Below are positions 1 through 64,000 of a stretch of DNA of 64,000 nucleotides, in pieces (within the stretch, counting starts at the first letter, position 1; every line of letters begins with the position of its first letter). The position numbers and the translations under genes were made by a program. The stretch is from Kaistia sp. 32K (GTDB taxonomy: Bacteria; Pseudomonadota; Alphaproteobacteria; Rhizobiales; Kaistiaceae): contig NZ_AP024269.1 in assembly GCF_016629525.1 (NCBI RefSeq), forward strand, positions 4,414,001 through 4,478,000, given 5' to 3'. The notes beneath the pieces are model-generated. The model was not told where the DNA came from and ran no database searches. It worked only from the letters and a program-made list of their open reading frames with translations.

Positions 1-1073
1 TGCCGAGGGGCAACGAGGCGGATCATCTCTATGTCATCAGCTGCTTCAGCCGGACGCGCGGCATCGTCGGCACGACGACGCTCGCCCGGCTGAACGGCCT
101 GCGCAATGTCGTCTTCCTCGAGGACGGCATCATGGCGGCGTTCCTCTACGGCCTGCCGACGGGCCCCGGCGACCGCGATCTGCCGCCGCCCGGCAAGCTG
201 ATCCCGGCGGACGTGCTGCGGCAGCAGGCCGAAGGCATCGTCGATGCCCACGGGCTCAGCGTCATCGACGCGGCGCGCTATGCGGAATTCCTCGCGGAGC
301 GGGACGAGCGGACGCTTTACGTTTTCGATGTCCGTCCGGAGGCGGCCTATCACGAGGGCCATCTGCCGGGTTCCCAGTCCGTGCCCGGCGGGCAGCTGGT
401 CATGACCTATGACGTCCAGGTCCCGGTGCGGCATGCCCGCATCGTCCTGATCGACGACCCCCATCTGAAGCGCGCGGCGATCAGCGCCTTCTGGCTTTCC
501 CATTTCGACGACGCGGAAATTCATATCCTTCCGCTCGATCCGGAGCAGGCGCAGGTCTCCGACACAGTCTCTCCCGCCCTGCCCGACGATGTCCGCTGGC
601 TGGAAATTGCCGAGGCCGAGGCTCGTCTCCGCGAGGGCGTGACGGTCATCGATGTCGGCCCCAGCCTGAACTACGAGCAGGGCCATCTCCCCGGCGCGAA
701 TTTCGTTCTGCGGTCCGCCCTGCCTTCATGGCTCGAGACCCATCCGGCCCCCGCTGCCCTGCTCTTCACCTCGCCCGACGGCGCCAACGCCGCTTATGCG
801 GCGTCCGAAATCCGTCGCCGGTTCGGCATCGACGCGTTTGCGCTCAAGGGCGGCACGGAAGCCTGGCGCCGCGCCGGCCTGCCGCTCGAAACCGAGTTCA
901 AGCCGGAACAACTGCTGTCGCCCTTCGACGACGACTGGGGCTCGACCATGCGCGCCAAGGTGAACCGCGAGCCGCTGTTTCGCGACTACCTCGCCTGGGA
1001 GCGCAGCCTCGGCCACGCGATCGAGCAGGACGATACCGTGCGGTTCCGCTGGCTGGCCGCCAGCGCCGCCTGA
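1..1073 (+). CDS. Multi-domain rhodanese-like sulfurtransferase, 5' end cut off by window edge
   Basis: The reading frame is open from base 3, so an ATG at 132 is internal and the gene begins left of the window; 356 residues are visible. Three rhodanese-type modules can be seen. The first ends in the visible part and keeps an active-site loop with Cys14 (visible numbering) in a CxxxxR pattern (C-F-S-R-T-R). The second (around residues 85-165) has Asp where the cysteine should be (IDDPHLKR), and the third (around 200-300) has a TSPDGAN loop, so both look non-catalytic. Rhodaneses move sulfane sulfur from thiosulfate or a similar donor to thiols or cyanide. It lies 44 nt before a MetQ-like binding protein and reads in the same direction, so it is probably part of the sulfur-uptake operon. 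The short ~75-residue tail after the last module (DDDWGSTMRAKVNREPLFRDYLAWE) is of unknown role. Confidence 0.85.
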   Translation, partial: PRGNEADHLYVISCFSRTRGIVGTTTLARLNGLRNVVFLEDGIMAAFLYGLPTGPGDRDLPPPGKLIPADVLRQQAEGIVDAHGLSVIDAARYAEFLAERDERTLYVFDVRPEAAYHEGHLPGSQSVPGGQLVMTYDVQVPVRHARIVLIDDPHLKRAAISAFWLSHFDDAEIHILPLDPEQAQVSDTVSPALPDDVRWLEIAEAEARLREGVTVIDVGPSLNYEQGHLPGANFVLRSALPSWLETHPAPAALLFTSPDGANAAYAASEIRRRFGIDAFALKGGTEAWRRAGLPLETEFKPEQLLSPFDDDWGSTMRAKVNREPLFRDYLAWERSLGHAIEQDDTVRFRWLAASAA

Positions 1074-1117
1074 CGCCCGATTTTTCCAAACGACGATCCA
1101 AGCAAGGAGTCTGGGAC

Positions 1118-1927
1118 ATGGTCTCTCGCCGGCAGTTTTTCGGTCTCGGTATCAGTCTGGCTATCGGTCTCGGCATTGCCGGCGCGGCCGGCCCGTCTTT
1201 CGCAGACGAGAAGCCGCTGCGCATCGGCCTCGCCACCAGCATCGCCAATGACGCCGTCCGCCACGCCGCGCAGCTCGCCGAGCAGCAGGGCCTGAAGGTG
1301 CAGATCATCGAGTTCACGGATTGGGTCACCCCGAACTCCGCCCTCGCCAATGGCGATGTCGACGTGAACTACTTCCAGCACATCCCCTTCCTCGAGAACG
1401 CCGCCAAGGCGAATGGCTGGAACTTCACCCCCGTCGCTCCCGGCTACAACTCGGTCTCCGGCATCTATTCGGAAAAGCTGAAGTCGCTCGACGACATCAA
1501 GGACGGCTCGACGGTCACCATCGCCAACGACCCGATCAACACGGGCCGCGCGCTGCTCTTCCTGCAGGCGCAGGGCCTCATCAAGCTGAAGGACGGCGCC
1601 GATTTCCGCGCGACGCTCTTGGACGTCGTCGAGAACCCGAAGAACCTGAAGTTCGTCCAGGTCGAGGCCCAGCAGGTGGTGCGCTCGCTGCCCGACGTCG
1701 ACTTCGTCGTCTCCGGCCCCTCCTTCATCAAGCTCGCCGGCAAGGATCCGGACAGCGCGCTCGTCTTCGAGAAGCCGGACAATGTCTACGCCATGCAGTG
1801 GGTGACGCGCGCCGAGGACGCCAAGGATCCGCGCCTCGCGAAGTTCATCCAGGTCTACGAGAACGACCCGGAAGTGAAGCCGCTGCTGACCAAGCTCTAC
1901 AACGGCCACGTCACTTTCGCCTGGTAG
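1118..1927 (+). CDS. metQ: MetQ/NlpA-family ABC substrate-binding protein (copy 1)
   Basis: 269 residues, the usual size for the MetQ/NlpA family, which delivers methionine or related sulfur compounds to a MetNI importer in the periplasm. The ATG at 1118 was chosen because AAGGAG lies 8 nt upstream and because a signal peptide follows directly (residues 1-30, RR at 4-5, hydrophobic stretch, cleavage near SFA-DE). The RRQFF start resembles a Tat signal. There is no lipobox cysteine, so it is probably a soluble periplasmic protein and not a lipoprotein as in E. coli. Family landmarks are EFTDWVTPN, DVNYFQHIPFLE and NDPINTGRALLFLQ. The next gene is a close paralogue; the two differ mostly around the ligand-facing segments. 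The real ligand may be another organosulfur compound, since monooxygenase genes share the operon. Confidence 0.9.
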   Translation: MVSRRQFFGLGISLAIGLGIAGAAGPSFADEKPLRIGLATSIANDAVRHAAQLAEQQGLKVQIIEFTDWVTPNSALANGDVDVNYFQHIPFLENAAKANGWNFTPVAPGYNSVSGIYSEKLKSLDDIKDGSTVTIANDPINTGRALLFLQAQGLIKLKDGADFRATLLDVVENPKNLKFVQVEAQQVVRSLPDVDFVVSGPSFIKLAGKDPDSALVFEKPDNVYAMQWVTRAEDAKDPRLAKFIQVYENDPEVKPLLTKLYNGHVTFAW

Positions 1928-2044
1928 GCGCGGCGCCCGTCGCCCGAAGCCGGGCAACCCGATCTCCAGATCCCGATACGCGGCCCGCGCCATCCCGGCG
2001 CGGCCGCTCCCCTCCCAGCCCCTTGGAATGAACGGAGTTTCAGC

Positions 2045-2848
2045 ATGATCTCTCGTCGGCTATTCGCCGGTCTCGCCTTCGCCGTCGGCAGCGTCCTCTT
2101 GGCATCCGGCCCGTCTCTGGCCGCCGATACCAAGCCGCTGCGCATCGGCCTGGCGTCGAGCCCGGCCAATGAAGCCGTGCGCTTCGCCGCCGACCTCGCC
2201 GAAAAGCAGGGCCTCGACGTGAAGCTGGTGGAATTCACCGACTGGGTGACGCCCAACACCGCGCTCGCCAATGGCGACGTCGACGTGAATTACTTCCAGC
2301 ACATCCCGTTCCTCGAGAACGCCGCCAAGTCGAACGGCTGGAACTTCACCGCCGTCGCGCCCGGCTACATCAGCTGGCTCGGCGTCTATTCGGACAAGCT
2401 GAAGTCGCTCGACGAGCTCAAGGACGGCGCGCAGATCGCCTTCGCCAACGACCCCGTCAACACCGGCCGCGCCCTCTTGTTCCTGCAGTCGCTCGGCCTG
2501 GTCAAGCTGAAGGACGGCGCCGACTACAACGCCACCCTGCAGGACGTCGTCGAGAACCCGAAGAACCTGAAGTTCATCCAGGTCGAGGCGCAGCAGGTCG
2601 TGCGCTCGCTGCCGGACGTCGATGCCGGGCTCACCTTCGCTTCCTTCGTCAAGCTCGCCGGCAAGGATCCGGCCGACGCCGTGGTGTTCGAGAAGCCCAG
2701 CAACGTCTTCGCCATCCACTGGGTCACCCGCGCCGAGGACGCCAACGATCCGCGCCTGCAGCAGTTCATCAAGATCTACAACGGCGCGCCCGAGGTGAAG
2801 AAGATCCTCACCGACCTCTACCACGGCCAGGTCGGCTTCGCCTGGTAA
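2045..2848 (+). CDS. metQ: MetQ/NlpA-family ABC substrate-binding protein (copy 2)
   Basis: 267 residues, clearly a tandem duplicate of the gene before it: long stretches such as ALANGDVDVNYFQHIPFLE and VVENPKNLKF are the same. GGAG lies upstream of the ATG at a normal distance. Signal peptide at residues 1-26 (ISRRLFAGLAFAVG..., cleavage near SLA-AD), again without a lipobox cysteine. The two copies differ at positions likely to face the ligand: GYISWLGVY against GYNSVSGIY, and DAGLTFASFVKL against DFVVSGPSFIKL. This suggests that one MetNI importer is served by two receptors with different ligands. A 26-nt hairpin follows the stop codon. Confidence 0.9.
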   Translation: MISRRLFAGLAFAVGSVLLASGPSLAADTKPLRIGLASSPANEAVRFAADLAEKQGLDVKLVEFTDWVTPNTALANGDVDVNYFQHIPFLENAAKSNGWNFTAVAPGYISWLGVYSDKLKSLDELKDGAQIAFANDPVNTGRALLFLQSLGLVKLKDGADYNATLQDVVENPKNLKFIQVEAQQVVRSLPDVDAGLTFASFVKLAGKDPADAVVFEKPSNVFAIHWVTRAEDANDPRLQQFIKIYNGAPEVKKILTDLYHGQVGFAW

Positions 2849-2854
2849 CGACGC

Positions 2855-2880
2855 GGCAGGTCGCCAGACGGCGACCTGCC
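2855..2880 (+). other. Intercistronic hairpin after metQ copy 2
   Basis: An 11-bp perfect stem (GGCAGGTCGCC with GGCGACCTGCC) and a 4-nt AGAC loop lie between the second metQ and the monooxygenase gene. There is no T-tract, so it is unlikely to be a full terminator. Hairpins at this place often protect the upstream binding-protein mRNA and so raise its level over the rest of the operon; that role is inferred. Confidence 0.5.
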
Positions 2881-2931
2881 AACCAACGCTGGTCAACAGC
2901 GACAAACGACAGGGATCATCGGATACACTTC

Positions 2932-4365
2932 ATGGGATACGATAAAAAGCTCCGCCTCAACGCGTTCAACATGAACAGCGTCGGGCACATATCTCATGGC
3001 ACGTGGACGCATCCGCGCGACCAGTCGCCGAACTATACCGACCTCGACCAGTGGGTGAAGCTCGCCCAGACGCTCGAGCGCGGCAAGTTCGACGGCCTGT
3101 TCATCGCGGATGTGATCGGCACCAACGACGTCTATGGCGGCTCGCCCGACGCGGCGCTGCGCGATTCCGTCCAGGTGCCGATCAACGATCCGATCATCCC
3201 GCTCTCGGCGATGGCCTATGCCACCAAGCATCTCGGCTTCAACGTCACCGCCAATCTGACCTATGAGCGCCCCTATATCCTGGCGCGGCGTTTCTCGACC
3301 CTCGATCACCTGACCAAGGGCCGGATCGGCTGGAACATCGTCACCGGCTATCTCGACAGCGCCGCGCGGGCGATGGGCCTCACCGAGCAGATCCGCCATG
3401 ACGATCGCTACGACATGGCGGACGACTATCTCGACCTCGTCTACAAGCTCTGGGAAGGGAGCTGGGAAGACGACGCCGTGGAGCGGAACCGCGCGAGTGG
3501 GCGCTTCACCGATCCGGCGAAGGTGCACCGGATCAAGCATGACGGCCCCTTCTACCAGCTCGACGCCATCCATCTCTGCGAGCCGTCGCCCCAGCGCACC
3601 CCCGTCCTGTTCCAGGCCGGCACCTCGTCGCGCGGCCGCGATTTCGCGGCGCGCCACGCCGAATGCATCTTCATGTCGTCGCAGGGCCAGAACGTCGAGC
3701 TGACGCGCAACATCGTCGCCGACCTGCGCCGTCGTGCCGTCGCCAACGGGCGGGCGGCGGACGACCTCAAGATCTTCGTCGGCGTCACCGTCGTGGTCGA
3801 CCGGACGGAAGCGGCAGCCCGCGAGAAATATGCCGAATATGAGCGCTATGCGAGCGCCGCCGGCGGTCTGACGCATTTCTGCGCCTCGATCGGCATCGAC
3901 CTCTCGCGCTACGGCCTCGACGAGCCGATCAACGCCGGCAGTACGCAGGCGATGGGCGCCGCCCTCGACGCCATCACGAAATACAATACCGGCGCGTCCT
4001 GGACCGTCCGCCGCCTGCTCGACGAGATGAAGCTCGGCTCCCGCAACAAGCCGATCGTCGGCTCGGCGTCGCAGGTCGCCGACGAGCTGACGGCATTCGC
4101 GCGCGAGACCGACATCGACGGCTTCAACCTGGTGCGGGTCGTGACGCCGGAAAGCTACGAGGACTTCGTCGATCTCGTCGTGCCGGAACTGCAGCAGCGC
4201 GGCGTCTTCAAGGAAGAGTACGAGGAAGGCACGCTGCGCGAGAAGCTGTTCGGGCATGGCAGCGGCCAGCTCCCGGACCGCCATTACGGCCGGCGGTTCC
4301 GCTACCGCCCGTCCGGCGCTGCCGGTGACGCCAATGCGCCTCTGCACGAAGGGACCGCCTCATGA
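2932..4365 (+). CDS. LLM-class flavin-dependent monooxygenase (NtaA/SnaA/DszA type)
   Basis: 477 residues, the usual length for the NtaA/SnaA/DszA branch of the bacterial luciferase-like family. These enzymes use FMNH2 from a separate reductase and oxygen to cleave C-S or C-N bonds. Typical features are the N-terminal KLRLNAFNMN strand, the FDGLFIADV segment, RFSTLDHLTKGRIGWNIVTGYLDSAAR, VLFQAGTSSRGRDFAARHAE (FMN phosphate region) and the closing VVPELQQRGVF segment. The gene sits between the binding proteins and MetN/MetI and overlaps metN by 4 nt, so uptake and oxidation are co-expressed. A close functional partner is the second such enzyme at 58.5-59.9 kb. The exact substrate cannot be read from the sequence. 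No flavin reductase gene is present in the window. Confidence 0.88.
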   Translation: MGYDKKLRLNAFNMNSVGHISHGTWTHPRDQSPNYTDLDQWVKLAQTLERGKFDGLFIADVIGTNDVYGGSPDAALRDSVQVPINDPIIPLSAMAYATKHLGFNVTANLTYERPYILARRFSTLDHLTKGRIGWNIVTGYLDSAARAMGLTEQIRHDDRYDMADDYLDLVYKLWEGSWEDDAVERNRASGRFTDPAKVHRIKHDGPFYQLDAIHLCEPSPQRTPVLFQAGTSSRGRDFAARHAECIFMSSQGQNVELTRNIVADLRRRAVANGRAADDLKIFVGVTVVVDRTEAAAREKYAEYERYASAAGGLTHFCASIGIDLSRYGLDEPINAGSTQAMGAALDAITKYNTGASWTVRRLLDEMKLGSRNKPIVGSASQVADELTAFARETDIDGFNLVRVVTPESYEDFVDLVVPELQQRGVFKEEYEEGTLREKLFGHGSGQLPDRHYGRRFRYRPSGAAGDANAPLHEGTAS

Positions 4366-5564
4366 CGCACCCAGCAGGAACCGATGCCCTGGCCGCCTGG
4401 GCGGGACCCGCGCTGCGGACGGCGGAACTGGCGGGAGCCCCCCATCCGGGATCGATCGTCTCCCGAGGCGAAACGCGGAGCGTCCCCGCTTCTGAGAACC
4501 CGCGATCGGCTGCCAGCGTGGTGTTCGAGGGAATTGAGAAGATCTATGCGACGCCGTCGGGCTCGGTGCAGGCGCTGAAGGACATCAGCATCGAGATCCG
4601 CCAGGGCGAGATCTTCGGCTTCATCGGCCGCAGCGGCGCCGGCAAATCGACCCTGATCCGGCTGATCAATCGACTGGAGCGTCCGACCAGCGGCACCGTC
4701 GTCGTCAACGGCGTCACGGCTTCCGGTCTCGTCGGCGAAGGGCTGGTGCAGTTGCGCCGTCGCATCGGCATGATCTTCCAGCATTTCAACCTGATGTCCG
4801 CCAAGACCGTGGCGCAGAACGTCGCCCTGCCGCTCGTGATGGCGGGCGCGCCGCGACGGCAGATCGATCGCAAGGTCGAGGAGCTGCTGTCGCTCGTCGG
4901 CCTCTCAGACAAGCGCGACGCCTATCCGGCGCAGCTCTCGGGCGGCCAGAAGCAGCGCGTCGGTATCGCCCGCGCGCTCGTGCACGATCCCGACATCCTG
5001 CTCTGCGACGAGGCGACCTCGGCGCTCGATCCGGAAACCACCCAGTCGATCCTCGGCCTGCTGCGCGAGATCAACCGCAGCAACGGCATCACCGTCGTGC
5101 TGATCACGCATGAAATGGCCGTTATCCGCGAGATCTGCGACCGCGTCGCGGTGCTCGATCACGGGCGGATCGTCGAGCTCGGCGACGTCTGGAAGGTCTT
5201 CGGCAATCCCGAGCACGAGGTGACGAAATCGCTGCTCGGCCAGATCGAGCACGGCATTCCGGACGATCTGACCGACCGCCTCCAACCCGGCTTCCCCGCC
5301 GGCGCGGGAACGCTGCTGGTTCGCGCCACCTTCCTTCCCGAGAGCGGCGGCGCGCCGGATCTGCAGGCGGTGCTGAAGGTCGTGCACGGCCCCGTCCAGC
5401 TTCTGGACAGCGCTGTCGACCGCATCCGCGGCCACACCGTCGGCCGGCTGCTGGTCGCCGTCCCGTCCGAGGGCAACCGCCCGGAAGAGATCGAGACCCG
5501 GCTGGGCTCGCTTCCTCCCAACGTCCAAGTCGAGGTGCTCGGCCATGTTTCAGCTCCCGTTTGA
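4362..5564 (+). CDS. metN: MetN-type methionine/organosulfur ABC importer ATPase with NIL domain
   Basis: 400 residues, about 50 longer than usual MetN because of a low-complexity N-terminal extension (residues 1-50). The ATG at 4362 overlaps the stop of the preceding gene (ATGA); a GTG at 4518 is an alternative start that would give a normal-length protein. Walker A is GRSGAGKST (residues 89-97), the signature is LSGGQKQR, Walker B is ILLCDEATSALD. The C-terminal 80 residues (from about 315) form a NIL domain, which in E. coli MetN binds methionine and inhibits transport when the cell has enough (transinhibition). It energises import of the ligand caught by the two MetQ proteins. The next gene, metI, starts 20 nt inside this one. 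Confidence 0.93.
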   Translation: MTHPAGTDALAAWAGPALRTAELAGAPHPGSIVSRGETRSVPASENPRSAASVVFEGIEKIYATPSGSVQALKDISIEIRQGEIFGFIGRSGAGKSTLIRLINRLERPTSGTVVVNGVTASGLVGEGLVQLRRRIGMIFQHFNLMSAKTVAQNVALPLVMAGAPRRQIDRKVEELLSLVGLSDKRDAYPAQLSGGQKQRVGIARALVHDPDILLCDEATSALDPETTQSILGLLREINRSNGITVVLITHEMAVIREICDRVAVLDHGRIVELGDVWKVFGNPEHEVTKSLLGQIEHGIPDDLTDRLQPGFPAGAGTLLVRATFLPESGGAPDLQAVLKVVHGPVQLLDSAVDRIRGHTVGRLLVAVPSEGNRPEEIETRLGSLPPNVQVEVLGHVSAPV

Positions 5565-6213
5565 CGCCTATGCCGAAGTGACCGTCGCGGCGGCGTGGGA
5601 GACGGTCCAGATGGTCGCCGCGGCCGGACTGCTGACGCTGCTGCTCGGCCTGCCGATCGCCATCCTGCTGATCGCCACCGGACCGGGCGGCGTGCTGGAG
5701 GCGCCCCGTCTCAACCGGGTCGTCGGCGCCGTTATCAACGCGTTCCGCTCGACGCCCTTCATCATCCTGCTCGTCGCGCTGATCCCGATCACCCGCTTCC
5801 TGGTCGGAACGTCGATCGGGCTTTGGGCAGCGGTGGTTCCGATCACCGTCTCGGCCACGCCGTTCTTCGCGCGCGTCGCCGAAGTCGGCCTGCGCGAGAT
5901 CGACCACGGCCTGATCGAGGCGGCCGAGGCGATGGGCGCCCGGCGCTGGCAGATCATCTGGCACGTGCTGCTGCCGGAGGGGCTCCCGGCCATTATCGGC
6001 GGCTTTACGGTGACGCTGGTGTCGGTCACCGGCATGTCGGCCATGGCCGGCGTGGTCGGCGGCGGCGGCCTCGGCGATCTCGCCATCCGCTACGGCTACC
6101 AGCGCTTCGACACCACCGTGATGATCACGGTCATCGCCATCCTGATCGCGCTGGTGAGCATCATCCAAGTATCCGGCGACCGCCTGGCGCGCCGGCTCAA
6201 CCATCGCAAATGA
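5545..6213 (+). CDS. metI: MetI-type ABC importer permease
   Basis: 222 residues with five hydrophobic segments, matching MetI, the membrane subunit that forms a homodimer on the MetN ATPase dimer. The cytoplasmic coupling loop (EAA motif) is seen as EAAEAMGARRWQIIWHVLLPEG around residues 131-152. It overlaps metN by 20 nt, a sign of translational coupling. With the two MetQ-like receptors it completes a MetNIQ-type importer. The substrate may be methionine, its sulfoxide or another small organosulfur compound; the neighbouring monooxygenases favour a compound that must be oxidised to release sulfur. Confidence 0.93.
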   Translation: MFQLPFDAYAEVTVAAAWETVQMVAAAGLLTLLLGLPIAILLIATGPGGVLEAPRLNRVVGAVINAFRSTPFIILLVALIPITRFLVGTSIGLWAAVVPITVSATPFFARVAEVGLREIDHGLIEAAEAMGARRWQIIWHVLLPEGLPAIIGGFTVTLVSVTGMSAMAGVVGGGGLGDLAIRYGYQRFDTTVMITVIAILIALVSIIQVSGDRLARRLNHRK

Positions 6214-6321
6214 CGACGCGGCGGCCGGTATTCCGGCCGACCCGTCATCCCATCCAGACTTCCGAACAGAGTATCGGCCGCGCAAGCGACGCGCCGGCCG
6301 AAAAGACAAAGGACATCAGCC

Positions 6322-7584
6322 ATGGCATCGACGATCACGGAATATAGTTCCAGCGATCTCCTGAACATATTCAATCCGATTTTCGATGAGATCCGGAAGG
6401 ACGCGGCCGCGCGGGAGCGTAATCGCACCCTGCTGTTCGAGCAGATCGGCTGGCTTCGCGAGAAGAAGTTCGGCGCGTTGCGGGTTCCGGTCGAACTCGG
6501 CGGCTATGGCGCCTCGGTCGTGCAGCTGTTCGACCTGCTGATCCAGCTGGCGGCGGCGGATTCCAACATCCCGCAATCGCTGCGGCTGCACTTTTCTCGC
6601 GTCGAGCGCATCGTCCTCGACTCGGAGCTTGAAAAGCAGAAGGTCTGGATCGAGCGCGTCGCGCGCGGCGAACTGTTCGGCAACGCGACGACCGAGGCGC
6701 CGGGTCCGGCGATCGGCGAGGTGCGCACCCGCGTCGTGCCGCATGCCGACGGCAATTTCCGCTTGAACGGCCGCAAGGCCTACGGGACGGGCAGCCTCTA
6801 TTCGCAGTGGATCCCGGTGGTCGCCGTCGACCACAAGGGCGACCGCATCACCGCCATCGTGCCGGCCGACCGGCCGGGCGTGACGCTGGTCGACGACTGG
6901 GGCGGCTTCGGCCAGCGCCTGACGGCGACCGGCACGACGATCTTCGAGGACGTTGTCGTCTATGCCGACGAGCTCTCGGAGCACGGCAAGCGGACGTCGC
7001 GCTCGGGAAGCGGCTTCGCGCAGCTGGTGCATCTCGCAACCCTCGCCGGCGTCGCCGCCGCCACGGCGCGCGACGTCACGGAGAAGGTCGCCGGCCGCCA
7101 GCGCGTCTATTACACCGGTCCGGGCGGCCTGCCGCGCCACGATCCGATCATCCAGACGCAGGTCGGCAAGATCGGCGCGGCCGCCAACGCCGCCCGCTCC
7201 ATCGTGCTCGGCGCCGCCGCGTCGATCCAGGACGCCTGGCTGCTGTGGAACCAGCATGGCGAACATGCGCCGGCGACGGAGGAGGCCTATATCCAGGCCG
7301 ATCTCGCCATCTCGTCGGCCCAGGTGACGCTGGTTCCCTTGGTTCTCGGCGCCGCGACCGAGCTGTTCGACGCGCTCGGCGCCTCGGCGATCGACGCGAA
7401 CACCGGGCTCGACCGGCATTGGCGCAACGCTCGCGCGCTCTCCTCGCACAACCCGCACCTCTACAAGGCCCGGGTCATCGGCGACTATCTGCTGAACGGA
7501 ACCCTGCCGCCGCTGTTCGTAGCGGGCGACGATGTCGGCGTGCTTCCGAACCAGGAAGCCGCCCGCTCGACCGAAGCGGCCTGA
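6322..7584 (+). CDS. Acyl-CoA dehydrogenase-like flavin monooxygenase (DszC/SfnB family)
   Basis: 420 residues with the acyl-CoA dehydrogenase fold in the order N-terminal helices (1-110), central beta domain (about 115-215, with FGNATTE and FRLNGRKAYGTGS) and C-terminal helical bundle ending in DRHWRNARALSSHNPHLYKARVIGDYLLNG. The last motif is typical of the DszC/SfnB branch, which are oxygenases on sulfur or sulfone compounds and not beta-oxidation enzymes. The catalytic glutamate of true acyl-CoA dehydrogenases is not evident. It lies 108 nt after metI in the same direction and is probably the last gene of the sulfur operon. It is homologous to the genes at 55.1-56.4 and 57.3-58.5 kb. Confidence 0.85.
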   Translation: MASTITEYSSSDLLNIFNPIFDEIRKDAAARERNRTLLFEQIGWLREKKFGALRVPVELGGYGASVVQLFDLLIQLAAADSNIPQSLRLHFSRVERIVLDSELEKQKVWIERVARGELFGNATTEAPGPAIGEVRTRVVPHADGNFRLNGRKAYGTGSLYSQWIPVVAVDHKGDRITAIVPADRPGVTLVDDWGGFGQRLTATGTTIFEDVVVYADELSEHGKRTSRSGSGFAQLVHLATLAGVAAATARDVTEKVAGRQRVYYTGPGGLPRHDPIIQTQVGKIGAAANAARSIVLGAAASIQDAWLLWNQHGEHAPATEEAYIQADLAISSAQVTLVPLVLGAATELFDALGASAIDANTGLDRHWRNARALSSHNPHLYKARVIGDYLLNGTLPPLFVAGDDVGVLPNQEAARSTEAA

Positions 7585-7935
7585 TCGGCCGGCGCTCTCC
7601 GCGCCTTGGCTTCGATCGGACAGCACGGATCGATCCCGGAACTGGCGACGGCCTCGCGGCAAGCTGCCAGTTCCCTCCCGGCGCTCCGGAAGCGCACCCG
7701 CTACGCCTTGCCCGCCGAGCCGGGCCTTGCGGAATAAAAGCCTCCTGAGCTAACCGCCCGGCGCCGAAGTCGTGCCCAAAATCACTTAGAATTGAGAATT
7801 ATAGAAAATAATCCTTATTGTCGTTCTGCATTAGAATTTAATGCTTCGACGATATTGGGTGGAATCGGGAAACTTCAACCATGAGATGAGGCCGGTCCCC
7901 ATATCGGAGGACGGGCGAGCAGGAGAGACAAGCCG
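7585..7935. promoter_or_regulatory. Intergenic region with AT-rich promoter zone and palindrome
   Basis: 351 nt without a gene. An inverted repeat at 7640-7672 (AACTGGC paired with GCCAGTT) may end the sulfur operon, but has no clear T-tract. From about 7780 to 7860 the sequence becomes strongly AT-rich, which stands out in this genome and marks the likely promoter of the following ABC operon. It contains a perfect palindrome at 7828-7844 (GCATTA, GAATT spacer, TAATGC) that looks like an operator. A convincing -35/-10 pair could not be fixed. The following gene has AGGAG upstream of its ATG. Confidence 0.5.
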
Positions 7936-9258
7936 ATGTCGCGGTCGCGAAACGTGTGGGGCGGCGTCAGCCGTCGCGGATTCATTCAGGGCGCGGCCGC
8001 CGCGGCCATGCTGCCGTTGCTGGCGAGCGCCGGCTTCGCCGCCGACAAGCCGCTGGCCGGGCAGAGCCTGAACCTGCTCGTCATCCAGCCGCACACCGTG
8101 TCCGGCAACAAGCTGGCGGCGGATTTCGAGGCCGCGACCGGCGCCAAGGTCAACGTCACCGTCGTTCCCTACGACCAGATCCAGGCCAAGGCGACGCTCG
8201 ACGTCCAGTCCGGCGTCAACGAGTTCGACGTCGTCGACTACTGGTATCCGACCAAGGGCCAGCTCGCCGACGATGGCGTGATCGCCGACGTGACCGAGTG
8301 GATCGAGCGCGACAAGGCCGAGGTCAAGCCGGACGATTTCCTGCCGCTGGTCTACGACGCCTACACGCTGCAGGACGGCAAGCGCTACGGCCTGCCCTAT
8401 GACGGCGACGCGCATCTCCTGTTCTACAACAAGGAGATCCTCGACCGGAACGGCGTCGCCGTGCCGAAGACCTGGGAAGAGTATCAGGCGGCCATCGAGA
8501 AGATCACCGCGGCCGAATCCAAGAACGGCATCTATGGCGCGGCCGTGCTCGGCGGCAAGGCGCCGATCATCATCGGCTCGAGCTACGCCAACCGCCTCGC
8601 CGGCTTCGGCGGCAAGTTCCTGAACGACGACGGCACCTCGGCGCTCGACAGCGAGGCGGCGGTCGCCGCCGCGAAGGCGCTCGTCGCCGCGGGTCCCGCT
8701 GCGCTGCCGACGCCGCTCGAGACCCGCTTCGAAGAGGGCCTGCCGGCCTTCCTCGGCGGCAAGGTCGGCTTCATCGAGTTCTGGAGCGATCTCGGCGTCT
8801 ACGCCCAGGATCCGAAGGGCTCGCAGATCGTCGACAAGTGGGGCGTGACGCAGATCCCGGTCGGCGGCAGCAACACCCAGCCGCGCCTGGCGCTCAACGC
8901 CGGCTTCGCGCTCGGCGTGTCGTCCGGTTCGACCAAGAAGGACGCCGCCTGGCAGCTGGTCAAGTTCGCGACCAGCCCGGAATACCAGGAGGAGCTGGTG
9001 CTCCTGTCCGGCAGCGGCATCGATCCGGCCCGCCAGTCGGTGCTGTCCTCGGAGAAGTACAAGGCCTTCGCGCCGCAGGTGCAGGAAGCGCTTTCGAACG
9101 CGCTCGGCCAGAGCCTGCCCTGGCCGACGACGCCTGCCTCGCCGAAGCTGCAGCAGGCGCTCGCCGACGAGCTGGCGCTGGCGCTCGCCGGCACCAAGAC
9201 CGCCGAAGAGGCGATCAAGGACGCCCACGCCCAGTGGCAGCAGATCCTCGCCGAGTAA
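7936..9258 (+). CDS. ABC importer substrate-binding protein, family 1 (sugar/polyol type)
   Basis: 440 residues, the length of MalE/UgpB-type binding proteins. The N-terminus carries a Tat-like signal (SRRGFIQG at residues 12-19, then a hydrophobic run, cleavage near GFA-AD), so the protein is probably exported folded to the periplasm. The mature protein has the two-lobe pattern of this family (LLVIQPHTVSGNKL, YDQIQAKATLDVQSG, YGLPYDGDAHLLFYNKEIL, AWQLVKFATSPEYQEELV). AGGAG precedes the ATG. Two permease genes follow after a double hairpin, but no ATPase gene, so an ATPase encoded elsewhere must serve it. The downstream kinase, phosphatase and GlpD-like genes suggest a sugar, sugar alcohol or thiosugar ligand. 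Confidence 0.88.
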   Translation: MSRSRNVWGGVSRRGFIQGAAAAAMLPLLASAGFAADKPLAGQSLNLLVIQPHTVSGNKLAADFEAATGAKVNVTVVPYDQIQAKATLDVQSGVNEFDVVDYWYPTKGQLADDGVIADVTEWIERDKAEVKPDDFLPLVYDAYTLQDGKRYGLPYDGDAHLLFYNKEILDRNGVAVPKTWEEYQAAIEKITAAESKNGIYGAAVLGGKAPIIIGSSYANRLAGFGGKFLNDDGTSALDSEAAVAAAKALVAAGPAALPTPLETRFEEGLPAFLGGKVGFIEFWSDLGVYAQDPKGSQIVDKWGVTQIPVGGSNTQPRLALNAGFALGVSSGSTKKDAAWQLVKFATSPEYQEELVLLSGSGIDPARQSVLSSEKYKAFAPQVQEALSNALGQSLPWPTTPASPKLQQALADELALALAGTKTAEEAIKDAHAQWQQILAE

Positions 9259-9273
9259 GTCGTTGATTTGACG

Positions 9274-9311
9274 GGATCCCGTCCGCCCTGGCGGCCGGGA
9301 TCCTCGTTTTT
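9274..9311 (+). terminator. Terminator-like hairpin after the binding-protein gene (first of two)
   Basis: Arms GGATCCCG and CGGGATCC enclose a further GC-rich stem, and TTTTT ends at 9311. It lies just after the binding-protein stop codon, before the permease genes. It probably stops part of the transcripts, so that more receptor than permease is made. Confidence 0.65.
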
Positions 9312-9322
9312 GGCAGAGCATG

Positions 9323-9355
9323 CCCACCCGCTCCGGCGGGTGGGATCTTTCTTTT
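9323..9355 (+). terminator. Second terminator-like hairpin in tandem
   Basis: A perfect 9-bp stem (CCCACCCGC with GCGGGTGGG), TCCG loop, followed by ATCTTTCTTTT. The word CAGAGCATGC stands on both sides of it (ending at 9322 and 9368), so the hairpin lies between two short direct repeats. Confidence 0.6.
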
Positions 9356-9469
9356 GTGACAGAGCATGCTAATGGCGTCGCGACCGTCGCCGTGCCATCC
9401 GGGTCCGGCGTCGCCAACGCAGGATCGCAGCTGGGCGGCTTGAAGCGCCTCGCCCGCCAGAGGACAAGC

Positions 9470-10417
9470 ATGACCAGCATCCCTGAGGCCGAACGAGCCG
9501 GAAGAGGCCGTCTTGCCGCCGCGCCGGAGAAAGCCTCCGTCTCGCCGCGCGACTGGCGGAACGCGCTCTGGGTCGCGCCGCTGGTGTTCTCGCTGATCGT
9601 GACGACGGTCTATCCCACGATCTTTCTTGTTAGCCTCGCGTTAACCAAAAGCACGCTCGGCAAGCCGTTCGGCGCCTTTGTCGGCCTGAAGCCCATCACC
9701 CGGGCGCTGTTCGACCCGAATTTCCACAGCGCCGTGTTGAAGAGCGTCCTCTTCGCCTTCTCGTCGGCGATCGTCGAGCTCGTCATCGGCTTCGCGCTGG
9801 CGAGCCTGTTCGTCGCCCTGCTCAAGGCCGGCCGCTACCTGCTCACCCTCGTGTTGCTGCCGCTGATGACGCCACCGGTGATGGTCGGCATCGCCTGGAA
9901 GCTGATACTCGCGCCCTCCGGCGGCCTGCTGAACGGCATCCTGCTCTCGTGGGGCGTCATCGACCAACCGATGTCGTTCCTGGCCAGCCCGGTTCCGGCC
10001 TGGCTCTCGATCGGCGTCGCCGATCTTTGGCAGTGGGTGCCGTTCGTGACGATCCTCTGCTTCGCCGCACTGGTCAGCCTGCCGGACGGCGTGCGCGAGG
10101 CGGCGCAGATCGACGGCGCCGGCCCCTGGCAGCGGCTCCGCCATGTGATCCTGCCGCTGGTCGCCGCCCCCCTCGCCTCGATCTTCCTCCTGAAGCTGAT
10201 CATCGGCTTCAAGCTGTTCGACCTCGTCTATGTGCTGACCTTCGGCGGTCCCGGCTTCACCACCACCAACGCCACCTTCGGCATCTGGCGGCTCGCCTTC
10301 GAGCAGTTCGACGTCGGCCGCGCCGCCGCCCAGACGCTGATCTTCGCCATCGTCATCGGCATCGTCACCATCCCCGTCGTGCGGCTGCACAAGCGGGCGT
10401 CGGAGTATTATTCATGA
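9470..10417 (+). CDS. ABC importer permease (MalF/UgpA type)
   Basis: 315 residues from the ATG at 9470, which has AGAGGA 6 nt upstream; an ATG at 9320 in the same frame would run through the second terminator hairpin and is unlikely. Six transmembrane segments are visible, starting at about residue 30 (ALWVAPLVFSLIVTTVYP). The EAA coupling motif is REAAQIDGAGPWQRLRHVILPL. A type I sugar-importer membrane subunit that pairs with the next gene product. It overlaps the next gene by 4 nt. Confidence 0.9.
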   Translation: MTSIPEAERAGRGRLAAAPEKASVSPRDWRNALWVAPLVFSLIVTTVYPTIFLVSLALTKSTLGKPFGAFVGLKPITRALFDPNFHSAVLKSVLFAFSSAIVELVIGFALASLFVALLKAGRYLLTLVLLPLMTPPVMVGIAWKLILAPSGGLLNGILLSWGVIDQPMSFLASPVPAWLSIGVADLWQWVPFVTILCFAALVSLPDGVREAAQIDGAGPWQRLRHVILPLVAAPLASIFLLKLIIGFKLFDLVYVLTFGGPGFTTTNATFGIWRLAFEQFDVGRAAAQTLIFAIVIGIVTIPVVRLHKRASEYYS

Positions 10418-11229
10418 CGCGCCCGTCGACCCGCATCCTGCAGGCGTTCGCCGCCCTCCTCGCCGTCGGCTTCTTCCTGCTGCCGGTCGCCTACCTGCTC
10501 TCGGTCTCGTTCAAACGGCCGGACGACGTGCTGACGGGCCGCTTCTGGCCCACCGACCCGACGCTCGCCAACTGGCCGGCCGCCTTCGAAGCGACGTCGC
10601 TCTCGACCTTCATCCTGAACTCGGTCGTCGTCTCGGTGCTGTCCGGCGTCCTCACCATCGCCATCACGCTGCCCGCCGCCTATGCGATGATCCGGCTCGG
10701 CATCGGCAAGAAGTTCCTGCCGCAGGCGACGCTCGCGAGCTACATCGCGCCGCCGATCGTCGCGCTGCTCCCCTTCTTCTTCCTGCTGAAGACGATCGGG
10801 CTCCTCAACACCCATGCCGGGCTGATCCTGGTCAACGGCCTCCTCAACATCCCGGTCGCCTTCTGGCTGATCGCGCCCTTCCTGCGCCGGGTTCCGGCCG
10901 AGATCGAGGAAGCGGCGGCGCTCGATGGCGCGAACCGCTTCCGCACGCTCGTCTCGATCGTCGCGCCGATGATTGCGCCCGGCATCGCCGCGACCTCGAT
11001 CATCGTCATCATCCTGAGCTTCAACGAGTTTCTGCTGGCGTCCGGGCTGACACTCTCCGACAGCATGCGCACGCTCACCGTCGGCATCTCGCTGTTCCAG
11101 GGCGACCGGCTCGTCAATTTCGGCCAGATGGCCGCCGCTTCCCTTGCCGGCATCGTGCCGATCTATGCCATCGCCCTCCTGATGCAGAAGCATCTGGTCG
11201 AGGGTCTTGCGCATGGTGGCGTAAAATGA
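10414..11229 (+). CDS. ABC importer permease (MalG/UgpE type)
   Basis: 271 residues. The ATG at 10414 overlaps the stop of the first permease (ATGA). Six hydrophobic segments; the coupling loop is EEAAALDGANRFRTLVSIVAPM. It forms the heterodimeric channel with the preceding permease. After it comes the kinase gene, 25 nt on, and not an ATPase gene. Family importers of this kind often share a common ATPase such as MsmK or UgpC, so the missing gene does not mean the system is dead. Confidence 0.9.
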   Translation: MTRPSTRILQAFAALLAVGFFLLPVAYLLSVSFKRPDDVLTGRFWPTDPTLANWPAAFEATSLSTFILNSVVVSVLSGVLTIAITLPAAYAMIRLGIGKKFLPQATLASYIAPPIVALLPFFFLLKTIGLLNTHAGLILVNGLLNIPVAFWLIAPFLRRVPAEIEEAAALDGANRFRTLVSIVAPMIAPGIAATSIIVIILSFNEFLLASGLTLSDSMRTLTVGISLFQGDRLVNFGQMAAASLAGIVPIYAIALLMQKHLVEGLAHGGVK

Positions 11230-11254
11230 TGTCAAGGCGCGATCAGGAGGATCC

Positions 11255-12562
11255 ATGTCCGCAGTTTTGAACGCCCGCACCGACGGCTACCGCGTCCTGG
11301 CCCAGGCCGACATCATCCCGCATCTCAACACCATGCCGGAGATCGCCGCGATCCTCGGCGGCGCGCCGTCGCAATGGACGATCCGTGACGTCGCCGACGG
11401 CTACATGAACGCGGTCTTCCTCGTCGATGGCCCGAAGGGCGGCATCTGCGCCAAGCAGGCGCTCCCCTGGGTGCGCTATCACGGCGAGAGCTGGCCGCTG
11501 TCGGAGGACCGGGCGTTCTTCGAGGCGAGCTACATGCGCCGGCTCGATCCAATCGTAGGTCCCCTCGCGCCAAAACTGCTGCATTTCGATCCGAGCCTGC
11601 AGTTCCTGGTGATCGAGAAGCTCACGCCGCACATCGTGCTGCGCGGCGAGCTGATCGAGGGTCGCCGCTACCCGAAGGCGTCCGAGGATGTCGGCCGCTA
11701 TGTCGCGCTGGCCGCTTTCCACACCTCCGATCTCGGCGTGCCGTTCGAGCGCAAGTTCGAGGATATCGGCCTCTTCGCCGGCAATCACTCGCTGCTCCGC
11801 ATCAGCGTCGACCTGATCTTCCTCGACCCCTATCTCGAGACCTGGCGCAACCGCTTCGTGCCCGAGCTCGGCGCCTGGGCGAAGGCGTTCCGCGAGGATG
11901 TCGAGCTCAAGACGGCGGTCGCCCGCCATCGCAACGCCTTCCTCAGCAACCGCCAGGCGCTGCTGCATGGCGATCTGCATTCCGGCTCGGTGATGGTGAC
12001 CGAGGACGACACCCGCGTCATCGACGGCGAATTCTCGACCTTCGGCCCGATCGGCTTCGACCTCGGCGCCTATGCGGCGAACCTGATCCTGAACTGGTAC
12101 GCGCAGGGCGGCTATGACCGCCCGGTCGAGGAGCGCGACAGCCACCGCCAGTGGCTGCTCGAGCAGGTCGCCGTGCTCTGGGACACCTTCCGGCGCGAAT
12201 TCCTCGCCCTTTGGGAACAAAACCCCGACGCCGGCGGCGACGGCTATCCGGCGGCGCATTTCTCCGGCCCGGCCGGCGCCGCCCGCCTCGCGACCCTTCG
12301 GCGCGACTATGTCGACGCGATCTTCGCCGATTTCGTCGCCTTCGCCGCGATCAAGATGATCCGCCGCGTGCTCTCCTACGCGCAAATCGCCGATTTCGGC
12401 GTGATCGAGGACACCAAGCTCCGGGCCGAGATGCAGGCGAACGCGCTGGCCTTCGCCCGCGAAGTGCTGACGAACCCCGCCCGCTTCGCCGATCTCGGCG
12501 CCTTCCTCGACGCGGTGCCCCGCTTCGAGGGCGCCGGCCTCGATCCCCTCGCCCGGAGCTGA
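11255..12562 (+). CDS. mtnK: 5-methylthioribose kinase-like protein (MtnK family)
   Basis: 435 residues, a normal length for MtnK, an APH-fold kinase that phosphorylates 5-methylthioribose at O1 in the methionine salvage pathway. The catalytic loop is LLHGDLHSGSVMV and the metal-binding segment IDGEFSTFGPIGFDLGAYAANLILNW, both placed as in MtnK. Some positions differ from the usual form (HGDLHTGS, DPEFAFYGPMGFD), so a related pentose such as 5-deoxyribose or another sugar is possible. GGAGG lies upstream of the ATG. It follows the ABC importer permease directly and precedes an MtnC-like phosphatase. MtnA, MtnB and MtnD are not in the window. Confidence 0.85.
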   Translation: MSAVLNARTDGYRVLAQADIIPHLNTMPEIAAILGGAPSQWTIRDVADGYMNAVFLVDGPKGGICAKQALPWVRYHGESWPLSEDRAFFEASYMRRLDPIVGPLAPKLLHFDPSLQFLVIEKLTPHIVLRGELIEGRRYPKASEDVGRYVALAAFHTSDLGVPFERKFEDIGLFAGNHSLLRISVDLIFLDPYLETWRNRFVPELGAWAKAFREDVELKTAVARHRNAFLSNRQALLHGDLHSGSVMVTEDDTRVIDGEFSTFGPIGFDLGAYAANLILNWYAQGGYDRPVEERDSHRQWLLEQVAVLWDTFRREFLALWEQNPDAGGDGYPAAHFSGPAGAARLATLRRDYVDAIFADFVAFAAIKMIRRVLSYAQIADFGVIEDTKLRAEMQANALAFAREVLTNPARFADLGAFLDAVPRFEGAGLDPLARS

Positions 12563-12570
12563 GCCCGCCC

Positions 12571-13266
12571 ATGACCCATTTGACCTTCACTCCGGACGTG
12601 GTGCTGCTCGACATCGAGGGCACGATCAGTTCGCAGTCGCATGTGACCAACGTCCTCTACGCCTATCTGCGCGAGCGCCTGCCGGCCTATGTCGCCGAGC
12701 ACCGCGACGATCCCGTCATCCAGAAGATCCTCGCCGATACGATCGCCCTCTCCGGCACGGACGAGGACCCGGTCGAGACACTTCTCGGCTGGCTCGCCGA
12801 GGACAAGAAGGCGCCGCCGCTGAAGAAGATCCAGGGCCTGATCTGGGAGCACGGCTACGCCGAGGGCGCCTTCACCGGCCACATCTTCGACGATGCGCTC
12901 GCCGCGCTCCAGCGCTGGCACGCCGCCGGCGTTCCGCTCTACATCTTCTCCTCCGGTTCGATCCAGTCGCAGGTGCAGTTCTTCCAGTTCAACCAGGCCG
13001 GCGATCTGCGCTCCCTGTTCAACGGTCATTTCGACACCGACACCGGCGCCAAGGTCGAGACGGCCTCCTATGGCAAGATTGCCGAGGCGATCGGCGTCGC
13101 GCCGGAACGGCTGCTGTTCTTCTCCGACAATCCGCGCGAGCTGGTCGCAGCGACGGCGGCCAAGCTGCCCGTCGTGCATGTCCTGCGCGAGGACACGGCG
13201 CCCGACGCGCGCTTCCCGGAAATCCGCTCCTTCGACGAAGTGGAGCTGGGACCGAGGGCCAATTGA
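12571..13266 (+). CDS. mtnC: Enolase-phosphatase E1-like protein (MtnC family, HAD fold)
   Basis: 231 residues, the length of MtnC, the HAD-fold enolase-phosphatase that makes acireductone in methionine salvage. Motif I is LLDIEGT (DxEGT, the MtnC form of DxDGT), motif II is the IFSSGS segment and motif IV is LFFSDNPREL. The region after motif I (ISSQSHVTN) departs from the usual TTPISFV, so the substrate may not be the standard one. The ATG at 12571 lies 9 nt after the kinase stop. Its stop overlaps a TTG start of the next gene. Together with the MtnK-like kinase it makes a partial salvage set; alternatively both proteins have moved to another sugar phosphate. Confidence 0.82.
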   Translation: MTHLTFTPDVVLLDIEGTISSQSHVTNVLYAYLRERLPAYVAEHRDDPVIQKILADTIALSGTDEDPVETLLGWLAEDKKAPPLKKIQGLIWEHGYAEGAFTGHIFDDALAALQRWHAAGVPLYIFSSGSIQSQVQFFQFNQAGDLRSLFNGHFDTDTGAKVETASYGKIAEAIGVAPERLLFFSDNPRELVAATAAKLPVVHVLREDTAPDARFPEIRSFDEVELGPRAN

Positions 13267-14885
13267 ACCCCGGCCTGCCGACGCTCGACCGGCGGCGGAT
13301 GGAGGCGGAGATCGCCACCGACAACCGCTTCGACGCCGTCGTCATCGGCGGCGGCATCACCGGCGCCGGCACCTTTCGCGATCTCGCCCTGCAGGGCCTC
13401 CGCGTCCTTCTGGTGGAGCGCGACGATTTCGCCAGCGGCGCCAGCAACGCGCTGACCCGCATCGCGCATGGCGGCTTCCGCTATCTCGAGCGCGGCGACG
13501 TCGGCCTCGTGCGGGAATCGGTCATCGAGCGGGATCTCCTGATTGCCAACGCCCCGCATGTCATCCGGCCGATCCGGCAGGTCCTGCCGCTGCGCAGCCG
13601 CTTCGGCGGGTTGTTGGCCGCGCCCTTCCGCTTCCTGAAGCTATTGCCCGGCCACGGCATGCCGGGCGTCGTGCCGATGTGGATCGGCGTCCGTCTCTAC
13701 GAGGCCTTAGCGGGAAGCCGGCGCGCCATGGCGCGCGGCGGCGCGGCGATGGGCGAGCGGGCACGCCGCCTGTTTCCCTATCTCGGGCCAGAGGTCGCCG
13801 GGGTGGTCTGGACCTATGAGGGCCGCATCCACGCGCCGGAGCGGATCGCCGTCGAGCTCGTCGAGGACGGCGTCGCGGCGGGCAACCGCTCGGCCGCGCT
13901 GAACTATTGCCGGCTCGTCGCCGCCGAAGGAAACCGGCTGACGCTCGAACACACGCGGACCGGCACGCGGTTCGCCGTCGAGGCCGGCGTCGCGGTGAAT
14001 GCCGGCGGCGCGCATGCCGACAAGATCGCGGCGCTCTTCGACATCAGCGAGCGCATGACCGGCGGCGTCGCCGGCATCCATGTCGTGCTGGAGGCGCCCT
14101 CGATCGCCAGGGCGCTCGGGGACGATCTCTTCTTCTTCGAGGACCACAACGCCGACCCGGCCAAACGCCGGCTCTGCGTGCTCTACCGGCTCGGCGAGAA
14201 CCGCCTTCTGCTCGGCACCAACGAATTCGCCTGCGACGATCCCGACCAAGCGGGGATCGACGCGGCGGACGAGCAATATCTGCTCGACGCGCTCGCCGCC
14301 GCCCTGCCCGGCCATGGCCTCACCCGCGCCGACATCGTCGCGCGCCTGGTCGGCGTGCGGCCGCTGGTGAAATCGACCACGGCCGATCTCGCGAGCCGCA
14401 GCCGCAGCCACGCCATCTTCCGGCATCAGCCGACGGGCCTGCCGCTCGTCACCATCATCGGCGGCAAATGGACGACGTTCCGCCGCATGGCGGAAGACGC
14501 GGCTGACGCCGTGCTCGCAGAACTCGGCCGGGCCCGCACGCTTTCGACCGCGCATCTCGCCATCGGCGGCGGCCGGAATTTTCAGCGCGCCGATATCGTC
14601 CGGGAGCTGATGGCGAGCGGGCTCGACACCGGCCTCGCCGAACGCCTTGCCGACACCTATGGCAGCCGCGCGACGCGGGTAGCGGAATGGATCCGGAGCG
14701 AGGGCGCGGAGCCGGTCTCGGCCGACGGCCGCCTGACGCGCGGCGAGATCGCCTTCTTCGCGGAAGCGGAACTCGCCGCGACAGTGGAAGACATCCTCCG
14801 CCGGCGCAGCGACCAGTTTTTCCGCGGGAGCGAGCTGGAGGCGCTGACGGCGCGGATCGCGGCCATCCTCGACAAGCGGCGGTAG
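13263..14885 (+). CDS. glpD: FAD-dependent glycerol-3-phosphate dehydrogenase family protein (GlpD-like)
   Basis: 540 residues. The start is either TTG at 13263, overlapping the mtnC stop (TTGA) with GAGGG upstream, or ATG at 13299. The FAD-binding Rossmann motif is VVIGGGITGAG near residue 28, followed by the family segment RIAHGGFRYLERGDVGLVRESVIERDLL; the C-terminal half has the VRPLVKS and GGKWTTFRRMAEDAAD motifs of GlpD. GlpD oxidises glycerol-3-phosphate to dihydroxyacetone phosphate at the inner membrane and passes electrons to quinones; relatives such as EryB act on other polyol phosphates. In this cassette (importer, kinase, phosphatase) it may oxidise the product of the kinase. It is probably the last gene of the operon. 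Confidence 0.85.
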   Translation: MNPGLPTLDRRRMEAEIATDNRFDAVVIGGGITGAGTFRDLALQGLRVLLVERDDFASGASNALTRIAHGGFRYLERGDVGLVRESVIERDLLIANAPHVIRPIRQVLPLRSRFGGLLAAPFRFLKLLPGHGMPGVVPMWIGVRLYEALAGSRRAMARGGAAMGERARRLFPYLGPEVAGVVWTYEGRIHAPERIAVELVEDGVAAGNRSAALNYCRLVAAEGNRLTLEHTRTGTRFAVEAGVAVNAGGAHADKIAALFDISERMTGGVAGIHVVLEAPSIARALGDDLFFFEDHNADPAKRRLCVLYRLGENRLLLGTNEFACDDPDQAGIDAADEQYLLDALAAALPGHGLTRADIVARLVGVRPLVKSTTADLASRSRSHAIFRHQPTGLPLVTIIGGKWTTFRRMAEDAADAVLAELGRARTLSTAHLAIGGGRNFQRADIVRELMASGLDTGLAERLADTYGSRATRVAEWIRSEGAEPVSADGRLTRGEIAFFAEAELAATVEDILRRRSDQFFRGSELEALTARIAAILDKRR

Positions 14886-14896
14886 CGCCGGCCTTC

Positions 14897-15044
14897 TTGA
14901 ACCTCCCCCTTGAGGGGAGGTCGAAAACGCCCTTCGCGTTTTCGGGAGGGGGACTTCGCACCGCTCGCGGCAAATCCGACGAAGACCCCCTCCCCAAGAC
15001 CGCCGACAGGCGGTCTTGACCCTCCCTCAAGGGGAGGGTTCAGG
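14897..15044. repeat. Repeat A, copy 1: composite of hairpins
   Basis: Starts with a TTGAACCTCCCC stretch and ends with GGGGAGGGTTCA, so the outer ends are inverted copies. Inside are two perfect 9-bp hairpins: CGAAAACGC/GCGTTTTCG and AAGACCGCC/GGCGGTCTT. A shortened relative lies at 54286-54345. This is the form of a non-coding palindromic element spread through a genome. Confidence 0.75.
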
Positions 15045-15072
15045 ACGTCGAGATCTCATTCTCAAATTGTAG

Positions 15073-15196
15073 GCCGTCATGCAGCGCTCGATTTCCATCA
15101 TCTGAGGTGCCCGAGCGCAGCTCGGGCCTCGAAGGACGCACGGTCTCTCTGCGTGCTTCGAGACGGCCCTGCGGGCCTCCTCAGCATGATGAGGTG
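15073..15196. repeat. Repeat B, copy 1
   Basis: Palindromic element running from GCCGTCATGC to CATGATGAGG. It includes GAGCGCAGCTC and inverted stretches CTCGAAGGACGCACG / TGCGTGCTTCGAG. A longer copy lies at 54382-54533 and is nearly the same outside a central 28-nt difference. Confidence 0.8.
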
Positions 15197-15279
15197 GGTT
15201 TCCTGCAAAGACGAGGCGAGAGGCGAAGGGGCAACATCGCCCTCATCGAGCGGATCGGATCGCGCCACCCTCCGCCATC

Positions 15280-15378
15280 ATCCCGGCGAAGGCCGGGATC
15301 CAGACACACCGGCCTATGGCCGATAGGCTGGGCCAATCTTTCCTGGCCAGTGTTCATGGGCCCCGGCCTTCGCCGGGG
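15280..15378. repeat. Inverted pair of a short GC-rich palindromic repeat
   Basis: ATCCCGGCGAAGGCCGGGAT at 15280-15299 and CCCCGGCCTTCGCCGGGG at 15361-15378 are related palindromes with opposite core orientation (GCGAAGGC against GCCTTCGC). Units of this kind are common between genes of alphaproteobacteria. Confidence 0.7.
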
Positions 15379-15492
15379 CGACGGTGCCCTGCCCATGGGC
15401 CGTGGGCTGCATGGAAGCACCGCAGATGCGGCGGTAGTACTTCAGGAAGCCGACCCGGACGTACCGGACCGGCTCCCTGCACTCCAGGAGGC

Positions 15493-15750
15493 TCAGAGGA
15501 CGTCGAGCTCGAGCTCGTCCGCCAGCGCCTCTTCCTTCTGCTCTTCCGTCAGGGTGATCTCCTCGGAGACCCCTTCGGCATCCTTCACGTCGAAGGTATC
15601 CGGCAGCTCGTCGTTCAGCGACCAGTAGGCGAGCATCGCCGCCTCGGTCCGGTTGCTGGCGATCACGTCGACGGTGATCGTGACCTGGAAATGGTCGCCT
15701 TCGAATTCCTCGAAGTCCGTGTCGAGTTCGGCTTCCGTCTTGTCCGACAT
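15493..15750 (-). CDS. Small acidic protein of unknown function
   Basis: 85 residues from the ATG at 15750, which has GGAGA at a good distance; a longer frame back to 15915 adds a Pro/Arg-rich part with no support. The protein is very acidic (DTDFEEFEGDHFQVTITVDV; tail EEQKEEALADELELDVL) and has no signal peptide or membrane segment. The middle (VDVIASNRTEAAMLAYWSLNDELPDTFDV) could form a small alpha/beta domain. I do not recognise a family. It stands alone, divergent from the DsbA-like gene, and ends at the repeat region. The clean SD site and the codon use support a real gene. Confidence 0.6.
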   Translation of the reverse strand: MSDKTEAELDTDFEEFEGDHFQVTITVDVIASNRTEAAMLAYWSLNDELPDTFDVKDAEGVSEEITLTEEQKEEALADELELDVL

Positions 15751-15995
15751 GTCTGTCTCCGCAGCTTTCTGGGAATCATGGATGAGGTTGCTTCTGCCCG
15801 ACCCCGGGGCTCTCCTACGCAGTTTGCGCTCCGGCGGGAAGGCCGATCCCGACGCCGCGGGCGCAACCCACACATCCGGCGGGCCGGCGAGAGCCAAATC
15901 CTGCGGGCCCTTCACAATCCTGCATGCCTTTCGAGATCCGATGTCCTAGGCTCGGGGAAGTGCCTGCCCGTCTACCAGTCCCAAAAGGTAATCTC

Positions 15996-16556
15996 ATGAC
16001 AGCAAGTCCGTGGCGCGCCGATCCCCTCGTCTGGGGAACGGGTTCCCGCGTCTTCGAGGTTTTCCTCGAGCCCACCTGCCCCTATTCCGTCCGCGCCTTC
16101 AACAAGCTCGACACGCTCTTGGCCGAGGCCGGCGCCGACCGGATCACGATCAAGCTCCGCCTGCAGTCGCAGCCCTGGCACATGTATTCCGGCGTGCTCG
16201 TCCGCTGCATTATCGCGGCATCGACGCTGGAAGGCGGCAAGGAGACGGCGAAGAAGGTGATCGCCGCGATCGGCGCGCATCGCGAGGAATTCGAGTTCAC
16301 GCACCACGCCGGCGGGCCGAACCTCGACGCGACGCCGAACCAGATCATCGAGCGGCTGGAAGCCTATAGCGGCGTGAAGCTGAAGAAGGCCTTCGCAATT
16401 CCGGATCTCGACCGCGAGATCAAGTGGCACTGCAAATATGCGCGCCAGAACGGCATCCACGTCTCGCCGACCTTCCTGATCGACGGGCTGGTGCAGCCCG
16501 ACATCGGCAGCGGCGACGAGGTTTCGAGCTGGGTATCGAAGCTGCTGCCGGCCTAG
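15996..16556 (+). CDS. DsbA-like thioredoxin-fold protein with a single active-site cysteine
   Basis: 186 residues from the ATG at 15996, with AAAAGG 7 nt upstream; an upstream ATG at 15924 has no SD site. The fold is that of the DsbA/2-hydroxychromene isomerase-like thioredoxin family. The active-site segment EPTCPYSVRAFNKL has CPYS where a dithiol enzyme has CPxC, so only one cysteine remains. The cis-proline loop is HVSPTFLIDG. There is no signal peptide, so it should act in the cytoplasm. A monothiol form suggests a glutathione-dependent reductase or transferase role and not disulfide formation; this is inferred. It stands alone between divergent and convergent genes. Confidence 0.75.
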   Translation: MTASPWRADPLVWGTGSRVFEVFLEPTCPYSVRAFNKLDTLLAEAGADRITIKLRLQSQPWHMYSGVLVRCIIAASTLEGGKETAKKVIAAIGAHREEFEFTHHAGGPNLDATPNQIIERLEAYSGVKLKKAFAIPDLDREIKWHCKYARQNGIHVSPTFLIDGLVQPDIGSGDEVSSWVSKLLPA

Positions 16557-16610
16557 CCTGCAACAATTGCGTTCGGGAGGGGCCGCGAGGCCCCTCCCGG
16601 AGCGGGCGGC

Positions 16611-18071
16611 CTACACCGCCAGCGGGCGCACCCGCATCTTGATGTGCTTGGATTCGCGGAACGCCGCGAGGCCTTCCGGTCCGAGCTCGCGGCCCATGCC
16701 GCTCATCTTCCAGCCGCCGAACGGCGCCTGCAGTTCCGTCGTGTCGTTGACGTTGACGCCGATCGCCCCCGCCTCGATCCGGTCAGCGAGCGCCCAGGCC
16801 CGTTCCAGATCGCGCGAATAGACGTAAGCCGCGAGTCCATAGGGCAGCGCATTGGCGACGCGGAGCGCCTCGGCGTCATCCGCCACCGGGCGGATCGCCG
16901 CGAGCGGGCCGAAGGTTTCCTCCGTCAGCGCCAGCGCGTCGTCCGGGGCGTTGTCGACGAGGGCCGGCTCGTAGAAGAAGCCGTTGGCATATTCCTCGCC
17001 CTCCGGGATCCGGCCGCCGACGAGCAGCTTGCCGCCCTTGGCGACGGCATCGGCCACGTGGGTCGTCACGCGCTGGCGCACGCCCTCATGCAGCATCGGG
17101 CCGTAGAGCACGCCGGGCAGGCTGCCATTGCCGAGCTTGATCTTCCGCGTCTCGGCGACCAGCGCCTCGACGAAGTCCTTGTGGATCCCCTTCGAGACCA
17201 GGATGCGGTTCACCGCGATGCAGATCTGGCCCATGTTGGAGAAGGAGCGGCGCGCGGCGGCCGCCGCCGCCTCGACCGGATCGGCGTCGTCGAGCACGAC
17301 GAACGGGCTCTGGCCGCCGAGCTCCAGCGACAGGCGCTTCAGCGTGCCGGCGGAGGCGCGCATGATCGACTGGCCGGCCGGTACCGAGGCGGTCGCCGTG
17401 ATCATCCGGATATCCGGATGCTCGGCGAGTGCGGCGCCGACTTCCGGCCCCGTGCCCGGGATGTCGTTGACGACGCCTTCCGGCACGCCCGCGTCGACGA
17501 AGCACTGCACCACCATGCCGATCGCCAGCGGCGTCTCGTGCGGCGGCTTGGCGACGAGCGTGCAGCCCGCCGCCAGCACCGGAGCGATCTTCCAGCAATA
17601 GAGATCGACCGGATAGTTCCACGGCACGATGGCGCCGACGACACCGACCGGAGCCGTCGTCACCATGCTCTTGATGTCGGGCCGCGACGAGGGCCGGAGC
17701 GAACCGCCGATACGGCGGCCCTCCTCCGCGTAATAGCGGATCACCTCGATGCCGAAGCCGATCTCCTTCTTCGAATCCGGCACCGGCTTGCCCTGCTCGC
17801 GCGTCAGCGTCGCGGCGATCGCGTCGATGCGCTCGGCGACGAGATCCGCCGCGCGGTGCAGGATTTTTGCCCGCTGGTCGGCGTGCATGGCGGCCCAGGC
17901 GGGCAGCGCGCGGCCGGCGGCGGCGACGGCGAGGTCGACATCCGCCCGCGACGCCAGCGCGCTGGAGCCGACCAACTCGCCGGTCGCCGGATCGCGGATC
18001 TCGATCCGCTCGCCGTTCACCGCGTCGCGCCAGGCGCCGCCGATGAAAAGTCCTCGTTCCATTGTGCTCAT
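16611..18071 (-). CDS. NAD(P)-dependent aldehyde dehydrogenase
   Basis: 486 residues, standard length. The ATG at 18071 overlaps the stop of the upstream SIS gene (ATGA). The catalytic residues are visible: Glu in LELGGQSPFVV and Cys in FSNMGQICIAVNR; the N-terminal domain has GAIVPWNYP and the C-terminal part EETFGPLAAI and FGGWKMSGMG. The usual cofactor motif FTGSTxxG is changed to ITATASVPAG, which may alter cofactor use. It is the last gene of the ten-gene nucleoside operon and probably oxidises an aldehyde made from the sugar part of the imported compound to an acid. The exact substrate is not known. Confidence 0.9.
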   Translation of the reverse strand: MSTMERGLFIGGAWRDAVNGERIEIRDPATGELVGSSALASRADVDLAVAAAGRALPAWAAMHADQRAKILHRAADLVAERIDAIAATLTREQGKPVPDSKKEIGFGIEVIRYYAEEGRRIGGSLRPSSRPDIKSMVTTAPVGVVGAIVPWNYPVDLYCWKIAPVLAAGCTLVAKPPHETPLAIGMVVQCFVDAGVPEGVVNDIPGTGPEVGAALAEHPDIRMITATASVPAGQSIMRASAGTLKRLSLELGGQSPFVVLDDADPVEAAAAAARRSFSNMGQICIAVNRILVSKGIHKDFVEALVAETRKIKLGNGSLPGVLYGPMLHEGVRQRVTTHVADAVAKGGKLLVGGRIPEGEEYANGFFYEPALVDNAPDDALALTEETFGPLAAIRPVADDAEALRVANALPYGLAAYVYSRDLERAWALADRIEAGAIGVNVNDTTELQAPFGGWKMSGMGRELGPEGLAAFRESKHIKMRVRPLAV

Positions 18072-18835
18072 CGCGACTTCAGCCTCCGCCACAGTTCCTC
18101 GTAGTTGCGGTCGTTCTGGGCGTTGGCTTCCGCCTTGCTGGTCGTGTTGGGGTTCACCATCACGAAGGGCTGGATGCCCTGCTGCACCAGCTTCTCGGCC
18201 GTCGTCGCCACGATCGCATGGGCGATCGCGATGGTGACGCTGGTCGAATTGGCGCCGACCGGATGCTCCAGGCCCTCGATCACAAGCGAGGCGTCCGCCT
18301 TCGGAATGCCGGTGTCGATGACGACGTCGGCCACCTCGAACAGGCGCTTGCCGGAGGAGTGGCGCGAGGGGGTGACGCTCGAATGCGGCAGCGAGGTCAC
18401 GCCGACCACCTTCATGCCGCGTGCCTTGCACTCCAGCGCGATGTCGAGGATCACCGCGTTGATGCCGGAATGCGAGAACAGCACCATCGTGTCGAGCGGG
18501 TCGAGCTGGTGCGAGTTCAGGATCGCCTTGCCATAGCCCTCGACGGCATGGATGAAGCGATACTGCCGCGCGCCCATGTCGCCGAGCACGCGGTGGAACG
18601 AGATCATCGTGCTCTCGACGATCGGCCGGAAGCCGGTGATCGTGCCGGTGCGCGGAAAGCTTTCGAGAGCCGGCAGCGCGCCGTGGCCGGTGCCGAAGGT
18701 GAAGGCGAGCTTGTCGGCGGCGAGGCTCGCCGCGCAGAGTTCCGCCGCCTGTTCGATGGCCGCGGCCTGGGTCGTGCGGACCCTTTCGAGCCGCTCGGCC
18801 AGATTGTTGAAATAGCGGTCGACCATCGACGTCAT
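18068..18835 (-). CDS. SIS-domain sugar isomerase-like protein
   Basis: 255 residues with one SIS (sugar isomerase) domain: FGTGHGALPALESFPRTG near residues 47-64 and the phosphosugar-binding loop VLFSHSGINAVILDIALECKARGMKVVGVTS near 117-147. SIS domains bind phosphosugars, as isomerases or as sensors. There is no DNA-binding domain, so an enzymatic role is more likely; it resembles the UPF0309 type. It is coupled by 4-nt overlaps to the nucleoside phosphorylase before it and to the aldehyde dehydrogenase after it. In this setting it may act on the pentose phosphate set free by the phosphorylase; that is inference. Confidence 0.82.
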   Translation of the reverse strand: MTSMVDRYFNNLAERLERVRTTQAAAIEQAAELCAASLAADKLAFTFGTGHGALPALESFPRTGTITGFRPIVESTMISFHRVLGDMGARQYRFIHAVEGYGKAILNSHQLDPLDTMVLFSHSGINAVILDIALECKARGMKVVGVTSLPHSSVTPSRHSSGKRLFEVADVVIDTGIPKADASLVIEGLEHPVGANSTSVTIAIAHAIVATTAEKLVQQGIQPFVMVNPNTTSKAEANAQNDRNYEELWRRLKSR

Positions 18836-19614
18836 GACGTCACCTCGTTCTTCTTCGTTGCAAATGCGGCGATCGAGTCGAGCGCGACCTCGAACAGTTC
18901 GCGCTCGGCGACGGCCATGGAGGCGTCGTCGATCTTCTCCTGGGTAAAGGCGTCGACGGTGGCGACGCAGAGCGTCGAGGCGCTGGCGCCGAGCACGCGA
19001 GCCGCGACCAAGAGCGCCGAGGTCTCCATGTCCGTGCCGATCAGGCCGAGGCGCTGGATGTCCTGCTTCAGCGTGTCGATCATCGCCCGGCTCTGGCCGG
19101 AGAGGCCGAACATCTCGGTATAGAAGCCGTCATAGGTGCCGTAGACGCCGGCGTGCCAGGTGCGGCCCGAACGGCCAAGCTGCTGGCGCAGCGTCGTGTT
19201 CAGCTCAAAATCGGCCATGGCCGGGAAGCCGAGCGGCGCATAGGTGTTCGACGTGCCCTCGGCGCGCAGGGCGCCGTCCGCCAGCACGAAATCGCCGAGC
19301 TTCGCCGGCGGCACGGCCATGGCGGTGCCGATACGCAGGAAGCTGCGGACGCCGAGCGCGAAGAGCTCGTGCAGGACGATGGTCGCGATCGGCGCGCCCA
19401 TGCCGAAGGCGCTGACGGTGATGCGCTGGCCGTTGCGGGTGCCGGTGACGGTGCGCAGGCCCCGGTTCTCCGGCAAGAACTCGACATCGCTGAGGTGCTC
19501 GGCGATGCGGCCGATGCGGGCGGGATCGCCGACGAGAATGGCACCGCTGCCGACCTGATCGCGCTTCGCGCCGATGTACCAGGCGGTGTTGGTCTTTTCG
19601 TCTTGCTTGGTCAT
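18832..19614 (-). CDS. Nucleoside phosphorylase (PNP/UDP family 1)
   Basis: 260 residues, the usual size of uridine/purine phosphorylases of family NP-I. Landmarks: GDPARIGRIAEHL (phosphate loop), FLRIGTAMAVPP (RIGT motif) and LIGTDMETSALLVAARVLG, in which Met-Glu normally binds the ribose. These enzymes split a nucleoside with phosphate to base and pentose-1-phosphate in the cytoplasm. It lies in the operon with a NupOPQ/BMP-type nucleoside importer, which supports a nucleoside substrate. Its ATG overlaps the stop of the PfkB kinase by 4 nt. Whether it acts on uridine, a purine nucleoside or a 5'-modified nucleoside cannot be told. Confidence 0.88.
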   Translation of the reverse strand: MTKQDEKTNTAWYIGAKRDQVGSGAILVGDPARIGRIAEHLSDVEFLPENRGLRTVTGTRNGQRITVSAFGMGAPIATIVLHELFALGVRSFLRIGTAMAVPPAKLGDFVLADGALRAEGTSNTYAPLGFPAMADFELNTTLRQQLGRSGRTWHAGVYGTYDGFYTEMFGLSGQSRAMIDTLKQDIQRLGLIGTDMETSALLVAARVLGASASTLCVATVDAFTQEKIDDASMAVAERELFEVALDSIAAFATKKNEVTS

Positions 19615-20516
19615 TCTCTCAATGCACTTTCATTTTCAGAAGTCTGGCGCGCATTTTCGGAAGTCTGGCGCCCCAGAAGCAGCCGGCGCGCGGCGGCATG
19701 GCCGGAGCGCACGACGGCAGCAAGATCGGTTTCGCCCTTGGCGAGCGCGGCCAGCACGCCGCCGGCGAAACTGTCGCCGGCGCCGGTCGGATCGGTCACG
19801 GAGATGGGCTCGGCCGAGACGGTGACCGACTGGCCGTCCCGGGTGATCGCCGCGCCGGCGCCGCCGCGCGTCTCGATCAGGGTCTGGCCCGGCCGGGCCG
19901 CGTCGGCCTCGGTCAGCGCTTGCTGCACGAACGCGGCCTCGGCATGGCTGAAGCAGATCAGGTCGGCGCGGGCGGCGAAGCGGGCGGCCTGCGCCACCGA
20001 CATCGCGCGCGGGTCGTGCTTGACGATCCAGGCGAGGCGCGTGTCGGGACGGATCGCGTCGAGCACGGCGTCGTTGACGGCGGCCGGGCCGATGGTGACG
20101 CAGACCCAGTCGGCCGTGCCGACCAGTTCACGCTGCGCCGGCGAGAGTGTCAGGCCGGGAGGAATGCCGGGATCGTAGAGGCAGATGCAGCCGCCATCGG
20201 GCTCATAGGCGAGCACGGAGACCGGCGTGCGCGCGCCGGCGACGGCGTCGAGCCCCCGGCCCGGCACGCCCCGCGCGGCGAGCTGGTCGCGATAGGCCGT
20301 GCCCGCCGCGTCGTCGCCGATCCAGCTGACCGGGACCGCCTGCGCGACGCCGTCGGCGACAAGCGCCATGGCGACGAAGGCGGGTCCGCCGCCGAGGCGC
20401 GGCCAGGCGTCCTCCGGCCGATGCAGGATGGTCGTCGTCCGGCCCGCCTGCGGCGACCCGTCGAGAACAGCGACATGGTCGAGACTGGCAAAGCCGGTGA
20501 TGGCGATGGTGGTCAT
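19611..20516 (-). CDS. PfkB-family carbohydrate/nucleoside kinase
   Basis: 301 residues. PfkB signature 2 is seen as DPTGAGDSFAGGVLAAL (about residues 250-266), with the catalytic Asp of GAGD; signature 1 is weaker (LGGGPAFVAMALVADG near 42). Members phosphorylate ribose, adenosine, pseudouridine and related compounds with ATP. The start overlaps the upstream hydrolase stop (ATGA). The C-terminus has a seven-residue tandem duplication (RQTSENA twice) caused by a 21-nt direct repeat at 19631-19671. In the operon it may phosphorylate the imported nucleoside or the sugar released from it. Confidence 0.87.
   Translation of the reverse strand: MTTIAITGFASLDHVAVLDGSPQAGRTTTILHRPEDAWPRLGGGPAFVAMALVADGVAQAVPVSWIGDDAAGTAYRDQLAARGVPGRGLDAVAGARTPVSVLAYEPDGGCICLYDPGIPPGLTLSPAQRELVGTADWVCVTIGPAAVNDAVLDAIRPDTRLAWIVKHDPRAMSVAQAARFAARADLICFSHAEAAFVQQALTEADAARPGQTLIETRGGAGAAITRDGQSVTVSAEPISVTDPTGAGDSFAGGVLAALAKGETDLAAVVRSGHAAARRLLLGRQTSENARQTSENESALRE
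19631..19671. repeat. 21-nt tandem repeat at the 3' end of the pfkB gene
   Basis: Two copies of CATTTTC(A/G)GAAGTCTGGCGC at 19631-19650 and 19652-19671, with a period of 21 nt. The copies differ at one base. The repeat is in frame and doubles a seven-residue segment in the kinase C-terminus. Confidence 0.8.
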
Positions 20517-21076
20517 GCCAGCATCCCGAGCGCTTCTTCAAGCGGCACGACTCGGCCCATATAGCGGTCAATGTCCTCCAGCGAGGCCTCGGCCAGATGC
20601 GGCCGGTTGGAATTGGTCGCCTCGCGCGGCACCACCGGCTCGAAGCCGTTGGCGAAGGCGTCCTGCGCCGAAGCGCGGATGCAGACATTGGTCTTGACGC
20701 CGGCGATGACGACGCGCGTCACCTTCTGCTCGTGCAGGAACAGCGCGAGATCGGTGGCGAAGAAGGCGCTGAAGCGGCGCTTGAAGATGGTCGTCTCGTT
20801 CGGGCCCTCGGGGCGAAAATCGGCGAAGAAGGCGGCGTCATGCGCATCTTCGAGATGATGGACGGGGAGCTTGCGCCATTCGAAATCGTCGAATGCCGGC
20901 CGGTGCTTCTCGACCGCGTGCACGACGATCCCGCCCGATTTCCGCGCCGCTTCGAGCAGCGCCCGCATCGGCTCCAGCACGGTCTCGACGCCGGCATAAT
21001 AGTTCGGCTGGCCGGGCTCGAAGAACGAGTTGATGACATCCACGAGGATGAGCGCGGTCTTTTGATTATCGACCAA
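20513..21076 (-). CDS. Isochorismatase-family cysteine hydrolase
   Basis: 187 residues from a TTG at 21076, chosen because AAGGAG lies 6 nt upstream and because it starts just after the permease stop; a GTG at 21100 would overlap the permease. The catalytic triad of the isochorismatase/nicotinamidase fold is visible: Asp in ALILVDVINSFF, Lys in IFKRRFSAFF and Cys in VIAGVKTNVCIRASAQDAF. Family enzymes hydrolyse amides, such as nicotinamide, ureidoacrylate and N-carbamoylsarcosine, or isochorismate. Its place between a nucleoside importer and a nucleoside kinase suggests that it opens an amide in the base part (for example nicotinamide, or a ring-opened pyrimidine). That is inference. Confidence 0.85.
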   Translation of the reverse strand: MVDNQKTALILVDVINSFFEPGQPNYYAGVETVLEPMRALLEAARKSGGIVVHAVEKHRPAFDDFEWRKLPVHHLEDAHDAAFFADFRPEGPNETTIFKRRFSAFFATDLALFLHEQKVTRVVIAGVKTNVCIRASAQDAFANGFEPVVPREATNSNRPHLAEASLEDIDRYMGRVVPLEEALGMLA

Positions 21077-21077
21077 T

Positions 21078-21974
21078 TCAGGCTCCTTTGTTCCGCGCAC
21101 GCTTCATTGTGATGGCGACCAGGGTGAGGATGACGATGACCATCACGTAGGGCAGCGTCTGCACCAGCTCGGCCGGCAGGCCCCGGCCCTGCAGGCGGAT
21201 CTGGATCGCGTCGAACAGGCCGAACAGCAGCGCGCCGAGCGCCGTCGGCCAGGGCCGGTTGCGGCCGAAATAGAAGGCGGCGAGCGCCAGGAAGCCGCGC
21301 CCGGCGGTGATGCCTTCGTTGAAGATGCCGACGACGCCGATGCAGAGATAGGCGCCGGCGAGACCCGACATTGCGCCGGCGAAGACGGTCGAGGCGTCGC
21401 GCAGGTTGAGCGGGTTGAGGCCGAGGGCGCGGGCCGCCTGCGGCGCCGCGCCGGCGGCGCGGAGCCGAAGCCCCATGCGCGTGCTGGCGAGGAACCACGC
21501 CGTGACCGGCACCAGCAGCCACGCGGCCCAGGTGAGCGGATCATGGTCGGAGAAGATCGCGCCGAGGATGGGAATGTCTGCGACGACCGGGATATGGATG
21601 CGCGGCAGCATGGCGACGTCGGGAAGGCTCAGCGTGCCCGATGTGCCGTACCAACTCTTCAGGAAAAAGCGCACCAGCCCGGCGACGGCGATGTTGAAGC
21701 CAAGGCCGACGATGATCTCGTTCGCCTGCAGCCTGGTGACGGTGAGCGACATCAAAAGGCCGAGCAGGCCGCCGACGAGGGCGGCGGCGACGAGCGCCGC
21801 CGGCCAGCTTCCCGTCTGCGAGGCCACCATCAGCCCGACCAGCGCGCCGGCCAGCATCATGGAATCGAGACCGATATTGACGAGGCCGGCGACGCGGTTC
21901 ACCAGCCCGCCGAGGGCGGCGAGCAGGATCGGCGTCGTCATCACGAAGGCCGCGTGGATGATGTTGTCGATCAT
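21078..21974 (-). CDS. Nucleoside-type ABC importer permease 2 (NupQ/YufQ-like)
   Basis: 298 residues with about eight hydrophobic segments. The ATG at 21974 overlaps the stop of the first permease. It belongs to the BPD_transp_2 family as used by BMP-type nucleoside importers (VGLGFNIAVAGLVRFFLKSWYGTSGTL; GNPQ-like loop AAGAAPQAARALGLN; RGFLALAAFYFGRNRP). It forms a heterodimeric membrane channel with the preceding gene product and is driven by the ATPase two genes upstream. Confidence 0.9.
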   Translation of the reverse strand: MIDNIIHAAFVMTTPILLAALGGLVNRVAGLVNIGLDSMMLAGALVGLMVASQTGSWPAALVAAALVGGLLGLLMSLTVTRLQANEIIVGLGFNIAVAGLVRFFLKSWYGTSGTLSLPDVAMLPRIHIPVVADIPILGAIFSDHDPLTWAAWLLVPVTAWFLASTRMGLRLRAAGAAPQAARALGLNPLNLRDASTVFAGAMSGLAGAYLCIGVVGIFNEGITAGRGFLALAAFYFGRNRPWPTALGALLFGLFDAIQIRLQGRGLPAELVQTLPYVMVIVILTLVAITMKRARNKGA

Positions 21975-23028
21975 TTGCCGCCCTGCCGCTGTTTCAGGAG
22001 CCAGCCGAAGCGGGCGACCGCGAAGATCATCACCGTTCCCTGCAGGATGTTGACGATCTCGATCGGCACGTCGCTGAAGAGCTGGATGGTGGCGCCGGAC
22101 GTCGCCAGCGCGCCGAAGAGCAGCGCGGCGAGCAGGATGCCGATCGCCGAGCCGCGACCGAGCAGCGCCACCGCGATGCCGGTGAAGCCGTAGCCGGGCG
22201 AGAAGCCGACGACGAAGCGGTTGACGGTCCCGAGCGCCTGGATGCCGCCGGCAAGCCCGCCAATGGCGCCCGAGAGCAGCATCATCTTGATGATCAGCAT
22301 CGGCACGTTGATGCCCGACGCGATGGCGAAGCGCGGGTTCAGGCCGGCGAGCCGGGTCTCGAGCCCGAGCGCCGTGCCGCGACCCCAGAGCCAGTAGAGC
22401 ACCAGCAAAGCGATGGCGATCAGGAAGCCGGCGTTCAGCGTCGAGGGTGGCAGCAGGCGCGGCAGGCGTGCGGCTTCCGCCACCATCGGCGTCGCCGAAT
22501 TGGCCGATCCCGGCGCCAGCAGCGGGCCGTTCACCAGCCACGCCGTGAGGCTGACCGCGATGAAGTTCAGCATCAGGGTCGTCACGACCTCGTCGACGTC
22601 GAGCCGCGCCTTCAGGAGCGCCGGCACCAGCATCCAGAGCGTGCCGGCGATCACGGCGGCGCCGAGCGCGAAGGGGAGCAGCAGCGCGGCCGGCAGGCCG
22701 ACATAGGTGAAGCCGACATAGGCAGCGGCGAGGCCGCCGACGAGGACGCAGCCCTCGACGCCGACATTGAAGACACCCGAGCGAAACGCGACGGCGGTGG
22801 CGAGGCCGGTCAGGATCAGCGGCGTCGAGGCGGCCACCGTCGCGGCGATGCGCTTGACGCCGCCGAAGGATTCCTGGAGCAGCAGCCAGTAGACTTCGAG
22901 CGGGTTGTGGCCGGCGACGCCGAGCACGATGCCGGCGACGACGAGGGCGAGCACCAGCGGCGCGACCGCCAGCGCGACGTCGCGCCAGCCGACCGCCGGG
23001 GTCGCCCGGGCGGAGGAAGCGACGGCGC

Positions 23029-23032
<4 letters not shown>
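21971..23032 (-). CDS. Nucleoside-type ABC importer permease 1 (NupP/YufP-like)
   Basis: 353 residues with about ten hydrophobic segments. Typical landmarks: FNVGVEGCVLVGGLAAAYVGF, DVDEVVTTLMLNFIA and GYGFTGIAVALLGRGSAIG. This is the larger permease of BMP-type nucleoside importers. The ATG at 23032 overlaps the ATPase stop (ATGA), and its own stop overlaps the start of permease 2. Confidence 0.9.
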
Positions 23033-24579
<1,547 letters not shown>

Positions 24580-24605
24580 GGACCGTCCTTACGAGTGGAA
24601 AGCGC

Positions 24606-25640
24606 TTACTTCAGGAAGTCCGGATAGCCCTGGTCGACGACGTTCCAGACCTTGATCTTGCCGGAGAGGATGTCCTGCTTGGCCGCCTCGACTTTCTCGA
24701 GGATCGGCGCCGGTATGAGCTCCTTGGTGTACTTCATCTCCGACAGGCCGACGCCGTTCTCCTTGAGGCCGAGCGTGATCGTCTTGCCGCCCGGGAACTT
24801 GCCGGCGGCATAGTCCTTCACCACCGCCTCGACGGCGTTGTCGGAATGCTTGACCATGCTGGTGAGCACGTTGCCCGGCGCGATACCGTCCTGGTCGGTG
24901 TCGACGCCGATGGCGTAGACGCCGGCTTCCTTGGCCGCCTGGATGACGCCCATGCCGGTGCCGCCGGCGACGTGGTAGATCACGTCGGCGCCTTCCTCGA
25001 TCATCGCCTTGGCCATCTGCAGGCCGACGGCCGGATCACCGAAATTGTTGGAATAGGCGATCTTGACGACGACGTCCGGATTGGCCGCCTTGGCGCCCTG
25101 GACATAACCGGCGATGAACTTGTCGATGCCGGCCGACTTGGTGCCGCCGATGACGCCGATCACCGGCTTGGCATTGATGCCCTTGATCGAGGTGTCTGTT
25201 GTCACCAGGGCGGCGAGCGTGCCGGCGAGGTAGGAACCTTCCTGCTCCTCGAACAGCACCGAGGCGATGTTCGAGCCCTCGCGCACCTGGTTCAGGATGA
25301 CGTACTTGGTGTCCGGATAGTCCTTGGCGACTTCGAGCATCGGCTCGCCATGGGCATATTCGAGATCGACGATGAGGCCGAAATCGGCATCCGAGGCGCG
25401 GCGCAGGATCTCGGTCGCCTGCGAAACCACTTCCTTCGACTCGACCGCCTTGCCGTCCAGCCCCGTCTCCTTCAGCGCGCGCTGAAAGCCGGAATGGGCG
25501 AGGTCGTTGTAGGACTGGTCGCCGAGGCCGCCCTGCGAGACGATCAGGGCGACGGGCTTGTCCTCTGCCCGGGCGCTAGCCGTTCCAAGGGCCGAGGCGA
25601 GGACCATCGTGGCCGCGAGCGCCATCGAGGTGGTTTTCAT
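24606..25640 (-). CDS. BMP-family ABC substrate-binding protein (nucleoside type)
   Basis: 344 residues from the ATG at 25640, which has GGAGA about 6 nt upstream; a second ATG at 25646 sits directly on that SD site. Signal peptide at residues 1-23 (cleavage near ARA-ED), without a lipobox. The Bmp/PnrA-type pattern is clear: ALIVSQGGLGDQSYNDLAHSGF, LEYAHGEPML, VIGGTKSAGIDKFIAGYVQGAK, VIYHVAGGTGMGVIQAAKEAGVYAIGVDTDQ. PnrA-like proteins bind purine or other nucleosides. The start lies 65 nt inside the GntR gene, so the receptor is transcribed with the regulator and has no promoter space of its own. Confidence 0.9.
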   Translation of the reverse strand: MKTTSMALAATMVLASALGTASARAEDKPVALIVSQGGLGDQSYNDLAHSGFQRALKETGLDGKAVESKEVVSQATEILRRASDADFGLIVDLEYAHGEPMLEVAKDYPDTKYVILNQVREGSNIASVLFEEQEGSYLAGTLAALVTTDTSIKGINAKPVIGVIGGTKSAGIDKFIAGYVQGAKAANPDVVVKIAYSNNFGDPAVGLQMAKAMIEEGADVIYHVAGGTGMGVIQAAKEAGVYAIGVDTDQDGIAPGNVLTSMVKHSDNAVEAVVKDYAAGKFPGGKTITLGLKENGVGLSEMKYTKELIPAPILEKVEAAKQDILSGKIKVWNVVDQGYPDFLK

Positions 25641-26397
25641 CTGCATTCTCCGTGTTGGGGCCGTGGTTCCGCGGTTGCCGCACAAGCGTCGCCTCATAGG
25701 AGTAGCGACGGGCATCGTAGACAGCGTTGACCGCGTCGAGCGGCGTACCGTCCGCGGCAAAGGAGTGACGCGCGACGGCGACGACCACCGCGTCCCCGCC
25801 GAGGTTGAGCAGCTTCCGATCCTCCGGTTCCGCCGCGCAGGCGACCAGGCGCTCGGTGGCGCTGTGGACCGAAAGGCCCCGTTCCTCGAAGAAGCGATAG
25901 AGCGAGAAGGCCTGCGAGGCGGCGACCTCGCGGGTCAGGCCGATCTCTCGGGCGAGCTCGGCCGAGATCACCGAGCGATGCAGCGCGACCGCCCGGCCAT
26001 CGACCAGGCGCAGACGGTCGAGACGGATCAGCTCGGCCCCTTCCGGATAGGGCAGCGAAGGCTGCCAGCGCGCCTCGCCGAATTCGAGCAGCTGGTGCGT
26101 CGCCTTGTGGCCGGCGGCCTCGACGGCCTCGGTGAAGCTGAGGAGATAGCCGGGCTGGCGACGCAGCGGCGCCGCCGCCACGAAGGTGCCGCTGCCCTGG
26201 CGGCGGGTGATCAGGCCTTCGTCGGCGAGCTGCTCGACCGCCTTGGCGACGGTGAAGCGGCTGACGCCCCAGTCGCGCGCCAATTGCGGCTCGCTCGGAA
26301 TCCGCGCTCCCTCGCCGAGCGAGGCGATGTCCTCGCGCAGCCGATCCGCGATCTGCAGATAGAGCGGTCCGTCGCGATCTCTCGTCCCTGCGGCCAT
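25576..26397 (-). CDS. GntR-family transcription regulator (HutC/UTRA type)
   Basis: 273 residues. The winged helix-turn-helix lies at about residues 10-75 (LYLQIADRLREDIASLGEGARIPSEPQLARDWGVSRFTVAKAVEQLADEGLI... in GntR order), followed by a UTRA ligand-binding domain (about 90-240). GGGAGA precedes the ATG. The last 22 codons overlap the receptor gene. It is the first gene of the operon, and a palindrome lies directly upstream, so it probably represses its own operon and is released by the imported compound or a product of it. Confidence 0.9.
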   Translation of the reverse strand: MAAGTRDRDGPLYLQIADRLREDIASLGEGARIPSEPQLARDWGVSRFTVAKAVEQLADEGLITRRQGSGTFVAAAPLRRQPGYLLSFTEAVEAAGHKATHQLLEFGEARWQPSLPYPEGAELIRLDRLRLVDGRAVALHRSVISAELAREIGLTREVAASQAFSLYRFFEERGLSVHSATERLVACAAEPEDRKLLNLGGDAVVVAVARHSFAADGTPLDAVNAVYDARRYSYEATLVRQPRNHGPNTENADENHLDGARGHDGPRLGPWNG

Positions 26398-26409
26398 TGG
26401 TGTCTCCCA

Positions 26410-26450
26410 ACTTGTCCAGTCAACTGTACAAGTGAATTTGGAGATTTCAA
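26410..26450 (-). promoter_or_regulatory. Putative GntR operator and promoter of the nucleoside operon
   Basis: An inverted repeat at 26410-26433 has arms ACTTGT and ACAAGT and an inner CAG/CTG match, which gives a palindrome centred 25 nt upstream of the GntR start. On the - strand TTGAAA (26445-26450), a 16-nt spacer and TACAGT (26423-26428) form a plausible -35/-10 pair, with the -10 inside the palindrome. A repressor bound there would block the promoter. No other palindrome of this quality was noticed in the 255-nt gap. Confidence 0.5.
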
Positions 26451-26652
26451 GCCGTCCCGGTGATTTGCCGCGAAAATTATTCTCCCGTGCCGCGACACAG
26501 CGGAATCCACGCCCGCGCCGTCGCGACGGCGCAGCAACAAACGGGCCAAACGGAAACGCCCCGCGCCCGCCGGCAAGGCGGTCGCGAGGGTTCTTTTTGT
26601 CGATGCGGAAGTGAAGTGCGCTTTGGCGAAAAGGCCGGCGGGTAGAACGGTG

Positions 26653-27477
26653 TCAGCCGATCAGCGCCAGCGTCTCGCCGGCGACCGGCTTGAGGATCTG
26701 AGGCACCGCCGCGACGCGAACGGCGGCGTCGATCGCCGCCTCGTCGGCCGTGTTGAAGGCGAACAGGCCGAAATGATGCGGCACGAGGAACGCCGCGCCG
26801 GCAGCGCCGGCGAGCGCGACAGCCTCGGGAAGCGTCAGATTGCCGGGAATGCCGGCGGCGAGCCGCACAGCGTCGCGGCCGTTGACCGGCAGCAGCGCGA
26901 TATCGGGGCGAAAGGCGCGCACCGCCTCGGCGAGGCCGTCGAACGGGATGGTGTCGCCGGAATGATAGAGGCGGAAGCCACCGGCGCGGATGCCGTAGCC
27001 GAGAAAGACGAACCGGCGCTCCGCGTCGCGCTCCAGCGTCTCATGCGCCGCCGGGAACATCGTGATGGTGATTCCCTCCAGAGGGTCAAAAGTCTCGCCG
27101 GCATCGACGCCGATAAGATGAGCCGACTCACCGATACGCTCCCGCGCGACATCCATGCGCGCGGCTGGAACCACAAAGGGAAGATCCGGAAAACGCTCCG
27201 CCAGCGGCCGCAGCGTGTCCGGATCCATGTGGTCGGTATGCGCGTGGGTGACGAGGACGAGGTCCGGCCGCGGCAGCGCCTCGACTGCGATCGGCGGCGA
27301 CATCATCCGGCGATGGTCGTTGGCCTTTCCGGCATATTTCCTCGCCAGGCTGTCCGAGAGATAGGGATCGACGAGGATGCGGTGCCGGCCCGTCTCGATC
27401 CAGAAGCCGGCCTGCCCCAGCCAGAAGAGGCCAGGGCGGCCGGGAGCCGGGAAGCCCGGCTGGCGCTCAATGCGCAT
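26653..27477 (-). CDS. Metallo-beta-lactamase-fold hydrolase (UlaG-like)
   Basis: 274 residues from the ATG at 27477, which overlaps the stop of the preceding dehydrogenase by 11 nt. The zinc motif is THAHTDHMD (HxHxDH), with further metal ligands in AAHETLERDAE and YHSGDT and in VPHHFGLF. The fold and the AGFWIETGRHRILVDPYLSD start resemble UlaG, an L-ascorbate-6-phosphate lactonase. In this operon a lactone or phosphoester of a sugar acid is a plausible substrate; that is inferred. It is the last gene of the - arm of the divergent sugar locus. Confidence 0.85.
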   Translation of the reverse strand: MRIERQPGFPAPGRPGLFWLGQAGFWIETGRHRILVDPYLSDSLARKYAGKANDHRRMMSPPIAVEALPRPDLVLVTHAHTDHMDPDTLRPLAERFPDLPFVVPAARMDVARERIGESAHLIGVDAGETFDPLEGITITMFPAAHETLERDAERRFVFLGYGIRAGGFRLYHSGDTIPFDGLAEAVRAFRPDIALLPVNGRDAVRLAAGIPGNLTLPEAVALAGAAGAAFLVPHHFGLFAFNTADEAAIDAAVRVAAVPQILKPVAGETLALIG

Positions 27478-28402
27478 CGCGGGCCAGCGCGTCGAGGAGA
27501 TTGGTGACGGCCCGCACGGTCGAGCGCTCGACCGAGGCATCGGTGAAGCCGCCGATATGGCTGGTCAGCACCACCTTCGGATGATCGAGCAGCAGCGAGG
27601 GAGCCGGCGGCTCGGTCTCGAACACGTCGGTCGCGTAGCAGGCGACCCGGCCGGAATCGAGCGCCCGAAGCAGCGCCTCGGCATCGACCAGGCCGGCCCG
27701 CGCCGTATTGACGAGCACCGTCGCCGGCGCCAGCGCGCCGATCCGCTCGGCGGTCATCAGCGGCCGGCCGTCCGCCGGCATCGGCGCATGCAGGCTGACC
27801 GCGTCGACGCCGGTGATCGCTTCATCCAGATCGACGCGGACAAAATTCGGATGGACGACGCGGTCGGCATTGGCGAAGGGATCATAGCCCCGCACCTTGG
27901 CGCCGAGATCGAGGCAGAGCTGCGCCAGCGTGGCGCCGATGGCACCGAGGCCGACGATGCCGATGGTCGCCTCGCACATCTCGCGGCCGATCTGGCGCGG
28001 CCATTGCCCGTTCCGCATGCCCTCATGCGTCCAGACGATCTGGCGCAACCCCGCCAGCGTCAGCGCGAGCGCCAGCTCGGCGACGCCGCGCGCATTGGTG
28101 CCCTCGGCGCGGCGCAGCTCGATGCCGCGATCCTCGATCGCGCGCAGCGGCAGATTGTCGACACCGGTGCCGTTGCGGCTGATGACACGGAGCCGGTCGG
28201 CCGCCTCGAGCACGCGCTCGCTGACCGGCTCGACGCCCGCGAGCCAGCCGACGCAGCCGGGGAGTGCCGCGATCAGCGCCGCCTCGTCGGGAATCGCGCC
28301 CGGCGCCGGCATGGCGAGCGAATAGCCGGCCGCCTCGAGCAGGGCGAGCGCCGGATGGCCGCCCCTCGACAGCGAGCGCGGCGTGATCAGGATCCGATCC
28401 AT
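27467..28402 (-). CDS. D-isomer-specific 2-hydroxyacid dehydrogenase
   Basis: 311 residues, standard for the family, which interconverts 2-hydroxy and 2-oxo acids with NAD(P)H. The Rossmann motif is GIVGLGAIGATLAQLCLDLGAKVRGYDP (about residues 141-168). The catalytic Arg lies in VISRNGTGVDNL and the His in VVLTSHIGGFTDASVERS. It looks closest to the phosphoglycerate-dehydrogenase-like group. It starts 3 nt before the end of the next upstream gene region, so it is in one operon with the shikimate-dehydrogenase-like gene. Its 2-oxo or 2-hydroxy acid substrate may be linked with the KDPG-type aldolase product (pyruvate or a 2-keto acid). Confidence 0.88.
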   Translation of the reverse strand: MDRILITPRSLSRGGHPALALLEAAGYSLAMPAPGAIPDEAALIAALPGCVGWLAGVEPVSERVLEAADRLRVISRNGTGVDNLPLRAIEDRGIELRRAEGTNARGVAELALALTLAGLRQIVWTHEGMRNGQWPRQIGREMCEATIGIVGLGAIGATLAQLCLDLGAKVRGYDPFANADRVVHPNFVRVDLDEAITGVDAVSLHAPMPADGRPLMTAERIGALAPATVLVNTARAGLVDAEALLRALDSGRVACYATDVFETEPPAPSLLLDHPKVVLTSHIGGFTDASVERSTVRAVTNLLDALARDAH

Positions 28403-28404
28403 CC

Positions 28405-29355
28405 TCAGCGCCCCGTCGCCCGCGCCGCGATGGCGGCGATCGCGTCGAATTCGGGACCCGAGACCGGGATCTCGATGTCGAACACTTCGGCGATCACCTG
28501 CGTCCAGCCATGGATGAAATAGGTCCAGCCATCCTCGACCTGCAGCCGCAGCGCCGCCTCCTGGGCGCGCGCCTGGTCGAGGAAGACGAGATCGCCGCGA
28601 TAATTGAGCTCCCAGACGACGGCGCGCTCGGGAAAGACGCCCTGGTCGGTCAGCGGCGAACCGGGCGCGTCCTTGCCGAGGCCGGTAGCGTTGATGACGA
28701 GGCTCGCCGGCTTCATGCCGGCGAGGATCGCGTCATTGTCCTCCGGCCGGGGCGCCAGGCGATATTCGACCGGGATGTCGGTCCCGAGCTGGCGATGGAT
28801 CGCGGCGATATGGTCGAGGCGGGCCTGCGAGCGGTTCGAGACGACGATGCGCGACGGCCGGTCGGCGCCGCGCGAGCGCTGCATCAGATGCCAGGTGAGC
28901 GCGATGGTCGAGCCGCCGGCGCCCATCGAGAAGAGCTCGGCGCCGGTATCGGCGAAATGGTTCGGCGCGAGGAAGCCGTCGATCGAGAGGCCGGACGAGA
29001 TCGGGTCCTTGGCATGGCAGATCAGCCGGCCGTCGCGCTTCGACAGGCAGCTCGTCTCTTCCATCAGCAGCGCATGCGGATCGATCTCGTCGAACATGTC
29101 GCGGCAGGCGGCGAAGAGGTCGAGCTTGTGCGTCGTCACCAGCGCGCCGAGCGAGAGCGGATCGCTCTTCAGGAAGGCGACCGCCTCGCGGTAGCGCTCC
29201 GGCGTGTCGTGCGGCACGAAGTCGATGCCCTTCATCTCGACATCGCCAAGACCGAGATGGCGCGCCCATTCCGGGAACACCTTCATGATCGAGGACTTCG
29301 CGGTGGTGACGCCGATGAAATAGAAGGTCGGCCGCGTCGCGGGCTGGTAGCTCAT
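28405..29355 (-). CDS. Shikimate dehydrogenase-like oxidoreductase
   Basis: 316 residues, longer than a plain AroE (about 270-280). The N-terminal substrate domain keeps the catalytic Lys (GALVTTHKLDLF, near residue 77) and the Asp region; the Rossmann loop is ELFSMGAGGSTIALTW, and NATGLGKDAPGSPL matches the AroE NATxxGM segment. The N-terminal region (FIGVTTAKSSIMKVFPEWARHLGL) fits the family SKSPxxH pattern only loosely. A role outside aromatic synthesis is likely because it sits in a sugar catabolic operon. It may reduce or oxidise a cyclic or linear polyol. The start overlaps the aldolase stop by 4 nt. Confidence 0.8.
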   Translation of the reverse strand: MSYQPATRPTFYFIGVTTAKSSIMKVFPEWARHLGLGDVEMKGIDFVPHDTPERYREAVAFLKSDPLSLGALVTTHKLDLFAACRDMFDEIDPHALLMEETSCLSKRDGRLICHAKDPISSGLSIDGFLAPNHFADTGAELFSMGAGGSTIALTWHLMQRSRGADRPSRIVVSNRSQARLDHIAAIHRQLGTDIPVEYRLAPRPEDNDAILAGMKPASLVINATGLGKDAPGSPLTDQGVFPERAVVWELNYRGDLVFLDQARAQEAALRLQVEDGWTYFIHGWTQVIAEVFDIEIPVSGPEFDAIAAIAARATGR

Positions 29356-29999
29356 GAATTCCCCCGGATCTCGGCGACGCGCGCCACGGCGGCGCGGGCA
29401 TTGGCGGTGATCTTCGACCAGTTGCCGGCGGCGATGTCGGCGCGCGTCGCGATCCAGGTGCCGCCGACCGCCGCCACCTCCTTCAGCGCCAGCCAGTCGG
29501 CCAGATTGCCCATGCTGACGCCGCCGGTCGGGTTGAAGCGGATGCCGGTATGGAGGTACGGCGCGGCGATGTTCTTCAGCATCGACGGGCCGCCCGCCGG
29601 CATGGCCGGGAAGAATTTGACCATTCCGCAGTTGGCACGGAGCGCCGCCTGCAGGTCGGTCGGCGTCATGATCCCGGGCGCGAAGGGCAGGCCGCGTTTG
29701 GCCGCATGCGCCAGCACGGCGGCGTCGAGGCCGGGCGACAGGGCGAAGCGGGCGCCAGCGTCGACCGCCTGGTCGACCTGCGCCTCGTCGAGCACGGTGC
29801 CGGCGCCGACCAGCAACTCCGGCCGCGCCTTGGCGATCGCCTCGATCGTGGCGCGGGCGGCAGGCGTGCGGAAGGTGATCTCGGCGACCGGCAGGCCGCC
29901 CTCGATCAGCGCGTCGGCGAGCGGGATGGCGGCGGCGGGATCGTCGAGAGCGATCACCGGCACCACCGCATGGGCGGAAAGACTATCGAAGATGGACAT
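29352..29999 (-). CDS. eda: 2-dehydro-3-deoxy-phosphogluconate/4-hydroxy-2-oxoglutarate-type aldolase
   Basis: 215 residues, the normal length of class I KDPG/KHG aldolases, which split 2-keto-3-deoxy acids (phosphates) to pyruvate and an aldehyde. The catalytic Glu lies in EITFRTPAA, the GAGTVLDEAQVDQAVDAGA segment is typical, and the Schiff-base Lys is in GMVKFFPA. The C-terminal PTGGVSMGNLADWL phosphate loop is present. It follows the cupin isomerase by 6 nt. It may be a true Eda of the Entner-Doudoroff route or a variant for a different acid sugar. Confidence 0.88.
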   Translation of the reverse strand: MSIFDSLSAHAVVPVIALDDPAAAIPLADALIEGGLPVAEITFRTPAARATIEAIAKARPELLVGAGTVLDEAQVDQAVDAGARFALSPGLDAAVLAHAAKRGLPFAPGIMTPTDLQAALRANCGMVKFFPAMPAGGPSMLKNIAAPYLHTGIRFNPTGGVSMGNLADWLALKEVAAVGGTWIATRADIAAGNWSKITANARAAVARVAEIRGNS

Positions 30000-30005
30000 G
30001 CGGGA

Positions 30006-30626
30006 TCAGTCCTGCGTGGCGAGGATGGCGTCGATCTCGGCTTTTGCGCGAGGACGGTAAGAGGCGTTGGGCACGGCCTTCCAGGCGGCGCCGTCGGCGA
30101 CGATGCGCGTCGCCATGCCGCCGGAGCGGGCGATCAGCCCGTAATCCTGGCCGGAATCGCTCGGATAACAAAAGCTCATGACGAGCGGCGCAGCCCCCGT
30201 ATTGACCGAGCGGTGGATCCAGAGCGGCGGCACATAGACCATGACGCGCGGCGCGATCTCGAGAATCCGGGTCTCGCCTTCGGGCGATTCTAGCAGCATC
30301 ACGCCCTCGCCCGCTTCGCCGTAATAGGTCTCGGGGCGGTTGCCGATCGCGTGGATGTGGCCGCGCGTGACGAAGAACTCGTCGCCGATCCGGCCCGGCT
30401 CCATGAAGGTGGTGCCGAATATCAGGTCGCCGCGCGCCGCGGCCGGGCGCACTTCGTGGACGGTATAGACGACGCGGTCGCCCTCGCGGGCGACGGCCGC
30501 CGCGAAGGCATCGGCGTCGGCGTAGATGCCGCCGAGATCGGCGAGCCGCTTCTCGTAGCGGCCGGTCGGATCCGACAGCACGCCGCTTGCGGGATCGATG
30601 CGGTGGGAGGTGGGAGGAATAGCCAT
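30006..30626 (-). CDS. Cupin-type phosphoglucose isomerase-like protein
   Basis: 206 residues from the ATG at 30626, preceded by GGAGA; an ATG at 30653 lies in the promoter region. The protein fits the cupin glucose-6-phosphate isomerase family (archaeal PgiA type): the metal-binding motif FVTRGHIHAIGNRPETYYGEAGEGVMLLE holds the His, His, Glu ligands, and a second His lies in VYVPPLWIHRSVN. Such enzymes interconvert aldose and ketose phosphates. It is the first gene of the - arm of the divergent sugar locus. The palindromic site GTAGCAACACTAC lies 18 nt upstream of its start. Confidence 0.82.
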   Translation of the reverse strand: MAIPPTSHRIDPASGVLSDPTGRYEKRLADLGGIYADADAFAAAVAREGDRVVYTVHEVRPAAARGDLIFGTTFMEPGRIGDEFFVTRGHIHAIGNRPETYYGEAGEGVMLLESPEGETRILEIAPRVMVYVPPLWIHRSVNTGAAPLVMSFCYPSDSGQDYGLIARSGGMATRIVADGAAWKAVPNASYRPRAKAEIDAILATQD

Positions 30627-30643
30627 GTGGGTGTCTCCAATCG

Positions 30644-30656
30644 GTAGCAACACTAC
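30644..30656. promoter_or_regulatory. Putative RpiR-type operator site A
   Basis: GTAGCAACACTAC, with inverted arms GTAG/CTAC. It lies 18 nt upstream of the cupin isomerase start. It shares the form GTAG-[T/C][A/G][T/A]CA-[G/C]TAC with the sites at 30748 and 35682. Confidence 0.5.
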
Positions 30657-30744
30657 TCAATCGGTATCGCAATGCAACAGGATAGGGCCATCCTCGCGCT
30701 TGTTTTGGTAATTCTGCTCAAAATTCGGCTTGCCACGCGCAGAT

Positions 30745-30763
30745 TATGTAGTATCAGTACATA
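30745..30763. promoter_or_regulatory. Putative RpiR-type operator site B
   Basis: A perfect inverted repeat TATGTA-N7-TACATA, whose core GTAGTATCAGTAC fits the same pattern as sites A and C. It lies 150 nt upstream of the ABC receptor gene and resembles sites of HexR/RpiR-type regulators in outline. Confidence 0.55.
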
Positions 30764-30912
30764 GCCGGCGTGGATCGCGCCGGGCCCTGCCGGGCGCAGG
30801 CCTGTTCGCCCACCGCAATCCGGCCTTGCTCGTCGGGCCTCGCTTTTCGAGTATCCCAGCGGCCGTTCGGCAGTGTACGCCGGCCGCCTCACAAAGCTCT
30901 GGGAGGAGCCTC

Positions 30913-31974
30913 ATGACTATCTCTTCCGCCAAGCCGGCCTCCGGCCTGCGCGCCTCGCTGCTGGCGCTCGCTTCCGCCGCCGCGCTGATCACGGCCGCCG
31001 GCAGCGCCGTCGCCGAGGGCGTCGCGCCGATCGCCGACCGCCCGGAGCCCGTCGCCAACGAGGCCGGCACCAAGGCCAAGATCGCCATCATCGGCTTCTC
31101 CAACAATCCGTACTGGATCGCCGTGCAGAAGGGCGCCGAGACGGCCAACGACGTGCTGAAGTCGCGCGGCGGCGAAGTGCGCTGGATCGTCGGCGGCGCC
31201 AATATCGACGTGCCGACCGTCAACCAGGCGATCAATGCCGCCGCCACCCAGGGCTATAACGGCATCGGCTTCTTCATCGCCGGCGAAGGCAATTGCGCCC
31301 TGATCAAGAACCTCATCGCCGAGAAGAAGATCTCGATCGGCGCCTACAACACGCTCTTCCCCTGCGTCGAGGAAGCCGGCGGCGTCATCAACTACGCGCA
31401 GGATCAGTTCGCGGCCGGCAAGAACGCCGCCGCCGAGCTGGTCAAGGCGGTCGGCGACAAGGAAGGCAAGGTCGGCGTCATCGTCAGCCAGTTCACGGCG
31501 CCGGGTTCCGAGCAACGCCGCAAGGGCTTCGTCGAAGGCCTCGCGGGCTCGAAGCTCTCCGTCGTCAATGACGGCATCGAGGCCAAGGATTCGGCCGGCA
31601 GCACCTTCTCCGCCGCCAAGGACTTCCTGACCTCCACCCCCGACCTCGTCGCCATCTACGCGACGGCCGGCGGACCGTTCGGCGCCGCCCAGGCGGTGAA
31701 GACGGCCGGCAAGCAGGACAGCGTCAAGGTGATCGGCTACGACTTCACCAAGGAGAACGTCGCCGCGATCCACGACGGCAGCATGTTCGGCGTCACCGGC
31801 CAGGACGAGTTCGGCCAGGGCTACAACGTGGCGATCGCGCTGTTCAACGACATCGTCGCGCAGCAGAAGCCCGAAAAGGTCCTGCAGCCGGCCGTCAGCC
31901 TGTTCATGACCAAGGACAATGTCGACCAGCTCGATCCGGAAAAGCTGCCGGTCGGCGCCGTTCCGAAGCTCTGA
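30913..31974 (+). CDS. Ribose-type ABC substrate-binding protein
   Basis: 353 residues from the ATG at 30913, with GGGAGGAG upstream. Signal peptide about residues 1-33 (SLLALASAAALITAAGSAVAEG). The mature protein is a periplasmic binding protein of the RbsB/type 4 group: IAIIGFSNNPYWIAVQKGAETA, VNQAINAAATQGYNGIGFFIAG, GKVGVIVSQFTAPGSEQRRKGFVEGL, KVIGYDFTKENVAAIHDGSMFGVTGQDEFGQGYNVAIAL. It brings a sugar or polyol to the importer encoded by the next two genes. First gene of the + arm. Confidence 0.9.
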   Translation: MTISSAKPASGLRASLLALASAAALITAAGSAVAEGVAPIADRPEPVANEAGTKAKIAIIGFSNNPYWIAVQKGAETANDVLKSRGGEVRWIVGGANIDVPTVNQAINAAATQGYNGIGFFIAGEGNCALIKNLIAEKKISIGAYNTLFPCVEEAGGVINYAQDQFAAGKNAAAELVKAVGDKEGKVGVIVSQFTAPGSEQRRKGFVEGLAGSKLSVVNDGIEAKDSAGSTFSAAKDFLTSTPDLVAIYATAGGPFGAAQAVKTAGKQDSVKVIGYDFTKENVAAIHDGSMFGVTGQDEFGQGYNVAIALFNDIVAQQKPEKVLQPAVSLFMTKDNVDQLDPEKLPVGAVPKL

Positions 31975-31994
31975 CGCGAAGTCTGCCAACCACT

Positions 31995-33599
31995 ATGTCG
32001 AACCGAGCCGAACGAATGCCCGCCGAAGATCCGATTGCCATGGAGAACCCGATCGCCCTGGAAGTCGTCTCCGTCGACAAGCGTTTCGGCTCGGTCCATG
32101 CGCTCGCCGATGTGAGCCTGCAGTTCCGCGCCGGCAGGGTCACCGCCCTGCTCGGCGAGAACGGCGCCGGCAAGTCGACGCTGATCCGCGTCTGCTCCGG
32201 CGTCCATCACCCGGACGCGGGCGAAGTCCGCGTCTCGGGCAAGCCGCAACGCTTGCCCAACGCCCTCGCCGCCAAGGCGATGGGCATCGCGGTCGTCCAT
32301 CAGGAACCGCAGCTGGTCACCCAGATGACGGTGGCCGAGAACATCTTTTTGGCGCGACTGGGTTCGCGCGGCGCAGGCGCCCTGCACAACCGCGCCGGCC
32401 TGGTCAAGGAAGCCGAAAAGCTGCTCGCCAGCCTCGGCCTCGACAAGGAGCTGCCGGATCTTTCGGCTCGCTGCGTCGGCCTTTCCGCCGCCGAGCGCCA
32501 GCTGGTCGAGATCGCCCGCGCGCTCGCCGATGATCCGCATGTGCTCTTCCTCGACGAGCCCAATTCGAGCCTCACCCGCAAGGAAACGGACCGCCTCTTC
32601 GACATCGTGCGTCGGCTGCGCGATCGCGGCACGGCCGTCATCCTCGTCAGCCACCGCCTCGGCGAAGTCTACGAGATCTCCGACGAGGTCATCGTGATGC
32701 GCGACGGCCGCAAGGTCGGCGAGGGCCCGGTCGACGTGCTGCCGAAGCAGAAGGCGATCCAGCTGATGGCCGGCGAACGGCTGAAGGCGGCGCTCGACCT
32801 CGCCGAAAGCGCGCCGCCGCCGCCCGCCCCCGGCGCCGTGCCGGTGCTTTCCGTGCGCAACGCCTCCGGCCTCACCTTCTCCGACGTCTCCTTCGACATC
32901 CACGCCGGCGAGATCGTCGGCATGGCGGGCCTGGTCGGTTCCGGCCGCACCGAGATCATCCGCGCCATCCTCGGCGCCGACCCGCTCTTCTCAGGCGACA
33001 TCCGCCTAAAGGGACACCCGGTCCGCTTCGGCTCGCCGCATGCGGCGCTGAAGGGCGGCATCGCCTTCATCAGCGAGGAGCGGCGCACCTCCGTCTTCTA
33101 CGGCCACGACATCAGCTTCAACATGACGTCGAGCGTGCTGCAGCGCTTCGGCCGCTTCGGCTTCTTCAGCGAGCGCAAGCGGCGCGCCTTCGCGCAGAAG
33201 AGCGCCGACGAGATCGGCGTCAAGGCCGGCAATGTCGGGGTCGGCATCCGCACGCTCTCGGGCGGCAACCAGCAGAAGGTGCTGCTCGGACGCGCCTTGG
33301 CCTCCAACCCGTCGCTGCTGATCCTCGACGAACCGACCCGCGGCGTCGACGTCCGCACCAAGGCGGACATGTACCGCCTGATCCGCACGCTGGCGCATGA
33401 GCGCGGCCTCGCGGTCTGGTTCGTCTCCTCGGAGATGGACGAGATCCTGCAGCTCGCCGACCGCATCGTCGTCGTGCGCGGCGGCGAGATCGCCGACAGC
33501 CTCGCCCGCGGCCCCGAGGCCGCCCGCGTCGTCGCCTCGGCGCTCGGCGAGAAGATCGAGGACGCCGCGACCACCGCCCTCGCCTCGGACATGACATGA
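31995..33599 (+). CDS. Ribose-type ABC importer ATPase with two ATP-binding domains (RbsA-like)
   Basis: 534 residues. Domain 1 has Walker A GENGAGKST (near 54-62), signature LSAAERQLVEIARAL and an unusual Walker B DEPNSSL instead of DEPTAAL. Domain 2 has the typical degenerate loop GLVGSGRTE, signature LSGGNQQKVLLGRAL and DEPTRGVDVRTKADMY. This is the form of RbsA/MglA. The start may be ATG 31995 or the ATG at 32040 (MENPIALEV), both in frame. It overlaps the permease gene by 4 nt. Confidence 0.92.
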   Translation: MSNRAERMPAEDPIAMENPIALEVVSVDKRFGSVHALADVSLQFRAGRVTALLGENGAGKSTLIRVCSGVHHPDAGEVRVSGKPQRLPNALAAKAMGIAVVHQEPQLVTQMTVAENIFLARLGSRGAGALHNRAGLVKEAEKLLASLGLDKELPDLSARCVGLSAAERQLVEIARALADDPHVLFLDEPNSSLTRKETDRLFDIVRRLRDRGTAVILVSHRLGEVYEISDEVIVMRDGRKVGEGPVDVLPKQKAIQLMAGERLKAALDLAESAPPPPAPGAVPVLSVRNASGLTFSDVSFDIHAGEIVGMAGLVGSGRTEIIRAILGADPLFSGDIRLKGHPVRFGSPHAALKGGIAFISEERRTSVFYGHDISFNMTSSVLQRFGRFGFFSERKRRAFAQKSADEIGVKAGNVGVGIRTLSGGNQQKVLLGRALASNPSLLILDEPTRGVDVRTKADMYRLIRTLAHERGLAVWFVSSEMDEILQLADRIVVVRGGEIADSLARGPEAARVVASALGEKIEDAATTALASDMT

Positions 33600-34684
33600 G
33601 CGCGACCCCGAACGACCCCGCGCTCGCCGGCGGCCCTGACGCCAAGAACAGCCCCTACAGCAAGAACAAGGGAAATAGGATGAGTATCGCCAGCCTGAAG
33701 CGTCTGCCTCTGCTGCGAGGCCAGGAGACCGGGCTGATCGGCGTGATCATCGCCGTGTCGATCGCCTTCTCCTTCGTCAATCCGAGCTTCCTGACGACGG
33801 ACAACCTGCGCAACGTGCTCGTCGCGGTGGCGGTGGTCGGCATCATGGCGATCGGCCAGTGCTTCGTCATCATCTCGCGCGAGATCGACCTCTCGGTCGG
33901 CTCGGTGATGGGTTTGAGCGGCCTCTGCGGCGCCTGGCTGATGGCAGCCGGCCTCAATCCGTGGCTCGCCATCGTGCTGGCGATCGGCGTCGGCGCCACG
34001 GCCGGCCTTATCACCGGCCTGATCGTGGTCGTGTTCCGCGTCAATTCCTTCATCGCGACGCTCGGCATGCTCTCGGTCGCGCGCGGCCTGACCCAGGTGA
34101 TCTCCGGCGGCCTGCCGATCATGGTCGACCCGTCGGTGATGTTCATCGGCCAGGGCAGCTTCCTCGACATCCCGACCCAGGTGCTGATCTTCGTCGGCCT
34201 CGGCATCCTCTGCCAGCTGATCCTGACCCGCAGCGTCGTCGGCCAGCGCATCGTCGCCGTCGGCGACAATGACGAGGCGGCCCGCCTCTCCGGCATCCCG
34301 ATCAACGCCACCCGCATCGCCGTCTTCGTCGCGAGCGGCGCGCTCGCCGCCATCGCCGGCATCGTCTACACGGCGCAGGTCAGCGTCGCCGAGGCGCAGG
34401 CCGGCACCGGCCTCGAGCTCGACGTCATCGCCGCCGTGGTGATCGGCGGCGCCAGCCTCTCCGGCGGCCGCGGCTCGATCCTCGGCGCGATGCTCGGCGC
34501 CTATCTGCTCGGCGCGCTGCGCAACGCCTTCATCCTGCTCGAGCTTTCGCCCTTCCTGCAGCAGATGAGCGTCGGCATGGTGATCGTTCTCGCCGCCATC
34601 TTCGACCAGTTCCGGCAGGGCTCTTTCCGGCATGCGAACGTCATGCAATCGTTCCTGCACAGATTCCGGTTGCGCACGCGGTAG
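33596..34684 (+). CDS. Ribose-type ABC importer permease (RbsC-like)
   Basis: 362 residues from an ATGA overlap with the ATPase; an ATG at 33680 with AAGGGA upstream is an alternative and would remove a charged N-terminal tail of 28 residues. About ten membrane segments. RbsC landmarks: GQCFVIISREIDLSVGSVMGL, RVNSFIATLGMLSVARGL, AVGDNDEAARLSGIPIN and IGGASLSGGRGSILGAMLG. The homodimer forms the channel for the sugar bound by the receptor two genes upstream. The next gene, an RpiR regulator, starts 31 nt after it. Confidence 0.92.
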   Translation: MSATPNDPALAGGPDAKNSPYSKNKGNRMSIASLKRLPLLRGQETGLIGVIIAVSIAFSFVNPSFLTTDNLRNVLVAVAVVGIMAIGQCFVIISREIDLSVGSVMGLSGLCGAWLMAAGLNPWLAIVLAIGVGATAGLITGLIVVVFRVNSFIATLGMLSVARGLTQVISGGLPIMVDPSVMFIGQGSFLDIPTQVLIFVGLGILCQLILTRSVVGQRIVAVGDNDEAARLSGIPINATRIAVFVASGALAAIAGIVYTAQVSVAEAQAGTGLELDVIAAVVIGGASLSGGRGSILGAMLGAYLLGALRNAFILLELSPFLQQMSVGMVIVLAAIFDQFRQGSFRHANVMQSFLHRFRLRTR

Positions 34685-34715
34685 TATCGCGCATCGGCGC
34701 AAGGACCCAACAACG

Positions 34716-35603
34716 ATGCAAACTCACGTCTCCGCCTTTGTCGGAGGAACCGGCAACATCCTCGAGGTCGCGCGCGCCATGCGCGACGAGCTCAGGAAGT
34801 CCGACCGCAAGGTCTGCGACGCCATCCTCGCCGATCCGCGTCGCATCCTCTCCGCGACCGTGGCGGAAACGGCGCAGCTCGCCGGCGTCAGCCAGCCGAC
34901 GGTGATCCGCTTCTGCAGCGCGATCGGCTGCGACGGCTTCCAGGACTTCAAGCTCCGCCTCGCCCAGAGCCTGGCGCTCGGCGTGCCGGCGACCCACTCG
35001 GTCATTTCGGACGCCGACAGTCCCGACCAGGTGGCGCAGAAGATCTTCGACTACACGATGACGAGCCTCGACTGGGCCCGCAACCGCCTGGAATCTACGG
35101 CGCTTGCCCGCGCCGTCGATGCGCTGGTGGCGGCGCAGCGGATCGAGTTCTTCGGCTTCGGCGCCTCCGGCATCGTCGCCATGGACGCGCAGCAGAAGTT
35201 CCCGCTGTTCGGCGTGCCCTGCGGCGCCGAGATCGACTCGCACCAGCAGGTGATGGTCGCCTCGCTGCTGAAGCCCGGCGACGTCGCCGTCGCGATCTCC
35301 AACACCGGCACGACGCGCTCGACCGTCGAGGTGGCGAAGCTCGCCCGCGAGAACGGCGCGGCGGTCATCGGCATCACCGGCAATGACGGCGGCCCGCTCG
35401 CCGAGGCCTGCGACATCGTCCTTCTGACCGAGACGCTCGAGAACACCAACATCTACACCCCGACCATCTCGCGCATCGCCGCTCTCGTCGTTGTCGACAT
35501 CCTGTCGACGGCGGTGGCGCTGCGGCGCGGCGAGGCGCATGTCGAGAGCTTCAAGCGGATGAAGAAGACGCTGAGCCACATGCGCTCGACGGCCCGGATC
35601 TAG
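34716..35603 (+). CDS. RpiR/MurR-family transcription regulator (HTH plus SIS domain)
   Basis: 295 residues from the ATG at 34716 (AAGGAC upstream). The N-terminal HTH_6 domain (about 10-85) contains SATVAETAQLAGVSQPTVIRFCSAIGCDGFQDFKLRLAQSL; the C-terminal SIS domain (about 125-260) has FFGFGASGIVAMDAQQKF and VAISNTGTTRSTVEVAKLARENGAAVIGITG. Such regulators sense phosphosugars, such as HexR with KDPG. It is encoded inside the sugar locus and probably controls both arms by the shared GTAG-N5-[G/C]TAC sites. A partial match (GTAGTATC) lies at 34681, just upstream of this gene. Confidence 0.92.
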   Translation: MQTHVSAFVGGTGNILEVARAMRDELRKSDRKVCDAILADPRRILSATVAETAQLAGVSQPTVIRFCSAIGCDGFQDFKLRLAQSLALGVPATHSVISDADSPDQVAQKIFDYTMTSLDWARNRLESTALARAVDALVAAQRIEFFGFGASGIVAMDAQQKFPLFGVPCGAEIDSHQQVMVASLLKPGDVAVAISNTGTTRSTVEVAKLARENGAAVIGITGNDGGPLAEACDIVLLTETLENTNIYTPTISRIAALVVVDILSTAVALRRGEAHVESFKRMKKTLSHMRSTARI

Positions 35604-35681
35604 AGCAGCGGCCCATCGGGATGCGGCTGGGGCGAGCCCGAGCCACGGCCCGCCATGTCCGCAGCCCATAGCCGGCAGCCC

Positions 35682-35694
35682 GTAGCGACAGTAC
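35682..35694. promoter_or_regulatory. Putative RpiR-type operator site C
   Basis: GTAGCGACAGTAC, arms GTA/TAC, 23 nt upstream of the deoC start. It has the same form as sites A and B. It implies a second regulated promoter inside the + arm. Confidence 0.45.
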
Positions 35695-35716
35695 GAAACC
35701 GATAGAAAGCGGCCTC

Positions 35717-36445
35717 ATGTCCAACACCCCCCAGAACCTCAGCGCCGCCGACCTCGCCCAGAGGATCGACATCAGCGCGGTGCAAGCCTTCCACACGGAA
35801 ACGGACGTCCGCTCGCTCGCCGCCCTCGCCGTCGAGAACGGCTTCATCGCGGCGCATGCGCTGCCGAATTTCGTGCCGCTGCTGCGCTCGCTGGTGCCAG
35901 CCGGCGGGCGCACGCTGGTCGGCGGGCCGATCGGCTTCCCGGCCGGCGGCCACATGACGGCGATCAAGGTCGCGGAAGCGGCGGCGCTCCGCGAGGCCGG
36001 CGCCGACGAGCTCGACATGATGATCAATGTCGGCCGCCTGAAATCGGGCGACCTCAACTATGTCCGTGACGAGATCGCGGCGGTGATCGAGGCGGCAGCG
36101 CCCGTGCCGCTCAAGGTCATCCTGGAGCTGCACCACCTGACCGACGCCGAGATCGAGACGGCGGCCGACATCGTGGCCTCGAGCGGCGCCGCCTTCGTCA
36201 AGACCGGCACCGGCTGGACCCCGGCCGCGGCGACGCTGCCGCGCATCCGCTTGATCTCCGCCGTGGTCAACGGCCGCGCCGGCATCAAGGCCTCGGGCGG
36301 CATCCGCGATCTCGCCACCGTCGCCGAGATGGCGGCGATCGGCGTCACCCGCTTCGGCATCAACACGGCCTCGGCGATCGAGCTGGTGAAGCAGGTCGAC
36401 GCGCTGCCGGGCGGCGTGCTCGCGATCCCCCACGAGAAGGCCTGA
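35717..36445 (+). CDS. deoC: Deoxyribose-phosphate aldolase family protein (DeoC)
   Basis: 242 residues, a usual DeoC length. The Schiff-base Lys lies in AAFVKTGTGWTP (about residue 157) and the second Lys in AGIKASGGIRD; the Asp of ELDMMINVGRLKSGD fits too. DeoC splits 2-deoxyribose-5-phosphate to acetaldehyde and glyceraldehyde-3-phosphate; relatives act on other phosphosugars. The FGGY kinase gene follows by 4 nt, so the pair may phosphorylate an imported sugar and then cleave it. A putative operator lies 23 nt upstream, and 113 nt separate it from the RpiR gene. Confidence 0.88.
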   Translation: MSNTPQNLSAADLAQRIDISAVQAFHTETDVRSLAALAVENGFIAAHALPNFVPLLRSLVPAGGRTLVGGPIGFPAGGHMTAIKVAEAAALREAGADELDMMINVGRLKSGDLNYVRDEIAAVIEAAAPVPLKVILELHHLTDAEIETAADIVASSGAAFVKTGTGWTPAAATLPRIRLISAVVNGRAGIKASGGIRDLATVAEMAAIGVTRFGINTASAIELVKQVDALPGGVLAIPHEKA

Positions 36446-36449
36446 GGCG

Positions 36450-37964
36450 ATGGCCCGGACGGTACTGGCGCTCGATCTCGGCACCGGCGGCGTCAAGTCG
36501 GCGCTCTATGACGCGAGCGGCGCCTGTCTCGCCGAACGGGTGCAGAACTATCGCACCTATTTCCCGGCGCCGGGCCTGCACGAACAGGATCTCGACGAAT
36601 GGTGGGACGCCGTCGTCGCCAGCATCCGCGCGCTGCTGGAGGCGGAGGGCGTCGACCGCTCCGCCGTCGGGGCGATCAGCATTTCCGGCCACAGCCTCGG
36701 CTGCATCCCGCTCGACGATAACGACCGGCCGCTCCTCACGCGCGTGCCGATCTGGTCGGACGCGCGCGCCGGCGCCGAGGCGGCAGAATTCTTCCGAAAC
36801 TTCGACTATGAGCGCTGGTACGGCCTCACCGGCAACGGCTTCCCCGCCCCGCTCTATCCGCTGTTCAAGATCCTCTGGCTCCGAACAAACCGTCCCGAAA
36901 TCTTCGCCCGGACCCGCTCGATCGCCGGCAGCAAGGATTTCATCAATTTGCGCCTCTGCGGCCGCCATGCGACCGACCCGTCCTATGCCTCCGGCAGCGG
37001 CGCCTACGACCTTCACGCGCGGGCCTTCTCGGACGAGATCCTCGATACCGCCGGCGTCGACCGCGCCCTCTTCCCGGAGATCGTGCCCTCGACCGGGATC
37101 CTCGGCACGGTGCTGCCGGAAATCGCGACCGAACTCGGCCTGCCGGCCGATGTCGTGGTCGTTGCCGGCGGCGTCGACAACAGCTGCATGGCGCTCGGCG
37201 CGCGCACCTTCTCCGAAGGCGATTTCTACGGCTCGATGGGCTCGTCGAGCTGGCTCACCGTCTCGTCGGCCAAGCCGGTGCTCGACAGCCGCGTCCGCCC
37301 CTTCGCCTTCGCCCATGTCGTGCCGGACCAGATCATCTCGGCCACCTCGATCTTCTCGTCGGGAACCAGCCTCGCCTTCGTCAAGGACAGGCTGATGGCC
37401 GGCGACGCCGGCGGCTATGAGGCGCTGTTCGAGCGCGCGGCGAGCGCGCCTTTCGGCGCCAATGGCCTCCTCTTCGTGCCGACGCTCGGCGGCGGCACCA
37501 GCCTGGAGGGCGGGCCGGAGGTGCGCGGCGCCTTTGTCGGCCTCGATCTCCGCCACGACCAGGCCGACCTGCTGCGCGCGACGCTCGAAGGCATCGCGCT
37601 CGGCCTGCGCGTCGCGCTCGATGAACTGCGCCGGCTAACCGACGTCAGCCGCGTCATGACCATCGTCGGCGGCGGCGCGCGCAGCGCGCTGATGCGCCAG
37701 ATCCTGGCCGACATCCTCGACTGCACGATCGACAAGACCTCGATCGACCAGCAATCGGCGTCGCTCGGCGCCGCGGCGCTCGCCATGGTGGCGCTCGGAA
37801 ACTGGGCCGACATGCAGCCGCTGGTCGGCCTGCACAAGGCGGAGCAGCGCCACGAGCCGGACGCCGGCGAGGCGGAGCGGGTCGGAAAAATGCTCGCGGC
37901 CTACCGCGCCGCCGCCGAGGCGCAACGGACGCTCGCGCCGCTGCTGGCGGACCTGCGCGGGTAG
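36450..37964 (+). CDS. FGGY-family carbohydrate kinase
   Basis: 504 residues, the length of xylulokinase-like FGGY kinases. The N-terminal ATPase loop is LALDLGTGGVKSALYD (residues 5-20); the catalytic Asp is in VVAGGVDNSCMALGA (about residue 243); the adenosine segment is FYGSMGSSSWLTVSS and the C-terminal ATP site IVGGGARSALMRQILADIL. FGGY kinases phosphorylate ketoses and polyols. It is the last gene of the + arm; the terminator at 38012-38038 follows. It is likely to phosphorylate the sugar brought in by the ABC importer. Confidence 0.9.
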   Translation: MARTVLALDLGTGGVKSALYDASGACLAERVQNYRTYFPAPGLHEQDLDEWWDAVVASIRALLEAEGVDRSAVGAISISGHSLGCIPLDDNDRPLLTRVPIWSDARAGAEAAEFFRNFDYERWYGLTGNGFPAPLYPLFKILWLRTNRPEIFARTRSIAGSKDFINLRLCGRHATDPSYASGSGAYDLHARAFSDEILDTAGVDRALFPEIVPSTGILGTVLPEIATELGLPADVVVVAGGVDNSCMALGARTFSEGDFYGSMGSSSWLTVSSAKPVLDSRVRPFAFAHVVPDQIISATSIFSSGTSLAFVKDRLMAGDAGGYEALFERAASAPFGANGLLFVPTLGGGTSLEGGPEVRGAFVGLDLRHDQADLLRATLEGIALGLRVALDELRRLTDVSRVMTIVGGGARSALMRQILADILDCTIDKTSIDQQSASLGAAALAMVALGNWADMQPLVGLHKAEQRHEPDAGEAERVGKMLAAYRAAAEAQRTLAPLLADLRG

Positions 37965-38184
37965 GCCATCAGGCTGGCAGGGCCCATCGCTCAAGCAAGG
38001 CCCTCACCCAACCCTCTCCCAGAGGGAGAGGGCTTTTTGGGCCGGCGCCCTTCCCGGCCGTTCGTCAAACCGTCCTGCTGGATCGCAACCACGGCATCGC
38101 GCGATGCCCGGCAACACGCACCGGCGATCCCCCTCTCCCGCTTGCGGGAGAGGGTCGGGGTGAGGGTCTGTCGCGACCCGGGCC
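37965..38184. repeat. Intergenic region with an inverted pair of CCCTCTCCC-type repeats
   Basis: 220 nt between convergent genes. The first unit (about 38000-38038) and the second (about 38131-38165) are the same repeat family in opposite orientation: each has CCCTCACCC next to a CCCTCTCCC...GGGAGAGGG hairpin. No gene seen. Confidence 0.7.
38012..38038 (+). terminator. Terminator after the FGGY kinase operon
   Basis: A perfect 9-bp stem CCCTCTCCC / GGGAGAGGG with an AGA loop, followed by CTTTTT. It is also one unit of the repeat pair here. Confidence 0.75.
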
Positions 38185-39081
38185 TCAGTTCGCGGGCTTC
38201 GGCTGCGGGCCGTCCAGCGCGGTGAGGCGCTGCAGCACCCAGGCCGGGGCACCCGGATTGGCGACGGCCAGCTTGTAATAGCGAACCGCCTCGGCCTTGT
38301 TCCAGCGCTTCAGGCCCTTGCCCGTCTCGAGCGCCAGGCCGTAGCTCGCCTGGGCGAGATGATTGCCCTGCTCGGCCGAGGCCTTGTAGTACTTCGCGGC
38401 GGTCGCGTCGTTCTGCACGACGCCGGTGCCCTTCTCATAGAGCTGGCCGAGCTTGAACTGGCTCCAGGCATTGTCCTGGTCGGCCGCCTTCTTGTACCAG
38501 CCGACGGCGGTCGGGTAGCTCGGCGGAACGCCCTCGCCGGTCGCGTATTTGTCGCCCAGCGTATACTGCGCCCAGGAATTGCCGGCTTCGGCCGCCTTGC
38601 GGAAATTCTTCAGCGATTCCGCCGGGTTGGCCTTCATGCCGATGCCCTCGGCCTGGAAGCGCGCCAGATTGTACAGGGCCCAGTTATTGCCCTTGGCGGC
38701 CGATTTCTTGTAGAGCGCCGCCGCCTTGGCGATGTCCTTCGGCACGCCGGTGCCGTTCTCGTAGAGCGAGCCGAGGCTGTTCTGCGCCCAGTCATTGCCC
38801 TGGTTGGCGGCCTTGGCGTACCAGACAGCGGCCTGCTTCGGGCTCTTGGCGACGCCTTGGCCGTTCTCGTACATCTTGCCGACATTGACCTGGCCCCAGG
38901 CGTCGTTGCCGTCGGCCGCCTGCCGGTAGAGCGTCATGGCGCGGGCATAGTCCTGCGCGGCCAGCGCCTTGTCGCCCTCGTCGTTCGGCCCGGCTTTGGC
39001 GCCGAGGAGCGATCCGGCCATGAAGAGGCCGACGGCCAGCGCCCGCGCGGCCGATCGATATCCAACGCTGTCGTAAGCCAT
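38185..39081 (-). CDS. Sel1-like repeat (tetratricopeptide-type) exported protein
   Basis: 298 residues from the ATG at 39081, chosen because a signal peptide follows (residues 1-30, AARALAVGLFMAGSLLGAKA); the frame is open to 39417, but the upstream part is not protein-like. The rest is built from about seven Sel1 repeats of 36-37 residues, with the pattern AxxxLGxxYExGxGVxxDxxKAxxxYKKAAxQGN (for example GSLYENGTGVPKD, GQLYEKGTGVVQN). Sel1 repeats bind other proteins. It should act in the periplasm or cell envelope. It stands alone, convergent with the sugar locus. The function is unknown. Confidence 0.85.
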   Translation of the reverse strand: MAYDSVGYRSAARALAVGLFMAGSLLGAKAGPNDEGDKALAAQDYARAMTLYRQAADGNDAWGQVNVGKMYENGQGVAKSPKQAAVWYAKAANQGNDWAQNSLGSLYENGTGVPKDIAKAAALYKKSAAKGNNWALYNLARFQAEGIGMKANPAESLKNFRKAAEAGNSWAQYTLGDKYATGEGVPPSYPTAVGWYKKAADQDNAWSQFKLGQLYEKGTGVVQNDATAAKYYKASAEQGNHLAQASYGLALETGKGLKRWNKAEAVRYYKLAVANPGAPAWVLQRLTALDGPQPKPAN

Positions 39082-39769
39082 GCCTTCGAACCGCCCCTCG
39101 CGGAGATCGCGCCCGAGGCCGCGGCCGGGGACCGATCGCATCTTGCCAATCCGGGCGAAGGCCGTTGCGCGAGGCGAGGCCCGCCGGATCGCGACATGGG
39201 TAGCGTCTGAACGTCGGCTTAACAAGGTGCCGTTAGGCCGACAATTGAACGAAAAGCGTGACATTCCAGCCACAGATTCCGGCCACGTCAGCGGCGCCCA
39301 TTGCGCCGTCAAATGCCGACGTGTAGGCAGTTGCAGGTTCAACGTTTCTACTGTCATGTCCTTGATATTCTGTTTCTTAATAAGAAACCGATTTGGCTGA
39401 CATAGCGTTCGCGCCACGAGCCGGTCGGGGGACTACTACGTGGAAAGTGGATCAGGCGGGCGGGCTGGACGACAATCGGTCGAATTGCTGCGGGATCGCG
39501 CCCGGGGCAGGACCGTCGGCGCCGAACCCTCCGCTTTTATCCTTTCCGACTGTATCGCATTACGAAACAACCTCTCCCGCACGCTCGCTGATTTCGGCGT
39601 CGTCCGCCCCGGCCGCAGCAATCTGCCGCTGGGCATGATCGGCCACCCGCCTCCATCCGCATCCGGCAGTACCGCTCGTCGCTAGGTCCTCGGGAAGCCG
39701 CATGGCGTCCCGGAGCTCACGGACGAGTTCCCGTCGATCGCCCGTTTCAGCCGGACCGACCCAAGCCCG
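39082..39769. promoter_or_regulatory. Long intergenic region with a perfect AT-rich palindrome
   Basis: 688 nt between the divergent Sel1 and glycosyltransferase genes. A perfect 17-nt palindrome (GTTTCTTA-A-TAAGAAAC) lies at 39372-39388, in an AT-rich stretch (about 39355-39400) that is the best promoter candidate. Short frames in the 39440-39690 part have no SD site and no family features. Nothing else was recognised. Confidence 0.55.
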
Positions 39770-42121
39770 ATGCCAATCCGCCACCGAGCCTTCACGAAGC
39801 CCAGGAGGAGCGAGCCCCCCGGGACGCACGAGCCATATCTCGTGCTGTTCACCATGGCCTGTTCGCTCGTTTCGGTCGGCGCGCTGGCCGGGTTCCTCTA
39901 TGTCCTGGACGATGTCGGCCTCGTGGACCGCCTGCTTTATTGCGGATTGCTGCTCGGCCTCGTCTATTGCTGCCTCTCCTACCAGTTGAGCCGCTATGGC
40001 GCGGCGCGGCGCGCGGAGCAGCACCGCGCCTTTTCCGAGCGCGACGTCGCCCATCTCTTTGAAGATGACGCGCCGAGCGTCGCCATCCTGATCCCGACCT
40101 ATCGGGAGGAGCGGCGCGTCGTCATCATGACGATGCTCTCGGCGGCGCTGGCGCGCTATTCCAACCGCCGCATCGTGCTGCTCGTCGACGACCCGCCGAA
40201 CGATCCCGGCTCGCTGGAGCTGACACTCTCCGCGGTCGACGACGTCTGGGAAATGCTGAACGGCCCGATGCAGGCGCTCCGCGCCGAGGCGGCCGCATGG
40301 CAGCGCCGCGCCCGCGCCGGCCGGATCGACGCCGCCGCCGAGGCGGGCCGGCTGAAGCGCTGCTACGACCACGCCGCCTATTGCCTGGAAAACCTGGCCC
40401 GGAGCCTCGAGGCGGAGATCTCGCCGGCCTTCGGCCATGTCGACCGCTTCTTCATCGACCGGATCGTGCTCGATCTCGCCCGGCGCTATCGCGGCACGGC
40501 CGAGCGCGTCGTGGCGAGCGAGCTCCCGGTCGCGGAAATCGCGCGCGAATACCGCGTCCTCGCCAATCTGTTCTGCACCGACATCAGCAGCTTCCAGCGC
40601 AAGACCTTCGAGAACCTGTCGCACGCGCCGAACAAGGCGATGAACCTGAACGCCTATATCGGCCTGATGGGCGGCAGCCACGTCGTCCGCCGGAGCGGGC
40701 GCCACGCCGTCCTCGAGCCGGCGCGCCCGGACGCAGCCGGTGCGATCGCGATTGCCGGCGCCGACTATGTCCTGACGCTCGACGCCGACAGCGTCATCCT
40801 GAACGACTACATGCTGCAGCTCGTCCATCTGCTGCACGGTCGCCCGACCCTCGGCGTGGCGCAGACGCCGTACCTGACCTTCCCGAAAGGCACGTCGCCG
40901 GTCGAGCGGATCGCCGGCGCGACCACCGACATCCAGTATCTCGTGCACCAGGGCGCCACCTTCTTCGATGCCTCCTACTGGGTCGGCGCCAACGCGCTGA
41001 TCCGCTTCACCGCGCTGGAGCAGATCGCCCGCCAGCAGGTCGAGGGCGGCAAGACGCACAAGGTGTTCATCCAGGATGCCACGGTGATCGAGGACACCGG
41101 CTCGACCATCGACCTGCTGCAGGCCGGCTGGTCGGTGCACAACTACTTCGCGCCGATGGCCTACAGCGCCACGCCGGCCGATTTCGGTGCTCTGGCGATC
41201 CAGCGCAAGCGCTGGAGCAATGGCGGGCTGATCATCTTCCCGATGCTGCTCCGGCAGTATCTCGGCAATCCCGGACGCTTCAGGCGGCTACCGGAACTCA
41301 TGCTCCGGACCAACTACCTGCTCTCGCCGATCATCGGCAATTTCGCAGTCTTCATGCTGATGATCTGGACGGGATCCGACGGGCGGGCGCTGGTCTGGAC
41401 GCCGCTGGTGATGGTCCCCTACTTCCTGCTCTATGGCGGCGACCTCCGTCGCCTCGGCTATCGCTTCCGCGATATCTTCGCGGTCTGCGCGCTCAATCTG
41501 ATGCTGCTGCCCGTCAGCTTCGCCGGCATCGCCGCCTCGATCCGCCAGATCGTCACCGGCCGGAAGGGCAGCTTCTCGCGCACGCCGAAGGTCGCCGACC
41601 GGACGTTCATCCCGCCCTACTGCTTCCTCTTCAACGGCTTCATGCTGCTCTTGATGCTGCGCTACGTGGTCGAGGGCCTGCTGTCCGGCCAGTATCTCGG
41701 CGCCATCGTTCCCGCCGTCAACGTCTCGCTCTATGGCTACGGGCTGCACCGCTTCATCGGTTTCCGCGACGGTTTCGCCGATCTGACCCTCGCGGTCCGC
41801 GAACGGCTCGCAACGGCGACGCAGCCGATCACGGCCGCGCTCGAGGCGGGCCGGCAGAGCCTCGGCGTGATCGGCCGGCAGCCGGCCCGCGCCATCGGCG
41901 CGGCGGGTCTCTTCGCCCTCATTCTGCTGGCGCCGCTCAATGTCGCGCCAAGGCTTTCCAAGGACGATCTGATCGGCGGCGCGATCGCCAGCCAGAACCA
42001 CGGCTTGGCGCATGCGGAGACGGTTCGGGCGCATCCCGTCGCGCGCGCCTCGGTCACCGAAATGGACGCCGCGCGCACGCTGCTGACGAAGCTGCTGCGG
42101 AGGCCAGCCGATGGCCCGTGA
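39770..42121 (+). CDS. Membrane glycosyltransferase of family 2 (cellulose synthase-like)
   Basis: 783 residues. Two N-terminal membrane segments (about 25-70) precede the catalytic GT-A domain, and five or more follow at about 515-720. The D, D, D, QxxRW signature is visible: IVLLVDDPPND (about 139), LTLDADS (about 337), IEDTGST (about 443) and IQRKRWSNGG (about 485). About 195 residues lie between the first two Asp motifs, far more than usual, with long helical charged segments. Such enzymes make and export beta-glycans. The C-terminus has one more hydrophobic segment (ARAIGAAGLFALILLAPLNVAP). It lies 144 nt before the autotransporter gene. The ATG at 39770 has only a weak SD site. The polymer is unknown. 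Confidence 0.85.
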   Translation: MPIRHRAFTKPRRSEPPGTHEPYLVLFTMACSLVSVGALAGFLYVLDDVGLVDRLLYCGLLLGLVYCCLSYQLSRYGAARRAEQHRAFSERDVAHLFEDDAPSVAILIPTYREERRVVIMTMLSAALARYSNRRIVLLVDDPPNDPGSLELTLSAVDDVWEMLNGPMQALRAEAAAWQRRARAGRIDAAAEAGRLKRCYDHAAYCLENLARSLEAEISPAFGHVDRFFIDRIVLDLARRYRGTAERVVASELPVAEIAREYRVLANLFCTDISSFQRKTFENLSHAPNKAMNLNAYIGLMGGSHVVRRSGRHAVLEPARPDAAGAIAIAGADYVLTLDADSVILNDYMLQLVHLLHGRPTLGVAQTPYLTFPKGTSPVERIAGATTDIQYLVHQGATFFDASYWVGANALIRFTALEQIARQQVEGGKTHKVFIQDATVIEDTGSTIDLLQAGWSVHNYFAPMAYSATPADFGALAIQRKRWSNGGLIIFPMLLRQYLGNPGRFRRLPELMLRTNYLLSPIIGNFAVFMLMIWTGSDGRALVWTPLVMVPYFLLYGGDLRRLGYRFRDIFAVCALNLMLLPVSFAGIAASIRQIVTGRKGSFSRTPKVADRTFIPPYCFLFNGFMLLLMLRYVVEGLLSGQYLGAIVPAVNVSLYGYGLHRFIGFRDGFADLTLAVRERLATATQPITAALEAGRQSLGVIGRQPARAIGAAGLFALILLAPLNVAPRLSKDDLIGGAIASQNHGLAHAETVRAHPVARASVTEMDAARTLLTKLLRRPADGP

Positions 42122-42265
42122 GCGGACAAACGCCTTTTCAGCACCAAGGCCCGGGCGCGACGCGCCCGGCCGGGACGACAGAATTTCGAAGAGCCCACGG
42201 ATCGCCGAGCGCGATCGCGTGCAGGCGCCATTCAGCCATACGACATCGCAGAGCCGGGGGACGAC

Positions 42266-45200
42266 GTGAGACATTTTGAGAGCGGAAGGGGCTACGGCCA
42301 TCGCCAGCAGAACCGCAGGGACACCGCCATCGGGCGGATGGCGGACACGTCTTGGGCGTCAGGCGAGGCTTCGGTTTCGGGCTGGCGCACCGCCCTCCTC
42401 GGCAGCGCCGCCGCCGGCGCGATGATCCTGGCCATGGGCGCTCCCGCCTGGGGCGCCTGCATCGACGATGGCACGACGCGCAACTGCACCGGCGACCTCG
42501 CGGGCGGCGTCAGCATTGACGAGACCCAGCCGATCACCAAGCTGACCGTGGCGGCCCCGACCGGCGACATCACGCCGGAAGAAGGCGTCGCGGGCATCCG
42601 CTTCCTCTCGAACGGCGCCGTCACCATCGACAGCAATACCGGCTCCTTCGGGATCCACGCGACGGGCGAGGACGCCGACGGCATCAAGCTGCAGAGCTTC
42701 GAGGACGGCAACGGGAACATCGGCGACATCACGGCCAACCACACCGGCAAGATCACCTCCGACGAGGGGTTCGGCGTCTGGGCGGAGACGGATGGCGCGA
42801 TCTCGCTGACGACCAACGGCGACATTGAGGCCGGCAAGGACGCGATCAACCTGCATGGCACGATGGGCGGCCTGGTCACCATCGACGTCACCGGCGACCT
42901 GACCTCGACCGGCGGCGCCGGCATCGCCGCCTCGACCAATGGCAGCATCACGGAAAAGAGCCGCGGCGAGATCAACGCCGCGACGAACGGCATCGCGCTG
43001 CAGAGCTTCGAGACCGGCGCCGTCACGATCGACCACGGCGGCGACATCAATGCGCTCAGCGGCCACGGCATCTATGCCTCCGGCAATGGCACCGTCACCT
43101 CGACGAGCACCGGCGACATCCACGCCGGGTCGGACGGCATCCATCTGGAAGGTCACGGCTACGGAAGCCCGATGATCCTTTCGCATACCGGCGCGATCAC
43201 GGCCGATGCAGGCTACGGCGTCTATGCCGACGCCCTCGTCAATGTCGACGTCCGGGTCAATGGCGCGATCGACGCCGGCGGCGACGGCATCTTCGCCAAT
43301 TCGAGCCAGGGATCGACCACCGTCGATCACAAGGGCGGCTCGCTGATCGCCCGCAAGGGCGACGGCATCGTCGCCAAGTCGCCGAACGGCGCGGTCATCG
43401 TCACCAATGCGGGCACGCTCCAGGCCAAGGGTTCCGGCATCTACGCGGAAAGCGGCTCCGGCCCCGTGACGGTCGGGCAGACGGGTTCGCTCGAATCCTT
43501 CGAAGGCAAGGGCATTTATGCCGCCTCCGGCAACGGCAATGTCGAGATCACCACCGACGGCACGGTGACGAGCAAGCTCGACGCCGTCACGGCGCAATCG
43601 GGCGGCGGCTCCGCCAAGTTCACCCAGGGCGGCGACGTCACCTCCTATGAGGGCAAGGGCATCGTCGTGACGTCGGGCGCCAGCTCGGCGACGCTGACGG
43701 GATCCGGCGCCATCACGTCCAAGGGCGACGCGATCACCGTTTCCAGCAGCACCAACGCCACGGTCAACCGCACCAGCGGCGCGATCGAATCCACCAACGG
43801 CACCGGCATCAAGGTCAGCGCCATCGGCGGCACCGCCTCGGTCACCAATAGCGGCAAGATCACCGCCTATCAGGACGGCATCCGCTCGGAATCGACCTAC
43901 GGCAACACGATCAACCAGACGGGCGCCATCACCGCCTCGAACGGCGCCGGCATCTGGGCGACGTCCGGGACCGCCGCCGTCTCGGTCACCTCGAACGGCG
44001 CGATCGAGAGCAAGCTGACCGGCATCCACGCCAAGACCGGCAGCGGTAGCGTCACCGTCGCGCAGACCGGCACCGTCACCTCGAACGCCGGCAAGGGCAT
44101 CGACGCCTATACGCCGAACGGCGCCGTGACCATCGGCACCGGCAAGGTCGTCGCCAAGCTGGACGGCATCACCGCCACCAACGAGAGCGGTGACGACGTG
44201 AAGATCACCAGCGCCGGCGTCACCTCCTATGACGGCGCCGGCATCCTGGCGTCGTCCGCGACCGGTGAGATCACCATCACCAACAACGGCGCCGTCACGT
44301 CGCAGCTGGAAGGCATCAAGGCGACGAGCCTCGGCGACAGCACCGTCTCGATCGAACAGAACGGCGACCTGACCTCCTATTCGAAGACCGGCATTACCGC
44401 CTGGTCGGCGACGGGCGCGATCAACGTGACCGGCACCGGCGCCATCACGGCCGAGCTCGACGGCATCAAGGTCGGCAATGAGGGCTACGGCAAGATCACC
44501 ATCGACCGGACCGGCGACATCACGGCCTACAAGGGCCGCGGCATCATCGCCTCGTCCACCGATGGCGAAATCTCGGTCAAGAGCGCCGGCAAGCTGGTCG
44601 CGGAAACCGACGGCATCGTCGCCACCAATGTCGGCTCCAACAAGGTCAGCGTCACGCAGGAAGGCGACCTGACCGCCAACAAGGGCACCGGCATCGTCGC
44701 CTCGTCCACCACCGGCGAGGTCGTGGTCTCCAGCACCGGCACGCTCATCGCCGATCTCGACGGCATCGTCGCCACCAACCTCGGCGACACCAAGGTCAGC
44801 GTCACGCAGAACGGCAACCTGACCGCCTACAAGGGCACCGGCATCGTCGCCACCTCCACCACCGGCGAGGTGAAAGTCACGCAGACCGGCGTTCTGCTGG
44901 CGGATCTCGACGGCATCGTCGCGACCAATGTCGGCGAGACGGCCGTCACGGTCGACGCCGGGAGCATCACCGCCAACAAGGGCACCGGCATCATCGCCCA
45001 GTCCTCGCTGGGCGCCATCAAGGTCACCAGCGTCGGCGACATCTTCGCCGATCTCGACGGCATCATCGCCAAGAACGAGGGGACCCGGTTCGTCAGCGTC
45101 TCCTCCCGCAACATCACCGCCACCAATGGCACCGGCATCGTCGCGACGTCGGCGCTCGGCGCCATCACCGTCGTCAGCGCCGGCAACATCACCGCCAAGG

Positions 45201-47101
45201 CGGACGGCATCTATGCCGCCAATGCCAGCGACGACGGCACGGTCTCGGTCACGCATGGCGGCGGCACCATCACCACCGACGAGGGCGACGGCATCCATGC
45301 CGAGACCGTCAACGCGGATATCGACGTCACCATCGACGGCGACATCAAGGCGGCGCGCGACGGCATCCGCCTGACCAGCTATGGCGACCAGACGGTCACC
45401 ATCGACGGCGGCTCGGTGCAGGGCGGCGCGGGCTTCGCCGGCGTCAACTTCGACGGCGGCCACCTGAACTGGCTCACCAACAACAAGGGCGGCGATATCC
45501 GCAGCGCCGACGGCATCAACGGCCTCGCCATCTCGGCGCATGACAGCGACACGACGATCGTCAACAACGGCACGATCACCGGCAATGTCATCCTGAGCGA
45601 CTGGACGAACCGCTTCGACAACGGCCCGGACGGCATCTTCAACATGGGCGACACCGTCCATCTCGGCGCCGGCAACACGCTGACCAACAACGGCGTGGTG
45701 ACGATCGGCGGCGACGCCATCGCCACGACGGCGCTGAACGGCTCCTTCGTCAACGGCGCCGCCGGCACGCTGAAGATCGACGTCGACCTCGCCCATTCGA
45801 CCGCCGACCGGCTCGACGTCTCGGAGAATGCCAGCCTCGCCGGCTCGCTCGGCCTGCACCTGACGACGCTCGGCACGTTCGGACAGACCTTTACGGTCCT
45901 GACGGCCGAGAACATCGCCACCAACGGGCTGACGGTCTCCAATCCGCTGGTGCAGTACCAGATCAACTCGGACAGCGATCACCTCGACCTGACGGTCGCC
46001 GGCTACGACTATCTGGCCCAGGGCCTGAACGCGAACGGCAAGGTGCTCGGCAGCTACTTCAACAGCACGATCGGCCATCTGCCGGCGCTCGATCCGATCG
46101 GCCTGGCGCTCCTGAACCTGACCACGATGGACGACGTCAATAACGCCTACAACCAGCTCTCGCCGGACGCCTATCTGAACGAGCAGATGACGGCGGTCCA
46201 GGATTCGCTCGGCTTCGCCACCAGCATGCTGAGCTGCAAGGTGCGCGACGGCGCCTATGCCTTCAACGCCGAGGGCGAATGCGCCTGGGGCCGCGTCGGC
46301 TACCGCACCTTCGACCGCGAGACGACGGCGGAGAACGCCGGCTTCGACCGCACCAGCTGGGAACTGGCCGGCGGCGCGCAATACGCCGTCAAGGACGACG
46401 TCCGCGTCGGCTTCGCCGTCGCGGCGGGCACCTCGAAGACCACCGGCGCCAGCGGCGCGACCAGCGACGGCAAGCGGCTCGAAGGCGGCCTGATCGTCAA
46501 GTACGTCCCCGGCCCGCTCACCCTCGCGGCAGCGGTCTCGGGCAGCTATGGCTGGTACGACAGCGAGCGCTCCGTCCGGTTCGGTGATTTCAACGAAGCG
46601 CTGAACAGCAAGCCGGAAGCCGGCTCGCTCAACGCACGGCTCCGCGCCGCCTACGATCTCGGCAACGACACGATCTACATCCGCCCGCAGATCGAGGGCA
46701 ACGCCACCTATCTCTACCAGGCGGCGTTCTCGGAGACCGGCGGCGTCGCGGCCGTCTCGGTCGACAGCGGCTCGCAGACCGTGTTCAGCGTCGCGCCGGA
46801 AGTGGAAGTCGGCGGACAGGTCATCACCGCCGGCGGCACGATGATCCGTCCCTACGTCAAGGGTGGCGTCACGGCGTTCTCCAGCGACAGCTTCGCGCTC
46901 AACGCGCGCTTCGTCGCCGACACCTCGAACACCAGCGACTTCACCGTCACCAGCAGCACCGACCGGCTGCTCTGGAACACCTCGGTGGGCGTCGACCTCC
47001 TGTTCGAGAACGGCAACACGGTGCGCGCCTTCTATGACGGCAATTTCGGCCAGACCTCGACCGAGAACGCCTTCGGCCTGAAGGCCAGCCACAACTTCTG
47101 A
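42266..47101 (+). CDS. Autotransporter adhesin with beta-helix repeats and C-terminal barrel
   Basis: 1611 residues from a GTG at 42266 (GGGGG upstream). An extended N-terminal region leads to a signal sequence (about residues 39-64, ending GAPAWGA-CI). The passenger (65-1310) consists of short repeated strands that should form a right-handed beta-helix, with a basic unit of about 25 residues and a double unit of 50 (DGI...GTGI). Some double units are nearly the same at DNA level (period 150 nt at 44531, 44681, 44831). The last ~298 residues (from SLGFATSMLSC) form an autotransporter barrel with a C-terminal aromatic residue (HNF). The passenger is poor in cysteine. A surface role in attachment or biofilm is likely. 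The terminator at 47120 follows. Confidence 0.93.
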   Translation: MRHFESGRGYGHRQQNRRDTAIGRMADTSWASGEASVSGWRTALLGSAAAGAMILAMGAPAWGACIDDGTTRNCTGDLAGGVSIDETQPITKLTVAAPTGDITPEEGVAGIRFLSNGAVTIDSNTGSFGIHATGEDADGIKLQSFEDGNGNIGDITANHTGKITSDEGFGVWAETDGAISLTTNGDIEAGKDAINLHGTMGGLVTIDVTGDLTSTGGAGIAASTNGSITEKSRGEINAATNGIALQSFETGAVTIDHGGDINALSGHGIYASGNGTVTSTSTGDIHAGSDGIHLEGHGYGSPMILSHTGAITADAGYGVYADALVNVDVRVNGAIDAGGDGIFANSSQGSTTVDHKGGSLIARKGDGIVAKSPNGAVIVTNAGTLQAKGSGIYAESGSGPVTVGQTGSLESFEGKGIYAASGNGNVEITTDGTVTSKLDAVTAQSGGGSAKFTQGGDVTSYEGKGIVVTSGASSATLTGSGAITSKGDAITVSSSTNATVNRTSGAIESTNGTGIKVSAIGGTASVTNSGKITAYQDGIRSESTYGNTINQTGAITASNGAGIWATSGTAAVSVTSNGAIESKLTGIHAKTGSGSVTVAQTGTVTSNAGKGIDAYTPNGAVTIGTGKVVAKLDGITATNESGDDVKITSAGVTSYDGAGILASSATGEITITNNGAVTSQLEGIKATSLGDSTVSIEQNGDLTSYSKTGITAWSATGAINVTGTGAITAELDGIKVGNEGYGKITIDRTGDITAYKGRGIIASSTDGEISVKSAGKLVAETDGIVATNVGSNKVSVTQEGDLTANKGTGIVASSTTGEVVVSSTGTLIADLDGIVATNLGDTKVSVTQNGNLTAYKGTGIVATSTTGEVKVTQTGVLLADLDGIVATNVGETAVTVDAGSITANKGTGIIAQSSLGAIKVTSVGDIFADLDGIIAKNEGTRFVSVSSRNITATNGTGIVATSALGAITVVSAGNITAKADGIYAANASDDGTVSVTHGGGTITTDEGDGIHAETVNADIDVTIDGDIKAARDGIRLTSYGDQTVTIDGGSVQGGAGFAGVNFDGGHLNWLTNNKGGDIRSADGINGLAISAHDSDTTIVNNGTITGNVILSDWTNRFDNGPDGIFNMGDTVHLGAGNTLTNNGVVTIGGDAIATTALNGSFVNGAAGTLKIDVDLAHSTADRLDVSENASLAGSLGLHLTTLGTFGQTFTVLTAENIATNGLTVSNPLVQYQINSDSDHLDLTVAGYDYLAQGLNANGKVLGSYFNSTIGHLPALDPIGLALLNLTTMDDVNNAYNQLSPDAYLNEQMTAVQDSLGFATSMLSCKVRDGAYAFNAEGECAWGRVGYRTFDRETTAENAGFDRTSWELAGGAQYAVKDDVRVGFAVAAGTSKTTGASGATSDGKRLEGGLIVKYVPGPLTLAAAVSGSYGWYDSERSVRFGDFNEALNSKPEAGSLNARLRAAYDLGNDTIYIRPQIEGNATYLYQAAFSETGGVAAVSVDSGSQTVFSVAPEVEVGGQVITAGGTMIRPYVKGGVTAFSSDSFALNARFVADTSNTSDFTVTSSTDRLLWNTSVGVDLLFENGNTVRAFYDGNFGQTSTENAFGLKASHNF
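44531..45130 (+). repeat. Tandem ~150-nt repeats inside the autotransporter passenger
   Basis: Units starting with AAGGGC(A/C)CCG or close to it occur at 44531, 44681, 44831 and 44978, so the period is 150, 150 and 147 nt. Each codes for 49-50 residues. Nucleotide likeness is highest between the 44681 and 44831 units. Confidence 0.85.
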
Positions 47102-47119
47102 CAACGCCCCGCCAAACAG

Positions 47120-47153
47120 AAAGCCCCGGAACAAAGGTTCCGGGGCTTTTTTT
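47120..47153 (+). terminator. Strong intrinsic terminator after the autotransporter gene
   Basis: A 13-bp stem (AAAGCCCCGGAAC with GTTCCGGGGCTTT), AAAG loop and a run of T. The A-rich 5' side means it can also serve the convergent - operon. Confidence 0.9.
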
Positions 47154-47175
47154 GTTTTGAGGTTACAGGTCCTGC

Positions 47176-48663
47176 CTAGTGCACCGAGGCATACATGATC
47201 TGTTCCTGCGTCACGTCGAGCGGCGAGAATTCCTCGACGATGCGGCCCTGGCGGCAGACCAGGATGCGATCGGAAAGGGCGAGGATTTCCGGTAGGTAGG
47301 ACGAGATGACGACGACCGCCAGGCCCTGGTCGGCCAGCTCCTCGATCAGCGCGTGGATCTCCGCCACCGCGCCGACGTCGACGCCGCGCGTCGGCTCGTC
47401 GAAGATGACGAGCTTCGGCTTCTGCACCAGCGCCTTGCCGATCACCACCTTCTGCTGGTTGCCGCCGGAGAGCTCGATGACGCGGGCCTCCGCGTCGATG
47501 CTGCGGATCGCAAGCTTCGGGCTCCAGATCTCCAGGAGCGCCTTCATCTCCTTGTGGCTCACGACCGGCAGCCGTTCGAGGCCGGCCGCCAGCAGGCCGG
47601 AATAGAGGTTCTCGGCGATCGACATCGTCTCGAAAAAGCCCTCCAGCTTGCGGTCCTCGGTGACGTAGACGATGCCGTCGCGCACCGCCTCGCGCGGCGT
47701 CGCATAGCGCACCAGCTCGCCGCGATATTCGATCGAGCCGCCGCGCAGGAAATTGCGCTTGTAGACGCCGGCGATGATCTTCGCCGTCTCCGTCCGGCCG
47801 GAGCCGACCAGCCCGAAAATGCCGGTCGTCTGCCCCTCGAAGATCGAGAACGACGTGTTGCGGACCAGCGCCCCCATCGAGATGTCCTCGACCGACAGGA
47901 TTTTTGCGCCCGGCCGGCGGACCGTCTGGCGCAGCCGCGCGCCCTCGACGGCGGGACGGCCCACCATCGCCTGCACGATCTTCGCCTGGTCGAAATTCGC
48001 GGCGAGGTCGGTCACGACCTTCTCGCCATCGCGAAGGATGGTGATCCGGTCCGCGATCTCGAGCGCCTCTTCGAGCGCATGGCTGATGAAGACGATCGTC
48101 ACCCCGCGTGCCTTCAACCTGGCGACGAGGGCGAAGAAATGCCGCCGCTCCTCGGGTGTTAACGTCGCGGTCGGCTCGTCGAAGATGATGATCTTCGCGT
48201 TCAACCGAACCGCGCGGGCGATCTCGACCATCTGCCGTTTGGCGGCGCCGAGCGTCGAGACGTTGGCGGTCGGGTCGACGGTGAAGTTCAGCGATTGCAG
48301 GAACTGCTGCGCCGCGATGGTGATGCCGCGCAGCCGGTTGAACGCCCGCTCGTGGCCGAGATAGAGGTTCTGCGCCACGGTCATCGAGGGCACCAGGCTC
48401 GTCTCCTGGAACACCATGGCGATGCCCTGCTTGAGTGCGTCGGCCGGACCGGCGAAGCGGACCTCCCTGCCCCCATAGACCAGCGCGCCGGAGCTCGGCT
48501 CGATCACGCCGGCGAGCATCTTGGAGAGCGTCGACTTGCCCGCGCCGTTCTCGCCGAGCAGCGCATGCACCTCGCCGGCGCGGAGATCGAAATCGATCGG
48601 ATGGACGGCGATATTGCCGTGATAGGCCTTCGAGATCGCCTTCGTCTGCAGCACGACGGTCAT
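47176..48663 (-). CDS. Ribose/galactose-type ABC importer ATPase with two ATP-binding domains
   Basis: 495 residues from the ATG at 48663, which overlaps the stop of the SMP-30 gene. Domain 1 has Walker A GENGAGKST (near 39-47), LGAAKRQMVEIARAV and IIIFDEPTATLT; domain 2 has GLVGSGRTE, the signature ELSGGNQQKVVIGKAL and DEPTRGVDVGAVAEIH. It is the last gene of a five-gene operon and drives the two permeases upstream. It resembles but does not closely match the ATPase at 32.0-33.6 kb. Confidence 0.92.
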   Translation of the reverse strand: MTVVLQTKAISKAYHGNIAVHPIDFDLRAGEVHALLGENGAGKSTLSKMLAGVIEPSSGALVYGGREVRFAGPADALKQGIAMVFQETSLVPSMTVAQNLYLGHERAFNRLRGITIAAQQFLQSLNFTVDPTANVSTLGAAKRQMVEIARAVRLNAKIIIFDEPTATLTPEERRHFFALVARLKARGVTIVFISHALEEALEIADRITILRDGEKVVTDLAANFDQAKIVQAMVGRPAVEGARLRQTVRRPGAKILSVEDISMGALVRNTSFSIFEGQTTGIFGLVGSGRTETAKIIAGVYKRNFLRGGSIEYRGELVRYATPREAVRDGIVYVTEDRKLEGFFETMSIAENLYSGLLAAGLERLPVVSHKEMKALLEIWSPKLAIRSIDAEARVIELSGGNQQKVVIGKALVQKPKLVIFDEPTRGVDVGAVAEIHALIEELADQGLAVVVISSYLPEILALSDRILVCRQGRIVEEFSPLDVTQEQIMYASVH

Positions 48664-49733
48664 TGCGGCTCTCCCTTGCCGAGATCGACGATCAGCCCGG
48701 CTCCCGTTACCGTCGCCAGCACCGAGTCCCCGGTTTCCAGCACCGAGGTCAGGCCGTGCCGCGTGCCGTCCGAGCGGCTGTGGAAGCTCTGGACGGGCTG
48801 CAGTCCGGCATCGAGCCGGACCGCGAGGCCATAGGAGCGCGACGGCGCCCAGGGCTTGTGCACGCCCATGGTGCGCACGGCGCCGCATTGCAGCGGTTCG
48901 AGGAAGCTGGATCCGGAAGAAAGCGCCGGCGCGATCCAGTTTTGCCGCTCGACGGTTTCCAGCATGTCGCGGCGAAAACGATCCTCCTGCAGCACGAACT
49001 CGATCAGCCGGTTGCGCGGCGCGAAGACGGCGAGCCAGAAGCCGCCGTCGCGCGCGGCGGAAAGCCGGCCGGCATAGCCCGGGATCCGCGTCAGCACGGG
49101 CGCCGGCCGCTTGCCGGCTTCGAGGCGCACGAGACGATGGGCAAAGGCCTCGCTGACATGGATCGTCCCGTCCGGGCCGGCATGGACGCCGGATGGCCAA
49201 GCGAGATCCCGGGCCAGAAGCGTCCCTGCGCCGCTGGAAATATCGAGCTTCCAGACCGAGCCGGTGGCGCGCTTCTCCATCAGATCCACCACCCAGTCGG
49301 AAGGCGCGTGCCGGGCCGAGCCCTGCGCCACCACGATCGTCGTCGCGTCGAGCACGGCGATCGCGGTCGGCGAGACGAGCGGCTCCGATCCCAGGCGATC
49401 GAAGGTCCGCCCCTCGCTCGCGCCATCATGGAGGACGATCCGGCCGCTTTCGAGCGCCACGACCAGCGTCTCGTCCGTCAACGCCGCAAGCGCGCTCACC
49501 GGCGCGTCGAAGCGGGCGAGTTCGCGTGTCCCCCCGCCTTCCAGAGCATGAACGAAATTGCCGGCCGAAAAGACCGGCCGCCCCGCCCAGAACAGCAGAT
49601 TGTCGGGCGCCTCGTGCTCAAGGCGGACCGGCGCTTCCTCCAGCGCCGTGTTCGGCTTGAAGGCGCCGTCATAGGGCGGAATGGTGATGGCGCGGCCGCG
49701 GAACGGGTCGAGAATGCGATCGAGCAGCCTCAT
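48660..49733 (-). CDS. SMP-30/strictosidine synthase-like beta-propeller protein
   Basis: 357 residues from the ATG at 49733, overlapping the fusion gene by 4 nt. Propeller-type repeats are seen (PSGVHAGPDGTIHVSEAFAHRLVRL, GRLSAARDGGFWLAVFAPRNRLIEFVL). The family includes gluconolactonases and strictosidine synthase-like lactonases or hydrolases. There is no signal peptide, so it should be cytoplasmic. It is a paralogue of the C-terminal half of the upstream fusion protein (the segment on the 50-carbon side, DGGYWMAWLGMRTPSFDLAL, is the counterpart of DGGFWLAVFAPRNRLIEFVL). It may open a lactone made from the imported sugar. Confidence 0.82.
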   Translation of the reverse strand: MRLLDRILDPFRGRAITIPPYDGAFKPNTALEEAPVRLEHEAPDNLLFWAGRPVFSAGNFVHALEGGGTRELARFDAPVSALAALTDETLVVALESGRIVLHDGASEGRTFDRLGSEPLVSPTAIAVLDATTIVVAQGSARHAPSDWVVDLMEKRATGSVWKLDISSGAGTLLARDLAWPSGVHAGPDGTIHVSEAFAHRLVRLEAGKRPAPVLTRIPGYAGRLSAARDGGFWLAVFAPRNRLIEFVLQEDRFRRDMLETVERQNWIAPALSSGSSFLEPLQCGAVRTMGVHKPWAPSRSYGLAVRLDAGLQPVQSFHSRSDGTRHGLTSVLETGDSVLATVTGAGLIVDLGKGEPQ

Positions 49734-51853
49734 GTCGCCGCTCCCCAATAGGCGTTCCAGCCGGTCCAGTTCGGGTCGGCGCCGGGAATGGCGATCCGGC
49801 CGATCCGGTTGTTGAGGATGCCGCCGATATAGAGATGGCCCTTGTGCTCGCGCATCGAGGTGACCATCGGATGGCTGGCGCCGCCGAGATCGCCGAGCGT
49901 TGAAAGGATCCGGCCGCTCTCGTCGAACTTCACCACGCCGCCGGTGTTGATGTTGGGAAACAGCCACTCGTCCTGCGGCAGGCGGCGGGTCATGCGCTTG
50001 CGCATGCCGGGATCGCGCAGCGCGAGATCGAAGCTCGGCGTGCGCATGCCGAGCCAGGCCATCCAGTAGCCGCCGTCCGAGGCGCGGTTGATGTTGTCGG
50101 GATAGCCGGGCATGTCGCGGATGACGGTCTCCAGCGTTCCGGCCTTCGGCCCCTCGATCCAGTAGCGATGGACGGCGCAGGCCCAGGATTCGGCGATCAG
50201 CAGCGACTGGCCGTCATGGGCGAGGCAGACGCCATTGGCATAGCGCAGCTTTTCGAGCACCGTCCGCGTCTTGCCGGTCGCGGGATCATAGACCAGCAGC
50301 CGTCCCGTCGGCCGGCTCTCGATCGAATCAAGCGCCCATTCATGCGCGTCGTAGCGGGTGGTCGAATCCGTGAACCACACCCGGCCCTGGCGGTCGATGT
50401 CGCAATCATTGGGATCGCGCAGGCGGGCGTCGTCGACGACCGAGAGCAGCGATCGCCGCGTCTCGGTCGACAGCTCGCGGACGCCGCCGTCCGGCGCAAC
50501 CGAATAGAGCCCCATCGCGCCGACGCAGGTCTTGATCGAGCCGTCGCGATCGATCGCGAGCCCGAGCGGGAAGCCGCCGATATGGGCGAAGACTTCCGAA
50601 CGCCGGTAATCGGGCGCGAAATAGCGGACGATCTCGCCATGCCGCGTGCCGGCATAGAGATTGTCGTCGCGGTCGAGGACGATGTCCTCCGGCCCTTCCA
50701 GTTCGCCGAGGCCGATCGCCTCGGCGCCGGCGAGCGCGTTATCGAGCGCATAGGGCGTGCCGGAACCTGGCACGGCGGAAATGGCCGGCTGCATCGCATG
50801 GTGCACCGGCGCGACATAGACTTCCGAGACCACCTTCTGCCGGTTCTTCAGCCAGCGGACGTCGACGACGATCGCGAGCGCCAGCATCAGGCCGAGGATC
50901 ATCTGGTTGGTGCCGGTGCCGGCGCCGAGCCGGATCAGGCCGTTGTTGATGATGAGCACGGCGACGGCGCCGATCAGCCCCTTGGCGATCGAGCCGCGGC
51001 CGCCGCCGAGGCTATTGCCGCCGACGACGGCGGCGGTCAGCGCCAAGAGCTCCAGCCCGAGGCCGGAGCCCGGCCCGACGCCGGAGAGCCGCGCGGCGAA
51101 CAGGAAGCCTGCCATGCCGCAGGCGACGCCGGAGACGACATAGGTCAGGAACACGGTGCGGCGCACCGGGATGCCGATATTGTAGGCGGAGCGGCGCGCG
51201 CCGCCGACGGCGCTGATGTGCCAGCCGATGCGCGAGCGCGAGATGACGAGATGCGCGAGGAGCGTGAAGGCGAGCGCGATCAGCGCGCTGACCGGAATGC
51301 CGGCGAGCGAGCCGACGCCCAGCCAGTCGAAACTGTCGGAATAGAACTGCGAGCTCTGGATCTGCTTGCCATACTGGATGATCAGGATGTCGTAGAGCGA
51401 GCGGCCGATGATCAGCGTCACCAGCGTGGTCAGGAAGGCGCGCAGCCGCAGATAGCCGACGAGATAGCCGTTGAAGGCGCCGAACAGGCCGCCGGCGCCG
51501 ACCGCCGCCGCGAAGGCGAGCCAGGGCGATCCCTCGCCGATATAGATGACGGCGAGCGCAGCGAAGGCGGCGAGCGCGAAGATCGAGCCGACGGAGAGAT
51601 CGATGCCGCCGCCGATGATCACCACCGTCAGGCCGATGACGACGAGCAGGAACTCGCCCAGTTGCCGCGACGTGTCGAGCAGGCTGCCGGCGCTGAAGAA
51701 GCCCGGAATCAGCGTCCCGAAGATGGCGATGACGGCGACGAGAAAGGCGAAGGGGACCAGATTGTCGGCCCAGTTCTTGACGAGGATCTCGCCGACAAGA
51801 TGGGTTGGAATCCGGTTGTAGCGAAATCGGGTGACGGCCTCGCGCAGGGACAT
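49730..51853 (-). CDS. Fusion of RbsC-type ABC permease and SMP-30/gluconolactonase-like propeller
   Basis: 707 residues in one open frame. Residues 1 to about 340 form a full RbsC-type permease (VVIIGGGIDLSVGSIFALAAF, AVGGARRSAYNIGIPVRR, VGGNSLGGGRGSIAKGLIGA). A linker (about 341-370) leads to a complete SMP-30-like domain (about 371-700: EGPEDIVLDRDDNLYAGTRHG, LRDPNDCDIDRQGRVWFTDSTTRYD, YANGVCLAHDGQSLLIAESW, MPGYPDNINRASDGGYWMAW). The last motif is typical for the strictosidine-synthase-like branch. RbsC-type permeases end in the cytoplasm, so the propeller should act on the sugar as it enters. A sequencing error is unlikely, since both halves are full length and in the same frame. Confidence 0.9.
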   Translation of the reverse strand: MSLREAVTRFRYNRIPTHLVGEILVKNWADNLVPFAFLVAVIAIFGTLIPGFFSAGSLLDTSRQLGEFLLVVIGLTVVIIGGGIDLSVGSIFALAAFAALAVIYIGEGSPWLAFAAAVGAGGLFGAFNGYLVGYLRLRAFLTTLVTLIIGRSLYDILIIQYGKQIQSSQFYSDSFDWLGVGSLAGIPVSALIALAFTLLAHLVISRSRIGWHISAVGGARRSAYNIGIPVRRTVFLTYVVSGVACGMAGFLFAARLSGVGPGSGLGLELLALTAAVVGGNSLGGGRGSIAKGLIGAVAVLIINNGLIRLGAGTGTNQMILGLMLALAIVVDVRWLKNRQKVVSEVYVAPVHHAMQPAISAVPGSGTPYALDNALAGAEAIGLGELEGPEDIVLDRDDNLYAGTRHGEIVRYFAPDYRRSEVFAHIGGFPLGLAIDRDGSIKTCVGAMGLYSVAPDGGVRELSTETRRSLLSVVDDARLRDPNDCDIDRQGRVWFTDSTTRYDAHEWALDSIESRPTGRLLVYDPATGKTRTVLEKLRYANGVCLAHDGQSLLIAESWACAVHRYWIEGPKAGTLETVIRDMPGYPDNINRASDGGYWMAWLGMRTPSFDLALRDPGMRKRMTRRLPQDEWLFPNINTGGVVKFDESGRILSTLGDLGGASHPMVTSMREHKGHLYIGGILNNRIGRIAIPGADPNWTGWNAYWGAAT

Positions 51854-51910
51854 CCGAAATTCCAGCTCTGGTGGGTAGGAACGATCAGGCCGAACCGGCC
51901 TGAAGAAAGA

Positions 51911-51938
51911 CGAGCGCGCCGGCGGGCCGGCGCGCTCG
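51911..51938 (-). terminator. Intercistronic hairpin after the receptor gene
   Basis: A perfect 13-bp stem (CGAGCGCGCCGGC with GCCGGCGCGCTCG), 2-nt centre. On the - strand it is followed by TCTTTCTTC. It lies between the receptor and the fusion permease and probably reduces read-through or protects the receptor mRNA. Confidence 0.6.
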
Positions 51939-51955
51939 CTTGAAAACGTCGGCGG

Positions 51956-52987
51956 TTACAGCTTCGCGGCCGCCTCGATCTGCTTCTGGCTCCAGCAGGT
52001 GCCGGGGGTCAGGTCGGCCTTGGTGCGGGCGCGTTCCTGCGTGTAGAGGTAGCGCGCCTTGTCGCCCGGCTTGTCGCTACCCTGCAGCAGCAGCTTGATC
52101 GCCGTGACGACGTCCTGCGACTGGCGAGGCAGCTCGCTGGTGACGATGGCGCCGAACGTGCCGTCCTCGAGCAGCTTGCAGTCGATCTCCTCGCCGCCGC
52201 CGGTGGTGACGAGGAAGACCTTGCCGCTGAGGCCGGCGTCGCGGATCGCGGCCGCCGTGCCCTGCGCGGTCGCATCCCAGAAGTCGATGATGCCGCAGAC
52301 GTCGGGATTCTGCTGCAGCAGCGTCGTCGCGGCGTTGCGCGCCGTCGTGGCGTCCCAGTTCGAATCCGGCTGGCCGACGATCTTGAACTCGGGGTTCTTG
52401 GCCAGAACCGCCTGCACGCCCGCCCATTGGTCGAGGCTCGAGGCATTGACCTGGTCGCCCTGGATCACGCCGATCTTCTTGCTAGAATCCGGGCCGCAGC
52501 CCTTGATGACGGCTTCCGTCTCCAGCTCGCCGAGGCGCTTCCAGTCGGATCCGGCGAAGACATCGGAGGCGAAGTTCGACGGGTTGTCGAGCTGGATGAC
52601 GAAGATGCCGGCGTCCTGCGCCCGCTTGTACAGGCGGCTGTAGGAGTTGATATCGGGCGACTGAACGATCAGCACGTCGGGCTTGTTGGCCGAGGAGATC
52701 AGGTCGGTGATCGCCTGCGCGCCGGCATCGACGCTCCAGTTGGGATCGCGGGTTTCCCAGATGCCGCCGAACGCCTTGACCTCCTCGCCGATGAAGTGGT
52801 TCCAGCCCTGGGCGAGATCGAAGCCCATGGTCATCGGAACCAGCACGACGCGCTTGCCCTTCAGCGCCGCCTCATAGGCAGCCGGCCCGGGGTTCGTGGT
52901 GTCCTCGGCCGACGCGGCGAGCGTTGCGCCACCCAGAATGGCGCTGGCCGACAGGGCTGCCAGCAAGCCTCGTTTCCAGAAGTTCAT
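51956..52987 (-). CDS. Ribose-type ABC substrate-binding protein
   Basis: 343 residues with a signal peptide (residues 1-27, FWKRGLLAALSASAILGGATLAASA-ED). Type 4 periplasmic binding protein pattern: VVLVPMTMGFDLAQGWNHFI, AQAITDLISSANKPDVLIVQSPDIN, KIGVIQGDQVNASSLDQWAGVQAVL, NPDVCGIIDFWDATAQGTAAAIRDAGL. Cys pairs (KGCGPDS, DVCGII, EIDCKLL, GTCWSQ) may form disulfides in the periplasm. It is the second gene of the operon. It supplies the permeases with a sugar-like ligand; the SMP-30 partners suggest one that gives a lactone. Confidence 0.88.
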   Translation of the reverse strand: MNFWKRGLLAALSASAILGGATLAASAEDTTNPGPAAYEAALKGKRVVLVPMTMGFDLAQGWNHFIGEEVKAFGGIWETRDPNWSVDAGAQAITDLISSANKPDVLIVQSPDINSYSRLYKRAQDAGIFVIQLDNPSNFASDVFAGSDWKRLGELETEAVIKGCGPDSSKKIGVIQGDQVNASSLDQWAGVQAVLAKNPEFKIVGQPDSNWDATTARNAATTLLQQNPDVCGIIDFWDATAQGTAAAIRDAGLSGKVFLVTTGGGEEIDCKLLEDGTFGAIVTSELPRQSQDVVTAIKLLLQGSDKPGDKARYLYTQERARTKADLTPGTCWSQKQIEAAAKL

Positions 52988-53044
52988 GTCCAGTCCCTTT
53001 CTCCCGTTCGGCCAGTATCTTGGCCATTCTTGAAAGTATTGATT

Positions 53045-54031
53045 TCAGATGTCGCCCTGCTGGCTGGTCTGCTCGTCGCGCGGATTGAGTTTTCCGTCGA
53101 GGATGATCGCGGCCAGAAGGATCGATGCCTTGATGAGGTTCTGATAGATGTTGGGCAGGTCGAGGATGGTCATGCCGTTGAGCAGGATGCCGATCAGCAA
53201 AGCGCCGACCAGCACGCTGCGCATGCCGCCCTTGCCGCCGGAAAGGCCGATGCCGCCGATCACCACCACCAGCACGACGTCGTAGAGCAGGGTCGAATTG
53301 ACGATGCGGGTGTTCATGCTCTGCAGGCTGACGGCCGTCGCCAAGCCCGCGAGCCAGGCGAGCAGCGCGCTGACGATGTATTGCAGCACGGTCAGCGGCC
53401 GCACCGCGATGCCCATCGTCCGTGCGGCCTGGTAGTTGTCGCCCATCCAGTAGATGAACCGGCCGAACTTGGTGTAGCGCAGGAACAGCCAGCCGATCAG
53501 CAGCGCGCCGCCGAACAGCCAGACGTCGAGCGGGATGCCTGCCGGGCGCGCCTGGCCGAGTGACAGCAGCGCCGAGGCATCCTTCGGGATGTAGATCACG
53601 TCCTGCGCCAGCACCTGCGAGCGGACGAAGCCGAAGACGAAGGCGCTGGAGGCGAGCGTCGCGAACAGCGCCGGGACGCTGGCATAAGCGACCAGAAAGC
53701 CATTGGCGGCGCCGATCGCCACGACGATGACGAACACGATCGCGCTGGCGCCGGCGAGGCTCCAGCCATGCTGCAGCAGCTCCAACTGCAGCGCGGCGGA
53801 GACGACCATGACCGCGACCATCGAAAGGTCGATGCCGCGGCCGATCACCACCAGCCCCATGCCGATGGCAAGTATTCCCAGCACCGAAATGCTGCGCACG
53901 ATGGCGATGAAGTTGGCCGGCGTCCGAAACCCTTCGAGCGTCAGCGCAAAGCTTGCGAACAGGAATAGAGCCAGGATCAGGACGATCCGTTCCTGCGTCA
54001 AAGACTGGAGAAAACCCCGAGAGCGCGCCAC
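53045..54031 (-). CDS. Ribose-type ABC importer permease (RbsC-like)
   Basis: 328 residues from a GTG at 54031, with AAAGG upstream. About ten membrane segments; landmarks are IGMGLVVIGRGIDLSMVAVMV, GDNYQAARTMGIAVRPL and VIGGIGLSGGKGGMRSVLVGAL. It is the first gene of the operon and differs from the fusion permease, so the channel is probably a heterodimer of the two. The ATPase gene is the last of the operon. Confidence 0.9.
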   Translation of the reverse strand: MARSRGFLQSLTQERIVLILALFLFASFALTLEGFRTPANFIAIVRSISVLGILAIGMGLVVIGRGIDLSMVAVMVVSAALQLELLQHGWSLAGASAIVFVIVVAIGAANGFLVAYASVPALFATLASSAFVFGFVRSQVLAQDVIYIPKDASALLSLGQARPAGIPLDVWLFGGALLIGWLFLRYTKFGRFIYWMGDNYQAARTMGIAVRPLTVLQYIVSALLAWLAGLATAVSLQSMNTRIVNSTLLYDVVLVVVIGGIGLSGGKGGMRSVLVGALLIGILLNGMTILDLPNIYQNLIKASILLAAIILDGKLNPRDEQTSQQGDI

Positions 54032-54285
54032 GATGCACTACCTTTCACGAGCCGCAAGCGACCGTGCCAGATCGGAACCACGCGATTCTTCGAACGGGAT
54101 GATCTCGGTAACGTCTAGCTTTGCTCCCTCATGAATAGACATTCCGCCCGATGCTTTGCAGGCCGGGATTTCCAAGTTTGTCTGAAGTTTGAGATTATTT
54201 TTGCAATAGATCGACGGTGCGAACGCTGCGGAAAGCGATCGCCAGGGCGCGATATGCATGAATGTGCGGCCGCGATCGCCGTCTT

Positions 54286-54345
54286 CCTGGAACCTCCCCC
54301 TTGAGGGGAGGTCAAAAACGCCGACGCGTTTTCGGGAGGGGGTGC
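54286..54345. repeat. Repeat A, copy 2 (shortened)
   Basis: Matches the first ~60 nt of the copy at 14897-15044 (AACCTCCCCCTTGAGGGGAGG, then AACGC...GCGTTTTCGGGAGGGGG). The closing GGGAGGGTTCAGG of the element is found at about 54546-54558, after repeat B. Confidence 0.75.
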
Positions 54346-54381
54346 CCTCCCCTTTGAGAGACCTTCGCGCATCCCTGTCCC

Positions 54382-54533
54382 GCCGTCATGCGGCGCTCGA
54401 TTTTCCTCATCCTGAGGTGCCCGAGCGCAGCTCGGGCCTCGAAGGACGCACGGTCGCGGTGCCATCCATCGATGGCACGGCCGCTCTGCGTGCTTCGAGA
54501 CGGCCCTGCGGGCCTCCTCAGCATGATGAGGGT
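54382..54533. repeat. Repeat B, copy 2 (with extra inner palindrome)
   Basis: Nearly the same as 15073-15196, but with about 28 extra nt in the centre that form a palindrome (GTGCCATC...GATGGCAC). It lies inside the remains of a repeat A element. Confidence 0.8.
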
Positions 54534-54568
54534 GGTGCTTTGCAGAGGGAGGGTTCAGGCACCCTGCC

Positions 54569-54979
54569 CTAGCTTGTGACCTCGAATTCCGGGTCGACCG
54601 GAATGCCGAGCGCCGTGACGATCCGGTTCGCCTCGGAGGCCATGCCGATGACGGCGATGAGATCGCCATACTGGGCGTCGGTCATGCCCTTGGCGCGCGC
54701 CGCCGCCGTGTGCGAGTGGATGCAGTAGCCGCAGCCATTCACCGTCGAGACGGCGACGTAGATCAGTTCCTTGGTCAGCGGATCGAGCGCCGACGGGGTG
54801 ATCATGACCTCCTTCAGGCCATTCCAGGTGCGTTCCAGCGTGGCCGGATCATTGGCGAGGCCGCGCCAGAAATTGTTGACGAAATCGGAGCCGCGCGTCG
54901 CGCGGATATCGTCGAACACTGCCTTGACGCGCGGCGACTGATCGACGTCGGAATCCGTCCAGAGCTTTACCGTTGCCAT
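54569..54979 (-). CDS. AhpD-like carboxymuconolactone decarboxylase-family protein
   Basis: 136 residues from the ATG at 54979. The AhpD/CMD motif CGYCIHSHTAAARAKGM (CxxC, then His three residues on) marks a peroxidase-type helical protein; the two Cys and the His are the redox site. Such proteins often act as alkylhydroperoxidases with the help of a thiol partner. It follows a DszC/SfnB-like gene by 138 nt in the same direction and may protect against peroxide made by uncoupled flavin oxygenases; that link is inferred. Confidence 0.83.
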   Translation of the reverse strand: MATVKLWTDSDVDQSPRVKAVFDDIRATRGSDFVNNFWRGLANDPATLERTWNGLKEVMITPSALDPLTKELIYVAVSTVNGCGYCIHSHTAAARAKGMTDAQYGDLIAVIGMASEANRIVTALGIPVDPEFEVTS

Positions 54980-55117
54980 TATGTCCACTTGCTTGAGGGT
55001 CGCGCCGTCGCGGGCCCGCGCGGGCGGTTCGCCATCGGAAGACGGCGCTCCCCCCAGCAAGCCTCATCCCGCGCTCCGGTTCAAGCCGATCGGCGGCGCT
55101 TTGGCGACGACGCGTCG

Positions 55118-56353
55118 CTAGAAGAAGCCGCCGGCCTGGGGAACGTCGGTGCCGTTCAGGAGCTGGTCGCCGACCACCTGCGCCTTATAGGCGAGCGGGT
55201 TGTGGCTCAAGATGGTGCGGATGTTGCGCCAGTGCCGGTCGAAATTGTAGCGGCGCGAGGTCGCCGAGGCGCCGCCGACATTGAAGATCCGCTCGGCCGC
55301 CGAAAGCGCGATCGGCCCGAGCGCCACCTGACCGGCCGCGACCGTCACCGCCGCATGCTCCAGGATCCGGTGCAGCTCCGCGTCCTCGCGCTGGATCGCG
55401 GCGAAGCTCCCGTCCAGCGTGCGGGCGGCATGCGCCGTGAGCTGATCGGCCACCTGGCTCGCCGCCGCGATCTCACCGATCTCGGCCTGGATGAAGAGAT
55501 CGGTCCGGGCGCTGCCGGCCGGACTGTGCGTCGTCGGCCGCGCCTTTTCCCGCGCATGCTGGACCGCGTCGGCGAGCACGTTGCGGACGATCCCCGCGAT
55601 ACAGGCGGCCAGGAACAGCTGGCGGAAGGTCGAGGCGTGCCGCGCGGCCGGGCTCGGCCCGCCGGCGCCTGCGCGCCGGACCTCCTGTTCGTGCACGGCA
55701 ACATTCTCATAGAGGATGCTGCCGCTCGCCGTCAGCCGCTGCCCCATGCCGTCCCAGTCGTCGAGAATGGTGACGCCGTCGCGGCCGACCGGCAGCACCA
55801 CGCGGGCGGGATTGCCGTCCTCGTCCAGCGCGCTGGTCGAGAAGATGTCGGCGTAGAGCGTGCCCGTGCTGTAGAACTTGCGGCCGTTCAGGCGATAGCC
55901 GTCGCCGTCGCGCGAGAGCCGCGCCGAGACCTCGGCCGGTCGCGGCGTCTCCAGCTCGGTATGCGCGCCGCCGAAGAGAACCCCGGCCAGCGCCTTCTCC
56001 GCATAGTCGCGCGCCTCCGGCGAGGCCGGGTTGGCGAGCGCCGCTTCGCCCTGGTTGAAATGGGTGCGGAGCGCGTGGGCGACGTTCGAATCCGCCGACG
56101 CCACCGCCGTGATCGCCTCGATCAGGTCGGCGATCGATCCCCCCGGCCCGCCCAGGCCGGAGGGAACGCGCAGGATCGTGATGCCCGACCGGCGCACCGC
56201 GTCGAAGGCCGCGAAGGGCAGCTCGCGATCGCGATCCCGCTCCGCCGCGCCGGCCGCGATGGTTGCCACCAGCTGCGGCAGGCCGGCGAGGATTTCCGCG
56301 CGGTCGACGGTGTGCGGGCGCGTCGCCGGCCCGGTGGAAGCGGCAGAACTCAC
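55118..56353 (-). CDS. Acyl-CoA dehydrogenase-like flavin monooxygenase (DszC/SfnB family)
   Basis: 411 residues. Landmarks: TILRVPSGLGGPGGSIADL (N-terminal domain), FGGAHTELE and YRLNGRKFYSTGTLYAD (central domain), and SRRYNFDRHWRNIRTILSHNPLAYKAQVVGDQLLNG (C-terminal bundle), the last typical of DszC/SfnB. It is like the protein at 6.3-7.6 kb. It overlaps the amidohydrolase upstream by 4 nt. It is probably an FMN-dependent oxygenase for an organosulfur or related compound. Confidence 0.85.
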   Translation of the reverse strand: MSSAASTGPATRPHTVDRAEILAGLPQLVATIAAGAAERDRDRELPFAAFDAVRRSGITILRVPSGLGGPGGSIADLIEAITAVASADSNVAHALRTHFNQGEAALANPASPEARDYAEKALAGVLFGGAHTELETPRPAEVSARLSRDGDGYRLNGRKFYSTGTLYADIFSTSALDEDGNPARVVLPVGRDGVTILDDWDGMGQRLTASGSILYENVAVHEQEVRRAGAGGPSPAARHASTFRQLFLAACIAGIVRNVLADAVQHAREKARPTTHSPAGSARTDLFIQAEIGEIAAASQVADQLTAHAARTLDGSFAAIQREDAELHRILEHAAVTVAAGQVALGPIALSAAERIFNVGGASATSRRYNFDRHWRNIRTILSHNPLAYKAQVVGDQLLNGTDVPQAGGFF

Positions 56354-57300
56354 TTGAGATGCGCCCCGAGGATCCGCTTCGCATTGCCGGAGGCGATCAG
56401 CGCCTGCTGTTCGGGCGAGAGCCCCGCGTCGGCGAACACCTTCTCCAGGATGGCGCGGCTGCCGCCCGGCCAGATCGGCCAGTCGGTGCCGAAGACGACG
56501 CGTTCGGCGCCCAGGATGTCGACCAGGAGGCGCACCACGGCCGGCTCGAGACCCATGATGTCGAAATAGACATTGGGCCGGCGTCCGGCGGCGCGCGCCT
56601 CGGCGCTGTACTCTTCGGTCTCGCCCGCCGCCAGCACCAGCGCGCCGGCGCCGATCGCGGTGAAGATCAGGTTCAGGTCCGGCAACTCGTCGAGCACGCC
56701 GCTGCGCAGGATGGAGAAGAACGCCGCGCCGTTGATGAGGCCGCGACCAAAACCATAGGCCGGTTCGCCGCCGCCGGCGCGCAGCGCATCGGAATTCGGC
56801 GCGCCGACCGGATGCACCAGGACGGGCGCCTTCAGCCTCGCCGCGACCTCCAGCACCGGGCGCACCGCCTCGATGCCCGGGAATTTCTGGTCGCGCGAGG
56901 AATCGATGACAATTCCGACATGGCCGAGCTCGGTGATGGCGCGCTCGGCTTCGCGCGCGGCGACCTCGCCGGCGAAGGCGTCGACGGTGGCGAGCGCCGC
57001 GAGCTGGCCCGGATGGCTGGCGACCGTCTCGGCGAGGAAATCGTTGATGCCGCGAATGGCGTCGATATCGGTCGGCCCTTCCGTGCCGAAGAAGCCTTCG
57101 ATCGTCGCGCTGAGAAGACGCAGCTTGACGTCGCCTTCCCGGCTTTCCTCGGCGAGCAGACCGGGATTGGTCATCCGGCTCCAGCGCGTGGTGCGCGTCT
57201 CGCGCTCGGCCTCGGTGAGCTCGGCCGGCAGCTCCGGCTTCCAGCTGGTGGGACGGATGTGGGCGTGGACGTCGATGATGTCCCAGGTAGAGCTAGCCAT
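56350..57300 (-). CDS. Amidohydrolase-family metal-dependent hydrolase/decarboxylase
   Basis: 316 residues, amidohydrolase 2 (TIM barrel) type. The N-terminal metal motif is IIDVHAHIRP (HxH), with further candidates HPVGAPN and the closing VVFGTDWPIWPGG, whose Asp completes the metal site. Family members hydrolyse or decarboxylate small acids and lactones. It lies between two DszC/SfnB-like genes, 3 nt from one and overlapping the other. It may act on the oxidised product of the monooxygenases. The exact reaction is unknown. Confidence 0.83.
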   Translation of the reverse strand: MASSTWDIIDVHAHIRPTSWKPELPAELTEAERETRTTRWSRMTNPGLLAEESREGDVKLRLLSATIEGFFGTEGPTDIDAIRGINDFLAETVASHPGQLAALATVDAFAGEVAAREAERAITELGHVGIVIDSSRDQKFPGIEAVRPVLEVAARLKAPVLVHPVGAPNSDALRAGGGEPAYGFGRGLINGAAFFSILRSGVLDELPDLNLIFTAIGAGALVLAAGETEEYSAEARAAGRRPNVYFDIMGLEPAVVRLLVDILGAERVVFGTDWPIWPGGSRAILEKVFADAGLSPEQQALIASGNAKRILGAHLK

Positions 57301-57303
57301 GTG

Positions 57304-58536
57304 TCAGGTCCGATCCGAGTTTGGTTCGAGAGAAGAATTCAGGTCGACGAGCGCCTGCAGGCGGCCGGCCACGTCGGCCGAAAGGCGACCGTTCAGGTGG
57401 TAGTCGGCGACGAAATGCTGCCGCCAGCGGGCGGGATCGTGCAGGGAGTGGACGCGGGCGTTGCGCCAGAAGCGACCGATGGCTTCCGGCGGCTCGCTGC
57501 CGTCGTCGACGAAATCGGCCAGCTCATTGCCGACCTCCGGTCCGAAGACGTAGGCGAGGCTCTTGGCCTCGTCGACGGCGAGCGCCGTCTCGACCAGAAG
57601 CGCCTCGTCGCGGAGTTCGAGCAGCGAGCGGTCGATCAACCGGGCGGCGCGAAGAACCAGCGCGCGGGCCGCGGCGCTGCGCGCCTCGAGGACGCCGAGA
57701 CGCTCGCCCAGCCCCCGCGCCGCGATGAAGTCGGGCGCGGCACGGGCCGCGAGACGCGTCGCCCCGGTGGCGCCGCCGGCGGCGATCGCTGCGTGGATCA
57801 GCTGGCTGCCGGCGAAGAGCGCCGCGAGCAGCGCCGGGTTCGCGCCGTCGCGATGGATGACGTGGTCGGCCTCGACATAGACATTGTCGAGCACGGTCGT
57901 GCCGCTGAACGTCCCCCGCTGGCCGAACGCGTCCCAGTCGGCCTGCACGTCGAGCCCCTCGGCGTCGCGATCGACATAGGCGACGAGGAAGCGCCCGTCG
58001 GGATCGACCGCGATGACCGGCACAACATGCGCCGTCAGCGCGCCGGTCGAGAAGAACTTCTTGCCGTTGACGCGGTATCCGAGTCCATCCGGAACGATCG
58101 ACGTGACGATGTCCCGGCGCGACTTCCGCCAGGGTTCGGCGAGTGCATTGCCGAAACGCGCGCCGTCCAGGATGCGCGGATAGAAATAGGCCTGCGTCCG
58201 CTCGCCGGCATGCTGGATGGTGTCGACGAAGTCGTAGTGGTTCTGCGGCACCTGGGCGAGCGACACGTCGGTGGCGCCGAGGATGAGAAACACCTCGATC
58301 AGCGTTTCGAACGGCAGCGCCGCGCCGCCATGGCGCTTCGGCACCTGGATGCCGAGAAGCCCCGAGGCTTCGAGCGCGCGGAGTTCCGCGACCGGCACGC
58401 GGCGTTCGCGGTCCACCTCCGCCGCGCTCCTCGACCACAATTCGGCGAGGGCCTGCGCGGCGTCGATCGCCTCGGCATGGGAACGGATCCGTCGCGCCGG
58501 AGCGACGGCGGGGCCTTCGGAAGGTCGATAGGTCAT
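57304..58536 (-). CDS. Acyl-CoA dehydrogenase-like flavin monooxygenase (DszC/SfnB family)
   Basis: 410 residues from the ATG at 58536; the frame is open further upstream, but that part overlaps the next gene and has no family likeness. Landmarks: LLGIQVPKRHGGAALPFETL, FGNALAEPWRKS, YRVNGKKFFSTGALTAHVVPV, FWRNARVHSLHDPARWRQHFVADYHLNG. The RVHSLHDP motif fits SfnB. It is the third family member in the window besides the orphan piece at 59.9 kb. It is in one operon with the LLM monooxygenase 7 nt upstream. Confidence 0.85.
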   Translation of the reverse strand: MTYRPSEGPAVAPARRIRSHAEAIDAAQALAELWSRSAAEVDRERRVPVAELRALEASGLLGIQVPKRHGGAALPFETLIEVFLILGATDVSLAQVPQNHYDFVDTIQHAGERTQAYFYPRILDGARFGNALAEPWRKSRRDIVTSIVPDGLGYRVNGKKFFSTGALTAHVVPVIAVDPDGRFLVAYVDRDAEGLDVQADWDAFGQRGTFSGTTVLDNVYVEADHVIHRDGANPALLAALFAGSQLIHAAIAAGGATGATRLAARAAPDFIAARGLGERLGVLEARSAAARALVLRAARLIDRSLLELRDEALLVETALAVDEAKSLAYVFGPEVGNELADFVDDGSEPPEAIGRFWRNARVHSLHDPARWRQHFVADYHLNGRLSADVAGRLQALVDLNSSLEPNSDRT

Positions 58537-58543
58537 GATGATC

Positions 58544-59887
58544 CTAACCCGCCGCGCGCAGCGCCCGGGCGCGCGCCGTGTGGATGTTTTCCGGCGCGGG
58601 AACGCCGTAATGCTCGCGCAGCGTCCGGCCCTCGTACTCGGTGCGGAACAGACCGCGCTTCTGCAGCACGGGGACGACATGGTCGGAAAAGGCGGCGAGC
58701 CCGTCCGGATAGACGTCCGACATGATGTTGAAACCGTCGGCGGCGCCCGCTTCGAACCAGCTCTGGATATGATCGGCGATCTGCTCGGGCGAGCCGACGA
58801 CGAGGCGATGCGCGCCGCCGCCCTGGGCGATGATCTCGCGCACGGTCAGCCCCTCGCTGGCGAGGGCGAAATTGGCATCGGCCCAGCCGCGCGAGCCCGG
58901 CGCGGAGCGGATCCGCTCCAAGAGATGCGTCGGCACGGGCTTGTCGAGGTCGAGCTCGGATGGCGCAACGCCCAGCCGGGCCGCATAGCGCGGAAGCTGC
59001 TTGTCGATGCCGGCGATCTCGTCGAGCTCGCGCTTGCGCGCCCGCGCCTCGGCTTCCGTGCCACCGATCACCAGCGAGATGCCGGGCAGCACGGCGACGG
59101 TGGCGGGATCGCGGCCATAGGCGCTCGCGCGGCGCTTGATGTCGGCGTAATAGGCCTGCGCCTCGCCCAGCACCTGCTGGATGGTGAAAACGCCCTCGGC
59201 GAACTGCGCGGCGAGATCGCGCCCCTGCGGCGAGCTGCCGGCCTGCACCAGCAGCGGCCGCCCCTGCGGCGAGCGCGGCACCTGCAGCGGGCCGGTCGCG
59301 GCGGCGTATTTGCCGACATGGCCGGTCTTGTGGATGCGGGCGTGGTCGGCGAAGACGCCGCTCGCGAGATCGGCGACCAGCGCGTCCGCCTCCCAGCTGT
59401 CCCAGAGCTTCAGCACGAGATCGACGAATTCCGCCGCCGCCGCATAGCGCTCCTCGTGCGGGGGAAGCTGCGCGAGCCCGAAATTGGTCGCGGCGCGCTC
59501 GTCATAGGTGGTGACGATGTTCCAGCCGACGCGGCCGCCGCTGATGTGATCGAGCGACAGGAAGGCGCGCGCCAGATTGTAGGGCTGGCTGAACGTCGTC
59601 GAGTTCGAGACGATGAAACCGATATTCTCGGTCGCCAGCGCCATCGCCGTGGTGAGCACGATCGGATCGATCGTCCACATCGGCGCGGTCGAGGGATCCG
59701 GATGGATGGCGAGCGCGTCGGCCAGGAACACGGCGTCGAGCTTGCCGCGTTCGGCGATCCGCGCCACCTCCTGGAAATGGGCGATATCGACGGTCGCGAG
59801 CGGCCGGCCCTGCGGCGAGCGCCACGAGGCCGGATGGGCGCCCGAGCTCTGGACGTTCACATTGATGCGGAGCTTGCGTTGGGTCAT
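58544..59887 (-). CDS. LLM-class flavin-dependent monooxygenase (NtaA/SnaA/DszA type)
   Basis: 447 residues from the ATG at 59887. Landmarks match the enzyme at 2.9-4.4 kb: KLRINVNVQ, LDAVFLADALAI, FLSLDHISGGRVGWNIVTTYDERAATNFG, LLVQAGSSPQGRDLAAQFAEGVFT and VVPVLQKRGLFRTEYEGRTLREHYG. These enzymes cleave C-S or C-N bonds with FMNH2 and O2. Only 10 nt separate it from the orphan gene upstream. With the DszC/SfnB-like proteins it forms a second sulfur-type oxidation set, linked here to a dipeptide-type importer. Confidence 0.88.
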   Translation of the reverse strand: MTQRKLRINVNVQSSGAHPASWRSPQGRPLATVDIAHFQEVARIAERGKLDAVFLADALAIHPDPSTAPMWTIDPIVLTTAMALATENIGFIVSNSTTFSQPYNLARAFLSLDHISGGRVGWNIVTTYDERAATNFGLAQLPPHEERYAAAAEFVDLVLKLWDSWEADALVADLASGVFADHARIHKTGHVGKYAAATGPLQVPRSPQGRPLLVQAGSSPQGRDLAAQFAEGVFTIQQVLGEAQAYYADIKRRASAYGRDPATVAVLPGISLVIGGTEAEARARKRELDEIAGIDKQLPRYAARLGVAPSELDLDKPVPTHLLERIRSAPGSRGWADANFALASEGLTVREIIAQGGGAHRLVVGSPEQIADHIQSWFEAGAADGFNIMSDVYPDGLAAFSDHVVPVLQKRGLFRTEYEGRTLREHYGVPAPENIHTARARALRAAG

Positions 59888-59897
59888 GCGGGAAGTC

Positions 59898-60473
59898 TCA
59901 GTTTTGGCTGGCGAGCGCGGCGGGCAGGGTCCGGTAGGTCCGGCGCCGGTCGGCGAAGAACTGCCAGTAGCGGTGGAAGCCGAGCGTCTCGGACGCGGCG
60001 CTCGCGCCCAGCACCTCGATGACGCGGCTGATCTCCGTGCGGCCGATATAGGCAGCGAAGTTGCGCGCCAGCCCGATCTCCGCCGGCACGTCGTCGGCCG
60101 AGGCGGTGGCGGCACTCGCCACGGCCGCCTCGAACAGTTCGTCGAGCGCCGTGAGGCTGCTGATCAGGACGCCGAAGGTGCGGAGCAGATGCGGATCCTC
60201 GGAGCCGCGCTCGACGCCGGTTCCGGGCCATGGCCGCGTCCGCTCCCGGGCGTGGCGGCGCGCACGCTCGGCGAAGCCGTGCAGCACGCCGGCCTCGATG
60301 GCGAGATCCTCCAGCGCGCGGGTGAGCGGTGACGCGGGATCGAGCCGGACGAGATCGCCCGCGGTCCCGGGCGACGCGGCGGTCGCGGCGTCGCGCAGGC
60401 TGCGAATATGGTCGGCGAGAGAGATGTCTTTCGCGAACGCGCGGGGACGCTCGGCGAGATCGGTATGGGTCAT
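59898..60473 (-). CDS. Short protein like the C-terminal domain of DszC/SfnB acyl-CoA dehydrogenases
   Basis: 191 residues, helical throughout. The last third (AAYIGRTEISRVIEVLGASAASETLGFHRYWQFFADRRRTYRTL) resembles the C-terminal helical bundle end of the DszC/SfnB-like neighbours (LG/GASA...FDRHWRNxRTxxxH). The N-terminal and beta domains that bind flavin are missing, so it cannot act alone as an oxygenase. It could be a partner subunit or a decayed remnant. The frame is intact, the gene lies 2 nt after the ATPase stop, and codon use is like its neighbours, which favours a functional gene. I do not know its role. Confidence 0.6.
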   Translation of the reverse strand: MTHTDLAERPRAFAKDISLADHIRSLRDAATAASPGTAGDLVRLDPASPLTRALEDLAIEAGVLHGFAERARRHARERTRPWPGTGVERGSEDPHLLRTFGVLISSLTALDELFEAAVASAATASADDVPAEIGLARNFAAYIGRTEISRVIEVLGASAASETLGFHRYWQFFADRRRTYRTLPAALASQN

Positions 60474-60475
60474 GG

Positions 60476-62107
60476 TCAGGCGGCTCGCTTCTTGCCGGGA
60501 ATCGCGTCCAGGAGGGCGCGGGTGTAGTCGTGCGCGGGCCGATCGAAGATCGCGTCGGTGCGGCCCTCCTCGACGAGGCGGCCGGCCTGCATCACGCCGA
60601 CGCGCGAGGCGATCTGCCGGATGACGGCGAGGTCGTGCGAGATGAAGAGGTAGCTGAGCCCGAATTGCTGCTGCAGTTCGCGCAGCAAAGCGAGGATCTG
60701 GGCCTGCACGGAGACGTCGAGCGCGGAAACCGCCTCGTCGCAGACGATCAACGCCGGCGACGGCGCGAGCGCCCGGGCGATGGCAACCCGCTGCCGCTGC
60801 CCGCCGGAGAGCTCCGAAGAGCGCCGCGACAGCACGCTGCGCGGCAGTTGCACCTGATCGAGCAGCTCGAGGACACGCCGCGCCCGGCTGCCGCGATCGC
60901 CGATGCCGAAGCCCTGCAGCGGCTCGCCGACGATCTCGCCGATCGAAAGGCGCGGATCGAGCGAGGCATAGGGGTTCTGGTAGATCGGCTGCACGAGCTG
61001 GCGGTAGCGCCGGTGCCGCGCCCGGTCGAGACCGCCGATCGCCTGCTCCTCGAAGAAAATGTCGCCCGCCGACGGCCGGGTCAGGCCCAGCGCCATGCGC
61101 GCGAGGGTGGATTTGCCGGAGCCGGATTCGCCGACGAGGCCATAGGTCTCGCCCCGCCCGATCGACAGGCTGACCGCGTCCACCGCAGTGAACGACGCCG
61201 CGCCGCGCCGATCACCACCGAGCGCGAAGGCCCGCGACACGCGCTCGACCCGGAGCAGCGGCGCGCCGTCCGAGGTCGCGGGCGTGCCATAGGGCGCGGT
61301 GGGGGTCAGGCCCGGCGCGCTTTCGACCAGCAGCCTTGTATAGGCATGCGCCGGCGCGGCGAAGACCTGCCCGGCGGGCCCGTGTTCGACGATCTCGCCG
61401 TCCTTCAGCACGACGATGCGGTCGGCCCGGTCGGCTGCCAGCGCCAGATCATGCGTGATCAGCAGCATGGCGATGCCGCGCTCGGCGGTCAGCCCGGCGA
61501 TGTCGTCGAGGATCTGCTTCTGGACGGTCACGTCGAGCGCCGTGGTCGGCTCGTCGGCGATGATGAGCTTCGGCTCGGCGGCCAGAGCGCCGGCGATCAG
61601 CACGCGCTGCCGCATGCCGCCGGAGAGCTCGTGCGGATACTGGTTCACCCGCTGCTCGGGATCGCGGATGCCGACGCGCTTCAGCAGCGCGATCGCCTCG
61701 GCCCGCGCCTGCCGCTTGTCGGCGAGGCCATGCACGAGAAGCGCTTCGGCGAGCTGGTGCCCGATGCGCCGCAGCGGGTTGAGGGCGACCATCGGATCCT
61801 GCGGGATCCAGCCGAGCCGCCGCCCGCGCACCCGGTTGAACTCCGTCTCGGTCAGCCTGGCGAGATCCTGCCCCTCGAAAACGATCTCGCCACCGTCCAG
61901 CACGGCCGAGCCCGGCAGCATGCCCATGACGGCGCGCGCGATGGTGGACTTGCCCGAACCGGATTCGCCGACAAGCGCGACGACTTCGCCGGGCTTGACG
62001 GCGAGCGACGCCTGCCGCACCGCCCGGTGCGCACTGGCGCCGAGGCGATAGGAGACGCTGAGATTGCGGATTTCGAGCAGGGGTGAGGTGTTGCGCGGGT
62101 CGGCCAT
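60476..62107 (-). CDS. Dipeptide-type ABC importer, fused DppD-DppF ATPase
   Basis: 543 residues with two complete nucleotide-binding domains in one chain. Both have Walker A GESGSGKST (near residues 45 and 330) and intact signatures (ELSGGMRQRVLIAGAL; ELSGGQRQRVAIARAL). The oligopeptide/nickel importer C-terminal segments (APAHAYTRLL; RPAHDYTRALL) follow both. The start ATG at 62107 shares a base with the permease stop (TGATG). The fusion of DppD and DppF is common in this order of bacteria. The ligand may be a small peptide, a glutathione-like thiol or another organosulfur compound. Confidence 0.9.
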   Translation of the reverse strand: MADPRNTSPLLEIRNLSVSYRLGASAHRAVRQASLAVKPGEVVALVGESGSGKSTIARAVMGMLPGSAVLDGGEIVFEGQDLARLTETEFNRVRGRRLGWIPQDPMVALNPLRRIGHQLAEALLVHGLADKRQARAEAIALLKRVGIRDPEQRVNQYPHELSGGMRQRVLIAGALAAEPKLIIADEPTTALDVTVQKQILDDIAGLTAERGIAMLLITHDLALAADRADRIVVLKDGEIVEHGPAGQVFAAPAHAYTRLLVESAPGLTPTAPYGTPATSDGAPLLRVERVSRAFALGGDRRGAASFTAVDAVSLSIGRGETYGLVGESGSGKSTLARMALGLTRPSAGDIFFEEQAIGGLDRARHRRYRQLVQPIYQNPYASLDPRLSIGEIVGEPLQGFGIGDRGSRARRVLELLDQVQLPRSVLSRRSSELSGGQRQRVAIARALAPSPALIVCDEAVSALDVSVQAQILALLRELQQQFGLSYLFISHDLAVIRQIASRVGVMQAGRLVEEGRTDAIFDRPAHDYTRALLDAIPGKKRAA

Positions 62108-63021
62108 CAGAACGTCTCGCCTCGTTTGCCGTCGAAGGACCGGGCGATGCGGTTGACCGAAATCACGGTGGCGGCGATGACGAGCCCCGGCATGGTGGTG
62201 AGCCACCAGGCGTTGCGCATGTAGTCGCGCCCGCCGGCCACCAGCAGGCCCCATTCCGGCGACGGCGGCGGCGCGCCGAAGCCCAAGAAGCTGAGCGCGG
62301 AGACGTTGAGGATGGCCATGCCGACTTCGAGCGTCGCGAGCACGAGAACCGCGCCCGCCGCATTCGGCACGACGTGGCGGAGCAGCAGATAGGGCGCGGA
62401 AATGCCGGCGAAGCGGGTGACTTCGACATAGGGCAGATGGCGCACCTTGAGCACCTCGGAGCGCATCAGCCGAGCGAAGGCCGCGACCGAGCCGATGCCG
62501 ACGGCGATCGCGATGTTGACCGTGCCGAAGCCGAGCGCGTTGATCACGGCGAGTGCGATCAGCAGCGTCGGCACCGCCAGCAGCACGTCGATGACGCGCA
62601 TCAAGACGTCGTCGACCCAGCGGCCGAGATAGCCGGCCACCAGGCCGATGGCGGATCCCGCCACCAAGCCGACCAGCACGGCGGCGACCACGGCCCTGAC
62701 GGTCTCGCCGGTGCCGTAGACGACGCGGGTGAAGAGGTCGCGCCCCATATGGTCGGTGCCGAACCAGTGCTCGAGGCTCGGCGCCAGCAGGCGCTTGGCG
62801 CCGACGCCGCGCAGCGGATTGAGGTCGGTGAAGGACTGGGGCGACACGGCGGCGAGCAGCACCAGCAGGACCAGCACCCAGGCGACGACAAGGCCGGGTT
62901 CGCGGATGCCGCGCCTGAGCGCGCGCCGGGCGAGATCCGATGCGCCGGCGAAGGCGGTCGTGCGCCATGGCGCCTTGGCGACGTGCCCGGAGGTCCGGGC
63001 GCCCTGATCGAGCGAGCTCAT
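62107..63021 (-). CDS. Dipeptide-type ABC importer permease (DppC-like)
   Basis: 304 residues with about six membrane segments. DppC landmarks: LNPLRGVGAKRLLAPSLEHWFGTDHMGRDLFTRVVYGT, VEVTRFAGISAPYLLLRHVVPN and LSFLGFGAPPPSPEWGLLVAGGRDYM. The ATG at 63021 overlaps the DppB stop (ATGA). It forms the heterodimeric channel with DppB and is powered by the fused ATPase. Confidence 0.92.
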   Translation of the reverse strand: MSSLDQGARTSGHVAKAPWRTTAFAGASDLARRALRRGIREPGLVVAWVLVLLVLLAAVSPQSFTDLNPLRGVGAKRLLAPSLEHWFGTDHMGRDLFTRVVYGTGETVRAVVAAVLVGLVAGSAIGLVAGYLGRWVDDVLMRVIDVLLAVPTLLIALAVINALGFGTVNIAIAVGIGSVAAFARLMRSEVLKVRHLPYVEVTRFAGISAPYLLLRHVVPNAAGAVLVLATLEVGMAILNVSALSFLGFGAPPPSPEWGLLVAGGRDYMRNAWWLTTMPGLVIAATVISVNRIARSFDGKRGETF

Positions 63022-63989
63022 CGCACGGTCCCCACGCTGTGGCTCGCGCGACCGGAGCCGATGTCGATCCGGGGATCGATCAGCGGATAGACGAGGTCGA
63101 CGAGGAAGTTGACGGTGACGTAGACGAGGGCGGCGAAGAGCACGGCGACCAGCACGACCGGCGTATCCTGATAGGTGACCGCCTTGACGGTGATCAGCCC
63201 GATGCCGGAGCGCGAGAACACGGTTTCCGCCACCACGGACCCGGCGATCAAATAGCCGCTGGTCGTCCCCATGGCGGTCACCACCGGCACCAGCGCGTTG
63301 CGAAGCGCATGGTGGAACAGGATGTGGCGGCGGCTGGCGCCGCGCGCCCGCGCCGTGTCGACATAGGCGCCGGAGAGCGCCGTGGTGAGGCCACGGATCA
63401 GCACCTGCGCGATGACGGCGCCGGCGGGAATGGCGAGGACGATGCCGGGCAGGATCAGGCTCTGGAAGCCGTCATTGCCGAGGCCGGGCAGCAGGTTCCA
63501 CTGGAACGAGACCACCTGCAGCAGCAACAGGCCGATCCAGAAGGACGGGACGGAGACGGCGAGCGCCGGCACCGACAACAGGAAATCGGCGAGCGGCTTC
63601 CAGCGCACCTGCACGGCCAGCAACGCCAGGGCAAAGCCGAACGCAAGCGCGAACACCAGCGCAACACCCGCGAGCTTCAGCGTCTCCGGCACGCCGGCAG
63701 CGAACACCCGCAGCGCGTCGCCGCCCGTCTGCGCGGAGACGCCGAAATCGCCATGCAGGGCCTGCCAGAGGGCACGGCCATATTGAACCAGCGCCGGCTG
63801 GTCGAGCCCCATCTCGGCGCGCAGCCGGTCGACGGCTTCCTGGTTGAAGCCCGCGCCGCCGGATTCCGCCCCGAGCTTGCTGAAGACCCGGTCGCCCGGC
63901 AGCACGAACAGCAGGAAGAACGTCGCCGTATAGGTCGCCCAGAGCACCAGCAACGCATGGGCGGCCCGCCGCAGGGTGTATCTCAACAC
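63018..63989 (-). CDS. Dipeptide-type ABC importer permease (DppB-like)
   Basis: 323 residues from a GTG at 63989, near the right edge. N-terminal first membrane segment (RRAAHALLVLWATYTATFFLLFVLPGD), then DppB landmarks: VDRLRAEMGLDQPALVQYGRALWQALHGDFG, ARGASRRHILFHHALRNALVPVVTAMG and ETVFSRSGIGLITVKAVTYQDTPVVL. The binding-protein gene of this system is not in the window and probably lies just beyond the edge. Confidence 0.9.
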   Translation of the reverse strand: MLRYTLRRAAHALLVLWATYTATFFLLFVLPGDRVFSKLGAESGGAGFNQEAVDRLRAEMGLDQPALVQYGRALWQALHGDFGVSAQTGGDALRVFAAGVPETLKLAGVALVFALAFGFALALLAVQVRWKPLADFLLSVPALAVSVPSFWIGLLLLQVVSFQWNLLPGLGNDGFQSLILPGIVLAIPAGAVIAQVLIRGLTTALSGAYVDTARARGASRRHILFHHALRNALVPVVTAMGTTSGYLIAGSVVAETVFSRSGIGLITVKAVTYQDTPVVLVAVLFAALVYVTVNFLVDLVYPLIDPRIDIGSGRASHSVGTVR

Positions 63990-64000
63990 GCTATGTTCCA

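Follow-up and report, generated by a model that had tools for sequence, protein, structure and literature searches.

A single gene in the window, which here means the whole 64,000-nucleotide stretch that was analysed, encodes an RbsC-type (CUT2) permease joined to a C-terminal six-bladed propeller, and it occupies the third place in a cassette of fixed order: permease, binding protein, fusion, free propeller and ATPase. Among 78 distinct fusions, every fused propeller keeps an Asp-Asn pair at positions 586/587 (numbering of the window's fusion), and every accompanying free propeller lacks it. The cassette is tentatively read, with a probability that we put a little short of even, as a CUT2-derived five-gene importer of a non-sugar ester or lactone, whose fused propeller would hydrolyse the substrate on the cytoplasmic side. 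Should the propeller act on what is imported, the system would be an ABC importer that modifies its own cargo. Modification of the cargo during import is usually ascribed to phosphotransferase systems. The pairing of a putatively active and a dead propeller in all of the cassettes offers a way to test this through point changes in a single protein.

The fusion gene and its cassette

The features of the cassette and of one companion gene are as follows.

54569..54979, minus strand: CMD/AhpD-like protein, 136 aa, companion of the window's clade (PF02627)
53045..54031, minus strand: first, unfused RbsC-type permease, 328 aa (PF02653, 98.0 bits)
51956..52987, minus strand: periplasmic binding protein, 343 aa (PF13407, 131.7 bits), with Q187, W237, G263 and four conserved Cys
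51910..51939, minus strand: GC-rich 13-pair hairpin between the binding-protein and fusion genes (pattern scan only)
49730..51853, minus strand: fusion gene, 707 aa, a single open frame with an ATG start
50822..51853, minus strand: permease half of the fusion, residues 1–344 (PF02653), with predicted helices to residue 344
49733..50761, minus strand: propeller half of the fusion, residues 365–707, with the site E389, N482, N540, D586, N587
48660..49733, minus strand: free pseudo-propeller, 357 aa, with the site residues replaced (weak Str_synth match)
47176..48663, minus strand: RbsA-type double ABC ATPase, 495 aa (PF00005, two stretches)

The fusion frame contains no internal stop, and four Pfam domains were found in it above their cut-offs. 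BPD_transp_2 at residues 62–327 (117.2 bits, cut-off 26.8) assigns the N-terminal half to the CUT2 (RbsC-type) permeases. It is followed by SSL_N at residues 367–410 (52.5 bits, cut-off 18.9), Str_synth at residues 482–568 (76.6 bits, cut-off 25) and SGL (PF08450) at residues 460–602 (57.7 bits, cut-off 26.3); SGL, which scores lower than Str_synth, places the propeller at the domain level in the SMP-30/gluconolactonase family. The single 707-residue frame with a permease and then a propeller, as described in the sequence-only reading, is confirmed by the frame and these four domains. None of the NCBIfam models listed for the fusion protein reached its cut-off.

A search with the fusion protein gave 4365 significant matches (E ≤ 0.001) among 8000 candidates scored, and all four domains are present in each of the 120 of these 4365 that were listed, which are 69–100% identical to the query. 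Because the same architecture occurs in 120 of 120 listed relatives, the fusion is not regarded as an artefact. The stop or frameshift between the halves, which had been named as a possible refutation, was likewise discarded, as the same permease/propeller build also occurs in 52 full-length fusions; 26 further fusions are cut by locus ends.

The genome scan with the fusion as query kept at least 80 loci. The 89 fusion frames above 500 bits in all loci correspond to 78 distinct ones. The fusion query reached 46 of these, namely the window's own and those of 45 loci, and a free-propeller profile reached the other 32; the 26 incomplete ones break off within the permease half. The search for further permease/propeller fusions and their spread, as suggested at the outset, thus yielded many. 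In the 37 loci L018–L054, the fusion was found in 36, L048 being cut, and L052 holds the end of the fusion. Plasmid records contain 15 places that cover at least 80% of the fusion query with 45–81% identity.

The free propeller follows the fusion in all 78 cases, with a start overlap of −4 nt in 63 and −1 nt in 10. In the window, overlaps of 4 nt join the fusion to the free propeller (ATGA) and the free propeller to the ATPase. Among the 45 fetched loci (window excluded), the plain permease was found upstream in 42, the three misses lying, like those of the other components, at locus ends. The PF13407 binding protein and the double ATPase of a CUT2 importer operon are present in the window and in 44 and 43 of these loci, respectively. 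The cassette order is also kept in nine annotated plasmid loci and three more; among the annotated ones, the annotation ends before the ATPase in one, the place of the binding protein is called hypothetical in one, and the free-propeller gene is named 'hypothetical protein' or 'strictosidine synthase'. One further plasmid record carries no annotation. The cassette resembles the RbsABC-type (CUT2) importers in its PF02653 permease, PF13407 binding protein and double ATPase. However, it differs from them in having two unlike permeases, one of which bears a propeller, in the extra free propeller, and in the ligand-site positions of its binding protein. The hairpin is one of 7 sites of its type found in the region by the pattern scan, where 4.3 are expected, and no RNA element was found by Rfam at gathering cut-offs in 46900–55200.

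Among the hosts of the cassette are Alpha-, Beta- and Gammaproteobacteria as well as actinobacteria, with one record each from Amycolatopsis and a Mycobacteriaceae assembly. The copies of a Pantoea plasmid (L009) and of Yersinia proxima (L026) are 66% and 65% identical to the window's fusion, which suggests lateral transfer, and these gammaproteobacterial cassettes were probably transferred whole. The free-propeller profile at E ≤ 1e-15 gave matches in 10 of 41 relatives, 17 of 385 class genomes and 28 of 398 phylum genomes, some of which are weaker matches to other propellers. Below 1e-59 the corresponding numbers are 10 of 41, 10 of 385 and 11 of 398; the own genome is counted in each, and scoring in the class and phylum searches was limited to five candidates for any one genome. 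Of the 73 places matched by the fusion in its own genome, one is the fusion itself and 70 match its permease part; the remaining two, the free propeller and an SSL-type frame at another site, match its propeller part. This genome is very rich in CUT2-type permeases. A further permease of this type lies within the window at 33743–34606 (plus strand) and is 34% identical to the permease half.

The databases hold the fusion in numbers under the names 'ribose transport system permease protein' and 'SMP-30/gluconolactonase/LRE family protein'. No open-licence paper on a permease/propeller fusion was found by title or start of abstract, and reports elsewhere are possible.

Kinship and site residues of the propellers

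The fused propeller has the SSL_N and Str_synth domains and the six-bladed fold of an SSL-like propeller, and its best PDB match is TGW6 (8kg3). By sequence, it is strictosidine-synthase-like and nearest in the PDB to TGW6. The name of a gluconolactonase-like propeller, as given originally, was not borne out, since gluconolactonases are more distant from the protein than strictosidine-synthase-like proteins and TGW6 are. It differs from strictosidine synthase (2fp8) itself in that T665, which is invariant in 16 fusions, is aligned at the position of the catalytic Glu, which we take to be residue 309; strictosidine synthase activity was rejected on the basis of this residue. Hydrolases of the paraoxonase/DFPase/SMP-30 type match the window propeller more weakly in sequence (E of about 4e-4 for DFPase), and we know of no transporter fusion among them.

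The site positions were determined from motif and joint alignments and from the ligand list printed for TGW6. Positions 389–390, 482–483, 540 and 586–587 match the metal ligands of paraoxonase/DFPase-type propellers. In the 78 fused propellers, E389, D390, D483, D586 and N587 are each present in 78 and N540 in 77, and position 482 is N in 20 and D in 58. The fused propeller accordingly has the residues of a PON/DFPase-type site (E, N or D, N, D/N), and the lack of metal-binding residues, which had been considered as evidence against an enzyme, was not observed in the alignments.

Among the 78 free propellers, A, G or S stands at the D586 position throughout, and the N587 position has R (75), G (2) or H (1). 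Asn is found in 11 at the 540 position and in 10 at the 482 position, and the 389 position is Glu in 8 and D in 65. The only Pfam match of the window's free propeller at E ≤ 0.001 is a weak one to Str_synth (29.5 bits, cut-off 25), and SGL gave no match at this threshold. The residues of the site do not identify the free propeller as an enzyme of the superfamily. Its earlier description as a second free SMP-30 protein therefore holds for the fold and fails for the enzyme site, the residues of which are replaced; judged by its sequence, the free propeller is not a second enzyme, its site having been lost.

Standalone propellers outside cassettes (n = 34) have E in 32, N540 in 34, D586 in 32 and N587 in 30, and in the joint alignment with them the 25 sampled free propellers lack the site. 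Because these relatives keep the site, its loss is special to the free propeller. In a tree of 84 rows (25 fused, 25 free and 34 standalone) built by a quick method, each kind forms one group, with SH-aLRT values of 97, 100 and 99 for fused, free and standalone, respectively, which allows a single origin of each; the free propellers have longer branches. No CUT2 components were found in the flanks of the standalone propellers, many of these loci having only about 1.2 kb of flank.

TGW6 is reported to be a rice IAA-glucose hydrolase, which is an ester hydrolase (PMC10958001). No Ca was found in its crystal, yet added Ca stabilised the protein (PMC10958001). Of the ligands listed for TGW6 (PMC10958001), N167, N226 and N272 align with N482, N540 and N587 of the fusion, and the window's site set of E389, N482, N540 and N587 is that of TGW6. 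Since TGW6 has the same site set and showed no Ca in the crystal (PMC10958001), metal binding by the window propeller is doubtful. TGW6 is different from the window propeller in being a free plant protein without a link to a transporter, whereas the window propeller is fused to a permease.

The binding protein and flanking genes

The binding proteins of 45 cassettes (the window's and 44 from the loci) were aligned with 32 from control loci; the controls are not fully independent because they were picked by the cassette-protein profile and include several Pantoea near-copies. Marked changes are found at three positions, an Arg, an Asn and an Asp, which we take to be the sugar contacts of ribose- and allose-binding proteins. 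At the Arg position (Q187 in the window), Arg occurs in 0 of 45 cassette proteins, which mostly have Gln, against 31 of 32 controls. The Asn position (W237) is Asn in 0 of 45 and Trp in 44, against Asn in 27 of 32 controls, and the Asp position (G263) is Asp in 1 of 45 and Gly in 44, against Asp in 31 of 32 controls. The presumed sugar-contact residues of a CUT2 sugar importer are thus missing from the binding protein, for which no listed NCBIfam model reached its cut-off either. Four Cys are present in 45 of 45. As the ordinary CUT2 residues are lost, the substrate is probably no plain sugar, and we infer a non-sugar, more hydrophobic ligand.

Flanking genes were called using a codon-usage script, with a few frames missed or mis-set. 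The 84 same-strand flanking proteins of the 45 loci (window excluded; 25 of 89 families listed) include LysR (8), CMD (8), Zn-ADH (7), AMP-binding (5), SDR (5), CoA-transferase III (4), class-IV aminotransferase (4), Aldedh (3) and ECH (2), and no sugar-kinase family is among the 25 listed. For 47 proteins from 31 ordinary CUT2 loci (25 of 45 families listed), the families include LacI (4), PfkB (3), RbsD (3) and DeoR (3), and none of Zn-ADH, AMP-binding, SDR, CoA-transferase III, class-IV aminotransferase, Aldedh and ECH is listed; this control is weak because 22 of the 47 are binding proteins and the taxa differ.

A close CMD/AhpD homologue (E ≤ 1e-10 to either of two query proteins) is found in the window and in 12 of 12 fetched loci of clade A, which has N482, and in 0 of 33 loci of clade B, 8 of which have less than 3.5 kb on one side. 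Besides this gene, some clade-A loci contain a class-IV aminotransferase, a PIG3-type oxidoreductase and LysR, and ADH, ALDH, acyl-CoA ligase and CoA-transferase genes lie near the cassettes of clade B. No substrate pathway drawn from these neighbourhoods fits all cassettes of the two clades; the neighbourhoods vary, no gene specific for esters or lactones turns up repeatedly around the cassettes, and the Pantoea cassette adjoins sugar-type genes. The CMD companions of the Pantoea and Yersinia proxima cassettes are 90% identical to each other, and a Salipiger record (L167) outside the CMD comparison has an annotated CMD gene downstream. On a plasmid of Shinella sp. HZN7 (L014), the cassette start shares 1 base with a gene (5591–6916) whose annotation is degradative HMG-CoA reductase; mevalonate or mevalonate lactone is for this reason one candidate substrate.

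Topology and possible mechanisms

The fusion has four K/R in residues 1–22 and six K/R with no D/E in the loop 205–233, after which four hydrophobic segments (overlaps merged) are followed by RWLKNRQK. From this pattern of charge and hydropathy, the C-terminus is predicted to lie in the cytoplasm. The topology of RbsC agrees with this prediction, and the cytoplasmic end that had been assumed for the permease is to that extent supported; a periplasmic propeller is unlikely on the charge distribution. The count of membrane crossings is not certain because the predicted helix in the second segment after the loop is short (267–277) in the structure model. The pTM of the model is 0.61, which does not fix the orientation of the propeller, and the mean pLDDT of the linker residues 341–350 is 58. 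For the permease half, no solved relative was found by sequence at E ≤ 0.01; the VIA-align matches for the fusion were taken up by the propeller and are a scant test of the permease fold. As the ATPases of an ABC importer cap the cytoplasmic side, the propeller is more likely to sit beside them than at the inner mouth of the pore, where the sequence-only reading had placed it.

If the cassette is an importer with a hydrolase of its own, the binding protein would deliver a non-sugar ester or lactone, and this compound would pass through a heterodimer of the plain and the fused permease. The fused propeller, attached where the last helix ends in the cytoplasm, would then hydrolyse it to an acid (and alcohol), and the trapped acid would enter dehydrogenase and CoA-dependent pathways. 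The free propeller would probably have a structural or regulatory role, paired with the fused propeller, the plain permease or the ATPase. The active/dead pairs in 78 of 78 cassettes, the kinship with TGW6, the altered binding protein and the ADH- and CoA-type flanks count in favor of this mechanism. Against it, the conserved site could bind without catalysis, and the doubtful metal binding, the lack of a recurring ester/lactone gene and the surroundings of the Pantoea cassette were also counted. The coupling of import to the first catabolic step, as originally proposed, is plausible.

Another explanation, somewhat unlikely in our estimate, is that the propellers are regulatory or ligand-sensing, where the fused one would bind the substrate or product and shut the transporter (trans-inhibition) and the free one would be a switch subunit. 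Trans-inhibition is carried out by the regulatory domains of some other ABC importers. The dead partner, which is always present, makes this rival serious; the genes overlap, the site residues could serve binding, and no catabolic partner gene accompanies every cassette. However, the fused-propeller site is held as strictly as in the 34 standalone relatives, which fits catalysis better, and the closest solved relative, TGW6, is a hydrolase.

A stronger form of the importer with its own hydrolase, which we consider unlikely, is that the working hydrolase on one permease half and its dead sister are arranged pseudo-symmetrically below the heterodimeric channel, which would unite import and trapping in one machine. 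Such a machine would be the ABC counterpart of group translocation, and, if it exists, an ABC importer family would have left sugars for non-sugar esters or lactones with hydrolysis built in.

It is likewise unlikely that the propeller is a cytoplasmic hydrolase merely tethered near the source of its substrate, which would raise the local concentration without any coupling to the transport cycle. The weakly predicted linker and the orientation left open by the model would suit such a tether, but the halves are fused in 32 of 32 cassettes fetched via the free-propeller profile, five further strong matches lying outside this set. The database names imply a usual sugar importer that ends in a sugar lactonase; this is very improbable, since the three sugar-contact positions are lost and no sugar-kinase family is listed for the flanks, although the permease and ATPase are typical CUT2 members, SGL passes its cut-off and sugar-type genes lie beside the Pantoea cassette. 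The results suggest that both database names are misnomers for such proteins.

Other frames of the window lie on both sides of the cassette. A 1611-aa frame at 42266–47101 (plus strand), convergent with the cassette, has many repeated segments, and its C-terminal part looks by eye like an autotransporter barrel. The upstream cluster at 55118–60473 (minus strand) contains two SfnB-type acyl-CoA-dehydrogenase-like proteins and an amidohydrolase, and it perhaps serves organosulfur scavenging. The frame at 58544–60115 (minus strand) is luciferase-like by eye and is followed by frames resembling a peptide-type ABC importer.
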